A stretch of 51,238 nucleotides of DNA from Gallionella sp. (GTDB taxonomy: Bacteria > Pseudomonadota > Gammaproteobacteria > Burkholderiales > Gallionellaceae): assembly GCA_028714075.1 (NCBI GenBank), contig JAQTMZ010000012.1, positions 1 to 51,238 of the forward strand. Reading direction: 5' to 3'. Both the position numbers and the translations under genes were made by a program. Positions 1-51,238 of this stretch are shown here, piece after piece. Position 1 is the first letter of the stretch. Every line of letters starts with the position of its first letter. The notes under the pieces are model-generated. The model ran no database searches. It saw only the letters and a list, made by a program, of their open reading frames with translations, and had not been told where the DNA came from.

Positions 1-301
1 CGATGACGTATTGCAGGTCGGCCGAGCCATCCTCGCCGGAAGGTGTGCCCACCGCAATCATCTGCACCAGCCCGTGCGCCACGCTTTCGGCCACATCGGT
101 GGTGAAGCGCAGGCGACCAGCAGCGACGTTGCTCTTGATGACGTCTTCCAGGCCGGGTTCGTAGATCGGCACGCCGCCGTTGTTGAGAATATCGATCTTC
201 TTCGGATCGACATCCAGACAGACGACATCGTTGCCCAGTTCGGCGAGACATGCGCCGGATACCAATCCGACATAGCCGGAACCGATTACCGTGATTTTCA
301 T
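1..301 (-). CDS. ugd: UDP-glucose 6-dehydrogenase, N-terminal part (runs off the left edge)
   Basis: The reverse strand from an ATG at 301 reads 100 codons without a stop to the window edge. The product begins [20 protein letters not shown], the Rossmann dinucleotide-binding signature (GxGYVG) of UDP-glucose/GDP-mannose dehydrogenases. It is followed by the EPGL segment, RLRFTTD and a [13 protein letters not shown] segment, all typical of the NAD-binding domain of true UDP-glucose 6-dehydrogenase, which oxidises UDP-glucose to UDP-glucuronate in the cytoplasm. The catalytic Cys region lies outside the window. This copy is distinct from the Cys-less paralogue at 4832-6121. It suggests that a polysaccharide locus continues to the left and that uronic acids are part of the glycan. 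Confidence 0.93.
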
Positions 302-326
302 AAAATGACTTTCTTGTTTGCCTCCT

Positions 327-385
327 CTCCCGCAAGCGGGAGATAATCAGCAGCTTGCCCGCTTGCGGGCTTAGCCGAATGGCTA
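327..385. repeat. Three consecutive short palindromes (REP-like)
   Basis: Three perfect stem-loops follow one another: CTCCCGC-AA-GCGGGAG (327-342), GCCCGC-TT-GCGGGC (357-370) and TAGCC-GAAT-GGCTA (372-385). They lie in the 235-base gap between the end of the Nudix gene and the start of the UDP-glucose dehydrogenase gene. No T-run follows a stem on the minus strand, so a REP-like repeat or RNA-stabilising structure fits better than a terminator. I see nothing else in this gap. Confidence 0.5.
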
Positions 386-536
386 GTTGTTTCATCAGGA
401 TTGAGGAGAGGGTAGCGCGTAGCGTTCATTGCGTCAGGCTTTCAAAAAACGAGGCGCGCATTATGCCGCAGAATGAGCAGCGGCATCAGTTTTTACTGGA
501 AATTATAACAACCAGTAGCGCTGTCAAAAGTGCTGT

Positions 537-1007
537 CTATTTTATCAGTATGCTCTCGTTTTTCATCCAATAAAGATGAATGGCGAAAGCGTCATAGGGC
601 GTCAGCGGAATGTCAGCCAGTTCTTCAAAAGAAAATTCTTCCAATCTTTCGCCTTCATGTAACACCAAGCATGACAATTCTTTTTCCGTAGGCTCAACTA
701 AATAATACTCACGAAAATAATTGCCAAGCTCCATTGGGTGTAAGTCGAATTCAAGTCGACTCACAAATTTGTATTTCTCAAATGATAGTTCAAGTTCCTC
801 GAATAGCTCACGTCGTAAAGCTGTTAGCGGGGTTTCGCCTTTATCAAGCGCACCACCAAAGCAGCCCCACGATGCCGGATACCAAATATTCGGTTTGGCA
901 TCCCTGAGTTGCATCAGGAGCTTTCCTTCTGGGGTTTGAATGATGGCAGCTACGGCATCCGACATCGCTAAAGTAGGCAGTGGGCTGCCCCATACGGGTA
1001 GCCCCAA
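537..1007 (-). CDS. Nudix hydrolase
   Basis: 156-residue Nudix-fold protein. The Nudix box is visible as G-x5-E-x7-RELFEEL (GALDKGE...RRELFEEL, around residues 52-74). It supplies the metal-binding glutamates for hydrolysis of a nucleoside diphosphate linked to another moiety. The usual Gly after the EE pair is Glu here (EELEL). The chosen start is TTG at 1007, two bases after the aminotransferase stop, because GGAGG lies six bases upstream (1014-1018); the in-frame ATG at 965 has no such site. As last gene of the sugar operon it could hydrolyse an NDP-sugar or clean up a damaged nucleotide. The substrate cannot be read from the sequence. Confidence 0.85.
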   Translation of the reverse strand: MGLPVWGSPLPTLAMSDAVAAIIQTPEGKLLMQLRDAKPNIWYPASWGCFGGALDKGETPLTALRRELFEELELSFEKYKFVSRLEFDLHPMELGNYFREYYLVEPTEKELSCLVLHEGERLEEFSFEELADIPLTPYDAFAIHLYWMKNESILIK

Positions 1008-1008
1008 G

Positions 1009-2280
1009 CTATGCCTCCACCAAGTGGATAGTCCGGCTGGGCTTGGGATCCGAACTCATCGCCCGATGAATTTTGAGTAATGCGGCTGCCGTGTCAGCCG
1101 CCTCCTCAGTGCCATAGTTCTCATTAAGATAAAGGCAAAAGCTCCGGTTTCTAGCGTCCAGCGCCTGTGGGGTATTGAAGTTATCGGCGAGATGGGGGAG
1201 TACCCACTTCCATTCTGAAACCACATAAGCATAATGCGGGTTCAAATCAATGCCTTCAGCCTTTATTGCTTCTGCTATTTCTGTTTTGGTTCGCTTGGTT
1301 CGTGTCATGTCGACATAGATCGGGACAATGAATGGCGAGTCGCATGGAGTCCAATTATAAATATTGAACATCGTATTCATTTCGGCCATCAGCGCCGCCA
1401 GCTCGGACACAAAGGCGAGCCGTTTGACGATGGTATCGTTCAACCGTTTCAGGGATGCAATTCCGATGGCACATGACAATTCGTCCGTGTTCCAGTTCAG
1501 CGCCGGGAAAAGGTAGTTTGACGGATCGCGATCATTGAAATCGCTACGCCACCTTGGTTTACCCCTGTCTGCGTGCGCAAGAGCATTGCGATATAGATCA
1601 ATGTTGTTCGAATAAACAACACCGCCTGACCCACCGGTAATGTGAATTTTGCGATACATGGTAGAAAACGCTGCAATGTCACCGAACGTCCCAACGGGGC
1701 GCCCCATCCGTGTTGCACCATGGGCTTGGCTGCAATCTTCAATAACCGCAATGCCTCTATCGCGCGCGACATCCATAATAAGTTCTATCTCGGTCGCTTG
1801 CCCCGCCGAGTGGACAACAACGATGGCTGAAACCTCCGGTGTGAGGCGTTCTCGCACCTGACTGGCACCCATGTTGTAATCATTGGGTCTCGAATCAGCC
1901 AAGCGAGGGCGAAGACCATTTAAAATGATCGCAGAAATTGTTCCCGGGTCGGTGATCGGCGAAACAATGACTTCGCTTCCACGGGTCAAATCCAGCGCAG
2001 CAATAGCAATAAACACAGATGCTGTTCCTGTGGCAACAGCATCTGCATACCCGCCGCCCATGTGTGCAACAAAATCGTCCGTGTAGCGCTTTTCGTAGAT
2101 GCCCTGATATCCAGGGTCGACCTGCTCGGCACGATAGGCAGAGATCGCTTCTTCCAGCATTCCCACCTCAGCGTCACCCATTGCAATGCGACGGGGTAAG
2201 TGGCTCTGCCGAACTTTCGTCCCGCCTTCTAAAGCCAACTTCCAGTCTTTAATACGGGATTCTATTTCCGCCAGTTCCAT
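1009..2280 (-). CDS. DegT/DnrJ/EryC1/StrS-family PLP-dependent sugar aminotransferase
   Basis: 423 residues, fold type I aminotransferase. Recognisable parts are the cofactor phosphate-binding ATGTAS (83-88), the EDCSQAHGA segment (181-189) whose Asp contacts the PLP ring nitrogen, and the Schiff-base Lys (K211 in FSTMYRKIHITGG), followed by the Gly-rich GGSGG. The family transfers an amino group from Glu or Gln to a keto sugar nucleotide. The start codon overlaps the transketolase C-subunit stop by one base (TGATG), implying translational coupling. With a dehydrogenase-like gene (4832-6121) and a Gfo/Idh oxidoreductase upstream, the likely substrate is a ketone made on the NDP-sugar by one of them. 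The product identity is inference. Confidence 0.9.
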   Translation of the reverse strand: MELAEIESRIKDWKLALEGGTKVRQSHLPRRIAMGDAEVGMLEEAISAYRAEQVDPGYQGIYEKRYTDDFVAHMGGGYADAVATGTASVFIAIAALDLTRGSEVIVSPITDPGTISAIILNGLRPRLADSRPNDYNMGASQVRERLTPEVSAIVVVHSAGQATEIELIMDVARDRGIAVIEDCSQAHGATRMGRPVGTFGDIAAFSTMYRKIHITGGSGGVVYSNNIDLYRNALAHADRGKPRWRSDFNDRDPSNYLFPALNWNTDELSCAIGIASLKRLNDTIVKRLAFVSELAALMAEMNTMFNIYNWTPCDSPFIVPIYVDMTRTKRTKTEIAEAIKAEGIDLNPHYAYVVSEWKWVLPHLADNFNTPQALDARNRSFCLYLNENYGTEEAADTAAALLKIHRAMSSDPKPSRTIHLVEA

Positions 2281-3200
2281 CAGGGGTTACCGATTTTTGC
2301 CAGTATCAATTCGCGAGAAATACCATGCGATGCCAATAAATTTTCGTAGCTGCCGTAGTTGTGTATGAATTCATCCTTAAGCGTGAACGTATCAAGCCGA
2401 CAACGGGCTGCGGTATCCCAGGCAATTTGTTTTGTTTGTGGCGCCACACCGCCTTGCGGGGCATGTTCCTCGATAACGATTACATGCTTGTGAGTATGCA
2501 AAGCCCGCTCTATACCATCACGATCGAGTGGCTTTATCGTATGGCAAGAGACGAGTGATACCGATTTTCCGGTGGACTGAAGGTGGTCGGCGATTTCCTG
2601 TGCAAGTTTCATTATTACGCCATAAGATATGATGCATACGTCCTCGCCACGGCGCAGATAGCGAAGTTTGCCAAATACGAAAGGCTCTACGGCATTTTCG
2701 GTAAGGGTCGGCTCGCCGGCCTTCCCGATGCGAAGGTACATTGGGCCGTTATTTTCGGTTGCGCAGTATCTGGTGGCATCAGTACACTCCAGCGGATCAC
2801 AGGGTGCAAGTATTTGCATGTTTGGAATCGCGCCTGCCACCGCAATGTCCTCTTGCGTATGATGCGTGCCCCCCAAGGTGGAATAGATGATGCCCGCTCC
2901 CATGCCGACTACCGTCACGGGAAGATTTTGATAGCCGAGATCATTGCGAACCATCTCAAACGGGCGATAAAGCGAGAATGTCGCAATCGTGTAGGCAAAT
3001 GGGCGGCATCCTTTCAGCGCAAGGCCGGCAGCTATCCCGATCATTACTTGTTCGGCGACTCCTACGTTAATAAATCTCTCAGGATATTCTGTTTGAAATT
3101 TGGCCATCGACCCTGCTGGTGAAATGTCGGCAACCACAATGTATACGCGCGGATCTGCCTTGGCGCACTCGTAGAGCGTAGCGGAAAAAGTATTTCTCAT
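2280..3200 (-). CDS. Transketolase, C-terminal subunit (pyrimidine-binding and C-terminal domains)
   Basis: 306 residues, equal to the second half of a transketolase. It has the TPP pyrimidine-binding domain with the proton-relay Glu in FINVGVAEQVMIGIAAGLAL, the LGGTHHTQEDIA segment near the active site, and the C-terminal domain (LVSCHTIKPLD...VIVIEEH). It needs the N-terminal half encoded immediately upstream; the reading frames overlap by four bases (ATGA). Together they should move a two-carbon glycolaldehyde unit between sugar phosphates. The position inside a sugar-nucleotide operon suggests a dedicated role, either precursor supply or two-carbon chain extension, rather than central pentose metabolism. 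1-Deoxyxylulose synthase is unlikely because that enzyme is a single long chain. Confidence 0.9.
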   Translation of the reverse strand: MRNTFSATLYECAKADPRVYIVVADISPAGSMAKFQTEYPERFINVGVAEQVMIGIAAGLALKGCRPFAYTIATFSLYRPFEMVRNDLGYQNLPVTVVGMGAGIIYSTLGGTHHTQEDIAVAGAIPNMQILAPCDPLECTDATRYCATENNGPMYLRIGKAGEPTLTENAVEPFVFGKLRYLRRGEDVCIISYGVIMKLAQEIADHLQSTGKSVSLVSCHTIKPLDRDGIERALHTHKHVIVIEEHAPQGGVAPQTKQIAWDTAARCRLDTFTLKDEFIHNYGSYENLLASHGISRELILAKIGNP

Positions 3201-4018
3201 GTTTCGTTGGCTCCAATTTCGGCAAGTGCTTGGCGATATTCATCGGGATTGGGTGAGCGGTAATGCCATATAGGTACATTTTCCATGAAGCTGACACCCT
3301 TGCCTTTTGTGGTCTTGCAGATAACCATTAGCGGCCGGTCACCCTTGCGCGACTTTACAGCGGCATAAATCGCTTGCGTGTCGTGCCCATCAACTTCAAT
3401 CGCCTCCCACCCAAAAGAGAGGTACTTTTCGACCACAGGATAAAAACTCGGATGAGTGATGCTTGTGCGCCCAAGGCTCTGAAAATCGTTGTTGTCGACA
3501 AACGCTACCAAGTTATTGACCTTCAGTGAGGAGGCCATCAATGTTGCCTCCCAAGTAGAACCTTCCTGAAGTTCACCATCTGACACCACACAATAAACAG
3601 TGCTGTTTTTGCCTTGAGCCTTTTCGGCATAAGCCATTCCGAGCGCCATCGAGAGGCCATGCCCCAATGCACCAGTCGAAGCGGCAATACCAGGGTTCCC
3701 ATAATCAGGGTGGCAGCCCAGTCTGCCACCAGCTTTACAGTACATATCCATGTCTTGCCGGGAAAGTATGCCAATTTCTTCAAGAATTGCATACTGAATC
3801 ATGCATCCATGCCCCTTCGACATAAGGAAAGTGTCCAAAAATTGGCCATCGCCATCCTTGTGCATCAAGCAGTAATAAATGCAATCTACGATTTCGGTGC
3901 AGGAATAAGCGGATCCGATATGCAACGCTTGCACTTGTTGGGAAATTTCAAGAATGCGTTTGCGGAATTTCCTGCAGCGCTGCTTTGAAATTTCGGTATC
4001 AGTTTGAAAATGACTCAA
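3197..4018 (-). CDS. Transketolase, N-terminal TPP-binding subunit
   Basis: 273 residues carrying only the pyrophosphate-binding domain. Visible are KGHGCMIQYA, GALGHGLSMALGMAYA, and the TPP/metal motif SDGELQEGSTWEA...VDNN (SDG replaces the usual GDG). The start is TTG at 4018; AGGAG lies at 4026-4030, seven bases upstream, and no in-frame ATG nearby has comparable support. It overlaps the C-terminal subunit by four bases. Split transketolases of this type occur in secondary-metabolite and surface-polysaccharide loci as well as in some central pathways. Base composition here is visibly more AT-rich than in the housekeeping genes to the right, which fits acquisition by transfer. Confidence 0.9.
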   Translation of the reverse strand: MSHFQTDTEISKQRCRKFRKRILEISQQVQALHIGSAYSCTEIVDCIYYCLMHKDGDGQFLDTFLMSKGHGCMIQYAILEEIGILSRQDMDMYCKAGGRLGCHPDYGNPGIAASTGALGHGLSMALGMAYAEKAQGKNSTVYCVVSDGELQEGSTWEATLMASSLKVNNLVAFVDNNDFQSLGRTSITHPSFYPVVEKYLSFGWEAIEVDGHDTQAIYAAVKSRKGDRPLMVICKTTKGKGVSFMENVPIWHYRSPNPDEYRQALAEIGANET

Positions 4019-4051
4019 ATTAGCTCTCCTGGAGGTGGTTTTATATGCGTA

Positions 4052-4711
4052 CTACTCGACGATAGTCCAGAAATAGTCTCCGGTGTATCCTGCCTCACGG
4101 AACGTGTCGATCCAACCGCTGGGATAATTATGGTATTTTGCAGTCAGCACCCAGGTTTCGAATAATTCTTTTTGCTCTGGCGTGCGGTAGGAGTCGACCT
4201 GAACGAAGCCACGCCCGGGAGCGAGCCGCTCAATCTCTTGTAGTGCTTGCAATACCTGCGGGCGCTCGAGATTGTGAATGGTATTAATCGATATCACCGC
4301 ATCAAAGGACTTGTCAGGGAAAGGCAAGCTGTCCGCGCTTCCGAGGTGCAGCCTTCCTATAACTTCAGGCTCACAATGTTTCAAAGCATATTCTGATATA
4401 TCCAGGCCGAATACTTGAAGCCCGGGGCATGCCGACATTAAATCTTTTACCAGAAATCCTTTGCCACACCCGATGTCCAGCACGCGGTCCCCATGCTTGA
4501 GACCAAAGTGGGCGACGATGTCTTCGGCGATCGGCACCCAGCGTCCATCGTAGCGATAGCCTCCATAGCCATATTCTCGCGGTCCGTCAAAATATTCAAA
4601 CCCATATTCTCGAGATTTGGCAACAACTTCAGGCGTTTTTGCTGCGCCACGTGCAGCAACGTTTCGCTTGGGTTTCGGAAGTCTGGCTAATAGGTCAATT
4701 TCTTGTTGCAT
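4052..4711 (-). CDS. Class I SAM-dependent methyltransferase
   Basis: 219 residues. Motif I VLDIGCGKGFL (77-87) binds S-adenosylmethionine; the acidic residue ending strand 2 is in VFGLDISEYA, and SADSLPFPDKSFDAVISIN matches motifs II/III. The N-terminus is rich in Gly, Tyr and Arg (GPREYGYGGYRYDGRWVP, 43-60) and resembles a subgroup found beside transketolase-like genes in polysaccharide loci (from memory). A small-molecule or sugar methyltransferase is likely, with the NDP-sugar or a later glycan as acceptor. It sits between the split transketolase and the dehydrogenase paralogue, with 120 non-coding bases on its upstream side, so a separate promoter there is possible. The exact substrate is unknown. 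Confidence 0.85.
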   Translation of the reverse strand: MQQEIDLLARLPKPKRNVAARGAAKTPEVVAKSREYGFEYFDGPREYGYGGYRYDGRWVPIAEDIVAHFGLKHGDRVLDIGCGKGFLVKDLMSACPGLQVFGLDISEYALKHCEPEVIGRLHLGSADSLPFPDKSFDAVISINTIHNLERPQVLQALQEIERLAPGRGFVQVDSYRTPEQKELFETWVLTAKYHNYPSGWIDTFREAGYTGDYFWTIVE

Positions 4712-4831
4712 GGTTATAAATCCCCATATGTTTTTTAATTACATCACGGACACAAAAAAGTAGTCCCACACATTTTATTACCATTGTCGCAATATGAATT
4801 TATCGAAAATAAGTCCACAAACAAGAGCCGA

Positions 4832-6121
4832 TTATATCCAAGAAGCTTCGACTGCCGCTCGACCCAAGGTAACAACTCGCAGGCCCGCCGCACGCGCTGC
4901 TCTTTCATCCAATATTGAATAAGGGTCAACTACCAGATGCCCTTTCATTACCTTGGCAATTTCACCAGGAGCGACGTTACGGAATTCCGGCCATGGTGTA
5001 AGAACCATTAATGCATCGGCTCCGGTTGCTGCCTCAAGAGGATCAGCTGCTTCTAACGCTTGAGGATGCTGCGCCACGGAAGCCGACACAACTGGATCAT
5101 AAAGCCTTACGCTGATGTCCTGCAATTGAGACAAGGCGAGAAGGGAGGGCGAATTCTTGACGGAATGTGTATTCTCTTTATAAGCCAGCCCCCATACTGC
5201 GACAATTGCGTTCTTCGCACCGTTCGCCAATTCCGTTCGTATGGTTCGGGCAGGCCATCCCTTGCGGTGTTCGCTATTTACCAGCCACGCCCGAACAACT
5301 CCTGCATCAGTTCCATGTTTTTCGGCAAACCTGCAAACTGTAGCCAAATCTCTTTCAAGGTTGCCTCCAGAAATCCCTAAACCTGGCGCAAGATAAGAAT
5401 AGTTGCCAATTCGACGATCGAGCTTTAACGCCGGGACAATCTCGGACCAGTCGGCACCAATCTTTTCGCAGAGTTCGGCCAAAGTATTGGCTGTGCTGAC
5501 CGATGCAACCAGACACATGTTGATGGATATTTTCGCAAGCTCAGCACTTTCATAACGCATGGGTAGAATGGGGCAACCGTGCGCTTCAAGAAAGCATCGA
5601 TAGGCATCTGGAAGCGGTTCTGCCGGGTCTGCGCAGCCGATGATGTAGCGTTCTGGAAAAAGTGCCCGCTCCACGGCACGTCCAAATATGAGCGTCTCCA
5701 CCTGATAATAAAGCATGCGCCCCAGTTGCTGCTTGCCTCGTGTAAATCCAGGCGGAACCTGGGATAGAACGACAATTACGGCATCGCTGCGTGATGCCTG
5801 GAACACAATATCGAGCAACAGGTTGATTGGATTGAGATCGCTGCAGCCCTGATCGTCGGTCGGAACGTCGGGAGCCACGTAGATGACATCGCAATCCTTA
5901 AGCGCCGCTGCGTCGTGGGTAAAGCGCAGGCGCTCGGCGTTTTTCGCAACAAGTTCATCGAGTTGCGGTTCGGATACAGGCAGTTTTCCTTTTTGTAGAG
6001 CGGCTATACGCTGTACATCCGGATCGAAGCAAATAAGTGTAAATCCCTTTTCTGCTGCGGATACCCCGGACACCAAGCCAAGATGCGTCATACCCACGAA
6101 GCCAATTACTGGTTGCTTCAC
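4832..6121 (-). CDS. UDP-glucose/GDP-mannose dehydrogenase-family protein lacking the catalytic Cys
   Basis: 429 residues with the family's layout. The N-terminal Rossmann part starts GFVGMTHLGLVSGVSA, a central helix contains AELAKISINMCLVASVSTAN with the conserved Lys197 and Asn201, and a C-terminal domain contains VWGLAYKENTHSVKNSPS. The catalytic motif, normally G-F-G-G-S-C-F-P-K-D, reads G-I-S-G-G-N-L-E-R-D here, so Asn254 stands where the thioester-forming Cys should be. Without Cys the second oxidation (aldehyde to acid) should fail, so I infer a two-electron alcohol oxidation giving a ketone or aldehyde. That would suit the aminotransferase in the same operon, and LmbL of lincosamide clusters belongs to this family. 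It overlaps the next gene by one base. Confidence 0.85.
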   Translation of the reverse strand: MKQPVIGFVGMTHLGLVSGVSAAEKGFTLICFDPDVQRIAALQKGKLPVSEPQLDELVAKNAERLRFTHDAAALKDCDVIYVAPDVPTDDQGCSDLNPINLLLDIVFQASRSDAVIVVLSQVPPGFTRGKQQLGRMLYYQVETLIFGRAVERALFPERYIIGCADPAEPLPDAYRCFLEAHGCPILPMRYESAELAKISINMCLVASVSTANTLAELCEKIGADWSEIVPALKLDRRIGNYSYLAPGLGISGGNLERDLATVCRFAEKHGTDAGVVRAWLVNSEHRKGWPARTIRTELANGAKNAIVAVWGLAYKENTHSVKNSPSLLALSQLQDISVRLYDPVVSASVAQHPQALEAADPLEAATGADALMVLTPWPEFRNVAPGEIAKVMKGHLVVDPYSILDERAARAAGLRVVTLGRAAVEASWI

Positions 6122-7011
6122 TATTTATTCTCCTGCTGTTGGCATGCGCAAATGGCCGACATTCCTTCATGCCATGATTTGAATCGAAACCCCGGAAACG
6201 CGGCAAGCACGGCTGTGTTATCGAACGCGCGATAACCGTTATGAGGCATCGGGCCGGAGCGCGGTAAACTTTTGATTAAGACCTTCGGTGAAAATGCCGC
6301 TGCGGCAAATTGGGCTAGTTCACAAAACGATACGACCTTACCCGATACGGCATTGGCAATGCCTGTGCTGCGATGAAGAATAATCAGGCGCACGAGCTCG
6401 GCGACATCCTCTATATCGACGTGGTCGCGCTGTTCTTCTCCGTTGCCAAAAAGGACGATTTCCTTGCCTGCGGCAGCGAGGCGCCTGAAACGATTTGGAC
6501 CATAACCGTTATGCGGGTCGTCGTAGCCGTAGACGAGAGTTGGACGCACCAGTGCAAGTGGCCCGGAATACTCTTGTCTGAGTGCTACCTCGCGCGTCAG
6601 GTGCATAATCCCGTGCAGCGAGTTCGGTTCTGCGCAGGATGCCTCGGTAATCGGCTTGTCTGAGTCTTTGTAAACCGCATCCGAACTGATATAGACTACA
6701 TGTGCGACTGGTCGCTGTTGGAGTGCAGCGCATACAGCTTCCGCCATCAGCGTGTTCTCGGTCAGCATTTGCATATTTCGGCACGGTGCCTTGGCTGAAA
6801 CAAATACAAGTGTGTCTTCAGGGTTAAGCGCCTCGGCAAGCTGCCCTGCAGCATCTGGTTTAAGCAGGTCAAGAGACGGGCGGCCTAGGCCAATCGCCAA
6901 GATGCCGTCCGCATGCAACTTGCGGAGTATGGCGCCAGCGATGAAGCCGCTTCCGCCGAGAACGACAACCCGCTTTGGCTTTGCTTGCTGTAGTTGAAGA
7001 TGATTCAACAT
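6121..7011 (-). CDS. NAD-dependent epimerase/reductase (extended SDR)
   Basis: 296 residues. The N-terminal nucleotide-binding motif is VVLGGSGFIAGAIL, a variant of GGxGFIG. VVYISSDAVYKDSDKPI precedes the active-site region, and the protein continues with ALVRPTLVYG and a downstream NAVSGKVVSF segment as in RmlD/WcaG-like reductases and epimerases. The canonical YxxxK is not obvious; LHGIMHLTREVALR occupies its place, so the catalytic Tyr may be replaced. It overlaps the Gfo/Idh gene by seven bases and the dehydrogenase-like gene by one, so the three are probably translationally coupled. A role in reducing or epimerising the NDP-sugar is inferred. Confidence 0.8.
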   Translation of the reverse strand: MLNHLQLQQAKPKRVVVLGGSGFIAGAILRKLHADGILAIGLGRPSLDLLKPDAAGQLAEALNPEDTLVFVSAKAPCRNMQMLTENTLMAEAVCAALQQRPVAHVVYISSDAVYKDSDKPITEASCAEPNSLHGIMHLTREVALRQEYSGPLALVRPTLVYGYDDPHNGYGPNRFRRLAAAGKEIVLFGNGEEQRDHVDIEDVAELVRLIILHRSTGIANAVSGKVVSFCELAQFAAAAFSPKVLIKSLPRSGPMPHNGYRAFDNTAVLAAFPGFRFKSWHEGMSAICACQQQENK

Positions 7012-7940
7012 TGCTTGGCACCTTTACCTTGCTTGAGTTCTTCACCGAGACTTCGCAACGTGTCGTTGATCCAAATGTCGTTGTCTATGTTGCTTTCGCC
7101 CACCTCGCATAGCTTGCAGAAATGTTTGTATTCAATCGCCCAAGTGGGGTCTGGCTGCACCAGCGTTATTGATTCCTCGTCCGGTCGGCCACTGGGCAGT
7201 TTGCGGTCACGCACACTGAAGGTACTTGGCCCCCACTTGCACAGAGAATTGATGTGTGCACTTCCCTTTTCGGCGAATATGTCGGCATAGAAGTGGTTGC
7301 GCCATGAGAGTAGAGTGACCTCGAGCTGCAATACAATATTGGCATTGGCACCAAAAGCTACGTGGTCGAAAGCGCGATTTTCAAAGCAGCTGGCTGATTG
7401 GATGCTAAAACCTGAGACTGGTTTTCCCAGCCAGAACAGCGCGGTATCCAGAAGATGGGAGCCGAGATCAGGAAGCACCCCTGCGCCTTGGTCGCGCCAA
7501 GCAGAATCACGCACCAACCGCGCTGTACCGTTACCGTAGAACATGCGTATCGCATAGACCTTACCCAGCTGCCCAGATTGGATCATGTCCCTCATCCGGA
7601 CGAAATGCGGCTCGAAACGATGGTTGTAGGCAGTGTAGCAAACTACACGATTGTCGCGTGCGATTGCCTTCAACTCGATCAGATCTTCGGGGCGGTCAGC
7701 AAACAGCGGTTTTTCTACCAACAGGTGCTTGCCGTTGGAGAGCAGGTACTTGAGCAGGTCAATCTTGACTTCATCGGGTGTGCACAGAAGTGCCGCATCG
7801 TATGCGCTCAGCGGCACGTCCTCAAGGTGTTTATACGATGCCTCCGCATTGAACGGGTCGACTGTGGCAACGACATCTTTACCTGCTACTGCATTCCGCT
7901 TGTGGCCTTGTACGCCAAGGCCGACTACTACTGCACGCAT
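7005..7940 (-). CDS. Gfo/Idh/MocA-family oxidoreductase
   Basis: 311 residues. It has the N-terminal Rossmann motif VVGLGVQGHKRNA, the family's diagnostic EKPLF (KHLLVEKPLF, around residue 75), AYNHRFEPHF and a C-terminal alpha/beta substrate domain that includes DLGSHLLDTALFWLG. Members oxidise or reduce hydroxyls of sugars and NDP-sugars with a tightly held NAD(P). In amino-sugar pathways they often work just before a DegT aminotransferase, and LmbZ of lincosamide clusters belongs to this family. Sixteen bases separate it from the upstream nucleotidyltransferase-kinase. The substrate is inferred only from the operon. Confidence 0.88.
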   Translation of the reverse strand: MRAVVVGLGVQGHKRNAVAGKDVVATVDPFNAEASYKHLEDVPLSAYDAALLCTPDEVKIDLLKYLLSNGKHLLVEKPLFADRPEDLIELKAIARDNRVVCYTAYNHRFEPHFVRMRDMIQSGQLGKVYAIRMFYGNGTARLVRDSAWRDQGAGVLPDLGSHLLDTALFWLGKPVSGFSIQSASCFENRAFDHVAFGANANIVLQLEVTLLSWRNHFYADIFAEKGSAHINSLCKWGPSTFSVRDRKLPSGRPDEESITLVQPDPTWAIEYKHFCKLCEVGESNIDNDIWINDTLRSLGEELKQGKGAKQC

Positions 7941-7955
7941 CGTTAACCCCTGAAC

Positions 7956-9503
7956 TTATTTGTAGTGAACGAGTTTTTCGATCGATTCGATCTTATTCAG
8001 CACCATCTCGGGTGTGACTGGCCAATTGCCGTCATGCTCACATTCAATGCCGGCGGCCATATTGCCGAGAATCGAGGCGATTACATCATTTTTAGTGGCA
8101 ACTAGTGCAAGCGTTGCATAGGCAAGCAGTGCATCGCCTGCACCTACAGCGTCAACGATGCGGTCGGCAAATGTCTCGATATTGAAGAAAGCGTGATAAT
8201 CCGGCGACTTGGATCTGTAGGTGATGATGCCGCGTTCGCCGCATTTGAGAATCAGCGTGCCGCATTTCGAACGCTGGTATAGTTCCAGCGCAAGCGGTCG
8301 AACAACGGTGTCCTGATCGCCGAGCGCAAAACGTGCCTCACGTTCATTCGGTGTGATTAAATCGAAACCTTGAAATTCGAGAATATTACCCCAGCGGCTT
8401 GCTACTTGGCTGTCGGCCACGCGAAACACCCCTTCCGGAATTGCGGAGGTCAGGTGTGGGATGGTGTCGCGGTTGAATATACCGTGACGAAAGTCGCAGA
8501 AGGCAACGGCCTGCGTTTTTGTATCGGCAATTTGTTGTCTCAACTGCTCAACAATCTTGCTGGATATCGAACGGTTGTCCAGTGTATCAACCTTAAGCAT
8601 CCGATAGTTCTCGGCAACGATGGCGTTTTTGTTAGTGGTCGGGCGAGTTTCATCTATGATCGGCATACAGTGCACACCGGCAGTGCTGAGGTCATCAAGC
8701 ACAAAACTTTTATAGGCATCGTTACCGAGCACGGTTGAAAAAGTCACGTCAGCGCCGGCAGCGCGTAAATGCTTGGCTACCACACCGGCGCCACCGACAT
8801 AATCAACCTTTTTTTCAAAGCGCACACTCATGGTCGGGGTCTTGGTCATGCCACCGATCATGCTGCAGTAGGTGTAACTGTCGACGATGGTGTCTCCGAC
8901 TACGTGGGCGTGTATCCCTTTTAGCATGCTGACCGTATCACGCAGATCCTTGAAAGTGACTCCCTCAGCTTCCATCAGCGTCATCAGTTTTTCTATGAAG
9001 ATCGAGGGCGGTGCAAGTTCGATCAGCGCGGAGGATGAATAGACAATGTCGCCAGGCGTGAAGATCATCTCCCCGCCGTAACTTTCCAGAATGTCGATCT
9101 CTTCCTTTGTCTTGGGATGCACAGTGCCGGCGGTGTATTCATAGCCCTTGGCGAAAAAATCTGGCTGAATGATGGACAGGTTTGCAAGCGGGGTTGGATC
9201 GTGATCCACCACTACGTAATCCACCATCTCGAGTGCTGCCAAGTTCACCGCACGCAGATCTTGGGGCACATAGGGCCGCATGTTGCCTTTCATGATGTGC
9301 TCATCCGCAGTCAGGCTGGCAATAAGGATGTCGGCCTTTGTCTTGGCATAGAGCAAGTGGCGTACGTGACCCGGATGCACCACGTCGAACGTGCCGTGGC
9401 ACATGATGACCTTGTGCTTGCGCGGGCGCGGGCCGATTGCTTCGCGAATCTGAGCTGCGGTTTTGATCTTGTGTGAATAGAGAAGTTTGCTTGCAGCATC
9501 CAT
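7956..9503 (-). CDS. Bifunctional sugar-phosphate nucleotidyltransferase / PfkB-family sugar kinase
   Basis: 515 residues using ATG at 9503, two bases after the upstream stop, with AAGGA eight bases before it; a longer frame to 9575 would overlap the upstream gene. Residues about 30-165 form an HldE/RfaE2-like nucleotidyltransferase: CHGTFDVVHPGHVRHL with the HxGH motif (43-46), KGNMRP, ALEMVDYVV and FAKGYEY. Residues about 175-515 form a ribokinase/PfkB domain ending in DAVGAGD (451-457), whose last Asp is the catalytic base. Bacterial HldE has the opposite order, kinase first. Expected reactions are phosphorylation at C1 of a sugar phosphate and, after a phosphatase step, transfer of a nucleotide (CMP or AMP, unresolved). 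Confidence 0.88.
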   Translation of the reverse strand: MDAASKLLYSHKIKTAAQIREAIGPRPRKHKVIMCHGTFDVVHPGHVRHLLYAKTKADILIASLTADEHIMKGNMRPYVPQDLRAVNLAALEMVDYVVVDHDPTPLANLSIIQPDFFAKGYEYTAGTVHPKTKEEIDILESYGGEMIFTPGDIVYSSSALIELAPPSIFIEKLMTLMEAEGVTFKDLRDTVSMLKGIHAHVVGDTIVDSYTYCSMIGGMTKTPTMSVRFEKKVDYVGGAGVVAKHLRAAGADVTFSTVLGNDAYKSFVLDDLSTAGVHCMPIIDETRPTTNKNAIVAENYRMLKVDTLDNRSISSKIVEQLRQQIADTKTQAVAFCDFRHGIFNRDTIPHLTSAIPEGVFRVADSQVASRWGNILEFQGFDLITPNEREARFALGDQDTVVRPLALELYQRSKCGTLILKCGERGIITYRSKSPDYHAFFNIETFADRIVDAVGAGDALLAYATLALVATKNDVIASILGNMAAGIECEHDGNWPVTPEMVLNKIESIEKLVHYK

Positions 9504-9505
9504 AA

Positions 9506-10510
9506 TCAGAGTCCTTGCGGGGTCATAAATTCGAACCAGGTCTTGGTGGCTTTGGCAATCGAATCGGTATCCCATAACGGTGCATTGCGCCAGTAATCGA
9601 TGTTGGCGACAATTTTCGCAACGCCCTCTTCGAAGCTTACCTGCTGTTTCCAGTCGAGCTCGGTAGTGATGCGCGTGATATCAGCCCAAGTGCAGTCTGG
9701 CTCACCGGGGCGCTTGGGGATGTGTATCTTCTCGCCGCCCAGCAACTCAACAAGTCGATTGACCGACTGCGGATTACCTGCGCCGAGGTTATAGACGCGA
9801 CCTACACGGCTGGTTTCGGCAGTTGCCAGAAACGCTCGTGCGACATCTGTGACGTATAGGAAATCGCGCGCCTGCGAACCATCGCCGACCACGGTATAGG
9901 GCTTGCCCGCGAGCTTCTGGCGCAGAAATACGCCAAATACCGCGCCGTATGCGCCGGAGGTGCGTGAACGTGTTCCGTATGCATTAAAAATGCGGATCGA
10001 GTTCACCGGTAGTTTGTAAACTGAGTGCCAATGAAATGCCGCCTGCTCGCCCTGGTACTTCGATAACGCATATGGATACAACGGTTCAATTACGTGTTCT
10101 TCGGTCGTCGGGGTCTTCGCCAAACCGTAACACGAGGATGATGCAGCGTAGACGAACTTTTGAACACCGGCGTTGCGCGCGCACTCGAGCATATGCACGG
10201 TGCCCTGCACGTTTGCCGACATGTATTCCAAGGGGTGCTCGATTGACGGCACGATGTCGCCGATCCCGGCGAAGTGAATCACGTACTTCACGCCGCGAAA
10301 CAACGCATCGTCGGGTGCATAGCTGCGAATGTCACGCTGTTCGAGTGCGACATCCGGATTGCTGCGGTGATGAGCGAGATTTTCCTCACGTCCGCCGACC
10401 ATGTTATCGATGGCGCGCACCGCAAAGCCGCGCTCGACCAGCAAATCGACCATGTGGCTGCCGATAAAACCTGCACCACCAGTAACAACTGCAACAGGGC
10501 GGGGAATCAC
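9506..10510 (-). CDS. NDP-sugar epimerase/dehydratase (extended SDR, GalE-like)
   Basis: 334 residues. NAD-binding VTGGAGFIGSH (10-19), Ser-rich AASSSCYG and catalytic Tyr147-x3-Lys151 (YALSK) are all intact. The late RPGEPDCTWADITRIT segment is typical of UDP-glucose 4-epimerase-like NDP-sugar enzymes. An unusual C-terminal tail with IDYWRNAPLWD follows the catalytic domain. The enzyme probably epimerises or dehydrates the activated sugar made by the neighbouring nucleotidyltransferase. It overlaps the next upstream SDR gene by four bases (ATGA-type), so the two are translated as a pair, which suggests successive or partner steps. Confidence 0.88.
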   Translation of the reverse strand: MIPRPVAVVTGGAGFIGSHMVDLLVERGFAVRAIDNMVGGREENLAHHRSNPDVALEQRDIRSYAPDDALFRGVKYVIHFAGIGDIVPSIEHPLEYMSANVQGTVHMLECARNAGVQKFVYAASSSCYGLAKTPTTEEHVIEPLYPYALSKYQGEQAAFHWHSVYKLPVNSIRIFNAYGTRSRTSGAYGAVFGVFLRQKLAGKPYTVVGDGSQARDFLYVTDVARAFLATAETSRVGRVYNLGAGNPQSVNRLVELLGGEKIHIPKRPGEPDCTWADITRITTELDWKQQVSFEEGVAKIVANIDYWRNAPLWDTDSIAKATKTWFEFMTPQGL

Positions 10511-11502
10511 TTTGCGCCGATCGCCTTCATGGTGCGGACGTTGTAGTAGCTATTGTCGTCAAAGCTGTTGGGTAACTTGCCTTCACGGAAAGCCTTGCAC
10601 AGGTCGCGTACTGCGTCTTCGACGGAGTACTTCGGTTGGTAACCCAGAGTGCGTTTAATTTTGTCCGAGTTGATGTGGTATGAGCGTAGATCGTTGGATT
10701 CAGAGACTTCGATAGGTATGCCTTTTTTCTCCGGGAATTCCTCTTCCACTACTTTTTTTACCGTCTTTGCGATATCCAATATGCTCATGTTCTGGAAACC
10801 GACGTTGAATATCTGGTTTGCAATCTTTTCTTCTGGAGCCGTGAGCAGCAGCTTGCACATATCGGCATAATCCTTGACGTGAAGATTCGGGCGCAACTGG
10901 GATCCACCGAACACCATGATTTTGCCTTTGTTCACCGCGTGGTTGGTGAGAATGTTCACGGAGAGATCGAGGCGCTGGCGCGGCCCATACCCGCATACTG
11001 TAGCCGGGCGGAAAATAACACCAACAAAATTCTGGTCGGTGTGCTTAAGCAGCAGCGGTTCGCACATTCCCTTGTATTTGTTGTAGAGAGTAAGCGGCAC
11101 GAGAGGATGATCTTCGGTTACGTTCGGGGAGTCCGATACGCCATATACCGAACTCGATGATGCAAAGACAAAACGTTTTACACCAGCCTTCTTGGCTGCG
11201 ATAACCAATGGCTCAAAAGATTCAAGATTTACGGATGTAGAAAGCTTTTCGTCGAGTTCGAAGCTGGCATCGTTAGAAATACAAGCAAGATGGAGGAGAT
11301 ATTCTTGGCCAGCGCACGCCTCGGCAAACTTTTTGGTATCGCGGACATCACCCTGAATCATGCGCAGCTTGGCATTCTTTGGGAAATGTGGGTCATACCA
11401 CATCATGTCGAAAACGGTTACCTCCCAATCTTCGTCCAGCAACTGTGGCACCAGTACGCTACCACAGTATCCCGCCCCGCCAACGACCAATATCTTTTTC
11501 AA
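10507..11502 (-). CDS. NDP-sugar epimerase/dehydratase (extended SDR)
   Basis: 331 residues. VVGGAGYCGS (7-15) binds the dinucleotide, FASSSSVYG (113-121) and Tyr140-x3-Lys144 (YNKYK) form the active site, and RPATVCGYGPRQRLD follows, as in the NAD-dependent epimerase/dehydratase family. Gly-Tyr-Cys replaces the common Gly-Phe-Ile. It is the second of three SDR proteins in the operon, 45 bases downstream of the transaldolase. One of the three would correspond functionally to the epimerase (LmbM) of the lincosamide octose pathway, but I cannot say which from sequence alone. Confidence 0.87.
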   Translation of the reverse strand: MKKILVVGGAGYCGSVLVPQLLDEDWEVTVFDMMWYDPHFPKNAKLRMIQGDVRDTKKFAEACAGQEYLLHLACISNDASFELDEKLSTSVNLESFEPLVIAAKKAGVKRFVFASSSSVYGVSDSPNVTEDHPLVPLTLYNKYKGMCEPLLLKHTDQNFVGVIFRPATVCGYGPRQRLDLSVNILTNHAVNKGKIMVFGGSQLRPNLHVKDYADMCKLLLTAPEEKIANQIFNVGFQNMSILDIAKTVKKVVEEEFPEKKGIPIEVSESNDLRSYHINSDKIKRTLGYQPKYSVEDAVRDLCKAFREGKLPNSFDDNSYYNVRTMKAIGAK

Positions 11503-11547
11503 AACTGCGCTCCTCTGAATAAATTAACCAAAATTTGTTGTCGGCGA

Positions 11548-12273
11548 TCAGCTAACCTTGATGTCATAGCCAGCCGTTTGAGCATCCCTGTAGAACATCT
11601 CGACGGTTTCAAGCGAGTACTGATCGAGACATTTGCCCACGAGAGAAAGCTTCTTGAGAATGTCATTCGTCGCGGTAATTATGTGGCAACCGATGGCATC
11701 CGCCTGAAATATATTGAGCAATTCGCGAGGGCTTGCCCAAATAAGCTCAGCTTTTGGTTTGGCGCGCATGATTTCTACCGCTTCAGCCATTAAGGGCATT
11801 GGATCGCGGCCTGTATCGGCAATGCGCCCCGCAAACACCGAAATAATTGCCGGAACATTGGGGGCGAGACAGTCGGTGACACTTTGCACCTGATCCAAGG
11901 ACATCAACGCAGTGACATTAAGCACGACTCCCGCTTTTGACAGGCGTTCAATCAGCGGGCCGGCAAACTGCTTTCTGGTATTGGTGACGGGTATTTTGAC
12001 ATTGACATTTTTTCCCCACGAGGCAATTTCCAATGCTTGCTGCTCCATTTCATCGAACTCGTCGGCGAATACTTCAAACGAGATGGGTCGATCCGGTATT
12101 GCTTCGAGCACCTGATGGGCAAATGCCCTGTAATCTTGTATACCAGCTTTGCGCATCAGTGTCGGATTGGTGGTAAATCCCTTGATCATCGGATTTGCGT
12201 ACATTTCGCTCATCCCAGCAAGGTCGGCACCGTCGGCAAACAACTTTACTTTAAGATTTGTAGTCGCATTCAT
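11548..12273 (-). CDS. Transaldolase-family protein (short, TalC/Fsa-like)
   Basis: 241 residues, the compact type of transaldolase or fructose-6-phosphate aldolase. The motif GFTTNPTLM (32-40) and the Schiff-base Lys93 in VNVKIPVTNT are both present, as is the late ISVFAGRIADTG segment that positions substrate phosphate. Transaldolases move a three-carbon dihydroxyacetone unit between sugar phosphates. Its place between the SDR genes and the HAD phosphatase, with gaps of 45 and 21 bases, argues for a dedicated pathway step. In lincosamide synthesis LmbR, of this family, builds an octulose 8-phosphate from a C5 acceptor. Here the chain length is inference; a housekeeping transaldolase is the alternative. 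Confidence 0.88.
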   Translation of the reverse strand: MNATTNLKVKLFADGADLAGMSEMYANPMIKGFTTNPTLMRKAGIQDYRAFAHQVLEAIPDRPISFEVFADEFDEMEQQALEIASWGKNVNVKIPVTNTRKQFAGPLIERLSKAGVVLNVTALMSLDQVQSVTDCLAPNVPAIISVFAGRIADTGRDPMPLMAEAVEIMRAKPKAELIWASPRELLNIFQADAIGCHIITATNDILKKLSLVGKCLDQYSLETVEMFYRDAQTAGYDIKVS

Positions 12274-12294
12274 GAATTAAAATTTCCTTTGTTG

Positions 12295-12828
12295 TTAATT
12301 TTCCTGAAAAATAGACCTGCTTGCTTCTTCTAATGACCCAACCGTCGCATCCGGATTATCTGCACGCCGTTCTTTATAATTATAATCAATATAAAAAGTG
12401 TGGCAGCCTGCCGCCTTACCGGCAGCCACATCCCGCCATCGATCTCCCACCATGAAACTACGCTTTAGATCTATCTGCCATTCTCGAGCTGCTTCGAGCA
12501 GCATGCCCGGTTTGGGCTTGCGGCAATCACAGCAGTCCTCATCCGTGTGATAACACACCTTAATGTCATCACATAACCCCGTAGCGCGTAATTTATCATG
12601 CATCGCTTCGACCACTTCCCGGCATTGAACACCAGTGGCGACATCGGGCTGGTTCGTGACAACGATAACCAAAAAACCAGCCTTTCGTAATTTATGGATT
12701 GCACATTCCACTCCTGGAAGAATTTCAAATCGTTCCAATGTGGCTGGGGGGTATGGCTTCCCGTCACGCACTACTGCACGGTTAATAACGCCATCACGAT
12801 CAAGAAAAACCGCGCGTTTCACAATCAT
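12295..12828 (-). CDS. HAD-superfamily phosphatase, GmhB-like (sugar bisphosphate phosphatase)
   Basis: 177 residues. Motif I FLDRDGVIN contains the nucleophile Asp10 and acid/base Asp12. Motif II is VVTNQPDVA, and motifs III/IV are CRKPKPGML and MVGDRWRDV. A Cys/His cluster (CYHTDEDCCDC) matches the zinc loop of histidinol-phosphatase/GmhB enzymes. GmhB removes the C7 phosphate from heptose 1,7-bisphosphate; a homologous step (LmbK) removes the C8 phosphate in octose synthesis. It lies 21 bases downstream of the isomerase gene and 21 bases upstream of the transaldolase gene, so all three are surely cotranscribed. Confidence 0.9.
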   Translation of the reverse strand: MIVKRAVFLDRDGVINRAVVRDGKPYPPATLERFEILPGVECAIHKLRKAGFLVIVVTNQPDVATGVQCREVVEAMHDKLRATGLCDDIKVCYHTDEDCCDCRKPKPGMLLEAAREWQIDLKRSFMVGDRWRDVAAGKAAGCHTFYIDYNYKERRADNPDATVGSLEEASRSIFQEN

Positions 12829-12849
12829 GTCAGATGCAGCAGTGAACTC

Positions 12850-13431
12850 TTACCATTTTGTTGCGATTTGCTGCAAATCAGGGTGTGATACAAGACAATG
12901 CCAAACCACCGCATGAAATGCCTCGGTGTGCGGAGTAATCCTGGATTGTTCTACAGTAGGTATGACGACTACCGCATCGCCTACCTGTTTGGTATAGCCT
13001 CCATCGCGCCCCACTACACCAAACACCTTCATTCCACGTGACTTGGCTTCTTTTAACGCATATACAAGATTGGCGCTAACATTTTTTTCCACATTGCCAC
13101 CACCGACGGAAAACACAAATACTGCGTCATTTTCGTTGGCTTTACTGGTGCGCAGCCAAGCAGCAAAGACTGTATCCCATCCCTCATCATTGGTGCGCGC
13201 AGTCAATTCAGATACGTTATCAACAGGCGTGTATGCTTCGATACCGCAAAGTTTGCGAAAGTCGTTGACTGCGTGGCTGCAGTTTGCTGCGCTTCCGCCG
13301 ACGCCTAACAAAAACAGACGCCCCTCGCGCTGACGAAGTGCTACCAGTTCAGATGCCAGTTTTTCAATTGCATTAACATCGATTAGGCTTGCCACTTTAT
13401 TTACTTCTTCAAAATATTTCTTTGTGTGCAT
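12850..13431 (-). CDS. SIS-domain sugar-phosphate isomerase, GmhA-like
   Basis: 193 residues. The phosphosugar-binding SIS motif appears as LLGVGGSAANCSHAVNDFRK (around 41-60), then VFVFSVGGGNVEKNV and a C-terminal His-containing helix (TEAFHAVVWH), which is the GmhA/DiaA arrangement. GmhA converts sedoheptulose 7-phosphate to glycero-manno-heptose 7-phosphate, and LmbN of lincosamide synthesis isomerises an octulose phosphate. This is probably the ketose-to-aldose step after the transaldolase in the same operon. The 236 bases upstream hold no convincing gene and may contain the operon's own promoter. Confidence 0.9.
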   Translation of the reverse strand: MHTKKYFEEVNKVASLIDVNAIEKLASELVALRQREGRLFLLGVGGSAANCSHAVNDFRKLCGIEAYTPVDNVSELTARTNDEGWDTVFAAWLRTSKANENDAVFVFSVGGGNVEKNVSANLVYALKEAKSRGMKVFGVVGRDGGYTKQVGDAVVVIPTVEQSRITPHTEAFHAVVWHCLVSHPDLQQIATKW

Positions 13432-13667
13432 GAAACGTGTGTCCTCATGTTAATTTGGTTAAGTCGGCCGCACGCATTGCTACATTAATAATATGCAGAA
13501 AGGCAATCAACGCGGAGCGCACTCTAATGCAAATCCTGTGGATACGTCAACGATCAAGCCACCCTCGACAGGATTTTTTAATCTGCATAGCTTAGTAAAA
13601 TGCTTCAAGAATGTTTGTGAAGCATGTTTTGTGCAATTTGAAACCAGCTTATTAATTGTTGACGTAT

Positions 13668-14213
13668 TCATGCGAACAGTTCTGCTTCTGCAAGATATTT
13701 TCCCTTGGCATCTTTGGCGGCAACAACAGGAGCAGCTTGAAGTTTCCAATTGATCGCCAGAGTTGGATCATCCCAGCGTACGCAGCGTTCATGTTCCGGA
13801 AACCAGTAATCAGTGGTCTTGTACAAAAGCTCGGCAGTATCTGAAAGCACGAGGAAACCATGCGCGAAGCCTTCCGGTATCCACAGCATACGCTTGTTTT
13901 CGGCAGACAATTCCAGTGCAATATGTTGCCCGAAAGTCGGTGAGCTTTTTCGTATGTCTACTGTAACGTCCAGTACCGATCCTCGCACTACTCGCACCAG
14001 CTTTGCCTGCGGGTGTTGTATCTGGTAGTGCAATCCGCGCAGCACGTTTTTGGCCGAACGACTGTGGTTGTCCTGGACAAAATCCACGTCACGCCCGGTC
14101 AGCTCGGTAAATTTGCGCTTATTAAAACTTTCAAAGAAAAATCCACGATTGTCGTTAAAGACCCTGGGTTCGATAATCAGCAAATCGGGGATGGCGGTAG
14201 GGGTGGCGATCAT
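13668..14213 (-). CDS. rmlC: dTDP-4-dehydrorhamnose 3,5-epimerase
   Basis: 181 residues, the usual length. The cupin core shows NVLRGLHYQ with catalytic His62, QAKLVRVVRGSVLDVTVDIR, the PEGFAHGFLVLSD strand and TDYWFPEHERCVRWDDP with the active-site Tyr region. It inverts C3 and C5 of dTDP-4-keto-6-deoxyglucose on the way to dTDP-rhamnose. rmlA, rmlB and rmlD are not in the window, so the gene stands alone at the edge of the sugar operon. A second, broken rmlC-like piece lies 53 bases upstream of it (14266-14343), which points to recombination here. Confidence 0.93.
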   Translation of the reverse strand: MIATPTAIPDLLIIEPRVFNDNRGFFFESFNKRKFTELTGRDVDFVQDNHSRSAKNVLRGLHYQIQHPQAKLVRVVRGSVLDVTVDIRKSSPTFGQHIALELSAENKRMLWIPEGFAHGFLVLSDTAELLYKTTDYWFPEHERCVRWDDPTLAINWKLQAAPVVAAKDAKGKYLAEAELFA

Positions 14214-14636
14214 TTTTGTTTGGCGATGCTTAATGTTTCCCTGTCGGGTTTATTATGAGGCAGATTCAAGTTCGAAGCGCAACATGCTGCCCGAAGGTCG
14301 GAGAGTTTCCCCGTGTGTCCATTGCAACATCGAGCACTGTACAAAACTTGAATCCATTGCCAATCAGCCACGCTACCGCCATGCCTGTTGGTTAACAGGC
14401 AATGTTTGCATGCGGCATAAACTGCTATCAGTCATTCCAATTCCGGTAGTCGCCGGGTTATTTAGGTTGGAAATGAACGTGGTTAGCTCAACGCACGAGC
14501 ATACACAAAGTTGAATAAAAAACATATATGCCGAAAGGCCTATTTTTCAGCTTGAATGTTGACGTTGGTAAGTGCGTCGGGTATGCAGTTCAAACAATGC
14601 GGGCAGGCAAAAACACTGCCCGTTCAGCCACACAGA
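14214..14636. other. Intergenic region with an rmlC remnant and a stem-loop
   Basis: These 423 bases separate rmlC from the ketosynthase gene. They contain the rmlC-like fragment described separately and, at 14600-14622, a 7-bp stem (CGGGCAG/CTGCCCG) just after the ketosynthase stop. The stem has no T-run on the minus strand, so a terminator is only possible. I see no intact gene in the rest. Confidence 0.5.
14266..14343 (-). pseudogene. Degraded rmlC fragment
   Basis: Twenty-five codons ending in TGA at 14266 read like rmlC residues 79-103. Sixteen of 25 positions match, including VLDV, SPTFGQH and the ALs. The preceding frame does not continue the similarity and a stop follows directly. 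It is a broken relative of the intact gene at 13668-14213, diverged enough not to be a fresh duplication. A remnant left by exchange of polysaccharide loci is the simplest explanation. Confidence 0.6.
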
Positions 14637-15875
14637 TCATGAGAACCGCTTCGCTATCAGCACCGCATTGCTGCCGCCGAAGGCGAATGAATTTGACATG
14701 ACCGCATCGAGCTTAACGCCGCTTCTGCCCTGGTTGGGCACATAGTCGAGGTCGCATTCAGGGTCTGGCTCATGCAGGTTGATGGTGGGCGGAATGGCGT
14801 TGTGGTGCAGTGCCAGCACCGCGGCCATGAATTCTGCCGCGCCGGTCGCGCCCATCAGGTGGCCGTGCATGGACTTGGTCGAACTGACTGGGACACTGGC
14901 GGCATGCGTGCCGAACACCTGCTTGATCGCCTTGGTTTCTTCGATGTCGCCTGCCAGCGTCGCGGTGCCGTGCGCGTTGATGTAATGGATGTCCTGCGGC
15001 CGCAACTGCGCATTGCGTAGCGCGTTGAGCATGGTGCGGGCTTGTCCGGCGGAATCCGGTTTGGTGATGTGGCTGGAATCCGATGAGCAGTCGTAGCCGG
15101 CCAGTTCCGCATAAATTCTTGCACCGCGTTGGGCGGCGCGCTCTGCGTCTTCCAGCACCAGCACCGCCGCGCCTTCGCCGAGCACCAGGCCGCTGCGGTT
15201 TTTTGCAAAAGGCTTGCATGACGCACTGGCGTCATGCTGGTCTTCGTATGCCAGCGTATGCAACGCTTCCCACGCTTTCATCGCGCCGTAGGTCAGCATC
15301 GCTTCGGAGCCGCCCGCCAGCATCACATCGGCATAGCCGTGCCGGATTTGGCGATAGGCTTCGCCGACGGCAATCGCCGAAGAAGAGCAGGCGGTGGCAT
15401 AGGTGACATTCGGGCCTTGCAGATGGTATTTGATGGACAAGTGCGAAGCGGCTGCGTTGTTCATGCTGAGCAGCACGCTGAGCGGTTTGATGCGCGGATT
15501 GTCGCGCTGGAATAGTTCCACGTAACCTTCTTCCATGGTACCGGCTCCGCCCATGCACGAACCCATATACACCCCGGCACGCAGTTGTTCCGCATCGCTC
15601 AGCTCGAGTCCTGCATCCAGCACGGCCTGTGCGGCGGCGACCAGCGCGAATTGGCTGAAGCGCTCGATGCCGATGAGCTGCATTTTGGTGAAGTATTCGC
15701 CGGGGTTGAAGTTGTCCACGGGCGCGCCGATGCGCACGGACAAATGCTCGATGAAATCGGTTTGCAGGCGTTTGATGCCGGAATGTCCGGCCATCAGGCT
15801 GCCGAAGAATTCCTCGGGCGTTTTGCCGACCGGGGAGATTATGCCTAGTCCGGTGATGACGACACGTCGGGTCAT
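14637..15875 (-). CDS. Beta-ketoacyl-ACP synthase II family (FabF-like)
   Basis: 412 residues. The Cys-His-His triad is visible: Cys163 in TYATACSSSAIAVG, a His in NAHGTATLAGDIEE and a His in SMHGHLMGATGAAE; the C-terminal SNSFAFGGSNAVL is also typical. The enzyme condenses malonyl-ACP with an acyl-ACP. A dedicated acyl carrier protein gene lies upstream on the same strand, followed by an alpha/beta hydrolase gene, so this pair may serve a special acyl chain rather than bulk fatty acid synthesis. A 146-base inverted-repeat element separates it from the ACP gene. Confidence 0.92.
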   Translation of the reverse strand: MTRRVVITGLGIISPVGKTPEEFFGSLMAGHSGIKRLQTDFIEHLSVRIGAPVDNFNPGEYFTKMQLIGIERFSQFALVAAAQAVLDAGLELSDAEQLRAGVYMGSCMGGAGTMEEGYVELFQRDNPRIKPLSVLLSMNNAAASHLSIKYHLQGPNVTYATACSSSAIAVGEAYRQIRHGYADVMLAGGSEAMLTYGAMKAWEALHTLAYEDQHDASASCKPFAKNRSGLVLGEGAAVLVLEDAERAAQRGARIYAELAGYDCSSDSSHITKPDSAGQARTMLNALRNAQLRPQDIHYINAHGTATLAGDIEETKAIKQVFGTHAASVPVSSTKSMHGHLMGATGAAEFMAAVLALHHNAIPPTINLHEPDPECDLDYVPNQGRSGVKLDAVMSNSFAFGGSNAVLIAKRFS

Positions 15876-15877
15876 TT

Positions 15878-16023
15878 ATAGGAGCCTCTAGAAATCCACA
15901 TTTCATCCCAACTGCTGCGTTGCATAAAAAATTTCTTGCTTACATATCGATCATATGCGGCGCTGCTAAATTTTTTTGCGCACCTTGCATTTGGGCGAAC
16001 TCCGAATTTTTAGAGGCCCCTAT
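15878..16023. repeat. MITE-like element with 18-bp terminal inverted repeats
   Basis: ATAGGAGCCTCTAGAAAT at 15878-15895 is the inverted partner of the sequence at 16006-16023 with 16 of 18 positions matching. Between them are further A/T-rich complementary arms (around 15922-15933 and 15966-15979). No open reading frame or transposase is present. It fills the gap between the ACP gene and the ketosynthase gene. A related CCTCTAAAAATT end appears at 42236-42247. Confidence 0.55.
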
Positions 16024-16032
16024 GGGGAGCAG

Positions 16033-16278
16033 TTACACGAGAGTTTTTCGCTCGGCGACGATTTTATCCACGACGTTGACGACATCCTGGATAGTCTTGA
16101 GTTCGACCCGCTCGTCGGGCAGTTTGATCTTTAACTCGTCTTCGAGGTTAAACATGAATTCGATCACCGACAACGAATCCAGTCCGAGGCTCTCCAGCTG
16201 CGTGTCGGGTTTCAGGTCTTCGAGTTTAAGGTCGAATTGATCGACCATCATGCGTTGAATGGTTGGCAAAGAGCTCAT
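16033..16278 (-). CDS. Acyl carrier protein
   Basis: 81 residues, acidic four-helix type. The phosphopantetheine attachment Ser is in LGLDSLSVIEFMFNLEDE (DSL motif, about residue 35), and the late IPDE-like IKLPDERVE is present. It carries acyl intermediates as thioesters. This is a specialised paralogue next to a FabF-like synthase rather than the acpP of the fab operon, since fabD and fabG are not adjacent. The chain it carries is unknown. Confidence 0.93.
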   Translation of the reverse strand: MSSLPTIQRMMVDQFDLKLEDLKPDTQLESLGLDSLSVIEFMFNLEDELKIKLPDERVELKTIQDVVNVVDKIVAERKTLV

Positions 16279-16337
16279 AAATTATATTTTGTAACTTGGA
16301 ATTCGGCCGCATTGTAACAGATTGTAACCAGGAGTTT

Positions 16338-17153
16338 TCAGGTGGTTGGGCCAGTTGCATGCGCCGCGCCGAAGAAGCGGATGGTCTCGGCGGCGACCTG
16401 CTCGCGGTCACTGTCCACGGTAATCATGTGGTAGCTGTTGTGCAGCAGGATGGTTTCCACGGTTTTGGAGCCGATGTTCCCGGCGATGAATCTGGCGTTG
16501 CGCAACGAGGCTACGTCATCTTCCACGGCATGGATGATCAGCACCGGTGCCGTAACGCGCGGCAAGGATTTTTTTACCGACCCGATCATGCGCTCCGCTT
16601 CCTGTATGGCCGGCAAATTGAGCTTTGAAGCGCCCACGATCGAAGAATCCTTGTGGCTCATTTCGCGTGCTATCCATTTGCGCAATTGGGGGTTCTTCAA
16701 GCCGAACGGCTCGCGTTCGCGGTAGCTGTAGACGTAGCGAAATGGCGAGTAATAGCCGATATATCGTAAAAAACGGTACCAGGGCATGCCCCAGCCGTCA
16801 TACCACAGGGTGGTGGAGAGCAGCGCCAAGGCTGCTACCTCGTCGCCCAGTTCGGCCGCAATGCTCAGCGACAGCACCGCGCCGATGCACAGCCCGCCGA
16901 GCGCCACGGTTTTATATTGCGGCCTGAGGGTGCGAAACTCGATTAATGCCTTGGCGTGCCAGTCTTCCCAATGCGTGACGGAGCGTGGCGTGTCGCCATG
17001 CTCAAAACCATAGCCGCGAATATGCGGCACATGCACGGTATATCCGGCCTGATGCAGCCGCTTGGCCAGCGGTTGCAACTCAGCCGGGCTGCTTTGCAGG
17101 CCGTGAAACAGCAGCACAGCGTGTTCCCCGCCGTCTAATCTAAGTGCGTCCAT
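16338..17153 (-). CDS. Alpha/beta hydrolase with a cysteine nucleophile
   Basis: 271 residues. The oxyanion segment FHGLQSSP follows strand 3. The nucleophile elbow reads GGLCIGAV (86-93), so Cys89 replaces the usual Ser of GxSxG. The acid is Asp212 or Asp213 in HAVEDDVAS, and the His is His242 in NSYHMITVD. The fold resembles carboxylesterase/monoglyceride lipase-like hydrolases. Cys nucleophiles are established in dienelactone hydrolase and PHA synthase, so activity as a hydrolase or acyltransferase is possible. Its position directly before the ACP and ketosynthase genes suggests action on acyl-ACP or an acylated product. Confidence 0.82.
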   Translation of the reverse strand: MDALRLDGGEHAVLLFHGLQSSPAELQPLAKRLHQAGYTVHVPHIRGYGFEHGDTPRSVTHWEDWHAKALIEFRTLRPQYKTVALGGLCIGAVLSLSIAAELGDEVAALALLSTTLWYDGWGMPWYRFLRYIGYYSPFRYVYSYREREPFGLKNPQLRKWIAREMSHKDSSIVGASKLNLPAIQEAERMIGSVKKSLPRVTAPVLIIHAVEDDVASLRNARFIAGNIGSKTVETILLHNSYHMITVDSDREQVAAETIRFFGAAHATGPTT

Positions 17154-17223
17154 ATAACCGAAGGTGTGAATTTAATTGCTGTTTGTAGAATGGTATTAAT
17201 GATGCTCATGCGGGCTTGCGCCA

Positions 17224-18678
17224 TCACATCAATATGACATCGTATTGTTCCTGCGTATATATCGTTTCCACTTGCATCGAAACGGGCTTGCCGATGAAGT
17301 CGGAGAGCTGCGCCAGCGCCTGCGATTCTTCTTCCAGAAATAAATCGATGACCTGCTGCGACGCCAGGATGCGGTATTCGCGCGCATTGAACTGACGCGC
17401 TTCGCGGACGATTTCGCGGAGAATCTCGTAGCATATGGTCTGCGCGGTTTTCACTTCGCCGCGTCCCTTGCAGGTCGGGCATGGCTCGCACAATACATGC
17501 GCCAAGCTCTCGCGGGTGCGCTTGCGGGTCATTTCCACCAGACCCAATGCGGAGAAGCCGTTCACGCTGATGCGCGTGTGGTCGCGCGCCAAGGCTTTCT
17601 TGAATTCTTCCAGCACGGCATCGCGGTGCTCCTGGGTGTCCATGTCGATGAAGTCGCAAATGATGATCCCGCCCAGATTGCGCAGGCGCAGTTGCCGCGC
17701 AATGACTTGCGTGGCTTCCAGGTTGTTCTTGAAAATGGTGTCGTCGAAATTGCGCAATCCGACGAAGCCGCCAGTGTTTACGTCGATGGTGGTCAGGGCT
17801 TCGGTCTGGTCGATAATGAGGTAGCCGCCGGATTTCAGGTCGACACGCTTCGACAGGGCGCGCTCAATCTCCTCTTCCACACCATACAGGTCGAACAGCG
17901 GGCGCGCGCCCGGATAGTGATCGAGGTGCGCAGTAGCGGTGGGGGTGTAGTCCTGTACGAAAGTTGCCATGCGCTGGTATGTTTCCCGCGAATCCACCAA
18001 GATGCGCGCGGTGTCCGGGTTGACGAAATCGCGCAACACCCGCAGGCTGATATCGAGCTCCTGGTACAGCAATTGCGGGGCGCTGGCGTTTTGTGCCGTG
18101 CTTTGCAAATTGCCCCACAGCTTGTCCAGATAGCCGATGTCGGCCAGAAAATCCGGCGTCTCGATTGTTTCGACTATGGTGCGGATGATGTAGCCGCCCT
18201 TGTGCTCCGGCGGTAATTCGGCTTGCAGTCTGGCGCGCAACGCGTCCCGCTGCTCCGCGCCCTCGATGCGTTGCGACACGCCGATGTGGTTTTCCTGCGG
18301 CAGGTAGACCAGCAGGCGCCCGGCGATGCTGATCTGGGTGGAGAGCCGCGCGCCCTTGCTGCCGATGGGTTCCTTGATGACTTGCACCAGCAGCGTCTGG
18401 CCTTCGAAGAGGATTTTTTCGATTGGTTTGGGGGTGTCGCCGTTGTTGCTGTTCCCCCAAATATCCGCCACATGCAGGAACGCCGAGCGTTCCAGGCCGA
18501 TGTCGATAAAGGCGGATTGCATGCCGGGCAGCACGCGGTTGACCTTGCCGAGATAGACGTTGCTGACGATGCCGCGGCTGCTGCCGCGCTCGATGTGCAG
18601 GTCTTGCACTACGCCGAGCTGCATCACCGCGACGCGCGTTTCCTGCGGGGTGACATTGATCAGGATTTCTTCACTCAT
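17224..18678 (-). CDS. rng: Ribonuclease G (RNase E/G family)
   Basis: 484 residues from ATG at 18678, close to the usual 489; a longer frame to 18735 would overlap maf. It starts MSEEILINVTPQETRVAV, then an S1 RNA-binding domain (SAFIDIGLERSAFLHVADIW). The catalytic DNase I-like part has DVNTGGFVG and IIICDFIDM, whose Asp residues bind Mg, and a zinc-link CEPCPTC. It lacks the long C-terminal scaffold of RNase E, so RNase G is the better name. It processes the 5' end of 16S rRNA and degrades some mRNAs. It follows maf by ten bases, a common pairing. Confidence 0.95.
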   Translation of the reverse strand: MSEEILINVTPQETRVAVMQLGVVQDLHIERGSSRGIVSNVYLGKVNRVLPGMQSAFIDIGLERSAFLHVADIWGNSNNGDTPKPIEKILFEGQTLLVQVIKEPIGSKGARLSTQISIAGRLLVYLPQENHIGVSQRIEGAEQRDALRARLQAELPPEHKGGYIIRTIVETIETPDFLADIGYLDKLWGNLQSTAQNASAPQLLYQELDISLRVLRDFVNPDTARILVDSRETYQRMATFVQDYTPTATAHLDHYPGARPLFDLYGVEEEIERALSKRVDLKSGGYLIIDQTEALTTIDVNTGGFVGLRNFDDTIFKNNLEATQVIARQLRLRNLGGIIICDFIDMDTQEHRDAVLEEFKKALARDHTRISVNGFSALGLVEMTRKRTRESLAHVLCEPCPTCKGRGEVKTAQTICYEILREIVREARQFNAREYRILASQQVIDLFLEEESQALAQLSDFIGKPVSMQVETIYTQEQYDVILM

Positions 18679-18688
18679 GCTCTTGGAC

Positions 18689-19309
18689 TCACGGCGTCTG
18701 GTGGCCGAAGTGTTGCAGCAACTGGGCAGTTTCAAACAGCGGCAGACCCATTACGCCGGAATAGCTGCCGGAAATATGTTCGATGAACGCGCCGGCCTGT
18801 CCCTGAATGGCATAACTGCCGGCCTTGCCAATATATTCGCGGGTGAGCAGGTAGCGGTGGATGCGTTCTTCGCTGAGCGGTGTGAAACGCACCGTGGAGG
18901 TGGACAGCGCGACCTCGGTTTTCTCGCCCATCGCGATGGCAACCGCGCTGAGTACCTGATGCTCCCGGCCGGAAAGCTGGCGCAGCATCGCGGCGGCCTG
19001 CTCGGCACTATCCGGCTTGCCGAAAATCTTGCCGTCCAGCGTAACCGTGGTATCGGCGGCCAATACCGGAAAAGGCGGCAGACTGCGCAGGCGCAACGAT
19101 TCCCAGCCTACGCGGGCTTTTTCCTGGCAGATACGCCGCACATAAATCTCCGCCGGCTCGCCCTGCTGCGGTGTTTCATCGACATCCTCGCTGCGGCGCG
19201 GGTCGGAGCGCAATAGCAGCATCTCGAAATTGATGCCGATCTGCTTGAGCAGTTCGCGGCGGCGCGGGCTTTGCGAAGCGAGGTAGATGCGTGGCTGAAT
19301 GATGCGCAT
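18689..19309 (-). CDS. maf: Maf-family nucleoside triphosphate pyrophosphatase
   Basis: 206 residues. It opens with IYLASQSPRRRELLKQIGI (the Maf signature SxSPRRxELL). It continues with the EIYVRRICQEKA segment, VLAADTTVTLDGKIFGKP and AGSYAIQGQAGAFIEHISGSYSGVMGLP, all diagnostic. The enzyme hydrolyses non-canonical or modified NTPs such as dTTP/UTP analogues to monophosphates, a house-cleaning role. The gene is followed after ten bases by rng and preceded by rlmH across a 146-base gap in which I see nothing definite. Confidence 0.95.
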   Translation of the reverse strand: MRIIQPRIYLASQSPRRRELLKQIGINFEMLLLRSDPRRSEDVDETPQQGEPAEIYVRRICQEKARVGWESLRLRSLPPFPVLAADTTVTLDGKIFGKPDSAEQAAAMLRQLSGREHQVLSAVAIAMGEKTEVALSTSTVRFTPLSEERIHRYLLTREYIGKAGSYAIQGQAGAFIEHISGSYSGVMGLPLFETAQLLQHFGHQTP

Positions 19310-19455
19310 AAATTCATTCTCTCAAAAAACAATTATCCGCATAGCCAGCGGGTTGGCACAGATAAATCGAATCTTGAATAATACATTCTTTACGCGCTTC
19401 TCCGCAGCAACTTTGGGCACGATACAGGGTATTCACTTTGCATGGACATGGAGCT

Positions 19456-19926
19456 TTATTCGCGATGGTAGGGGTGATTGTGCATCAGGCTATGCGCCCG
19501 ATACAACTGTTCCGCGAGCAAAACGCGCACGAAAGCATGTGGCAAGGTGAGCGACGACAGCGCCATTTGCCGCTGCGCCGTCTGTTTGACCGAATCGTGC
19601 AGGCCATCCGCGCCGCCGACGATAAATGCCACATCGCACCCTTCGCGCATCCAGTCCTGCATCTGCGCGGCGAGCTGCCTGGTGGTCGGCTGCATGCCGC
19701 GCTCGTCCAGCGCGATGCGCAAACAGTTTTGCGGAAGTGCGGCGAGAATGCGCTGCGCTTCCGCCTCCATGATTTGCGCCGTGGTCTTGCCGGTGCTGCG
19801 CGGCTCCGGCTTGATTTCCAGCAACTCGATTTTCGCCTCGCGCGGCATGCGCTTGGCGTATTCGTTGAAGCCCGCCGTGATCCAGTCCGGCATCTTGTGC
19901 CCGACCGATACGATAATGAGCTTCAT
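19456..19926 (-). CDS. rlmH: 23S rRNA pseudouridine-1915 N3-methyltransferase
   Basis: 156 residues, the normal length. It begins MKLIIVSVGHKMPDW and contains the SPOUT-fold cofactor knot VAFIVGGADGLHDSV and the C-terminal HAFVRVLLAEQLYRAHSLMHNHPYHRE, nearly invariant in RlmH. It methylates pseudouridine 1915 in helix 69 of assembled 70S ribosomes. The block rsfS-rlmH downstream of nadD is conserved in proteobacteria. Here a DUF559 gene has been inserted between rsfS and rlmH and overlaps the rlmH start by four bases. Confidence 0.97.
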   Translation of the reverse strand: MKLIIVSVGHKMPDWITAGFNEYAKRMPREAKIELLEIKPEPRSTGKTTAQIMEAEAQRILAALPQNCLRIALDERGMQPTTRQLAAQMQDWMREGCDVAFIVGGADGLHDSVKQTAQRQMALSSLTLPHAFVRVLLAEQLYRAHSLMHNHPYHRE

Positions 19927-20381
19927 ACTGGGGCACTCTGCGGAATCCGGCGCGCCAGATCGTCATAAACGCCTGCAATATTCTTCAGTACATCTTCGTT
20001 GGTATAACGGACAACCACAAGGCCGCGTGCATTCAGAGATTTGGTGCGTTCGAGATCGTAGGTGATCGTTTCACTATGCGTGTCGCCATCAATCTCGATG
20101 ACAAGGTGAAGCTCTGAACAGTAAAAATCAACGATGAAGTTGGCGATGGGTTTCTGGCGCAGGAATTTGTAGTGCACAAATTGCCGCATGCGCAGCACTT
20201 CGTACCACATTTTGGTTTCGGCTATGGTGGGGTTTTTACGGTTTGCGCGGGCGAGTGCGGTGAGTTTTTTGTTGTAGCGGAGAAACCCCAACCCCTCCCG
20301 GCCTCCCCTTGTCAGGGGAGGAGGCTCTGTGCTTCCCCCCTGACAAGGGGGGATTGAGGGGGGTTGGGGTTTTGCTTTCAT
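19923..20381 (-). CDS. DUF559 domain protein (Vsr/restriction-endonuclease-like fold)
   Basis: 152 residues from ATG at 20381. The recognisable part is the DUF559 core: KKLTALARANRKNPTIAETKMWYEVLR, FLRQKPIANFIVDFYCSELHLVIEIDGDTHS and a final VRYTNEDVLKNIAGV. The DFYC...EIDG...H residues match the nuclease-like active site of this family. Its cellular function is unknown. Residues about 5-33 (with PPLTRGGREGL) are encoded by a palindromic repeat (20284-20371), so the original start may have been just after it. It overlaps rlmH by four bases. Confidence 0.8.
   Translation of the reverse strand: MKAKPQPPSIPPCQGGSTEPPPLTRGGREGLGFLRYNKKLTALARANRKNPTIAETKMWYEVLRMRQFVHYKFLRQKPIANFIVDFYCSELHLVIEIDGDTHSETITYDLERTKSLNARGLVVVRYTNEDVLKNIAGVYDDLARRIPQSAPV
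20284..20371. repeat. G/C-rich double-hairpin element, copy 1
   Basis: The ends AACCCCAACCCC and GGGGTTGGGGTT are complementary. Inside are two hairpins that are inverted copies of each other, CTCCCCTTGTCAGGGGAG and a C-rich CCTGACAAGGGG form. The same organisation recurs at 22356-22437 and 29202-29275. This copy forms the N-terminal coding part of the DUF559 gene on the minus strand. Confidence 0.75.
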
Positions 20382-20436
20382 ATTTAAGCAAAACAATTCA
20401 ATGCAAATAGCCCTGCGTGTGATGGCAAATCCGGTT

Positions 20437-20805
20437 TCATGCCTTTTCTTTTGCCTTGGCCAACTTGGGCCGCGCCGCCTGCGCCTTGCTCCACAGCTCT
20501 TCGAGGTTGTAGTAATCGCGGATGGCGGGCTGCATGATGTGTACCAGCACTTCGCCCAGATCCACCAGAATCCACTCGCCGCTGTCTTCGCCTTCGCGAC
20601 CGTAGACATGCTCGCCCAGCCCTTTGAGTTTGGTTACCACATTGTCGGCGATAGCCTTGGTCTGCCTGGTGGAATTGGCGCTGGCGATGATCATGCGCTC
20701 GAACATCGAGCTGAGTTTGCTGGTGTCGATCACGGTGATGTCATTGGCCTTGATGTCTTCGAGTGCGGCAATAACGGCTTTGGTTTTTTTTTCAGTAGTT
20801 AGCAT
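20437..20805 (-). CDS. rsfS: Ribosomal silencing factor RsfS (Iojap family)
   Basis: 122 residues from ATG at 20805; the longer frame upstream is shared with nadD and is not used. The Iojap core is clear: IKANDITVIDTSKLSSMFERMIIASANSTRQTKAIADNV, then GEWILVDLGEVLVHIMQPAIRDYYNLEELW. It binds ribosomal protein uL14 and blocks 30S-50S joining in stationary phase or starvation. Its start lies 14 bases inside the 3' end of nadD, which suggests coupled translation. The last residues are Lys/Ala-rich. Confidence 0.96.
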   Translation of the reverse strand: MLTTEKKTKAVIAALEDIKANDITVIDTSKLSSMFERMIIASANSTRQTKAIADNVVTKLKGLGEHVYGREGEDSGEWILVDLGEVLVHIMQPAIRDYYNLEELWSKAQAARPKLAKAKEKA

Positions 20806-21457
20806 GGGTATATAAATGATGTTGATGAATGTAGTTTGCCACTGCGTTGGGCAGCAGGTAGCGTATGGTACGGTTTTCTGCCACGCGGCGGCGGATGTCG
20901 GTGGCGGAAATTTCCAGCTTGGGAATCGCCAGTTCGGCGATGCCCCCGGATGGATGCCGGGATAAATCATCCGCCATGCACAGGCGCTGCTGATAGTGCT
21001 GTTGCAGTTCCGCTGTCGCGCTGTGGATGCGCTCATCGATGGTAAAGCCGGGGCGGTAGCCTACCACGATGTGCGCCAGTTTAAACAATTGCTCCCATTC
21101 GTGCCAGGTGTGCAATTGCAGGAACGCATCGCCGCCCATCAGCAGGCACAGCGGTTGTGCCGCGCCCAGATCGGCGCGCAGTTCGCGCAGCGTGTCCACC
21201 GTATAGCACGGCGTGGTGCGCTTGACTTCGCGGTCATCCAGCATGAAAGCGGGCTGGTCGGCGATGGCCAGTTGCACCATCGCGCTGCGGTGCTGCGCGG
21301 ATACTTGCGGCGCACCGCGATGCGGCGGCGTTCCGGTCGGAATGAAACGGATTTGCCGCAGGTTCGCCAGTTCCAGCATTTCCTCGGCAAGCCTTAAATG
21401 CCCGTAATGAACCGGGTCGAATGTGCCGCCAAAAATACCTACCGGTTTGCTGTGCAT
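20792..21457 (-). CDS. nadD: Nicotinate-nucleotide adenylyltransferase
   Basis: 221 residues. The nucleotidyltransferase motif IFGGTFDPVHYGHLRLAEEM carries the HxGH histidines. RFIPTGTPPHR, LLMGGDAFLQLHTWHEW and ISATDIRRRVAENRTIRYLLP complete the NadD signature. It joins ATP and nicotinate mononucleotide to form deamido-NAD in NAD synthesis. It is three bases downstream of aceF and overlaps rsfS, so these genes are likely one transcript. Confidence 0.96.
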   Translation of the reverse strand: MHSKPVGIFGGTFDPVHYGHLRLAEEMLELANLRQIRFIPTGTPPHRGAPQVSAQHRSAMVQLAIADQPAFMLDDREVKRTTPCYTVDTLRELRADLGAAQPLCLLMGGDAFLQLHTWHEWEQLFKLAHIVVGYRPGFTIDERIHSATAELQQHYQQRLCMADDLSRHPSGGIAELAIPKLEISATDIRRRVAENRTIRYLLPNAVANYIHQHHLYTHANY

Positions 21458-21460
21458 GGG

Positions 21461-22759
21461 TTACAGGGCCAGACGGCGGATGTCCGCCAGAAGTTGTGCG
21501 AGATAAACGGTGAAGCGTGCGGCGGCTGCGCCGTCGATCACGCGATGGTCGTAGGACAGCGCCAGCGGCAGCATCAGGCGCGGCACGAGCTCGCCGTTCC
21601 GGTACACCGGCTTCAGGCATGATCTCGACACGCCGAGGATCGCCACTTCCGGCGCGTTGATGATCGGCGTGAACGCCGTGCCGCCGATGCCGCCGAGGCT
21701 GGAAATGGTGAAGCAGCCGCCCTGCATGTCGGCCGCCGCCAGCTTTTTGGCACGCGCCTTCGCGCTGATCTCGCCGAGTTCCTTGGCGAGCTGCACGATG
21801 CCTTTTTTGTCCACGTCGCGCAGCACCGGCACCATCAGGCCGTCCGGCGTATCCACCGCCACGCCGACGTGACAATATTTTTTCAGGATCAGGTTTTCGC
21901 CGCCGGCATCCAGCGAGGCGTTGAAGTCCGGAAAGTGCTGCAGGGCTTCCATCACCGCCCTGAGCAGGAACGCCAACGGAGTGATCTTGATGCCCTGTGG
22001 CGCATATTCCTCGCCCAACTGTTTGCGGAACGCCTCCATTTCGGTGATGTCGGCTTCATCGAATTGCGTGACATGCGGGATGCTCACCCAGTTGCGATGC
22101 AAATTCGCGCCGGAGATTTTCTGGATACGCGCCAGCGGTCTGGTTTCGATCGCGCCGAACTGGGCAAAATCTATTGCCGGCATTGCCGATACTTGCAGGC
22201 CGCCTGTTGCGCCGTGCGGCTGTGTGAGTATGGCCTTGACGAAATTCTGCACGTCATCTTTCGTCACGCGCCCCTTCTCGCCGCTGCCTTTGACCTGCGC
22301 CAAATCCACGCCGAGCTCGCGCGCGAAGCGGCGGATCGCGGGACTGGCATGGGCTAACCCCTCCCGGCCTCCCCTTGTCAGGGGAGGTGACGTGGCTCCC
22401 TCCCCTGACAAGGGGAGGGCTGGGGAGGGGTTTGGGGTTTGCGCAGCAGGCGCAGGCGATGCCGCAACTGATGCCGTTACCGCAGCAGCAGGCTGTATCG
22501 CAGGCACGCTCCCCGTATCGCCGCTTTCCAGCAACAAAATCACCGAGCCCTGCGACACCTTGTCGCCGACTTTGGCCTTTATTTCTTTTATCACGCCGGA
22601 GTAGGGCGACGGCACGTCTATCGCCGCTTTGTCGGTTTCCAGCGTAATCAGGCTGTCTTCCGCATTGACCGCATCGCCAACCTTGACCAGCACCTCGATG
22701 ACGCTCACGTCCTTGAAGTTGCCGATGTCCGGTACTGATATTTGTTTAAGCTCTGCCAC
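21461..22759 (-). CDS. aceF: Pyruvate dehydrogenase complex E2, dihydrolipoamide acetyltransferase
   Basis: 432 residues with a single lipoyl domain (1-80, lipoyl Lys43 in ETDKA), an Ala/Pro linker, a peripheral-subunit-binding domain (about 137-175, SPAIRRFARELGV...GRVTKDDV) and the catalytic domain ending SYDHRVIDGAAAARF with the active His and Asp. It transfers acetyl groups from lipoamide to CoA. Residues about 108-136 come from a palindromic element inserted in frame in the linker, a flexible place that tolerates extra residues. One lipoyl domain is fewer than in many proteobacterial E2 proteins. It follows aceE by 15 bases. Confidence 0.96.
   Translation of the reverse strand: MAELKQISVPDIGNFKDVSVIEVLVKVGDAVNAEDSLITLETDKAAIDVPSPYSGVIKEIKAKVGDKVSQGSVILLLESGDTGSVPAIQPAAAVTASVAASPAPAAQTPNPSPALPLSGEGATSPPLTRGGREGLAHASPAIRRFARELGVDLAQVKGSGEKGRVTKDDVQNFVKAILTQPHGATGGLQVSAMPAIDFAQFGAIETRPLARIQKISGANLHRNWVSIPHVTQFDEADITEMEAFRKQLGEEYAPQGIKITPLAFLLRAVMEALQHFPDFNASLDAGGENLILKKYCHVGVAVDTPDGLMVPVLRDVDKKGIVQLAKELGEISAKARAKKLAAADMQGGCFTISSLGGIGGTAFTPIINAPEVAILGVSRSCLKPVYRNGELVPRLMLPLALSYDHRVIDGAAAARFTVYLAQLLADIRRLAL
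22356..22437. repeat. G/C-rich double-hairpin element, copy 2, in frame within aceF
   Basis: AACCCCTCCCGGCCTCCCC opens the copy. Hairpin CTCCCCTTGTCAGGGGAG (22370-22387) and its inverted partner CTCCCCTGACAAGGGGAG (22400-22417) follow, then a closing GGGGAGGGG. The sense of aceF reads through it without a stop and yields a Pro/Gly/Ser-rich stretch that shares PPLTRGGREGL with the DUF559 protein. Confidence 0.8.
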
Positions 22760-22774
22760 GTAGTTTTCCTGATC

Positions 22775-25432
22775 TTAAACGGTTGTCGGGTTGGGTTTGT
22801 CGGGATCGATTTTATACAGCTTGATCGCCTTGCTGACTTCGTCGGCCTTGATCGTGCCTTCCTCGGCCAAGGCTTTCAATGCGGCAACGGCGATGTAGTA
22901 GCGATCCACTTCGAAGAAGCGGCGCAGTTTGTTGCGCGTATCCGAGCGGCCAAAACCGTCCGTGCCCAGCACCTTGTAACGCTTCGGTACGAAGCTGCGA
23001 ATCTGGTCGGCATAGCTCTTCATGTAATCGGTGACGGCGATCACCGGGCCGTCGCGCCCGGCAAGGCATTGCCCGACATGGCTATCGCGCGGCGCGGTTT
23101 CGGGATGCAGCATGTTCCAGCGTTCGCAGTCCAGCCCGTCGCGGCGCAACTCGTTGAAGCTGGTCACGCTCCAGATGTCCGCCGCGACGCCGAAATCCTT
23201 TTCCAGCAATTCCGCAGCGGCCAGCGCCTCGCGCAGAATCGTGCCGCTGCCGAGCAGTTGCACTCTTGGTTTTTTTCCTTCTCCTGCCCCTTCACTCAGG
23301 AGATGCATCCCCTTGAGGATGCCCGCTTCCGCGCCCTCAGGTATGGGCGGATGGGCATAATTTTCGTTCATCACCGTCACGTAATAGAACACATTCTCCT
23401 GGTTCACATACATGCGGCGCAGCCCGTCCTGAATGATGACCGCCAGTTCATACGCGAAGGTCGGGTCATAGGATACGCAGCTCGGAATGGTCGCCGCCAA
23501 CAGGTGGCTGTGCCCGTCCTGATGCTGCAAGCCTTCGCCGTTCAGCGTGGTGCGTCCGGCGGTGCCGCCCAGCAGGAAGCCGCGCGCCAGCATGTCGCCC
23601 GCCGCCCAGGCCAGGTCGCCGATGCGCTGGAAGCCGAACATCGAATAGAAAATATAGAACGGGATCATCGCCGTGCCGTGGTTCGCATAGGCCGTCGCGG
23701 CGGCGATCCACGAGGATATCGCGCCCGCCTCGTTGATGCCTTCCTGCAAGATCTGGCCGTGCTGGTCTTCCTTGTAGAACATCAGCTGGTCGGCGTCCTG
23801 CGGGGTATAGAGCTGCCCGACCTGCGAGAAGATGCCGAGCTGGCGGAACATGCCTTCCATGCCGAAAGTGCGCGACTCGTCCGGCACGATCGGTACGATC
23901 TTCTGGCCGATGTTCTTATCCTTCACCAGTATGCCGAGCAGGCGCACGAACGCCATCGTGGTCGAAATCTCGCGCCCGTCGGTGCCTTTCAGCAACGCGT
24001 CGAACGCATCCAGCCCCGGTATCTGCAACGGTTCGCTGACCGGCTGGCGCGCCGGTACCATGCCCATCGCAGCGCTGCGTTCCTTCAGGTATTTCATCTC
24101 CAGGCTGTCTTCCGGCGGGCGATAGAAACTCAGGCTTTCCACCTGTGCGTCGGTCAGCGGAAGATTGAACCGGTCGCGGAACTTGGACAGCATTTCGCCG
24201 GTCATTTTTTTCTGCGAATGGGTCGGGTTCTGCGCTTCGCCGGACGCGCCCATGCCGTAGCCCTTCACCGTCTTGGCGAGGATCACGGTCGGCTGGCCGG
24301 TATGTTTGGCGGCTTCGGCGTAGGCCGCGAACACCTTGTACGGGTCGTGGCCGCCGCGGTTCAGCCGCCACAGCTCATCGTCGGACATATCGGCGACCAT
24401 TTCCAGCAACTCCGGGTGCTTGCCGAAGAAATGCTCGCGTGCATATGCGCCGTCCCTGGCTTTGTAGGTCTGGTATTCGCCGTCCACCACCTCCTGCATG
24501 CGCTGTTGCAGCAGGCCGTTCTTGTCCTTGGCGAGCAGCCTGTCCCAATGTCGGCCCCACACCACCTTGATGACGTTCCAGCCCGCGCCGCGAAACACGC
24601 CTTCCAGTTCCTGGATGATCTTGCCGTTGCCGCGCACCGGGCCGTCGAGGCGCTGTAAATTGCAGTTGACGACGAAGATCAGGTTGTCGAGATTCTCGCG
24701 CCCCGCCAGCGAAATTGCGCCCAGCGATTCCGGTTCGTCGGTCTCGCCGTCGCCGAGGAACGCCCACACCTTGCGTCCGGCGGTGTGCGCGATGCCGCGA
24801 TGCTCCAGATAGCGCATGAAGCGCGCCTGATAGATCGCCATCAGCGGCCCGAGCCCCATCGACACGGTGGAGAACTGCCAGAAGTCCGGCATCAGCCACG
24901 GGTGCGGATAGGACGACAGGCCGCCGCCTTCGGACTCCTGGCGGAATTGGTGCATCTGCTCTTCGCTGAGCCTGCCTTCGAGGAACGCGCGCGCGTACAT
25001 GCCGGGCGCGGAATGCCCCTGGAAATACACCAGGTCGCCGCCGTGCGTGCCGGTCTTGCCGTGGAAGAAATGATTGAAGGCGACGTCGTACAGAGTCGCC
25101 GCCGAAGCGAAAGTGGCGATGTGCCCGCCCAATTCCAGGGATTCGTGGTTGGCATTCAGCACCAGCGCCATCGCGTTCCAGCGCGTCAGCGCGCGGATGC
25201 GGTGTTCCAGTTCATGGTTGCCTGCGGAACGCTGCTCCTTGTCCAGCGGGATGGTGTTGCAATACGGCGTGGTCGCGCTGAACGGCACACCGGCACCGGA
25301 GCTGCGCGCCTTGTCGATCAGTTGCCCGAGCAGGAAATTGGCGCGCTCCGCGCCCTCATTCTCCAGCACCGACTCGAGCGCATCCAGCCATTCCCGGGTT
25401 TCCTGCGGATCGTCATCAGGTTTTGATGCCAT
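22775..25432 (-). CDS. aceE: Pyruvate dehydrogenase E1 component (homodimeric type)
   Basis: 885 residues, against 887 in E. coli. The TPP motif GDGETDEPESLGAI...NCNLQRLDG is intact, as are GHSAPGMYARAFLEGRL near the N-terminus and GGTAGRTTLNGEGLQHQDGHS in the middle domain. It decarboxylates pyruvate and acetylates the E2 lipoyl group. aceE-aceF form an operon here with no lpd gene directly after; nadD follows instead. The dihydrolipoamide dehydrogenase must be encoded elsewhere. Strong codon bias leaves long antisense open frames, which are not genes. Confidence 0.97.
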   Translation of the reverse strand: MASKPDDDPQETREWLDALESVLENEGAERANFLLGQLIDKARSSGAGVPFSATTPYCNTIPLDKEQRSAGNHELEHRIRALTRWNAMALVLNANHESLELGGHIATFASAATLYDVAFNHFFHGKTGTHGGDLVYFQGHSAPGMYARAFLEGRLSEEQMHQFRQESEGGGLSSYPHPWLMPDFWQFSTVSMGLGPLMAIYQARFMRYLEHRGIAHTAGRKVWAFLGDGETDEPESLGAISLAGRENLDNLIFVVNCNLQRLDGPVRGNGKIIQELEGVFRGAGWNVIKVVWGRHWDRLLAKDKNGLLQQRMQEVVDGEYQTYKARDGAYAREHFFGKHPELLEMVADMSDDELWRLNRGGHDPYKVFAAYAEAAKHTGQPTVILAKTVKGYGMGASGEAQNPTHSQKKMTGEMLSKFRDRFNLPLTDAQVESLSFYRPPEDSLEMKYLKERSAAMGMVPARQPVSEPLQIPGLDAFDALLKGTDGREISTTMAFVRLLGILVKDKNIGQKIVPIVPDESRTFGMEGMFRQLGIFSQVGQLYTPQDADQLMFYKEDQHGQILQEGINEAGAISSWIAAATAYANHGTAMIPFYIFYSMFGFQRIGDLAWAAGDMLARGFLLGGTAGRTTLNGEGLQHQDGHSHLLAATIPSCVSYDPTFAYELAVIIQDGLRRMYVNQENVFYYVTVMNENYAHPPIPEGAEAGILKGMHLLSEGAGEGKKPRVQLLGSGTILREALAAAELLEKDFGVAADIWSVTSFNELRRDGLDCERWNMLHPETAPRDSHVGQCLAGRDGPVIAVTDYMKSYADQIRSFVPKRYKVLGTDGFGRSDTRNKLRRFFEVDRYYIAVAALKALAEEGTIKADEVSKAIKLYKIDPDKPNPTTV

Positions 25433-25457
25433 CTTCTATCTCCCCGTTATCACGACA

Positions 25458-26045
25458 CTATGGTGGTAGGCAGAAAATCGTCTCTTGCTCGGTAATGATC
25501 CATTCAACTTTTATGTCGGTCGCTTCTTGTGGAATTTGCTCTACGATTTGCACGGCGAATGCGGCGGCGACCAGCGCGGGCCGGTGCGTCATCTGTGCCA
25601 GCAACCGGTCATAAAAGCCCTTGCCGTAGCCCAGCCGCGCGCCGTCGCGGGCAAATGCCACGCCGGGTAACAGGACGAATTCTACCTCATTTAGCCCGCC
25701 CAGCCGCTCGCAGCGTTCGGCTATCGGCTCGCGTATCCCCCACAAGCCGGTCGCCAACTGGCTTTCCAAATCCTCCACCCGGTACAGATCGAGCCGGCTG
25801 GTGTGGTGGTTCACCCTGGGCAGAACCAGATGCTTGCCCTCCGCCAACACCTGCGCGGCCCACAGCCCGCTGGCAAACTCCGTGCCGAAGTTCATATAGC
25901 CCAGCACCGTATCGGCTTGCCGGTACTCGGGCAGGCGCAACAAGCGCGCGCTGATCGCCGCACTGTACGCGGCACGCGCGTCCGGCGAAAGCTGCTCGCG
26001 CAGCGCAAGAATATTTTTTCTGATGGTTTGCTTCATCGTCAGCAT
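25458..26045 (-). CDS. 5-formyltetrahydrofolate cyclo-ligase
   Basis: 195 residues. KQTIRKNILALREQLSPDARAAYS at the N-terminus and LLPGVAFARDGARLGYGKGFYDRLL, the ATP/phosphate-binding segment near the C-terminus, identify the MTHFS family (FolD-linked folate salvage, often called ygfA/fau). It converts 5-formyl-THF to 5,10-methenyl-THF using ATP. The start could be Met1 or Met4 (26036). It lies 25 bases upstream of aceE on the same strand. I checked the upstream region for a 6S RNA, a frequent neighbour, and could not recognise one. Confidence 0.94.
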   Translation of the reverse strand: MLTMKQTIRKNILALREQLSPDARAAYSAAISARLLRLPEYRQADTVLGYMNFGTEFASGLWAAQVLAEGKHLVLPRVNHHTSRLDLYRVEDLESQLATGLWGIREPIAERCERLGGLNEVEFVLLPGVAFARDGARLGYGKGFYDRLLAQMTHRPALVAAAFAVQIVEQIPQEATDIKVEWIITEQETIFCLPP

Positions 26046-26300
26046 GGGCTTTCAGGGCGTTGGCTCATCGAATATTTCACAGATCCGGCATGACATATGC
26101 TTTGCAGGGCAATTATACCCGTCAAGCGGCGTGAAATATGGGTTTGGACAATATTAAGTTGAATTCCATAGGCCATTTGTGTTAGTTTCTCGGCTGTTTT
26201 GCCAGTTGCCATTATGAATGGGAGCCAGTATGAATGAGATTGGCCGTCTCGCCTTTTGGTTTTTTGTTTTAGCGTTTCTTTTTGATGGCAGGATATTTTT
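26046..26300. promoter_or_regulatory. Divergent intergenic region between the cyclo-ligase and sspA genes
   Basis: 255 bases separate the minus-strand cyclo-ligase gene from plus-strand sspA and must hold promoters for both. The right part contains a tiny open frame described separately. No rho-independent terminator or clear -35/-10 pair can be asserted by eye. Confidence 0.4.
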
Positions 26301-26304
26301 ATGA
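26230..26304 (+). CDS. Possible 24-residue membrane micropeptide upstream of sspA
   Basis: ATG at 26230 is preceded by GGGAG five bases upstream and reads MNEIGRLAFWFFVLAFLFDG then RIFL, stopping at a TGA that overlaps the sspA ATG (ATGA). The product is almost entirely one hydrophobic helix with a charged N-terminus. A leader peptide coupled to sspA translation, or a leftover membrane tail of the cytochrome c1 gene that often precedes sspA in betaproteobacteria, are both possible. The good ribosome site and the overlap are the only support. Confidence 0.4.
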   Translation: MNEIGRLAFWFFVLAFLFDGRIFL

Positions 26305-26897
26305 TGCGACTTTATTCGGGCACGACCTGCCCATACTCCCACCGTTGCCGGATCGTGCTGTACGAAAAGGGCATGGACTTTGAAGTGATCGATGTCGACA
26401 TGGCCAACCGCGCCGAAGACATCGCGGTGATCAACCCGTACAACAAGGTGCCGACCCTGGTCGAGCGCGACCTGATTTTGTACGAGGCCAACATCATCAA
26501 CGAGTACATCGACGAGCGCTTCCCGCACCCCCAGTTGATGCCGCCGGACCCGGTTATGCGCGGGCGCGCCCGCCTGTTCCTGCACCGCTTCGAGCAGGAA
26601 CTCTACAGCAAAGTGGGCGTGATAGAGCAGGGCGGCAAGACCGCCGACAAGGCGCGCGCCGTGATCCGCGACAACCTGACCCAGCTTGCACAGATATTGA
26701 CCAAGCAGAAGTTTTTGCTGGGCGATGAATTCTCCATGCTGGATGTCGCGATTGCGCCGCTGCTGTGGCGGCTCGACCATTACGGCATCCAGATGAGCAA
26801 GGATGCCGCGCCGATGATGAAATACGCCGAGCGTCTGTTCTCCCGCCAGGGTTTCATCGATGCATTGACCCCATCAGAACGAGCGATGCGCAAATGA
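26301..26897 (+). CDS. sspA: Stringent starvation protein A (GST-fold)
   Basis: 198 residues with the thioredoxin-like N-terminal domain (MMRLYSGTTCPYSHRCRIVL, NPYNKVPTLVERDLILYEAN with the cis-Pro VPT and E-A/S glutathione-site pair) and the all-helical C-terminal domain. SspA binds RNA polymerase and changes sigma-70 transcription during starvation and acid stress; it lacks glutathione transferase activity in E. coli. AGGA lies seven bases upstream of the first ATG; Met2 is an alternative start. sspB follows 48 bases later, the standard sspAB operon. Confidence 0.95.
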   Translation: MMRLYSGTTCPYSHRCRIVLYEKGMDFEVIDVDMANRAEDIAVINPYNKVPTLVERDLILYEANIINEYIDERFPHPQLMPPDPVMRGRARLFLHRFEQELYSKVGVIEQGGKTADKARAVIRDNLTQLAQILTKQKFLLGDEFSMLDVAIAPLLWRLDHYGIQMSKDAAPMMKYAERLFSRQGFIDALTPSERAMRK

Positions 26898-26945
26898 AAT
26901 GCCTCTGCGCAACTATTGCGCTCGCTACGTTGTGCAGAGGCTTGA

Positions 26946-27344
26946 ATGAGTGATCTGTCTACACGCCCTTACCTGATTCGCGCGATTTACGAATGGTGCG
27001 TGGACAGCGGCCTGACTCCCTATCTGGCCGTCCGTGTCGACGAGCAGACCGAGGTGCCGCTGGCTTACGTGAAGGACGGCGAGATCGTCCTGAACCTCAG
27101 CGCGGGCGCGGTGCGCAACCTCGAGATGGGCAACGAAATGATCACCTGCAACGGACGTTTCGGCGGCTCGCCGTTCGATCTGATGGTGCCCGTTGCGGCA
27201 GTCATCGGCATCTTCGCCAAGGAAACCGGACAGGGTCTGGTGTTCCAGGGCGGCGATGCGCAACAACCGCCTCCTGCCGCAAGCAGCGGCAACGAAGTGC
27301 ACAAACCCAAACCGCACAAGCCCAACCTGAAAATCGTGAAATAG
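26946..27344 (+). CDS. sspB: ClpXP specificity-enhancing factor SspB
   Basis: 132 residues. The folded ssrA-tag-binding domain is seen in STRPYLIRAIYEWCVDSGLTPYL and the LNLSAGAVRNLEMGNEMITCNGRFGG segment. A flexible Pro/Gln linker follows, and the short ClpX-binding tail KPNLKIVK ends the protein. SspB delivers ssrA-tagged proteins to ClpXP. A strong terminator follows 26 bases after the stop, closing the sspAB transcript. Confidence 0.95.
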   Translation: MSDLSTRPYLIRAIYEWCVDSGLTPYLAVRVDEQTEVPLAYVKDGEIVLNLSAGAVRNLEMGNEMITCNGRFGGSPFDLMVPVAAVIGIFAKETGQGLVFQGGDAQQPPPAASSGNEVHKPKPHKPNLKIVK

Positions 27345-27369
27345 AATTTTGGCGCGATCTGCAAAAAAA

Positions 27370-27398
27370 GGGGCTACGCGGTGCGTAGCCCCTTTTTT
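27370..27398 (+). terminator. Rho-independent terminator of sspAB
   Basis: Ten-base perfect stem GGGGCTACGC/GCGTAGCCCC with a 3-base loop, followed by six T residues. Seven A residues precede the stem, so it can also work on the opposite strand. Confidence 0.93.
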
Positions 27399-27558
27399 AT
27401 TCGGGCGGTTTGTTTTCGTTAATTTCCTTTAGGAAAGCAATCAACCCATCAAGTTGTTCACCCCGCTCATTTTTTGCGCAATTGTCTTTGTCGATATTGG
27501 GTAAACAGCTTTCTATAAATTGTCTGGTAGCTGCCCACGCCGTTTTTCGGGCAAACAA
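27397..27558 (-). pseudogene. Orphan C-terminal coding fragment
   Basis: The minus strand between two terminators reads 53 codons that look like real protein (FARKTAWAATRQFIESCLPN, then a Lys/Glu-rich stretch ending ENKPPE) and ends in TAA at 27397. There is no ATG; the first possible start is TTG at 27558, directly beside the cspA terminator stem. It looks like the 3' end of a lost gene. I do not recognise the family, and chance coding-like sequence is possible. Confidence 0.3.
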
Positions 27559-27588
27559 AAAGCCCGGCGCTTTCGCGCCGGGCTTTTT
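27557..27588 (-). terminator. Rho-independent terminator of cspA (bidirectional)
   Basis: Nine-base perfect stem GCCCGGCGC/GCGCCGGGC (27562-27570 and 27575-27583) around a TTTC tetraloop. On the minus strand, downstream of the cspA-like gene, the stem is followed by a T-run; on the plus strand five T follow too. Confidence 0.93.
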
Positions 27589-27605
27589 ACCAACTCAAGA
27601 ACCGA

Positions 27606-27809
27606 TTAAGGAGCCTGGATGTTGGATGCTTGCTTGCCCTTTGGGCCTTGCGTCACTTCAAAGGTAACTTTTTGGCCTTCTTTGAGTGATTTGAAACCGC
27701 TCATGTTGATTGCGGAAAAGTGTGCGAACAAGTCGTCGCTGCCATCATCGGGAGTGACAAAACCAAAACCCTTTGCGTCGTTGAACCATTTAACTGTACC
27801 AGTTGCCAT
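27606..27809 (-). CDS. Cold-shock protein, CspA family
   Basis: 67 residues, a complete single cold-shock domain. RNP1 is KGFGFVTP and RNP2 is DLFAHFSA, with the opening [16 protein letters not shown]. It binds single-stranded nucleic acid and acts as an RNA chaperone. The 248 bases upstream hold no other gene and include an A/T-rich stretch that could be the long structured leader typical of cspA mRNAs. A strong terminator follows. Confidence 0.96.
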
Positions 27810-28057
27810 GTTATTACTTCCTTACTTAAAAATAGCGGAGAAATTTCCGCAAAACTATTTGAATCGAAGATTGCACATGGGAAACCAGTACTGCAAATGC
27901 TTTGAATCAAACGCCAGCGTGCGTTGTACGCTGGTGTGACCAATATAGTCAAGCGAATTTGTAAAAATATGACAAGAAATGCAAATTTCGGGCATTTTTA
28001 AAGCATCGGCCTGACGAATTTATAAAGGCGCCTTATGGCAGATACCTGCGCTATCGG

Positions 28058-29182
28058 TTATGGATGGCTCTTCAGTAATTCTCCCAGCACTCTCCGCACC
28101 GGCGTGGGTATCGCCGCCTGCAAAGCCTCTTCTATGCCCAGCCATACGCTGCCCGGTTGTTGTGCCTGTAGCGGTTTGTGCGTCACGCGCAGCAACAGAG
28201 GGGTTATGTGCAATTTGAAATGGGTGAAGGTGTGGGTGAAAGTTGGTAGTGCTTCATATGAACACTTTCCCCGTTCGTGGTGAGGTATCGAACCAGAACG
28301 GGTGTTGAGTCCTTTACCCTTCGATACCTCAGGGCGAACGGATTTTATTCCTTGTTGTTCACACCATGTTAATGCCGACGCGTCATCGTCGAATTGCGGC
28401 GGGCACCACAGGCCGCCCCAGATGCCGGACGGCGCGCGCTTTTCCAGCAGGATGTCGTTGCCGTGCAGCAGCAATAAAAATGTGGTGTGTTTCTCCGGCA
28501 CGGCTTTGCGCGGTCGCGGGGTGGGCAGTTCGTGGACGCGATTGGTTTGATAGGCGATGCAATCGGCCTGCACCGGGCACGCGCCGCACTTCGGTTTGCC
28601 GCGCGTGCACACGGTGGCACCCAGATCCATCAGGGCTTGGGTGTAGGTGGCGATGGTGGCATGTTTAACTTTGGGGAGCAGGGCTTCGGCCTGTTGCCAG
28701 AGCTGCGCTTCCACCGCTTTGCTGCCGGGCGATCCTTCGATGCCGCAGTGGCGTGCCAGCACGCGCTTGACGTTGCCGTCCAGTATCGCGCGGCGTTCGT
28801 GGAAGGCCAGCGCGCAGATCGCGGCGGCAGTGGAGCGGCCGATGCCGGGCAGTTCGAGTATCTGCTCGTACTGGTGCGGAAATTTGCAGTGATATTTTTC
28901 CGCGATGAGTTGTGCCGTGCGGTGCAGGTTGCGCCCGCGCGCGTAGTAGCCCAGCCCGCTCCAGTGCGCCAGCACCTGTTCCTGGCTGGCCGCCGCGAGC
29001 GCCGCGACAGTCGGGAACGCGGCGATGAAACGCTGGTAGTAGGGGAGGACGGTGGCGACCTGCGTCTGTTGCAGCATGATCTCGGACAGCCACACGCGGT
29101 AGGCATCCGCGCCTTGCCAGGGCAGGCCGTGGCGGCCATGCTGAAGTTGCCAGCGGATCAGGCGGGAGGAAAAGCTATTCAT
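28058..29182 (-). CDS. mutY: A/G-specific adenine DNA glycosylase
   Basis: 374 residues. Catalytic Glu34 in SEIMLQQTQVATV, the helix-hairpin-helix LPGIGRSTAAAI, Asp135 in LDGNVKRVL and four iron-sulfur Cys (192, 199, 202, 208; C-x6-C-x2-C-x5-C) are all present. A C-terminal Nudix-like domain recognises 8-oxoG and ends THTFTHFKLHI. The enzyme removes adenine mispaired with 8-oxoguanine. Residues about 281-305 (SVRPEVSKGKGL...) are encoded by a palindromic repeat inserted in frame in the C-terminal domain before the THTFTH strand. Catalytic residues are untouched, so activity is probably retained. Confidence 0.96.
   Translation of the reverse strand: MNSFSSRLIRWQLQHGRHGLPWQGADAYRVWLSEIMLQQTQVATVLPYYQRFIAAFPTVAALAAASQEQVLAHWSGLGYYARGRNLHRTAQLIAEKYHCKFPHQYEQILELPGIGRSTAAAICALAFHERRAILDGNVKRVLARHCGIEGSPGSKAVEAQLWQQAEALLPKVKHATIATYTQALMDLGATVCTRGKPKCGACPVQADCIAYQTNRVHELPTPRPRKAVPEKHTTFLLLLHGNDILLEKRAPSGIWGGLWCPPQFDDDASALTWCEQQGIKSVRPEVSKGKGLNTRSGSIPHHERGKCSYEALPTFTHTFTHFKLHITPLLLRVTHKPLQAQQPGSVWLGIEEALQAAIPTPVRRVLGELLKSHP
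28271..28341. repeat. Palindromic element in frame within mutY
   Basis: CCGTTCGTGGTGAGGTATCG at 28271 and the 22 bases at 28320-28341 are inverted repeats; 19 of 22 paired positions match. The spacer is 27 bases. The element encodes SVRPEVSKGKGL plus a Ser/Arg/His-rich loop in mutY. Its sequence is unrelated to the double-hairpin family in aceF. Confidence 0.75.
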
Positions 29183-29201
29183 GGGGGTGACCTGGAACTC
29201 G

Positions 29202-29275
29202 AAACCCCCTCTAGCTCCCCTTGTCAGGGGGAGAACGCTGCTCCTCCCCTGACAAGGGGAGGCCGGGAGGGGTTG
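29202..29275. repeat. G/C-rich double-hairpin element, copy 3
   Basis: It lies in the 101-base gap between the mutY start and the end of the AsmA-family gene. CTCCCCTTGTCAGGGGGAG and CTCCCCTGACAAGGGGAG form paired hairpins, bounded by AACCCCCTC and GGGAGGGGTT. Same layout as the copies at 20284 and 22356, but here outside coding sequence. Confidence 0.75.
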
Positions 29276-29283
29276 CCTTTTGA

Positions 29284-31518
29284 TTATTTGAACAAGCCTT
29301 TCAACCCACCCTTCAACTGATCCTGCAGCTTGGTCTTGACTTCGGTTTGCACTTTTTGTTTGGCGGCTTCGCCGACCATCGCGCCGAAATCCAGCGTGTA
29401 TTTCAGGTTGGTGAACGGGCCGCTGACGCGCACCGGGACGGTGATGCCGCCGACGTTGTCCCTGCCGCCCTGGCCTTCCAGCGTTTTTGCCAGCGTGGCT
29501 TTGGCAACATAGTTCATGCTGTCGTTGCCGATGTCGATGTCGCCGTTGCCGGCCAGGCGCAGCAGCGGCGATTTCATCGACAGGTCGTCGTTGTGCGCCA
29601 CGCCGTTGGTCACCTTGAAGGTCGCCTTGAGTTCGCTGAAGTCGGTCTTCTCTTCCTTGTTGGCGGATTGCGTTTGCGCGCTGGCCCCGCCCTTGCCGAA
29701 CATGCCCTGCGCGTCGCGCAGTTTCTTCGCGACGTTGATGCCCTTGACCGCGCCGTCCACCAGGTTCAGCGACAGGTTGCCGTTGAGCGCCTTCTTCATC
29801 GCGCTGACGGTATGGCCCTGCATGGTGAGGTTCATGCCGATATTGCCCTTGCCTTCCAGCGTGTCGAAACCCGCCGCGTCCTTGGTCAGCGCGGCAACAT
29901 TCACGCCGCTCAGGTTTTGGTTGACGGCGATGCTCGGCGTGGCCTGTGCATTCACGCTCAGGCTGCCGTTCGTGCTGCCCTGATACAGGTTGGCGGACAG
30001 CGGGTTGATGTTCACCAGCCCATTACGCGCTTTTATGTCGAGACGCACCTTGGAAGATTTCACGTTCGCCACTTTCAGCGTGCCGACGCGCAGGCTGCCG
30101 TCCAGATTGAGTTTGCGCAACGCGGACAAATCCAGCGGCTGCTCGGGCTGGCCGGGTTTGGCTGCAGCAGGTTGAGACGCATCGGCGGATTTCTTCGGCA
30201 GGTACAGATCAGCATCGAGCTGGTCGATATCCACATCGAACTGGATCGCCGGATTGGCAAAATTGCTCACGCCGACCTTGGCCTTGATCTGGCTTTGCAG
30301 CAAGCCTCCGGCGAGGTTCGCCTGCACGTTCTGTTTCAGCGCATCCACCTGCACGCTGCCCTTCATCTCGCTGCTCACCGACTTGTTCGGCAGCTTGTCG
30401 CCGGTGGCGTTGACCGCCACGGTGAGATTGCTCAGGCTGAATTGCTGCGCCTGAATATTGCCCGAAAGCGGCGAGCTGAGCTTCACCTTGAAAGCCTGCT
30501 CCGGTTGCTTCATGTCCAGGTCGAGCGCGAACGCGCTGCTCTTGAACGATTGCATATTGCCTTCCAGACCGGGCAGCGACAAGGCCGCGGCAATATTGCC
30601 GGAGGCGCCGTCCAGCTTGGCGTTCAGCGTCAGCTTGTCGCCGGAAAACTTGCCCTTGGAAAAACTCAGCGACGGCGCGTCGAGCGCGGCCTCGAAGTTA
30701 TCCTTGGCCTTCGTGCCGCTCGCGTTCAGCCTGAATTTTTTCGCGCCGAATTCCTGCGTGGCCAAATCCGCGCTGGCATCGCCGCCCGCTTTCAGTTTCA
30801 GGTTGCCGATATCCAGCGCTGCGCCGCTGGCCTGCAAATCCAGGCCTTCCAGGCGGTAACGCTGTTTTTCCAGATCGAACGTCAGCGTGCTCTTGAGCTG
30901 GGCGGTGATGTCCAGTTTGGGCTGGTTGGCCTGCACGTTGAATGACAGGTCGATCTTGCTGGGCACGCCGTTGGCGATGCGTCCGGTCTTGAGGTTCAAA
31001 TCCCTGATGGTGTATTGCGCCCCGCTGCCTTCATCGCGGTACGACAGGCTGGTTTTTTCTATGGACACCGCCGCGATGTCGAACTGCGCCTGCGCGCTGC
31101 CGTCTTTTTTCTGTGCGTCCTTGCCGAGCAGGTCGTCGATATTGGTCGTGCCGTTCTTATGCTTGATCAGCGTGGCTTTCAGCCCGCTCACCGCGACCTC
31201 GTTCACGATCACCTGTTTGCTCAGCAGTGGCAGCAGCGCCAGCGAGACGCGCGCCGTTTCGAGTGCGGCGAATTCCTTGTCGCTGTTGAATTCGGACAGC
31301 GACACCTTGCCGATATTCGCGCCGATGCTGGGGTAGAACGACAGCTTGATGTCGCCGTCGAGATGCAGGTTGCGCTGCTTGCTGTCTTTCACCGCCTGGA
31401 TGATTTGGGCTTTGTAGTCGTTCGGGTTGAAAGTCGCCGCGATATACGCCACGCCCGCGACGGCGATGCCGGCCCCCGCCCCCGTGCCTATCAGACCGTA
31501 CTTGAGGATTTTGTTCAT
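29284..31518 (-). CDS. AsmA-family envelope protein
   Basis: 744 residues. A single N-terminal membrane helix (LIGTGAGAGIAVAGVAYIAATF, 9-30) is followed by DGDIKLSFYPSIGANIGKVSLSE, the typical AsmA opening, and a long beta-rich periplasmic body. The C-terminal DUF3971/AsmA_2-like portion has VDGAVKGINVAKKLRDA and ends with an LKYTLDFGAM segment. Members of this group are thought to move phospholipid between the inner and outer membranes, or to affect outer membrane assembly. The gene stands alone between mutY and hemN. Confidence 0.88.
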   Translation of the reverse strand: MNKILKYGLIGTGAGAGIAVAGVAYIAATFNPNDYKAQIIQAVKDSKQRNLHLDGDIKLSFYPSIGANIGKVSLSEFNSDKEFAALETARVSLALLPLLSKQVIVNEVAVSGLKATLIKHKNGTTNIDDLLGKDAQKKDGSAQAQFDIAAVSIEKTSLSYRDEGSGAQYTIRDLNLKTGRIANGVPSKIDLSFNVQANQPKLDITAQLKSTLTFDLEKQRYRLEGLDLQASGAALDIGNLKLKAGGDASADLATQEFGAKKFRLNASGTKAKDNFEAALDAPSLSFSKGKFSGDKLTLNAKLDGASGNIAAALSLPGLEGNMQSFKSSAFALDLDMKQPEQAFKVKLSSPLSGNIQAQQFSLSNLTVAVNATGDKLPNKSVSSEMKGSVQVDALKQNVQANLAGGLLQSQIKAKVGVSNFANPAIQFDVDIDQLDADLYLPKKSADASQPAAAKPGQPEQPLDLSALRKLNLDGSLRVGTLKVANVKSSKVRLDIKARNGLVNINPLSANLYQGSTNGSLSVNAQATPSIAVNQNLSGVNVAALTKDAAGFDTLEGKGNIGMNLTMQGHTVSAMKKALNGNLSLNLVDGAVKGINVAKKLRDAQGMFGKGGASAQTQSANKEEKTDFSELKATFKVTNGVAHNDDLSMKSPLLRLAGNGDIDIGNDSMNYVAKATLAKTLEGQGGRDNVGGITVPVRVSGPFTNLKYTLDFGAMVGEAAKQKVQTEVKTKLQDQLKGGLKGLFK

Positions 31519-31557
31519 GATTACCTCGCGATTAAAAGACAGGGGCTAATTATAGCG

Positions 31558-31582
31558 GAGCGCGGGCAGGATGCCCGCGCTC
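31558..31582 (-). terminator. Stem-loop after hemN, possible terminator
   Basis: Perfect 11-base stem GAGCGCGGGCA/TGCCCGCGCTC with a 3-base loop, five bases after the hemN stop. No long T-run follows on the minus strand, so it may be a repeat or mRNA-stabilising element rather than a terminator. Confidence 0.45.
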
Positions 31583-31586
31583 CCGG

Positions 31587-32981
31587 TCAAATCACCTTCG
31601 AGTAGCGCGCATGTTCCGTGCGCGTGCGCAGGTACTTGTCGAACACCATGCAGATGTTGCGGATCAGCATGCGCCCCTTGGGGGTCACGGCGATGTGTTG
31701 CGGAGTGATTTCCAGCAGGCCTTCGCGCTCGTATTCGCGCAGCTCTTCCAGCTCGGTGGCAAAGTAATTGTCGAATTCGATCTGATAATCGGTATCGAAC
31801 GTTTTCTTGGACAGCTCGAAGTGGCACATCAGTGCCTGGATGATGGCGCGCCGGATCACGTCATCGTTATTCAATTCCATGCCGCGCATGATCGGCAACT
31901 GGCCTTTGTCCAAGGCGCCGTAATAGTCTCCCACCTCGCGGAAATTCTGGCTGTAGGTCGTGCCGACCTTGCCGATGGCGCTGACGCCGAGCGCAATCAG
32001 GTCGCAATCCGAATGGGTGGAATAACCCTGGAAATTGCGGTGCAGGCGGCCCTGGCGCTGCGCCACGGCGAGCTCGTCTTCCGGCTTGGCAAAGTGATCC
32101 ATGCCGATGTACACATAGCCCGCATCGGTCAGCTTGCTCACCGCCAGACTGAGGATATCCAGCTTCACTTGCGGTGCGGGCAAATCCTGTTCGTTGATGC
32201 GCCGCTGCGGCATGAAAATGGTCGGCATATGCGCGTAATTGTAGATGGACAGGCGATCCGGGTTGGCGGCGATCACCTTGTCCAGCGTCACGCCGAAGCC
32301 TTCCAGCGTCTGCTTGGGCAGGCCGTAGATCAGGTCGATGCTGACCGACTTGAAACCGTTGGCGCGCGCTGCCTGGATGATGCGCAGGGTCTCTTCCTCG
32401 CTCTGGATGCGGTTCACCGCGCGCTGCACCTCGGCGTCGAAATCCTGCACGCCGATGCTGATGCGGTTGAAACCTTCCTTGCCGAGCAGCGCGATGGTCG
32501 CGTCGCTGACCTTGCGCGGGTCGATCTCGATGGAGTATTCGCCGTCTTCCACCAGCTTGAAGTGCTGGCGTATCGCCGCCATCAACTGGTGAATTTCGTC
32601 ATCGCTCATGAAGGTCGGCGTGCCGCCGCCGAAGTGCAATTGCTCGACAACCTGCCCCGGCCCGAGCAGTTCCGCCTGCATCGCCATTTCCTTGATCAGG
32701 TAGCGCACATATTCGGCGGACTGGCTGCGGTCCTTGGTGATGATCTTGTTGCAGGCGCAGTAAAAACACAGCGTGTTGCAGAACGGGATATGGATATACA
32801 GCGACAGCGGGCGGGTGTCGCAGCTGGTCCTGCGTTTGGTTACCCAGCGGGCGTAACTCTCCGCGTTAAAATCCCCGGCAAAACGGTCTGCGGTTGGATA
32901 GGAAGTGTAGCGCGGGCCGTTCTTGTCGAGCCTGCGGATCAATTCCAGATCCACGATCAGTTGGTTTACTGCGTTGTTCAT
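31587..32981 (-). CDS. hemN: Oxygen-independent coproporphyrinogen III oxidase
   Basis: 464 residues from ATG at 32981, matching the family; the frame extends to 33059 but the added residues are not HemN-like. The radical SAM cluster motif is CNTLCFYCACN (C-x3-C-x2-C-x-C), preceded by LSLYIHIPF and followed by LHFGGGTPTF. The N-terminal GPRYTSYPTADRF and the C-terminal HemN domain are present. It oxidatively decarboxylates two propionates of coproporphyrinogen III without oxygen. Haem supply under low oxygen fits the cbb3 oxidase and peroxidase genes nearby. Confidence 0.96.
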   Translation of the reverse strand: MNNAVNQLIVDLELIRRLDKNGPRYTSYPTADRFAGDFNAESYARWVTKRRTSCDTRPLSLYIHIPFCNTLCFYCACNKIITKDRSQSAEYVRYLIKEMAMQAELLGPGQVVEQLHFGGGTPTFMSDDEIHQLMAAIRQHFKLVEDGEYSIEIDPRKVSDATIALLGKEGFNRISIGVQDFDAEVQRAVNRIQSEEETLRIIQAARANGFKSVSIDLIYGLPKQTLEGFGVTLDKVIAANPDRLSIYNYAHMPTIFMPQRRINEQDLPAPQVKLDILSLAVSKLTDAGYVYIGMDHFAKPEDELAVAQRQGRLHRNFQGYSTHSDCDLIALGVSAIGKVGTTYSQNFREVGDYYGALDKGQLPIMRGMELNNDDVIRRAIIQALMCHFELSKKTFDTDYQIEFDNYFATELEELREYEREGLLEITPQHIAVTPKGRMLIRNICMVFDKYLRTRTEHARYSKVI

Positions 32982-33359
32982 AAGTACCTGTCTGTTCCTG
33001 AATGAATATGCCGGCATAGCGCCAAACATACCATCCCAATGGTTTGATATAAGCCGCAATCCGTGTCATATTCACTCCCAGAGCGGCGGTGAATAGCGGG
33101 CAGTTTGCGGTTTTCCGTCCGGCATTTTACCAAAGGCAGGCGCTATGCGCTTGGGGTTGGCGGATGCGCTATTGAACAGGTCATTAAATAGATGAAATGG
33201 CCGCTATGCCGTAGGCTGGCGGTGAGCAACGCGAACCCCGGCGTTTGGCAACCTTGAATATGCCGGGGTTCGTGCCTCACCGCCAGCCTACGAGTTTTGA
33301 TGTCGATGGCAGACTCTATAAATAACGCCAAAAGCTTGATAAATTGAAAAAGGAATAAC
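32982..33359. other. Intergenic region with an inverted-repeat element
   Basis: 378 bases between hemN (leftward) and a plus-strand membrane gene, so promoters for both should lie here. The only clear structure is the palindromic element at 33210-33292, described separately. A GTTTGATA half-site near 33044 lacks a matching partner for an FNR site. Confidence 0.4.
33210..33292. repeat. Large imperfect palindrome (REP/MITE-like)
   Basis: CGTAGGCTGGCGGTGAG at 33210-33226 pairs perfectly with CTCACCGCCAGCCTACG at 33276-33292, and the inner arms GCGAACCCCGGCG and TGCCGGGGTTCG pair as well. The whole forms a long hairpin of over 25 base pairs with a short A/T loop. No coding frame inside. It resembles dispersed repeats, though only this copy is in the window. 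Confidence 0.65.
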
Positions 33360-33899
33360 GTGCAGCAACAGTTCGATGTTTCATCCGAAGAGGGGCGGCA
33401 CGCCAAGTGGCCGCACGAAATTTTCCTGATCAACCTGATCTTCAACCATGTTTTCGTGTTCTGCGCGACCGTTGCGGTGGTCGGCAGGTTCCCCTATTTG
33501 CCCGCGCTGGTGCCGGTCATTTCGTTTGCCATCATCGGCTATATTCTCCTCAAGGCCAGGCAGGTGGCAGCCGGCGACCAGTCGTGGTTCATCAAGGCGC
33601 ACTGGCAAATCGCCGCCAAACGCAACCGTATTTTCATGCTGCTGTTGACCATTACCTGTGTCGTTACCGGCGGCGGTTTATGGCTGTCCAAAATGATGGG
33701 CTGGGCCAAGATTCCCACCATCGCCCTGATCAGCGGCGTGGGGTTGCTGCCGTTCATGATCGTGCTGCTGGTGCTGATCGTGCTCGGCAATGAATCGGTA
33801 TATATGGCCCGCGATGGCAGGCTGCCGGAGCACTTTGCGGAACAAAGTCCCGATATGCCCACCGTCCAACAATCTCAACCCATTAAAGAATTACCATGA
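33360..33899 (+). CDS. Four-helix inner membrane protein of unknown function
   Basis: 179 residues from GTG at 33360, with AAGGA five bases upstream. The frame is hydrophobic with about four membrane helices (around residues 22-43, 47-65, 92-110 and 119-143) and short polar ends. I recognise no family. The next gene overlaps by four bases (ATGA), so the two form a small operon and perhaps a membrane-anchored pair. It sits between hemN and rpoH. Confidence 0.75.
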   Translation: MQQQFDVSSEEGRHAKWPHEIFLINLIFNHVFVFCATVAVVGRFPYLPALVPVISFAIIGYILLKARQVAAGDQSWFIKAHWQIAAKRNRIFMLLLTITCVVTGGGLWLSKMMGWAKIPTIALISGVGLLPFMIVLLVLIVLGNESVYMARDGRLPEHFAEQSPDMPTVQQSQPIKELP

Positions 33900-34567
33900 T
33901 CCGCAAGCTTTACTGGGGCGTTGCTATTCTCTCTTTCCTGATTCTTGCGAGCTCGTTTTTTATGCCGGGTAAACCGGTCGAAAAGACCGACTTGCCCTGG
34001 CACATTGAACATCCTGCGGCGGGCAAGGTGCGTATCTTCGGCCTGACCCTGGGGCAGGCCACCACCAATGAGGCGGAGCGGCGTTTCCGGGAGGAAGCCA
34101 AGCCCAGCCTGTTCAAGGCGCCGGGCGGACAACTGGTCGCCGAGATGTTCTTCGAGCAGGTCACCCTGGCGGGATTGAAGTCAAAAATCGTCGTAAGCAT
34201 CGCCGTTCCCGATGCGGAGTTGCAGGGCATGTACGAACGCGGCTTGCGCATGAGCGGCACCGGCAGCGGCAAGAAAATCACGCTGGCGCCGGAGGATGTG
34301 GCCCGGGTGCGCGCGCTGCCGATCAGCGGCCTGACCTATATGCCGCCGATTCGTTTGGAAGAGGAGGTTATCGGCAAGCGTTTCGGCCAGCCCGCCAAGC
34401 GCATCAGGGAGAAGAAAAGCGGGGCGATCCATTGGCTGTATCCGCAACACGGGCTGGACATCACGCTGGGCGGCGCGGAAAAGCCCGTGCTGCAATATGT
34501 ATCACCGGGGGATTTTGACAAGCTGCTGCAACCCTTGCTGGCCGACGGAGAGGCAGTCAGCCAGTAG
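33896..34567 (+). CDS. Conserved-looking membrane-anchored protein of unknown function
   Basis: 223 residues. One N-terminal hydrophobic segment (about 6-24) acts as signal or anchor, followed by a soluble, probably periplasmic domain with IFGLTLGQATTNEAERRF, reminiscent of substrate-free lipoprotein folds, but no family is recognised. Coupled by a four-base overlap to the membrane gene before it. The convergent rpoH gene ends 83 bases downstream, with a shared hairpin between. Confidence 0.75.
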   Translation: MIRKLYWGVAILSFLILASSFFMPGKPVEKTDLPWHIEHPAAGKVRIFGLTLGQATTNEAERRFREEAKPSLFKAPGGQLVAEMFFEQVTLAGLKSKIVVSIAVPDAELQGMYERGLRMSGTGSGKKITLAPEDVARVRALPISGLTYMPPIRLEEEVIGKRFGQPAKRIREKKSGAIHWLYPQHGLDITLGGAEKPVLQYVSPGDFDKLLQPLLADGEAVSQ

Positions 34568-34576
34568 TGCTCCCCC

Positions 34577-34621
34577 GCAAAAAATAATCCCTTCCTCGGC
34601 TTTGCGCCAGAAGAAGGGATT
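34577..34621 (-). terminator. Rho-independent terminator of rpoH
   Basis: Nine-base stem AATCCCTTC/GAAGGGATT (34586-34594 and 34613-34621) with an 18-base loop that can pair further. On the minus strand the stem is followed by ATTTTTTG. It lies between the convergent plus-strand gene and rpoH. Confidence 0.8.
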
Positions 34622-34650
34622 GCAGGATTTCTTGTATCGCCGGTTCGGCG

Positions 34651-35508
<858 letters not shown>

Positions 35509-35567
35509 GGTGTTTTCTCCTCTTTGAATATTTTAGCACTCGCGGCCTGTGATTGCCAATATGCGAA

Positions 35568-35759
35568 TTAGTTCGGCTGGTTAAAGTTGTCTAGGCCAAT
35601 ATAAATCGGTCTGGCAGGCTGTTGGGCGTTGAGCGTCCACCAAGGCGTCCCGCGGATAACCAACGACTTGGTTGCTGTCTTCGGGCGTTGTTTCAGTGGC
35701 TCAATGACCGTTTCTGGTTTCTGGTTTTTCGCTGTTTTCTTCGCCGCCTTTGCCGTCAT
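35568..35759 (-). CDS. Small hypothetical protein after ccoS
   Basis: 63 residues, Lys/Thr/Pro-rich at the N-terminus and ending in a PWWTLNAQQPARPIYIGLDN segment that looks protein-like. The first 59 bases overlap the end of ccoS in another frame, and GGAG lies seven bases before the ATG. No family recognised. It could be real and translationally coupled to ccoS, or chance; the Trp/Tyr-rich C-terminus is the argument for real. Confidence 0.4.
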   Translation of the reverse strand: MTAKAAKKTAKNQKPETVIEPLKQRPKTATKSLVIRGTPWWTLNAQQPARPIYIGLDNFNQPN

Positions 35760-35919
35760 CGGGGCGCTCCATCATTTCTTCGTCATCGTCCATCAGAATG
35801 CGGCTGGCATTGCCTTCCATATCCTCGTACTGGCCTTTCTTCACCGCGTATATCAGCACGGCAAGGAACACCAAACCGAAAAACATCATGCCGGGTATCA
35901 AGCTGTAAATCACATCCAT
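35701..35919 (-). CDS. ccoS: cbb3-type cytochrome oxidase assembly protein CcoS
   Basis: 72 residues. One N-terminal membrane helix (IPGMMFFGLVFLAVLIYAV) is followed by KKGQYEDMEGNASRILMDDDE, the conserved CcoS motif, and then a Ser/Glu-rich tail longer than usual. CcoS is needed for insertion of haem and copper into CcoN. The gene directly follows ccoI (27 bases), the normal ccoGHIS order except for the kinase inserted further upstream. Confidence 0.93.
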   Translation of the reverse strand: MDVIYSLIPGMMFFGLVFLAVLIYAVKKGQYEDMEGNASRILMDDDEEMMERPDDGKGGEENSEKPETRNGH

Positions 35920-35946
35920 GACGGCCTCCCACTGTGATTTTATGAA

Positions 35947-38388
<2,442 letters not shown>

Positions 38389-38633
38389 AGGACAGAGGTC
38401 AAAAGTATCTCCTCACATCATTAGAGGGGAGTAGGATGAATTGACAGTGCTCAAGCCTGCTGCCAATTTTCATGATACAGAATGCGGAGTTTAACTTTTT
38501 CAATCGTACTGACAAAATTTTATTCATGAATCGCAGTAGCTGTAGCTGGGTGGGCGACAATTACATTACCTTAAACCAGTCGTTCGTCAGTATCGGCTAA
38601 CGACACATTGCAGCCGTTCGCATTTGCTTGGAT
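38389..38633. promoter_or_regulatory. Promoter region of ccoI
   Basis: 245 bases between the end of the kinase gene and the ccoI start. It contains the FNR-type site at 38441-38454, a possible -10 hexamer TAATGA around 38418-38423 on the minus strand, and GAGGAG before the start. The remaining left-to-right sequence is A/T-rich without other recognisable signals. Confidence 0.5.
38441..38454. promoter_or_regulatory. FNR-type binding site upstream of ccoI
   Basis: TTGACAGTGCTCAA has both TTGA and TCAA half-sites at the right spacing for FNR/ANR (TTGAT-N4-ATCAA consensus). It lies 53-66 bases upstream of the ccoI start, which allows activation from near -41.5. An fnr gene is present at 47367-48146. 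Confidence 0.55.
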
Positions 38634-39890
38634 TTAAACTTTAAGTGCGCTTACCACACGAGCCCTTACTTCTTCTGCCGCTAACTTCTGCTTTAGATTC
38701 TCTCGGAATAATTGTTCATCACGCTTAGCTTTCATATCAATATCATTTTGGTATCTACGATTCGCTATATCTACATATCTCTTGGCGTAATTGATAATTT
38801 GCTGAGCATCATCTGCCCTTGCTCTAACAATCGCCTTGTCGCCTTTGAACTGAAAACTTTCTGGCCCTGAACCACTGAGGGAGCTAAAATTTTCGTTTGG
38901 ATTTTGAAATCGTTGTACCCATGCACTGTCTGGGGTACGGTTAAGTGTTAGTATCAAATTCTCATTTTCCCAATCAGGAGATACTATCTCTATCGGGGCA
39001 AATTTTCCTGCTTCGAATTTTGGAACAACTTCTTTTGATATTGCATTAACTCGTTGAAGAGTAACGAATGCATTTCCGCGCGCTATAAGCTCTTTTTTTA
39101 TAGTATCAATAGAATCTGGCCGTGCTTCCGGTTTATTCTGAATCATCAATTCGACCAACGGGTCAAGATACGAAAACTCTGGAGTAACCGATGCTATAGC
39201 CTTATACCCCGCCCCGTGAGGCACTATGCCGGTAAACATCTCATTCAGCATCAAACCCAGTGCAAAGATGTCAGCACGGTGATCAACCTTGGCTCCCTTG
39301 GTTCGCTGCTCTGGGGCAGAGTAACCAAAGTTTGCCATCTTCGCGCCAATCTTTGTTTCTACCAGTGTTTCGATAATATCCTCTTCAAAATGTGCAATTC
39401 CAAAATCGGCTATGACAGCGAGGTTTTTGATTGGGTCATAGAGAATGTTTTCAGGTTTTAAATCACGATGAAACGCCTTCAATTGGTGTGCTGCATCAAT
39501 CCCATCGAGTATCTGGTTAAACAAAGGGAGAGCCTTCTCAGGCGGAATCACTCCATCCAATAACTTTCGCAAAGTCATCGGAAATTCTGGCATCACATAA
39601 AATGGGCACTTCACTCCCTTGATAATGGCCAGGCCGGAGTCGAGCACTTGAATTATATTTTTATGCTCGTACTTGCTGCAAAAAGCGATTTCGTTCTTGA
39701 ATCTCTTCCGTCTCTCCGTCGTTATTCGCTCTGGGGATAAGCACTTGAGAGCAAATCTTTCATTACCTTCGTTCTTAACCGGATAAACTCGGCCAGCCCC
39801 TCCTTCTCCCAGCGGGCTACCAATTACTTCGAAGGTTTCAAAAGTTGTTTCAAACGATGTCGGCCATGCTTCTTTTGGAGGAGTAGCCAT
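38634..39890 (-). CDS. Hanks-type Ser/Thr protein kinase with unknown C-terminal region
   Basis: 418 residues from ATG at 39890 with AGGTG seven bases upstream. Gly-rich loop LGEGGAGRV, Lys49, Glu67, the catalytic loop HRDLKPEN, DFG (162-164) and the APE motif (GYSAPEQ) show an intact eukaryotic-like kinase of about 260 residues. The remaining 150 residues have no recognised domain and end in a Lys/Glu/Arg-rich helix. The gene sits between ccoH and ccoI with long gaps both sides and looks more AT-rich than its neighbours. No phosphatase is adjacent. Its targets are unknown. Confidence 0.88.
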   Translation of the reverse strand: MATPPKEAWPTSFETTFETFEVIGSPLGEGGAGRVYPVKNEGNERFALKCLSPERITTERRKRFKNEIAFCSKYEHKNIIQVLDSGLAIIKGVKCPFYVMPEFPMTLRKLLDGVIPPEKALPLFNQILDGIDAAHQLKAFHRDLKPENILYDPIKNLAVIADFGIAHFEEDIIETLVETKIGAKMANFGYSAPEQRTKGAKVDHRADIFALGLMLNEMFTGIVPHGAGYKAIASVTPEFSYLDPLVELMIQNKPEARPDSIDTIKKELIARGNAFVTLQRVNAISKEVVPKFEAGKFAPIEIVSPDWENENLILTLNRTPDSAWVQRFQNPNENFSSLSGSGPESFQFKGDKAIVRARADDAQQIINYAKRYVDIANRRYQNDIDMKAKRDEQLFRENLKQKLAAEEVRARVVSALKV

Positions 39891-40216
39891 ATCAATCACC
39901 TAAAAATAAATTATCAAATTATGGGCACTTTAACAGCAAGGAGTAATGTTATTCATGGAAAATGAATTGCAATTGCCGGAATGGCTGCATCTGGCGCAGC
40001 ACACTGCCGCCCGCCAGCCATGCTGATTGCTTTCCTAAAAGCAGACGCTCGCAAATAGTGGTGTCGGACAAACTCAACCAGTTCGCGCAGATGGATGAAG
40101 GCGCGCACCACATGAACGCTGATTTCCACGGCGCGGGGAGAACGGATTAAATCTGCATTTTCCTGACAGATTACGGCGCATGGTTTGTTGCCGGAGCAGT
40201 TTATTGGATTATTCGG
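39891..40216. other. Intergenic region with a possible gene remnant
   Basis: 326 bases separate the kinase gene from ccoH. The plus strand holds a short open frame and protein-like stretch at 39946-40150 (separate entry). I see no terminator or promoter that can be stated with confidence. Confidence 0.4.
39946..40150 (+). pseudogene. Possible broken small gene
   Basis: AAGGAG at 39938-39943 precedes ATG 39946, which reads MLFMENELQLPEWLHLAQHT and a few more residues, then stops at 40024. One frame over, the sequence continues with a protein-like SDKLNQFAQMDEGAHHMNAD stretch to a stop at 40150. A frameshifted remnant is plausible. The family is unknown and the evidence is weak. Confidence 0.25.
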
Positions 40217-40726
40217 TCATGGCGCAGCCGCGACCATAAATCTGTCGGTGCCAACTTCAAATATATCCGCGCCGCGTTTGATGCGGATACGCAACTCCCA
40301 GTAGCCCTTGAGCGGGAAGCTGATGTAGCCCTGATAGTTGCCCGGAGAAGTTTCCTTGAAGGGTACGACAAAATCCTTGGTCGCGTCGGCGGCGCGGTAG
40401 GCCAACACCTCCATCTCCCCGCTGACCGGCACGCCTCGGCGGTCGACCACGCCGATGGCATAGGCTGCGGGCGTGGCGAGCACGACGGCTTGGGGCTGCT
40501 TGACGCTGATTTTCCAGGCCAGGGCATTTTGCGCCTCGATGCTTTTTATCGTCTCGGTATCGGTCTTGCGATTCTTGGTGCTGTAGTCGCGCTCCACCAG
40601 CGTGGAGCGATGGTGCAGCGAGAACCAGATCAACGCGCTGTTCACCAGCAGGGCAGTCAATATCACGCCGATCATGCCGATGAACCACGGGTTGCGCCAA
40701 CTCTTTTTGTTATTTTGCGAGATCAT
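40217..40726 (-). CDS. ccoH: cbb3 oxidase assembly protein CcoH (FixH)
   Basis: 169 residues. One N-terminal membrane helix (PWFIGMIGVILTALLVNSALI) then a periplasmic beta-rich domain with the FixH features YSTKNRK and the late GNYQGYISFPLKGYWELRI. FixH/CcoH is required for stable cbb3 oxidase assembly. It overlaps ccoG by four bases, so the two are co-translated. Confidence 0.92.
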   Translation of the reverse strand: MISQNNKKSWRNPWFIGMIGVILTALLVNSALIWFSLHHRSTLVERDYSTKNRKTDTETIKSIEAQNALAWKISVKQPQAVVLATPAAYAIGVVDRRGVPVSGEMEVLAYRAADATKDFVVPFKETSPGNYQGYISFPLKGYWELRIRIKRGADIFEVGTDRFMVAAAP

Positions 40727-42201
40727 TTTGCGCGGTCAACTTTCTTGGGTTTGTTGCGCGGTTCTCTTCGGTGCTTGGGGCCATTGAACCGGGTCTTGTA
40801 TTCCGCGGCCATATTCGGGTCTTCGGTGCTTTGGATGCGGAACTCGATCGGCGTCACTTCCTGTTTGATGTTTTCGCCGGGCGCACTGACGAAGATGGTG
40901 AAGGAGTTGCCGCGGCCGTGATGTGTCAGCAACGGTTTTTCGGCGCCGACCACCACCTGGTCTTTCACCCCGCCTTGCACCGTGACGTTCACATACACAT
41001 CCTTGTGGGTCTTGTTGAGCACCTTGAACTCGTACTGGTTGCGGATCGAACCGTCGCTCAGGGTGACAAACAAGGGCTGGCGTTCCGGTATTACCTTCAG
41101 CGTCAGCGTACCCAGATGCGACAGTCCGTAAACGATGCCGCCAAAGGCCAGCAGGATGATGCCGAGGTACACCAGCGTGCGCGGGTGCTGGTACATCTTC
41201 TTGGCGGGCTTGCCTTGCAGCTCGTTCAACGAGGCATAGCGTATCAGGCCGTGCGGCTTGCCCACCTTGTCCATGATGGAATCGCAGGCATCCAGGCACA
41301 GGCCGCAGGTGATGCAGCCCAATTGCTGCCCGTCGCGGATGTCCACGCCGGTCGGGCACACCTGCACACACTGGAAACAATCGATGCAGTCGCCTTGTGC
41401 CGCGCTTCCCCCATCCTCCGCCTTGCGGTGCAGCTTGCCGCGCGGCTCGCCGCGCCTGAAATCATAGGCCGGCAATATCGTCTGCGCATCCGTCATCACT
41501 CCCTGAATGCGGGCATAGGGGCACATCCACATGCAGACCTGCTCGCGCAACAGCCCGGCCATGATGTAGGTGCCGAAGAAGAATGAGAGCAGCGTTACCC
41601 AGCCGACCATGGGCAATTGAAGATGCACCAGGTCGTACCAGTAGTCGTAGGCATCGACGAACCAGATCGAGAAACTAATGCCGGTGAACAGCGAGATCGT
41701 CAACCAGATAAGGTGCTTGACGGACTTCTTGCGGATTTTTTCCAGATTCCATGGCGCGGCATCCAGCTTGCGCCGGGCGGCAGGCGCGCCTTCGATCTTG
41801 TCTTCCAGCCAGACGAACCAGTCGGTCCACGCGGTCTGAAAACAGAAGTAGCCGCAAAACACGCGGGAGGCCACCGAGGTCACCGCAAACAAAGCCATCG
41901 CCAGTAACAGCAGCAACAGCGACAGCATCCAGATATCCTGCGGCAACACCGTCAGGTTGAAAAAACGGAACTGGCGATGCTCGATGTCGAACAGGATGGC
42001 CTGTTTGCCATTCCAGCGCAAATAAGGAACCAGGAAAAATAGCAGGTAGAGCGATTGGGTGTAATTTTTTACGGTGCGGAAAAAGCCGGGCATGCGCTTG
42101 GCATGGATGGTCTTGTCACCCTTGTTGACATTCCAGTGTTCAAACTCCTGGTAAATTCCGGTGACGCCGCCGGGTTCTTTTTTTTCCACTTCCGTATTCA
42201 A
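40723..42201 (-). CDS. ccoG: cbb3 oxidase accessory protein CcoG (polyferredoxin)
   Basis: 492 residues. Membrane helices around a heptad of FCGYFCFQTAWTDWF, two ferredoxin-like Cys sets (CIDCFQCVQVCP and CITCGLCLDAC), and a C-terminal Ig-like periplasmic domain with YEFKVLNKTHKDVYVN. CcoG is an iron-sulfur copper reductase that prepares Cu(I) for the oxidase. It begins a new transcription unit: the ccoNOQP terminator and an inverted-repeat element lie upstream. Confidence 0.95.
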   Translation of the reverse strand: MNTEVEKKEPGGVTGIYQEFEHWNVNKGDKTIHAKRMPGFFRTVKNYTQSLYLLFFLVPYLRWNGKQAILFDIEHRQFRFFNLTVLPQDIWMLSLLLLLLAMALFAVTSVASRVFCGYFCFQTAWTDWFVWLEDKIEGAPAARRKLDAAPWNLEKIRKKSVKHLIWLTISLFTGISFSIWFVDAYDYWYDLVHLQLPMVGWVTLLSFFFGTYIMAGLLREQVCMWMCPYARIQGVMTDAQTILPAYDFRRGEPRGKLHRKAEDGGSAAQGDCIDCFQCVQVCPTGVDIRDGQQLGCITCGLCLDACDSIMDKVGKPHGLIRYASLNELQGKPAKKMYQHPRTLVYLGIILLAFGGIVYGLSHLGTLTLKVIPERQPLFVTLSDGSIRNQYEFKVLNKTHKDVYVNVTVQGGVKDQVVVGAEKPLLTHHGRGNSFTIFVSAPGENIKQEVTPIEFRIQSTEDPNMAAEYKTRFNGPKHRREPRNKPKKVDRAK

Positions 42202-42248
42202 ATGCTCACTCCCATGGGTTTTGTAATCAAGGGAACCTCTAAAAATTT

Positions 42249-42379
42249 GTCACACCGGCGAAGGCCGGCGTCCAGTTGATTAAAGATATTCCGCGAAAGC
42301 GGGGCAACATCACAAATACTGCTTTGTCCGCTACGCGGAGACTGTTTGAGAACTGGATTCCGGCCTGCGCCGGAATGAC
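42249..42379. repeat. MITE-like element with 27-bp imperfect terminal inverted repeats
   Basis: GTCACACCGGCGAAGGCCGG at 42249-42268 continues to 42275 and is the inverted partner of 42353-42379; 22 of 27 positions match. Each end is itself a small CCGGC-AAGG-CCGG hairpin. About 77 bases lie between and do not code. The end motif resembles repeats dispersed in many proteobacterial genomes. Confidence 0.6.
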
Positions 42380-42454
42380 GAACTAATGGATTATCCGGGT
42401 TCAATTGTTTCTTTTCGGATTGTGCCAATTCTAAATCAAATCTGATGCGGCAAT

Positions 42455-42484
42455 AAAAAAGGAGGAGATTTGATTCTCCTCCTT
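42455..42484 (-). terminator. Rho-independent terminator of ccoNOQP
   Basis: Perfect ten-base stem AAGGAGGAGA/TCTCCTCCTT around a 6-base loop, with a T-run on the minus strand (six A at 42455-42460). Located 38 bases after the ccoP stop. Confidence 0.9.
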
Positions 42485-42522
42485 TAGCGACCCCCTTGGT
42501 TGCGTTTGCGAGAACCTGCAAA

Positions 42523-43452
42523 TTATTTCTTGGCAGCTTTAGCGGCCGGTGCCTTGGCTGGGGCAACTTCTGCGGGTGCGGCAGGTGCATCGGCCTGCCC
42601 GCCACCGAACTTGTACACATACACGGCCAGCTTCTTGATTTCGGTATCGCTGAGCTTGCCGGCTTCCTTAAATGATGGCATCACCGCCACACGCGTTTTC
42701 GGGTCGCCGGAATTCACGCCGTACATGATGGTGCGCTTGATGCCGTCCACAGACCTGTCAAAACGCCATACCTGGTCGGTCAGGTTGGCCGAGCCCATCG
42801 CCTGGATGCCTTTTCCATCCGGGCCGTGGCAACCCGTGCAGCCCTTTTCCGCAAACAGCGGTGTGGAGGTAGGCTCGCTTTTTGCGACCGCGTTGGCCAG
42901 GGTGTCGATCTCGGCGGCAGACAGCATGTCCTTGTGCGCCATCATCATCCCGCGACGCCCGCCGATGATGGTTTCGTGGATGTTGTCGATCTTGCCGCCG
43001 TACAACCAGTCGTCATCTTTCAGGATCGGCGCGAACAGCCCTTCCTTGTCCTCGGTGCCGACGCCATCATGGCCGTGACAGGCGGCGCAGTTGTCGCCGA
43101 ACAGCACCTTGCCGGAGCGTTTCACGTACTCGGTCAACTCGCTGTCCGCCAGGATAGCCGCCGGGGTCATGTCCTTGAGCCTGGCTTCGAATTTACCACG
43201 CTTCTCATCCACCTCGCTCTTGTCGGCTTCCATTTCCTTGATTGCCGTCCAGCCGCCGATGCCCTTGAAATAAGTGTTGGCGGATGAAACCGGAATGGAG
43301 GGGTAGATCAGGAAGTACACCACCACCCACAACGCGCTGGCGGTCAGCCCCAGCATCCACCATTTGGGCGGCTGGTTGGTAAGATCCGCCAAATCGTCAT
43401 CCCACAGGTGCCCGGTTGTCGGTGTGCCTGATTCATCGTGTTTTTCGCTCAT
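42523..43452 (-). CDS. ccoP: cbb3 cytochrome oxidase subunit III, di-haem cytochrome c
   Basis: 309 residues. One N-terminal membrane helix (WWMLGLTASALWVVVYFLIY) then two cytochrome c domains with CAACH (in GDNCAACHG) and CTGCH (in KGCTGCHGPDGKG). It carries electrons from soluble cytochromes to CcoO/CcoN. The last 25 residues form an Ala/Pro/Lys-rich tail, which is not essential to the family and resembles the tail of the histone-like gene at the right edge. Overlaps ccoQ by four bases. Confidence 0.96.
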   Translation of the reverse strand: MSEKHDESGTPTTGHLWDDDLADLTNQPPKWWMLGLTASALWVVVYFLIYPSIPVSSANTYFKGIGGWTAIKEMEADKSEVDEKRGKFEARLKDMTPAAILADSELTEYVKRSGKVLFGDNCAACHGHDGVGTEDKEGLFAPILKDDDWLYGGKIDNIHETIIGGRRGMMMAHKDMLSAAEIDTLANAVAKSEPTSTPLFAEKGCTGCHGPDGKGIQAMGSANLTDQVWRFDRSVDGIKRTIMYGVNSGDPKTRVAVMPSFKEAGKLSDTEIKKLAVYVYKFGGGQADAPAAPAEVAPAKAPAAKAAKK

Positions 43453-43658
43453 CTTTTTTCTCCCATATTGATATGGTCATCATCATCCAGCGCCATGCCG
43501 CGCTGGGATTCGAACATGTCCTTGTTGGCGGGATGGAACACCATGACATAGACATAGACCATGCCGATGAATACCGCCACGGAAAAGAACATTCCGATCC
43601 AGTCGTTGGTGGTCATGGCGGCCACATCCATGCCCAGATAGCCCATCAGGTTAGTCAC
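43449..43658 (-). CDS. ccoQ: cbb3 cytochrome oxidase subunit CcoQ
   Basis: 69 residues. One membrane helix (WIGMFFSVAVFIGMVYVYVMVF) then the conserved HPANKDMFESQRGMAL motif and an Asp-rich end. CcoQ stabilises the core complex. It overlaps ccoO by eight and ccoP by four bases, so all subunits are co-translated. Confidence 0.92.
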   Translation of the reverse strand: MTNLMGYLGMDVAAMTTNDWIGMFFSVAVFIGMVYVYVMVFHPANKDMFESQRGMALDDDDHINMGEKR

Positions 43659-44445
43659 GGTAATTCACGCCTTCCGTAAACTTGATGTGATTGCCCAAAC
43701 CCTGCAAATAAGCGATGACGGCATCCAGCTCGGTTTTGCCTTCCGTGGCCGCTTTCACGCTCTTGAAGTCTTCTTCGGTGTAAGGCAGTGGATAGAAAGG
43801 TATATGCAGGCCCATTCCCAGATAACCGGGCTGCCCGGCTAAAACGCGCATATTCTTTTCCAGCTGCACCGCGTCAATCCGGCCTTTTTCCAGAAAAAAG
43901 AAATTGGGCATCACGGACTCGGGAACCACGTCGCGCGGGTATTTCAGATGGCGGCGGTGCCACTCATCCGAATACTTGCCGCCGACGCGCGCCAAGTCCG
44001 GTCCGGTACGCTTGGAACCCCATTGGAACGGGTGGTCGTACATGGATTCGGAAGACACCGAGTAGTGCCCGTAACGGTCTTTCTCGTCGCGGAACGGGCG
44101 GATCATTTGCGAGTGGCACAGGTAGCAGCCTTCGCGGATGTAAACGTCGCGCCCGGCCAATTCCAGCGGCTTGTAGGGACGCACGCCGTCGCCCGGTTTC
44201 CAGTCATCCAGGGATTGCCCCGGCTTGCGGTTCCAGACGATGGGGGCCGTATCATTGGCCTTGTGCTGCTCGGTTTTGACGTTGGGCGACAAATGGGTCA
44301 TCGTGGTGTCCAGATAAAACAGCGGGACAATTTCCACGATCCCTCCCACCGCTACGGTAATAGCGACCAGCACCAGCATCAGGACGGTGCGGCGTTCGGC
44401 ATTGTCCTGGAGTTTGGTTGAATAAAGCTTATCGTGATCGGACAT
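43651..44445 (-). CDS. ccoO: cbb3 cytochrome oxidase subunit II, mono-haem cytochrome c
   Basis: 264 residues. N-terminal membrane anchor (LMLVLVAITVAVGGIVEIVPLF), then the haem motif in GCYLCHSQMIRPFRDE with the nearby YGHYSVSSESMYDHPFQWGSKRTGPDLAR segment typical of CcoO, and Met ligands downstream. It passes electrons from CcoP to the binuclear centre in CcoN. The GC-rich antisense frames here are shadows. Ten bases separate it from ccoN. Confidence 0.97.
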   Translation of the reverse strand: MSDHDKLYSTKLQDNAERRTVLMLVLVAITVAVGGIVEIVPLFYLDTTMTHLSPNVKTEQHKANDTAPIVWNRKPGQSLDDWKPGDGVRPYKPLELAGRDVYIREGCYLCHSQMIRPFRDEKDRYGHYSVSSESMYDHPFQWGSKRTGPDLARVGGKYSDEWHRRHLKYPRDVVPESVMPNFFFLEKGRIDAVQLEKNMRVLAGQPGYLGMGLHIPFYPLPYTEEDFKSVKAATEGKTELDAVIAYLQGLGNHIKFTEGVNYRD

Positions 44446-44455
44446 GTTTCACCCC

Positions 44456-45892
44456 TTATGCTTTGGCAGGAACGGCGTTGGTAACACGCGCGGCGTTAGC
44501 CTGGCGCACCGTCATCACCACGTTGAACAGCATTATCCATGCGCCCAGATTGAAGATCATCCCGCCGATGGCACGCATCGCATAGTACGGGTGCATCGCG
44601 GATACGGATTCGACAAAGGTGTAGGTCAGCGTGCCGTACTCGTCATAATCGCGCCACATCAGCCCCTGCATGATGCCGGATACCCACATCGCCACGATAT
44701 AAACCACGGTGCCGATGGTGGCCAGCCAGAAATGCACATTGACCAGATTGTCGGAGTACATCTCGGTATTCCACAGCTTCTTTATCATGTGGTAAAGCGC
44801 GCCTGCGGATACCATTACCACCCAGCCCAGCGCACCGGAGTGCACGTGGCCGACCGTCCAGTCGGTGTAATGGGACAGCGCATTCACGGTCTTGATCGAC
44901 ATCACCGGACCCTCGAAGGTGGACATCGCGTAGAACGCCAGTGAAACCACCAGGAAGCGCATGATGTAATCGGTGCGCAATTTATCCCATGCACCGGACA
45001 GCGTCATCATGCCGTTCATCGCACCGCCCCAGGACGGGATAATCATCGCCAGCGAAATCGCGGCAGCCAGGGAGCCGGTCCAGTCGGGCAATGCGGTGTA
45101 TTGCAGGTGGTGCGCGCCCAGCCACACATAGCCGAACATCAGCGTCCAGAAGTGCAGCACGGACAAGCGGTAGGAGAACACCGGGCGATTCGCCTGCTTG
45201 GGCACGAAGTAATACATGATGCCCAGGAAGCCGGCGGTCAGGTAGAAGCCCACCGCATTGTGTCCCCACCACCACTGGATCATCGCATCCTGCACGCCGG
45301 AAAAAATGGAGTAGGACTGGGTCAGGCTGACCGGGATCGCCAGGCTGTTTACCACGTGCAGGTAAGTGACCATGATGAACATGCCCCAGGTGAACCAGTT
45401 CGACACGTAAATATGCGAGGTCTTGCGCTTCGCCACAGTCATGATGTGATTGATGCCGAACGACAGCCAGACCACCGCGACCATGATGTCGATCGGCCAT
45501 TCCAGTTCGGCGTATTCCTTGGACTGGGTAATGCCCAGCGGCAGGGTGATGATCGCCAGCAGGATGATCAGGTTCCAGCCCCAGAAGGTGAACCATGCCA
45601 AACCGTTGCTCCACAGGTTTGTGGCGCCGGTGCGTTGCGCCATGTAAAAGCCGGTGCCGAACAATGTGCAGCCGCCGAACGCAAAAATGACCGCGTTGGT
45701 GTGCAACGGGCGCAGGCGTCCGAAAGTAATTTCAGGAATGTCCAGATTCAAAAATGGCCACGCCAGCTCCGACGCAATCCACACGCCGAGCAGCGTGCCC
45801 ACTACCAGATAGACCACGGCCATAATGGAAAACCACTTGACCACGCCCATATCGTATTTTACCGGTGTCGCTTGAGTCGCTTCCACAATCAT
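44456..45892 (-). CDS. ccoN: cbb3 cytochrome oxidase subunit I
   Basis: 478 residues, twelve-helix haem-copper oxidase fold. Conserved His residues are visible in [28 protein letters not shown] (Cu-B ligand and cross-linked Tyr region), [13 protein letters not shown] and the late [12 protein letters not shown]. It reduces oxygen to water with high affinity and pumps protons. It is the first gene of ccoNOQP; GGGAGGG directly precedes the ATG. The 80 bases upstream contain no convincing FNR site. Confidence 0.97.
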
Positions 45893-45972
45893 TCCCTCCC
45901 CTGCAAGCTAATAAATAAAAACTGATGCGCTATTTGTTTCGATCACAACGCAGATTATGCACCCCTTCTCGG

Positions 45973-46962
45973 CTACGGGAACGGCTTGGGGCGCGGTGTC
46001 TTGTCCGTAGACGGTGGCAAGGCCGGCAGCTTGAAATCGGGCTGCTTGCCGGTGAGCGTCTTCAGGAATGCGACGATCTTGCCGATTTCATCCTTGCTGA
46101 AGGTGCGGCCAAGTTGCAGTTTCCCCATCGTATCTACCGCTTCCTCCAGCGTCCAGACGGCGCCGTCGTGGAAGTAGGGGTAGGTCAATTCGATATTGCG
46201 CAGGATCGGCACCTTGAAATGCATGCGATCCGCCTCGTTTTTGGTAACGGCAAAACGCCCCACCGCCGGGTTGGTAGTTTTGTATTCTGTGTGCAGGCCC
46301 ATTTTCTGGAACGATCCGCCGCCCACGGCCACGCCGTTGTGGCAGGCTACGCAACCGGCATCCTTGAACAGTTTGTAACCGTCCAGTTCGGTGCTGTTCA
46401 GAGCCTTCTTGTCGCCCTTCAGCCATTTGTCGAAACGCGAATCGGGCGTGACCAGGGTTTCTTCGAAGGCCGCGATGGCATCGGTCACCATGCCGATTTT
46501 TATGTCATCCGACCCGAACACTTGCTTGAATTCGGCGCGGTACTGGGGGATGGAGTGCAACGCTTCGACAGCCAGTTCGTGGGTAAAAGCCATTTCTCCG
46601 GGGTTGGCGATCGGGCCGCCCGCTTGCTCTTTCAGGTCCTTGGCGCGGCCGTCCCAGAACTGCGCCAAATTCATGCTCGAATTCAGCACGGTGGGCGCAT
46701 TGATCGGACCTTGCTGCCAGTGGTCGCCGATGGAGGTCGGCAAATTGTCCGTGCCGCCCATGCTCAGGTTGTGGCAGGAATTGCAGGAAATGAAACCGGA
46801 TTTGGATAAGCGCGGGTCGAAGAAAAGCTTCTTGCCCAGTTCCACCATCGCCTTGTTCTTGACGGATGCGGCAGGGATCGGCTGGATGGGTTCGCTGGTC
46901 GCGGCCCAGGATGCAGAGATTGAGATAACTACCAGTGCTGCTGTTAAAGTGCCAAGTTTCAT
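45973..46962 (-). CDS. Di-haem cytochrome c peroxidase (CcpA/MauG family)
   Basis: 329 residues. A signal peptide (MKLGTLTAALVVISISASWA) precedes two haem motifs, CNSCH (in FISCNSCHNLSMGGTDN) and CVACH (in DAGCVACHNGVAVGGGS), with the AFTHELAVEAL and Met-containing segments of bacterial cytochrome c peroxidases. It reduces hydrogen peroxide in the periplasm with electrons from cytochrome c. It ends 80 bases from the start of ccoN, on the same strand and upstream of it. Oxygen-limited respiration often co-occurs with this enzyme. Confidence 0.94.
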   Translation of the reverse strand: MKLGTLTAALVVISISASWAATSEPIQPIPAASVKNKAMVELGKKLFFDPRLSKSGFISCNSCHNLSMGGTDNLPTSIGDHWQQGPINAPTVLNSSMNLAQFWDGRAKDLKEQAGGPIANPGEMAFTHELAVEALHSIPQYRAEFKQVFGSDDIKIGMVTDAIAAFEETLVTPDSRFDKWLKGDKKALNSTELDGYKLFKDAGCVACHNGVAVGGGSFQKMGLHTEYKTTNPAVGRFAVTKNEADRMHFKVPILRNIELTYPYFHDGAVWTLEEAVDTMGKLQLGRTFSKDEIGKIVAFLKTLTGKQPDFKLPALPPSTDKTPRPKPFP

Positions 46963-47142
46963 GATTACTCCTTACTTACGCGGTAAGAAACACAGGAACG
47001 GGCTTAAACTTCAGTGGTGCGGCAATCAGTGCTGGCGTAGTGTAATGCACATTTTTCCAATAAGTAAAGGTAATTCAATATACAAATATTTTTATTAGCC
47101 CTGCACAGGCTATCAATCCTGAACCAGTCCGGTTTACATCGC

Positions 47143-47186
47143 AAAAAAAGGCCGTCTGCAACAGGGAGGTTCGTCGCAAACGGCCT
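47143..47186 (-). terminator. Rho-independent terminator of fnr
   Basis: Stem AGGCCGT-C-TGC/GCA-A-ACGGCCT (47149-47159 and 47176-47186) with one internal mismatch, followed on the minus strand by seven T. It lies 180 bases after the fnr stop, so the transcript would have a long tail, unless it serves another short RNA. Confidence 0.7.
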
Positions 47187-47273
47187 GCACCAGTGCACGC
47201 AGTACGTGCAGGAATGCTAAACAGACTGCAGAGTTGCAGTGGTGCATTCTCCGATTAAAAGCCGGAAAAAACC

Positions 47274-47287
47274 CTGACGCAGGTCAA
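47274..47287. promoter_or_regulatory. Weak FNR-like site
   Basis: CTGACGCAGGTCAA differs from TTGA-N6-TCAA at one position. It lies between the fnr stop and its terminator, 312 bases from the peroxidase start, too far for classical activation, so its function is doubtful. Confidence 0.25.
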
Positions 47288-47366
47288 CCTTCTTGCCGAT
47301 ATGCAAGAAAGGATTGCAATGGAATGGCGGTGCAAAGATAAAGCAGGCGCGGCGTTGCGAGAGAAA

Positions 47367-48146
47367 TCAACGGGAATATTGAGTGAGCGGCAGCGGAATA
47401 ACCTGCGCGGTGGCGGAATAAGGTTCGCGCGCAATGGCGCTCAGGCGTTTGAGATCATTCAAAATGATATGCCTGCGTTCGATGGCAATCATCCCCTCTT
47501 CCTGGAAGCGGGTAAAAATGCGGCTGACGGTTTCTTCGGCGATGCCCAGATAATTGCCGATGTCGCTGCGCGACATGTTTAAATTGAACTGGGTAGGGGA
47601 GTAGTTGCGCAGGGCAAAGCGCCGCGACAGCGACAGCAGAAAAGTCGCCAGCCGTTCTTCGGCATTTTTTCTCCCGAGCAGCAGCATCAACCCCTGGTTG
47701 TGCCTGATTTCCCGGCTCATCATCCTGAGCATTTGATAATGCACCGATGGAACTTCCCGCACCAACTCCTCGAAACACCCCGCCGAAATCTCGCATATCG
47801 AAGTTGTTTCCAGCGCCACCGCTTCGCAGTTGTAGCGTTTTTCATCGAGGGCGCTCAACCCGAGCAACTCGCCCGGCACGTGGAAGCCGGTGATTTGCAG
47901 GCGGCCGTCATCGGTGGAAACATAGGTTTTGACCGACCCGCTGCGGATGGCGTAAACACAGGTAAATTTTTCGCCGATGCGGTAAAGCACTTCGCCGCGC
48001 TTGAGTAAACGCTTTCTTTTTACGTAGCGGTCGAGCAGCGTCGTGTCCGCGCTGTCCAGCCCCATAGGCAGGCAAAGCTGGTAAAGGCCGCAGTTCTGGC
48101 AGGATATCTCGACACAACCGGATTCTTGTACAGCTTGACGCGACAT
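47367..48146 (-). CDS. fnr: FNR-type oxygen-sensing transcription regulator
   Basis: 259 residues, Crp/Fnr family. Cys16-x2-Cys19-x5-Cys25 plus Cys107 match the four iron-sulfur ligands of E. coli FNR (20, 23, 29, 122). The cyclic-nucleotide-like domain is followed by the DNA-recognition helix in MSRSDIGNYLGIAEETVSRIFTRF, whose E--SR residues read TTGAT half-sites. A [4Fe-4S] cluster makes it active without oxygen. It is the obvious regulator of the cco genes nearby and perhaps of hemN. Confidence 0.95.
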   Translation of the reverse strand: MSRQAVQESGCVEISCQNCGLYQLCLPMGLDSADTTLLDRYVKRKRLLKRGEVLYRIGEKFTCVYAIRSGSVKTYVSTDDGRLQITGFHVPGELLGLSALDEKRYNCEAVALETTSICEISAGCFEELVREVPSVHYQMLRMMSREIRHNQGLMLLLGRKNAEERLATFLLSLSRRFALRNYSPTQFNLNMSRSDIGNYLGIAEETVSRIFTRFQEEGMIAIERRHIILNDLKRLSAIAREPYSATAQVIPLPLTQYSR

Positions 48147-48251
48147 GGCTACTCTATTCGGTTATCAAAATTATGCTGCGCAGGTTCACGTTGAGGCGCA
48201 GCAGCCCAAAAGGGTTTCGGTGCAATGCATCCGACGTTTTGGAAATATACC

Positions 48252-49622
48252 TCAAACGGGAGCTTTGGCCGCAGGATTTTGCACGCTGTCCCCGTAATAC
48301 CCTCCATAGCGCCGCAACAACTCAAGCATGGCGGATGCTTTGTGCAGCGTCTCCTGGTATTCCGCAGTCAGGTCGGAGTCGGCCACGATCCCGCCGCCTG
48401 CCCAACAGTGGATTTTATCGTTGCCATGCACCAGGGTGCGAATGGCAATATTGCTGTCCATGTTGCCGTCGAAGCCGGCATAGCCGATGGCCCCGCAATA
48501 TATTCCGCGCCGGTCGGGCTCCAATTGCTCGATGATTTGCATGGCGCGCAGCTTGGGCGCGCCGGTGACGGAGCCGCCCGGGAAGCAGTCGCGCAGTACG
48601 TCCAACGCGTCGCGTCCTGCCGCGAGCCGGCCTTCCACCGTGCTGACCAGGTGATGCACGTTGGCGAAACTTTCCACCTTGAATAGTTCCGGTACGCGCA
48701 CCGAACCGGGTATGCAATTCTTGCCCAGATCATTGCGCAGCAAGTCCACGATCATCAGGTTTTCCGCGCGGTCTTTGGGGTGGCTGCGCAACTCGTCGGC
48801 GAGCAGGCGGTCTTGTTGCGCATCGCTGCCGCGCGGGCGCGTGCCCTTGATCGGTTTGGTTGTCACCATGCCGTTTTTCACGCTGACAAAGCACTCCGGC
48901 GAGGCGCACAGTATCTGTGCATGCGGCAGATTCAGGAAGGCCGCGTAGGGTGCGGGACTCAGGCTGCGCAGCGCAAGATATGCGCAGAATGCATCGCCGT
49001 CGGCCTTCGCGCTGAAACGTTGTGCGAGATTGATCTGGTAACAATCGCCCGCCTGCAAATAATTCTGCACCGTCGCAAATGCGCTGGCGTAGCTGTCCTG
49101 TGTGAAGTTGGAGGTAACCTGCCCATGCACGCGGAAAGTGTCGGCCGGGAGCGGCGGATAGCTTTGCAAACGAAGCAATATTTGCGGCAGCAATTCTGCT
49201 GTTTCCGTAAAGCGCCGGTGCGACACCAGGCGCGCAGTATGCAGCCGGTGATCCAGCACCAGCGCCCAATCGTAGATGCCCACGGCCATGCAGGGCATCT
49301 GTTCGCCATCTTGCGCGATGCTCGGCAATGCCATTATGCGGCGCGCCAGATCGTAGCCCCAATAGCCCAGCGCCCCGCCGGCAAACGGCACATTCGCTAT
49401 GGGTGTGGCCGGTTCGCCCAACGCGGCACGCAGCAAAGCAAACGGGTCATTGCTTGTCGTTTTTTCATCCAGCACCAACGTCTGTTGTGGCGCAGCGGTC
49501 AGAATGTCATAGCGTGCCATCCCGCCGCTATCCAGCCACACGGCCCAAGGCAAATCGGCCAGCGCGGCATAGTAGCGCGAGGCATCGGATTGGTATGGCA
49601 GCTCGGCGCAGTAGTGGCTCAT
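48252..49622 (-). CDS. pabB: Aminodeoxychorismate synthase component I
   Basis: 456 residues. The chorismate-binding domain shows PIKGTRPRGSD, where Lys marks PabB rather than the Ala of TrpE (PIAGT), then IVDLLRNDLGK, HHLVSTVEGRL, DCFPGGSVTGAPKLRAM and the late CGAIGYAGFDG. It aminates chorismate with ammonia from PabA on the way to p-aminobenzoate and folate. pabA and pabC are not adjacent. The next gene upstream, on the same strand, is 134 bases away. Confidence 0.94.
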   Translation of the reverse strand: MSHYCAELPYQSDASRYYAALADLPWAVWLDSGGMARYDILTAAPQQTLVLDEKTTSNDPFALLRAALGEPATPIANVPFAGGALGYWGYDLARRIMALPSIAQDGEQMPCMAVGIYDWALVLDHRLHTARLVSHRRFTETAELLPQILLRLQSYPPLPADTFRVHGQVTSNFTQDSYASAFATVQNYLQAGDCYQINLAQRFSAKADGDAFCAYLALRSLSPAPYAAFLNLPHAQILCASPECFVSVKNGMVTTKPIKGTRPRGSDAQQDRLLADELRSHPKDRAENLMIVDLLRNDLGKNCIPGSVRVPELFKVESFANVHHLVSTVEGRLAAGRDALDVLRDCFPGGSVTGAPKLRAMQIIEQLEPDRRGIYCGAIGYAGFDGNMDSNIAIRTLVHGNDKIHCWAGGGIVADSDLTAEYQETLHKASAMLELLRRYGGYYGDSVQNPAAKAPV

Positions 49623-49756
49623 CGTTTATTCGGGAAAATTCCAGTTCCATCGCACAGCGTTGCGTGACATCCGGGGAGGGAATTTTTTGAGATATTTTGT
49701 AAACTGCATCAATAGCACGGTACAAATCGCACTCTACAGCGTGCCACTGCAAAAAA

Positions 49757-50728
49757 CTAGCGGGTCTTGGGCAAGCGCTGTTTTTCGGCGCGCTCCAGCA
49801 TTTTTTCGTGGGTGATTTTTTGCAGCCAGTCGCGTATCTGCGGCAGTGCTGCAATGGCCGCATCTTCGCCGTTTTTAATCAGAAGCTGCTTGCTGGCCGC
49901 GTCTATTTCAGGCGTTTGGCCGATGGCGGGGCGAATCACAATCTGCGCCGATTCAAGTTCGCGCGCCAGAATGGACTGGCGCATGATGCGTATGCTTTGG
50001 GTGAGCGTGTCGATGATGTCTTGCGGCACGGGATTGTCTTTGGGCTGTTGCGAAACGTCCACGGCAATCACAATATCCGCACCCATTTCACGCGCCACGC
50101 TGACCGGTACCGGTTTCTTCAGGTCGCCGTCCACATATTGTTCACCATCGATCAGAACGGGGTGAAATACGCCGGGGATGCTGCTGGATGCGCGCACCGC
50201 CATACCGGTATTTCCCCGATTGAACGCGACAGCATTGCCGCTGCCGAGCTGGGTGGCAATCGCAACAAAGGGCTTGCCCAGTTGCTCGATGGAGCGGTTT
50301 TTTAATGCGCGGTTGATAAAGTCCTGCAACTGTTCGCCGCGTATGTAGCCGCGTTTGGATAACTCGAAATCGTTGAGCTGAGCCTGGTCGAGCTTGAGCG
50401 CGAGCTGTTCCAGTTCATCGCTTTTATAGCCGCCCGCATATAACGCACCCACTACACTTCCCGAACTGGTGCCCACCACGATATCGACGCTGATATTGTT
50501 TGCCTCCAGAACTTTAATCACCCCGATATGGGCAAAACCCCGCTCACCGCCGCTGCCCAAAGCCAGCGCCACTATTGGCTTGTCAGACTGAACTGGTTCA
50601 ATTGAAACCGCCTTTGGCGGAACAACATTTTTATATTGTATCGGCGGAGATGCCGCACATGCTGCCAGCAAGAATGGCAACAGGAATAAAATCCATTTGG
50701 GATTGGGACGCAAAATATTGACAGTCAC
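49757..50728 (-). CDS. Patatin-like phospholipase/RssA-type lipoprotein
   Basis: 323 residues from GTG at 50728, which puts the lipobox LLAAC (Cys24) at the end of a normal signal peptide; a TTG at 50779 would add 17 residues. The patatin domain has GSGGERGFAHIGV (oxyanion loop), the nucleophile elbow GTSSGS (Ser88) and the catalytic Asp in YVDGDLKKPVP. The Ser-Asp dyad cleaves phospholipid or acyl ester bonds. The lipidation site suggests attachment to the outer membrane or periplasmic face. Confidence 0.85.
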   Translation of the reverse strand: MTVNILRPNPKWILFLLPFLLAACAASPPIQYKNVVPPKAVSIEPVQSDKPIVALALGSGGERGFAHIGVIKVLEANNISVDIVVGTSSGSVVGALYAGGYKSDELEQLALKLDQAQLNDFELSKRGYIRGEQLQDFINRALKNRSIEQLGKPFVAIATQLGSGNAVAFNRGNTGMAVRASSSIPGVFHPVLIDGEQYVDGDLKKPVPVSVAREMGADIVIAVDVSQQPKDNPVPQDIIDTLTQSIRIMRQSILARELESAQIVIRPAIGQTPEIDAASKQLLIKNGEDAAIAALPQIRDWLQKITHEKMLERAEKQRLPKTR

Positions 50729-50938
50729 AAGGCTCGGGCAATAATTACAAAATTCAGAAGGTACTAGAGACAGCCGCAAGCCATTATGGTTGCAACGAGA
50801 GCGAAATATCGCGTCAACATCGCGTTAACGGAACAAAAAAGACATGCACGCCAATTGGCGCGCCTGGAAACTGGGCTTATTGGGGAAAGCCCCTTTCTGC
50901 CGAGGCATCAGGGGCTGCCACTATAGCCAAGCCCCCAA

Positions 50939-51238
50939 TCAGTTCGGCTTGCCGATCCCTTGTGTAGGGAAGGGCCATGTTGCAGCCGGACGCACGGGTG
51001 CTGGTGCGGAAGGAGCTGGAGCTGCCGGTTTGGCTGCCACAGGAGCTGCGGGCTTAGCTGCCGGTTTTTTGGCTACTGCCTTTTTAGCTGCTGGCTTCTT
51101 GGCTACTGCCTTTTTAGCTGCTGGCTTCTTGGCTACTGCCTTTTTAGCTGCTGGCTTCTTGGCTACTGCCTTTTTAGCTGCTGGCTTCTTGGCTACTGCC
51201 TTTTTAGCCGCTGGCTTCTTGGCTACTGCCTTTTTAGC
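50939..51238 (-). CDS. Ala/Lys/Pro-rich histone-H1-like protein, C-terminal part (runs off the right edge)
   Basis: The minus strand reads 99 codons in frame from the window edge to TGA at 50939. Residues follow the pattern AKKAVAKKPA repeated about six times, then an Ala/Pro region and a C-terminal RPAATWPFPTQGIGKPN. The Lys/Ala/Pro-rich tandem repeats match bacterial histone-H1-like proteins (AlgP/BpH1-type) that bind DNA. The start and any N-terminal domain lie beyond the right edge. A histone-like role is inferred from composition only. Confidence 0.8.
   Translation of the reverse strand, partial: AKKAVAKKPAAKKAVAKKPAAKKAVAKKPAAKKAVAKKPAAKKAVAKKPAAKKAVAKKPAAKPAAPVAAKPAAPAPSAPAPVRPAATWPFPTQGIGKPN
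51071..51238. repeat. 30-bp tandem repeat within the histone-like gene
   Basis: A 30-base unit beginning GGCTACTGCCTTTTTAGCTG recurs at 51071, 51101, 51131, 51161 and 51191, with a partial copy at 51221. Copies are nearly identical; one has A to C at the AGCCG position. Near-identity at DNA level, rather than only at protein level, indicates recent expansion. Confidence 0.9.

What the first reader, a model, noticed from the sequence alone, without database searches (positions are those of the whole stretch)
1009..13431. Dedicated higher-carbon (C7/C8) amino-sugar nucleotide pathway resembling the lincosamide octose route
The operon codes for a transaldolase, a GmhA-like isomerase, a GmhB-like phosphatase, a kinase fused to a nucleotidyltransferase, SDR epimerases, a UGD-family dehydrogenase, a Gfo/Idh oxidoreductase and a DegT aminotransferase. 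Lincosamide clusters use the same classes to build GDP-octose: LmbR, LmbN, LmbP, LmbK, LmbO, LmbM, LmbL, LmbZ and LmbS. Finding this set in a betaproteobacterial surface-sugar island is unusual. Added parts here are a split transketolase and a methyltransferase. Uncertain points: the nucleotidyltransferase is HldE-like rather than a guanylyltransferase, and the chain length (C7 or C8) cannot be read from sequence.
Basis: partly seen in the sequence, partly recalled or inferred. Interest (0 to 1): 0.85.

Follow-up and report, generated by a model that had tools for sequence, protein, structure and literature searches.

The report
Lincomycin-type octose pathway for surface sugars
A 14-gene bacterial operon carries relatives of seven genes that build the eight-carbon sugar of the antibiotic lincomycin, next to genes shared with a cluster thought to make the ten-carbon sugar bradyrhizose, and is predicted to make a rare branched long-chain amino sugar, likely for the cell surface.

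Summary
In detail: 14 co-oriented, nearly abutting genes (window 537-13431, minus strand) encode the listed enzymes. The genome keeps a housekeeping ADP-heptose set elsewhere. Cassettes of this kind were fetched from 80 loci in ten phyla (all eight core genes in 42). The UGD-family enzyme forms a clade with LmbL-type enzymes (100/98) and has Asn where true UGDs have the catalytic Cys (LmbL-type: Thr). The SIS groups with LmbN (96/84); the HAD is closer to LmbK than to GmhB; the transaldolase joins LmbR at 90/82, not decisive. A same-genus genome has the same kind of transaldolase, SIS and HAD beside LmbM-, LmbZ-, LmbP- and LmbO-like genes. The fusion enzyme, SDR1, split transketolase and methyltransferase are shared with the 11-gene bradyrhizose cluster, located here by published primers. 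Split transketolase and PDH-E1 genes never co-occur in the 80 loci, which suggests C2 branching. Chain length, nucleotide and product remain unproven.

The parts
12850..13431 (-). SIS sugar-phosphate isomerase, LmbN-like; predicted octulose 8-phosphate isomerase
   Evidence: PF13580 39.5 bits; far below the GmhA cut-off (58 against 209 bits); clade with LmbN-type 96/84; Asp at the GmhA catalytic Glu position (role of that Glu recalled)
12295..12828 (-). HAD phosphatase, LmbK-like; predicted octose 1,8-bisphosphate 8-phosphatase
   Evidence: 42-49% identical to the HADs of the two clusters read as celesticetin and lincomycin; cassette profile scores LmbK-type 153-218 and GmhB 96-122 bits
11548..12273 (-). 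Transaldolase, LmbR-like; predicted to make octulose 8-phosphate
   Evidence: TIGR02134 over cut-off; only PF00923 match in the genome; Lys conserved in 67 of 67 cassette rows (Schiff-base role recalled)
10507..11502 (-). SDR1, predicted NDP-sugar C4-dehydrogenase (Cj1427-like)
   Evidence: best PDB sequence hit 6vo6, 115.9 bits against 78 for the next; 6vo6 is Cj1427 by its title; 43% to the SDR of the bradyrhizose cluster
9506..10510 (-). SDR2, predicted epimerase
   Evidence: 78 of 80 related loci; SSSCYG motif conserved (that dehydratases have TDE there is recalled); 24-30% to LmbM-type SDRs
7956..9503 (-). HldF: nucleotidyltransferase then PfkB kinase, one protein; predicted octose 1-kinase and NDP-octose synthase
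   Evidence: PF01467 + PF00294, both domains below the HldE cut-offs; 80 of 80 loci because it was the query; 30% to the bradyrhizose-cluster fusion
7005..7940 (-). Gfo/Idh oxidoreductase, LmbZ class
   Evidence: Pfam; 79 of 80 loci; 25-27% to LmbZ-type
6121..7011 (-). SDR3, RmlD-like, predicted ketoreductase
   Evidence: Pfam; 62 of 80 loci
4832..6121 (-). UGD-family dehydrogenase without the catalytic Cys; LmbL-like; predicted chain-ketone former
   Evidence: Asn in 78 of 80 cassette rows (2 gaps), Thr in 5 of 5 Lmb-type, Cys in 27 of 27 references; clade with LmbL-type 100/98
4052..4711 (-). SAM methyltransferase shared with the bradyrhizose cluster
   Evidence: 43% to the bradyrhizose-cluster MT; 53 of 80 loci
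3197..4018 (-). Split transketolase, N (ThDP) half
   Evidence: PF00456; 39% to the bradyrhizose-cluster half
2280..3200 (-). Split transketolase, C half; with the N half predicted to transfer a C2 unit to a keto sugar
   Evidence: PF02779+PF02780; never together with PDH-E1 genes in the 80 fetched loci
1009..2280 (-). DegT/DnrJ/EryC1 aminotransferase, predicted to aminate a ketone
   Evidence: PF01041; FSTMYRK motif conserved (catalytic role of the Lys recalled); close match in 12 of 80 loci
537..1007 (-). Nudix hydrolase, last complete gene of the operon in the window
   Evidence: PF00293; 14 of 80 loci

Best explanation
The operon carries relatives of seven lincosamide octose enzymes and most likely builds a nucleotide-linked eight-carbon sugar by that route, to which its split transketolase would then add a two-carbon branch and its aminotransferase an amino group. 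Predicted steps, all chemistry inferred: (1) the transaldolase moves a C3 unit from fructose 6-phosphate (or sedoheptulose 7-phosphate) to ribose 5-phosphate, giving octulose 8-phosphate; (2) the SIS isomerase makes octose 8-phosphate; (3) the PfkB domain of the fusion phosphorylates C1; (4) the HAD enzyme removes the 8-phosphate; (5) the nucleotidyltransferase domain makes NDP-octose (nucleotide unknown); (6) the Cys-less UGD-family enzyme with the Gfo enzyme takes the side chain to a ketone and cannot make a uronic acid; (7) SDR1 makes the ring C4 ketone; (8) the split transketolase adds a hydroxyacetyl group there, giving a C10 branched sugar; (9) SDR2/SDR3, DegT and the methyltransferase finish it. 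Shown here: the gene set, its conservation, the clades with LmbL- and LmbN-type enzymes, the residue changes, the sharing with the bradyrhizose cluster.
For: Window transaldolase as query: 5 of 392 genomes of a Streptomyces-like genus match, and all 5 loci hold HAD-UGD-SDR-SIS-Gfo-kinase-NTase-DegT-Tal in one order, that of the lmb table; carrier domain on the SIS of G1167 and on the Gfo of G978 (read by eye) as published for LmbN and CcbZ (PMC4351081). Clades: UGD+LmbL-type 100/98, joining it with TuaD-type UGD rejected p 0.004; SIS+LmbN-type 96/84; HAD not separated from LmbK-type, GmhB far off. Catalytic Cys lost in cassette and Lmb-type, kept in 27 of 27 references. SIS: Asp in cassette 53 of 54 (1 gap), LmbN-type 5/5, bradyrhizose 8/8, against Glu in 25 of 26 GmhA/DiaA. 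Same-genus locus L250 joins 59-69% identical Tal/SIS/HAD to LmbM- (39-42%), LmbZ- (34-37%), LmbP- and LmbO-like genes (27-34%). Housekeeping heptose genes elsewhere. Split transketolase in 29, PDH-E1 in 17, both in 0 of 80 loci, mostly in the same slot; such E1 pairs add C2 branches to keto sugars and split transketolases are proposed to (PMC12247030).
Against: Identities to Lmb-type proteins are 23-49%, so substrate identity does not follow. The specificity of the transaldolase query is partly because that genus lacks TalC-type enzymes: in the whole phylum 156 of 296 genomes match at E 0.001, nearly all listed at 25-37% identity. Transaldolase with LmbR is only 90/82, and LmbR-type with TalC is not quite rejected (p 0.057). 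SIS with the bradyrhizose SIS is not rejected (p 0.38), nor SIS with GmhA (p 0.10). By profile score LmbL-type enzymes are further from the cassette than true UGDs (105-163 against up to 233 bits); only the tree joins them. No LmbP or LmbO gene in the window; the HldE-type fusion points to a heptose ancestry for activation. Gfo, SDR2 and DegT likeness to Lmb was not tested against outgroups. The genome has no other transaldolase, so this one might also serve ordinary metabolism. 10 of the 41 full-flank loci have neither transketolase nor E1 genes. No glycan structure is known to me for any carrier found.
Confidence: 0.55

Rival explanations
1. The chain is C7: the transaldolase makes sedoheptulose 7-phosphate and the set makes an NDP-heptose that is then modified, like the Campylobacter capsule heptoses or, perhaps, bradyrhizose.
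For: The activation enzyme is HldE-type, SDR1 is nearest to Cj1427, which oxidises GDP-manno-heptose (PMC10680097, passages), the bradyrhizose cluster shares SIS, fusion, SDR1 and split transketolase without a transaldolase, and the genome has no other transaldolase.
Against: UGD-family and SIS group with the octose enzymes LmbL and LmbN, HAD is nearest LmbK; transaldolase, UGD and Gfo, none of them found in the eight bradyrhizose loci, are the extra parts of the lincosamide set.
Confidence: 0.27
2. The split transketolase is not a branching enzyme but feeds pentose/heptose/octulose phosphates to the operon.
For: Transketolases commonly do this; octulose 8-phosphate can be made by transketolases (PMC5854111, passages).
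Against: PDH-E1 genes, not known to make sugar phosphates, are present in 17 of 80 loci and never with it (29 loci); 44 of 66 loci with the transaldolase show no transketolase on the fetched stretch; it sits at the tailoring end beside DegT.
Confidence: 0.25
3. The likeness is coincidental: common sugar-enzyme superfamilies recruited separately.
For: SDR, DegT and Gfo proteins are ubiquitous; identities are low; the transaldolase hits TalC-type enzymes widely.
Against: Recurring order in loci of ten phyla, clades with Lmb-type enzymes, shared loss of the UGD Cys, and the same-genus locus L250 that carries both kinds of genes.
Confidence: 0.04

Closest known systems
Lincosamide octose pathway (LmbR, N, P, K, O, M, L, Z, S; Ccb homologues)
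   Same: Transaldolase, SIS, HAD, UGD-family enzyme without Cys, Gfo, SDR and DegT are homologous; UGD and SIS group with LmbL- and LmbN-type, HAD scores nearest LmbK-type.
   Different: Kinase and guanylyltransferase replaced by one HldE-type fusion; extra SDR1, SDR3, split transketolase, methyltransferase, Nudix; not an antibiotic cluster; Asn instead of Thr at the Cys site.
Bradyrhizose (C10) O-antigen cluster of photosynthetic Bradyrhizobium (11 genes, PMC4743980)
   Same: NTase-kinase fusion (30%), SDR1 (43%), SIS (33%), TkN/TkC (39/38%), MT (43%).
   Different: No transaldolase, UGD-family or Gfo match in the eight loci read; has gdh, Zn-ADH, APH-like and NTP_transferase genes.
Campylobacter jejuni capsular GDP-heptose pathways
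   Same: SDR1 is nearest to their C4-dehydrogenase Cj1427.
   Different: They start from sedoheptulose 7-phosphate; the abstract lists no transaldolase, UGD-family or transketolase step (PMC10680097, passages).
ADP-heptose pathway (GmhA, GmhB, HldE, HldD)
   Same: Same enzyme superfamilies for the first steps.
   Different: Cassette proteins miss the equivalog cut-offs, and the genome has separate genes that pass them.
Split-gene transketolases of miharamycin/amipurimycin (PMC12247030, section 9 read)
   Same: Split transketolase in a cluster with a keto-sugar-forming oxidoreductase.
   Different: The review counts 13 such sequences, all from streptomycetes and untested in vitro; here they lie mostly in Pseudomonadota and Nitrospirota cassettes.

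Membership tests
Lincosamide-type octose pathway | Transaldolase, SIS, HAD, UGD-family, Gfo, SDR and DegT homologues in one cluster | tested here: met
   Seven window proteins match all five lmb-type loci with E below 1e-9
Lincosamide-type octose pathway | UGD-family enzyme sister to LmbL and lacking the catalytic Cys | tested here: met
   100/98 clade (composition and long-branch warnings); Cys-site counts
Lincosamide-type octose pathway | SIS groups with LmbN, not GmhA | tested here: met
   96/84, though forcing cassette with GmhA is not rejected (p 0.10)
Lincosamide-type octose pathway | HAD groups with LmbK, not GmhB | tested here: met
   Not separated from LmbK-type in the tree, GmhB on a long branch (quick, three groups, 15 of 25 GmhB); profile 153-218 against 96-122 bits
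Lincosamide-type octose pathway | Transaldolase groups with LmbR | tested here: inconclusive
   90/82, not starred; cassette+TalC rejected p 0.010
Lincosamide-type octose pathway | GHMP kinase LmbP and guanylyltransferase LmbO | tested here: not met
   Absent from the window operon, replaced by the HldE-type fusion; GHMP and NTP_transferase genes are present in the same-genus locus L250. So the operon is not filed as a member, only as working like one
Lincosamide-type octose pathway | C8 product | not testable with these tools
   Needs enzymology or glycan analysis
ADP-heptose biosynthesis (Gmh/Hld) | Proteins pass the curated equivalog cut-offs | tested here: not met
   SIS 58/209, HAD 128/178, kinase 134/345, NTase 91/181 bits
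Bradyrhizose cluster | gdh, Zn-ADH, APH-like and NTP_transferase genes with the fusion, SDR1, SIS and split transketolase | tested here: not met
   Six of the eleven proteins match window proteins; gdh meets SDR2 only at 25%, and ADH, APH, NTP_transferase and the 204-residue protein have no match
UDP-glucose/UDP-ManNAc dehydrogenases (uronate formers) | Catalytic Cys in GGSCFPKD or its equivalent | tested here: not met
   Asn at that column
ThDP sugar-branching enzymes (split TK, alphaKADH2) | C2 transfer to a keto sugar | not testable with these tools
   Only genomic support: mutual exclusion and slot

The most novel reading that the evidence does not exclude
A widespread, undescribed class of bacterial surface sugar: a C10 branched amino sugar whose eight-carbon backbone is made by the lincomycin-type octose route and whose two-carbon branch is put on by a split transketolase (or, in sister cassettes, a PDH-E1 pair). 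The lincosamide octose genes would then be an antibiotic offshoot of an older surface-sugar pathway, and bradyrhizose a second branch of the same toolkit.
Probability: 0.4. Interest if true: 0.9.

Novelty: new variant of a known kind. Interest (0 to 1): 0.78.

Why it matters
Eight-carbon aldoses are known to me mainly from a few antibiotics (recalled). Cassettes of this kind in ten phyla would mean that octoses, and octoses with a branch, are an overlooked class of surface sugar, and they offer many enzymes for making lincosamide-like sugars. The link to the bradyrhizose cluster gives a gene-by-gene starting point for a sugar whose genes were called unknown in 2016 (PMC4743980), and the natural exchange of split transketolase and PDH-E1 supports an untested proposal about how split transketolases branch sugars.

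Tried and rejected
Rejected: plain duplicate of the ADP-heptose pathway (cut-offs missed, housekeeping set elsewhere). Rejected: uronic-acid-forming UGD. Rejected: membership in the bradyrhizose cluster itself. Led nowhere: plasmid collection with the fusion protein, no match; papers on octoses in lipopolysaccharide, one listed, on E. coli surface polysaccharide genes, not read; profile scores for the transaldolase (LmbR-type 70-124, TalC-type 95-111 bits) and the UGD do not join cassette and Lmb, only the trees did; three-group trees of UGD and Tal cannot decide sisterhood and were replaced; the fold comparison of SDR1 gives tied Z for Cj1427 and many epimerases, so only the sequence score separates it. 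Not done: tests with outgroups for Gfo, SDR2, DegT, MT and the fusion; a second structure prediction.

Rows dropped: trees used 11-15 cassette members besides the window out of 54-80; three GmhA rows (L194, L195, L197) were left out of the careful SIS tree; weakly scoring references were left out and large transaldolases shorter than 281 residues out; Lmb-type proteins were cut to their last 205 (SIS), 440 (UGD) or 225 (Tal) residues because of upstream ORF extensions or the carrier fusion; 15 of 25 GmhB and 3 of 8 bradyrhizose SIS were used. The tree program warned of long branches and odd composition in Lmb rows. Group names of references (TuaD-type, WecC, Ugd, TalC) are mine, by motif and length. 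The scan kept the best 80 of 228 relatives, so its counts describe those only. The hypergeometric value ignores kinship and cut contigs.

Full report
THE GENES. On the minus strand from 13431 to 537 lie 14 genes with gaps or overlaps of -7 to 45 bases, except one gap of 120 (UGD to methyltransferase): SIS, HAD, transaldolase, SDR1, SDR2, a nucleotidyltransferase-PfkB fusion (here HldF), Gfo/Idh, SDR3, a UGD-family enzyme, a methyltransferase, the two halves of a transketolase, DegT and Nudix. The fusion probably starts at 9503, near where its relatives start. The window is the start of contig C12 of a 2.83-Mb genome. Twenty proteins of the rest of the window were scanned and none is a sugar-glycan enzyme. 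At 2-301 the first 100 residues of another NDP-sugar dehydrogenase are cut by the contig end (117 bits).

A DEDICATED SET. The same genome has hldA and hldD together (L002), hldC and gmhA together (L003) and gmhB (L242), each over the curated cut-off of at least one equivalog model. The cassette SIS, HAD, kinase and nucleotidyltransferase miss those cut-offs. The cassette transaldolase is the only PF00923 match of the genome; 9 of the 31 genomes of that search (8 of 18 same-genus ones) have none.

A WIDESPREAD CASSETTE. HldF was found in 5 of 299 genomes of the phylum, the window's own included (E 1e-80 or better). A scan of named genomes found 228 relatives, of which the best 80 were fetched. 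The order SIS-HAD-Tal-SDR1-SDR2-HldF-Gfo-UGD-SDR3-MT recurs, with gaps and swaps. Counts over all 80, many on short contigs: HldF 80 (the query), Gfo 79, SDR2 78, UGD 76, SDR1 74, Tal 66, SDR3 62, HAD 61, SIS 53, MT 53, TkN and TkC 29, Nudix 14, DegT 12; all eight of SIS, HAD, Tal, SDR1, SDR2, HldF, Gfo, UGD in 42. In the 41 with full flanks: HldF, Gfo, UGD and SDR2 41, SDR1 39, Tal 35, HAD 34, SIS 30. By record title they come from ten phyla: 59 Pseudomonadota (45 Alpha-, 10 Betaproteobacteria), 7 Nitrospirota and others. Twenty proteins of four loci, mostly flanking ones, were scanned: L025 has an O-antigen ligase/polymerase-type (Wzy_C) and two glycosyltransferase proteins; L014 (ABC transporter), L041 (MBOAT) and L083 (UDP-galactopyranose mutase) show no glycosyltransferase. 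So a surface destination is likely, not shown.

THE LINCOSAMIDE TEST. No Lmb sequence was at hand by name. The window transaldolase was first run against 296 genomes of the phylum of an actinobacterial locus: 156 match at E 0.001, nearly all listed ones at 25-37% identity, i.e. TalC-type. Five match. All five loci hold HAD, UGD-family, SDR, SIS, Gfo, GHMP kinase, nucleotidyltransferase, DegT and transaldolase in one order, that of the published lmb table. In G1167 (10.3 Mb) the SIS has an N-terminal carrier domain and in G978 the Gfo has a C-terminal one (read by eye); these are the published marks of LmbN and CcbZ (PMC4351081, passages), so I take them as the lincomycin and celesticetin clusters; the names come from this inference, not from a record. 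The other three are of a related type. That LmbR makes octulose phosphate from fructose or sedoheptulose phosphate and ribose 5-phosphate is from PMC5854111 (passages); that LmbN is an octulose 8-phosphate isomerase and LmbK, LmbO act in the same early steps is from PMC4351081; that LmbM, LmbL, CcbZ and CcbS turn GDP-octose into GDP-lincosamide is from PMC12945683 (passages).

TREES AND RESIDUES. UGD family: 12 cassette and 5 Lmb-type rows form a clade (100/98) against TuaD-type UGD 9, Ugd 5 and WecC 4; forcing cassette with TuaD-type is rejected, p 0.004. The catalytic Cys is Asn in 78 of 80 cassette rows (2 gaps), Thr in 5 of 5 Lmb-type and Cys in 27 of 27 references (pairwise view). Without it the enzyme should stop at a ketone, which fits a secondary alcohol in a longer chain (inference). 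SIS: 14 cassette and 5 LmbN-type rows, 96/84, against 24 GmhA/DiaA and 3 bradyrhizose rows; cassette with bradyrhizose (p 0.38) and cassette with GmhA (p 0.10) are not rejected. At the place of the GmhA catalytic Glu (identity of that residue recalled) stand Asp in 53 of 54 cassette rows (1 gap), 5 of 5 LmbN-type and 8 of 8 bradyrhizose rows, and Glu in 25 of 26 GmhA/DiaA, one Asp. HAD: in a quick tree 15 cassette and 5 LmbK-type rows are not separated from each other and 15 GmhB lie on a long branch, 100; three groups cannot show sisterhood, but the cassette profile also scores LmbK-type 153-218 and GmhB 96-122 bits. Transaldolase: cassette with LmbR-type 90/82, not starred; cassette with TalC rejected p 0.010; LmbR-type with TalC p 0.057.

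A BRIDGING LOCUS. In one of the 18 same-genus genomes searched (G1250, L250) a transaldolase, SIS and HAD 69, 62 and 59% identical to the window's stand beside a GHMP kinase and an NTP transferase (27-34% to the five lmb-type loci), a Gfo (34-37% to LmbZ-type, 29% to the window Gfo) and an SDR (39-42% to LmbM-type), then a methyltransferase and a GT2 protein. This is close to the lincosamide set inside the window's own genus. The contig ends at the transaldolase and no UGD-family match was seen on it, so whether one lies beyond is open. No outgroup test was made for these four.

THE BRADYRHIZOSE HALF. Bradyrhizose is a ten-carbon bicyclic sugar (PMC9912281, passages). PMC4743980 (sections 15 and 19 read, passages of the rest) reports that its genes were unknown and that disrupting gdh, in a conserved cluster of eleven genes, abolishes the O-antigen; the authors assume the cluster makes bradyrhizose and do not exclude polar effects; the text does not list the eleven. 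The published gdh primer matched 13 of 265 genomes of the genus of a Bradyrhizobium locus with up to 3 mismatches; eight of the 13 loci were read. L105 holds both primer sites exactly, about 380 bases apart. The eleven genes there, as I bound them: an NTase-PfkB fusion, an NTP_transferase, SDR1 (43% to the window), SIS (33%), gdh, TkN (39%), TkC (38%), Zn-ADH, a 204-residue protein without Pfam match (HAD-like by eye), APH-like, MT (43%). Eight of eight loci show the same window homologues and no transaldolase, UGD-family or Gfo match. Bradyrhizobium genomes also carry the window-type cassette (L083, L091).

BRANCHING. SDR1 is nearest by sequence to Cj1427 (6vo6; 115.9 bits, next 78; title), which oxidises C4 of GDP-manno-heptose (PMC10680097, passages). 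Among the 80 loci 29 have the split transketolase, 17 a PDH-E1 alpha gene (16 of them with the beta gene), none both kinds (naive probability 1.5e-4). In the 41 full-flank loci 20 have the transketolase, 11 the E1 pair, 10 neither. Of 29 transketolases 27, and of 17 E1 genes 13, lie 3-7.5 kb past HldF, two of the 13 on the other strand; the rest lie on the other side. E1 pairs of this kind add C2 branches at ring ketones and the branch may be transaminated; split transketolases are proposed, untested, to add hydroxyacetyl, with 13 sequences counted, all from streptomycetes (PMC12247030, section 9 read, passages of the rest). So I read the window transketolase as the branching enzyme and DegT as acting on a chain or branch ketone. 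This is inference.

VERDICT. It is not filed as a member, because LmbP and LmbO are replaced. I put about 0.65 on a C8 chain and 0.55 on the whole scheme. Ten literature searches in open-licence PMC papers listed none that, by title and abstract start, describes lincosamide-type octose genes in surface-sugar clusters; most listed papers were not opened and subscription papers were not searchable.

Noticed in passing
window 2-301 (-): First 100 residues of a second NDP-sugar dehydrogenase (117 bits to TIGR03026) cut by the contig end; the polysaccharide locus probably continues beyond the contig.
   Followed up: no
L105 3894-13995 and L106-L112: Gene content of the 11-gene bradyrhizose cluster, found by published primers: it includes a split transketolase, an SIS with Asp at the GmhA Glu site, a Cj1427-like SDR and a reversed HldE-like fusion.
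   Followed up: partly
L005 370-1470, L007 328-1428: In two other genera a radical SAM/SPASM gene lies just upstream of HldF, a different cassette variant (L005 scanned).
   Followed up: partly
L014 15653-17667 and 16 more of the 80 loci: PDH-E1 genes (alpha in 17, beta in 16) in loci without the split transketolase, mostly in its slot.
   Followed up: partly
30 of the 80 loci, e.g. L041 15416-16402: A GDP-mannose-4,6-dehydratase-like SDR (TSE motif by eye), 36% to the bradyrhizose gdh, often between MT and transketolase, not in the window operon.
   Followed up: partly
L041, L043, L049, L086: Record titles look doubtful: three MAG records titled Bordetella parapertussis, and 'Frankia sp. RB7' whose cassette has the layout and identities of the Bradyrhizobium ones and whose genome G300 is listed in the genus of G299.
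   Followed up: no
G000 and its genus: The window genome has no transaldolase but the cassette's; 8 of 18 same-genus genomes have none at all.
   Followed up: no
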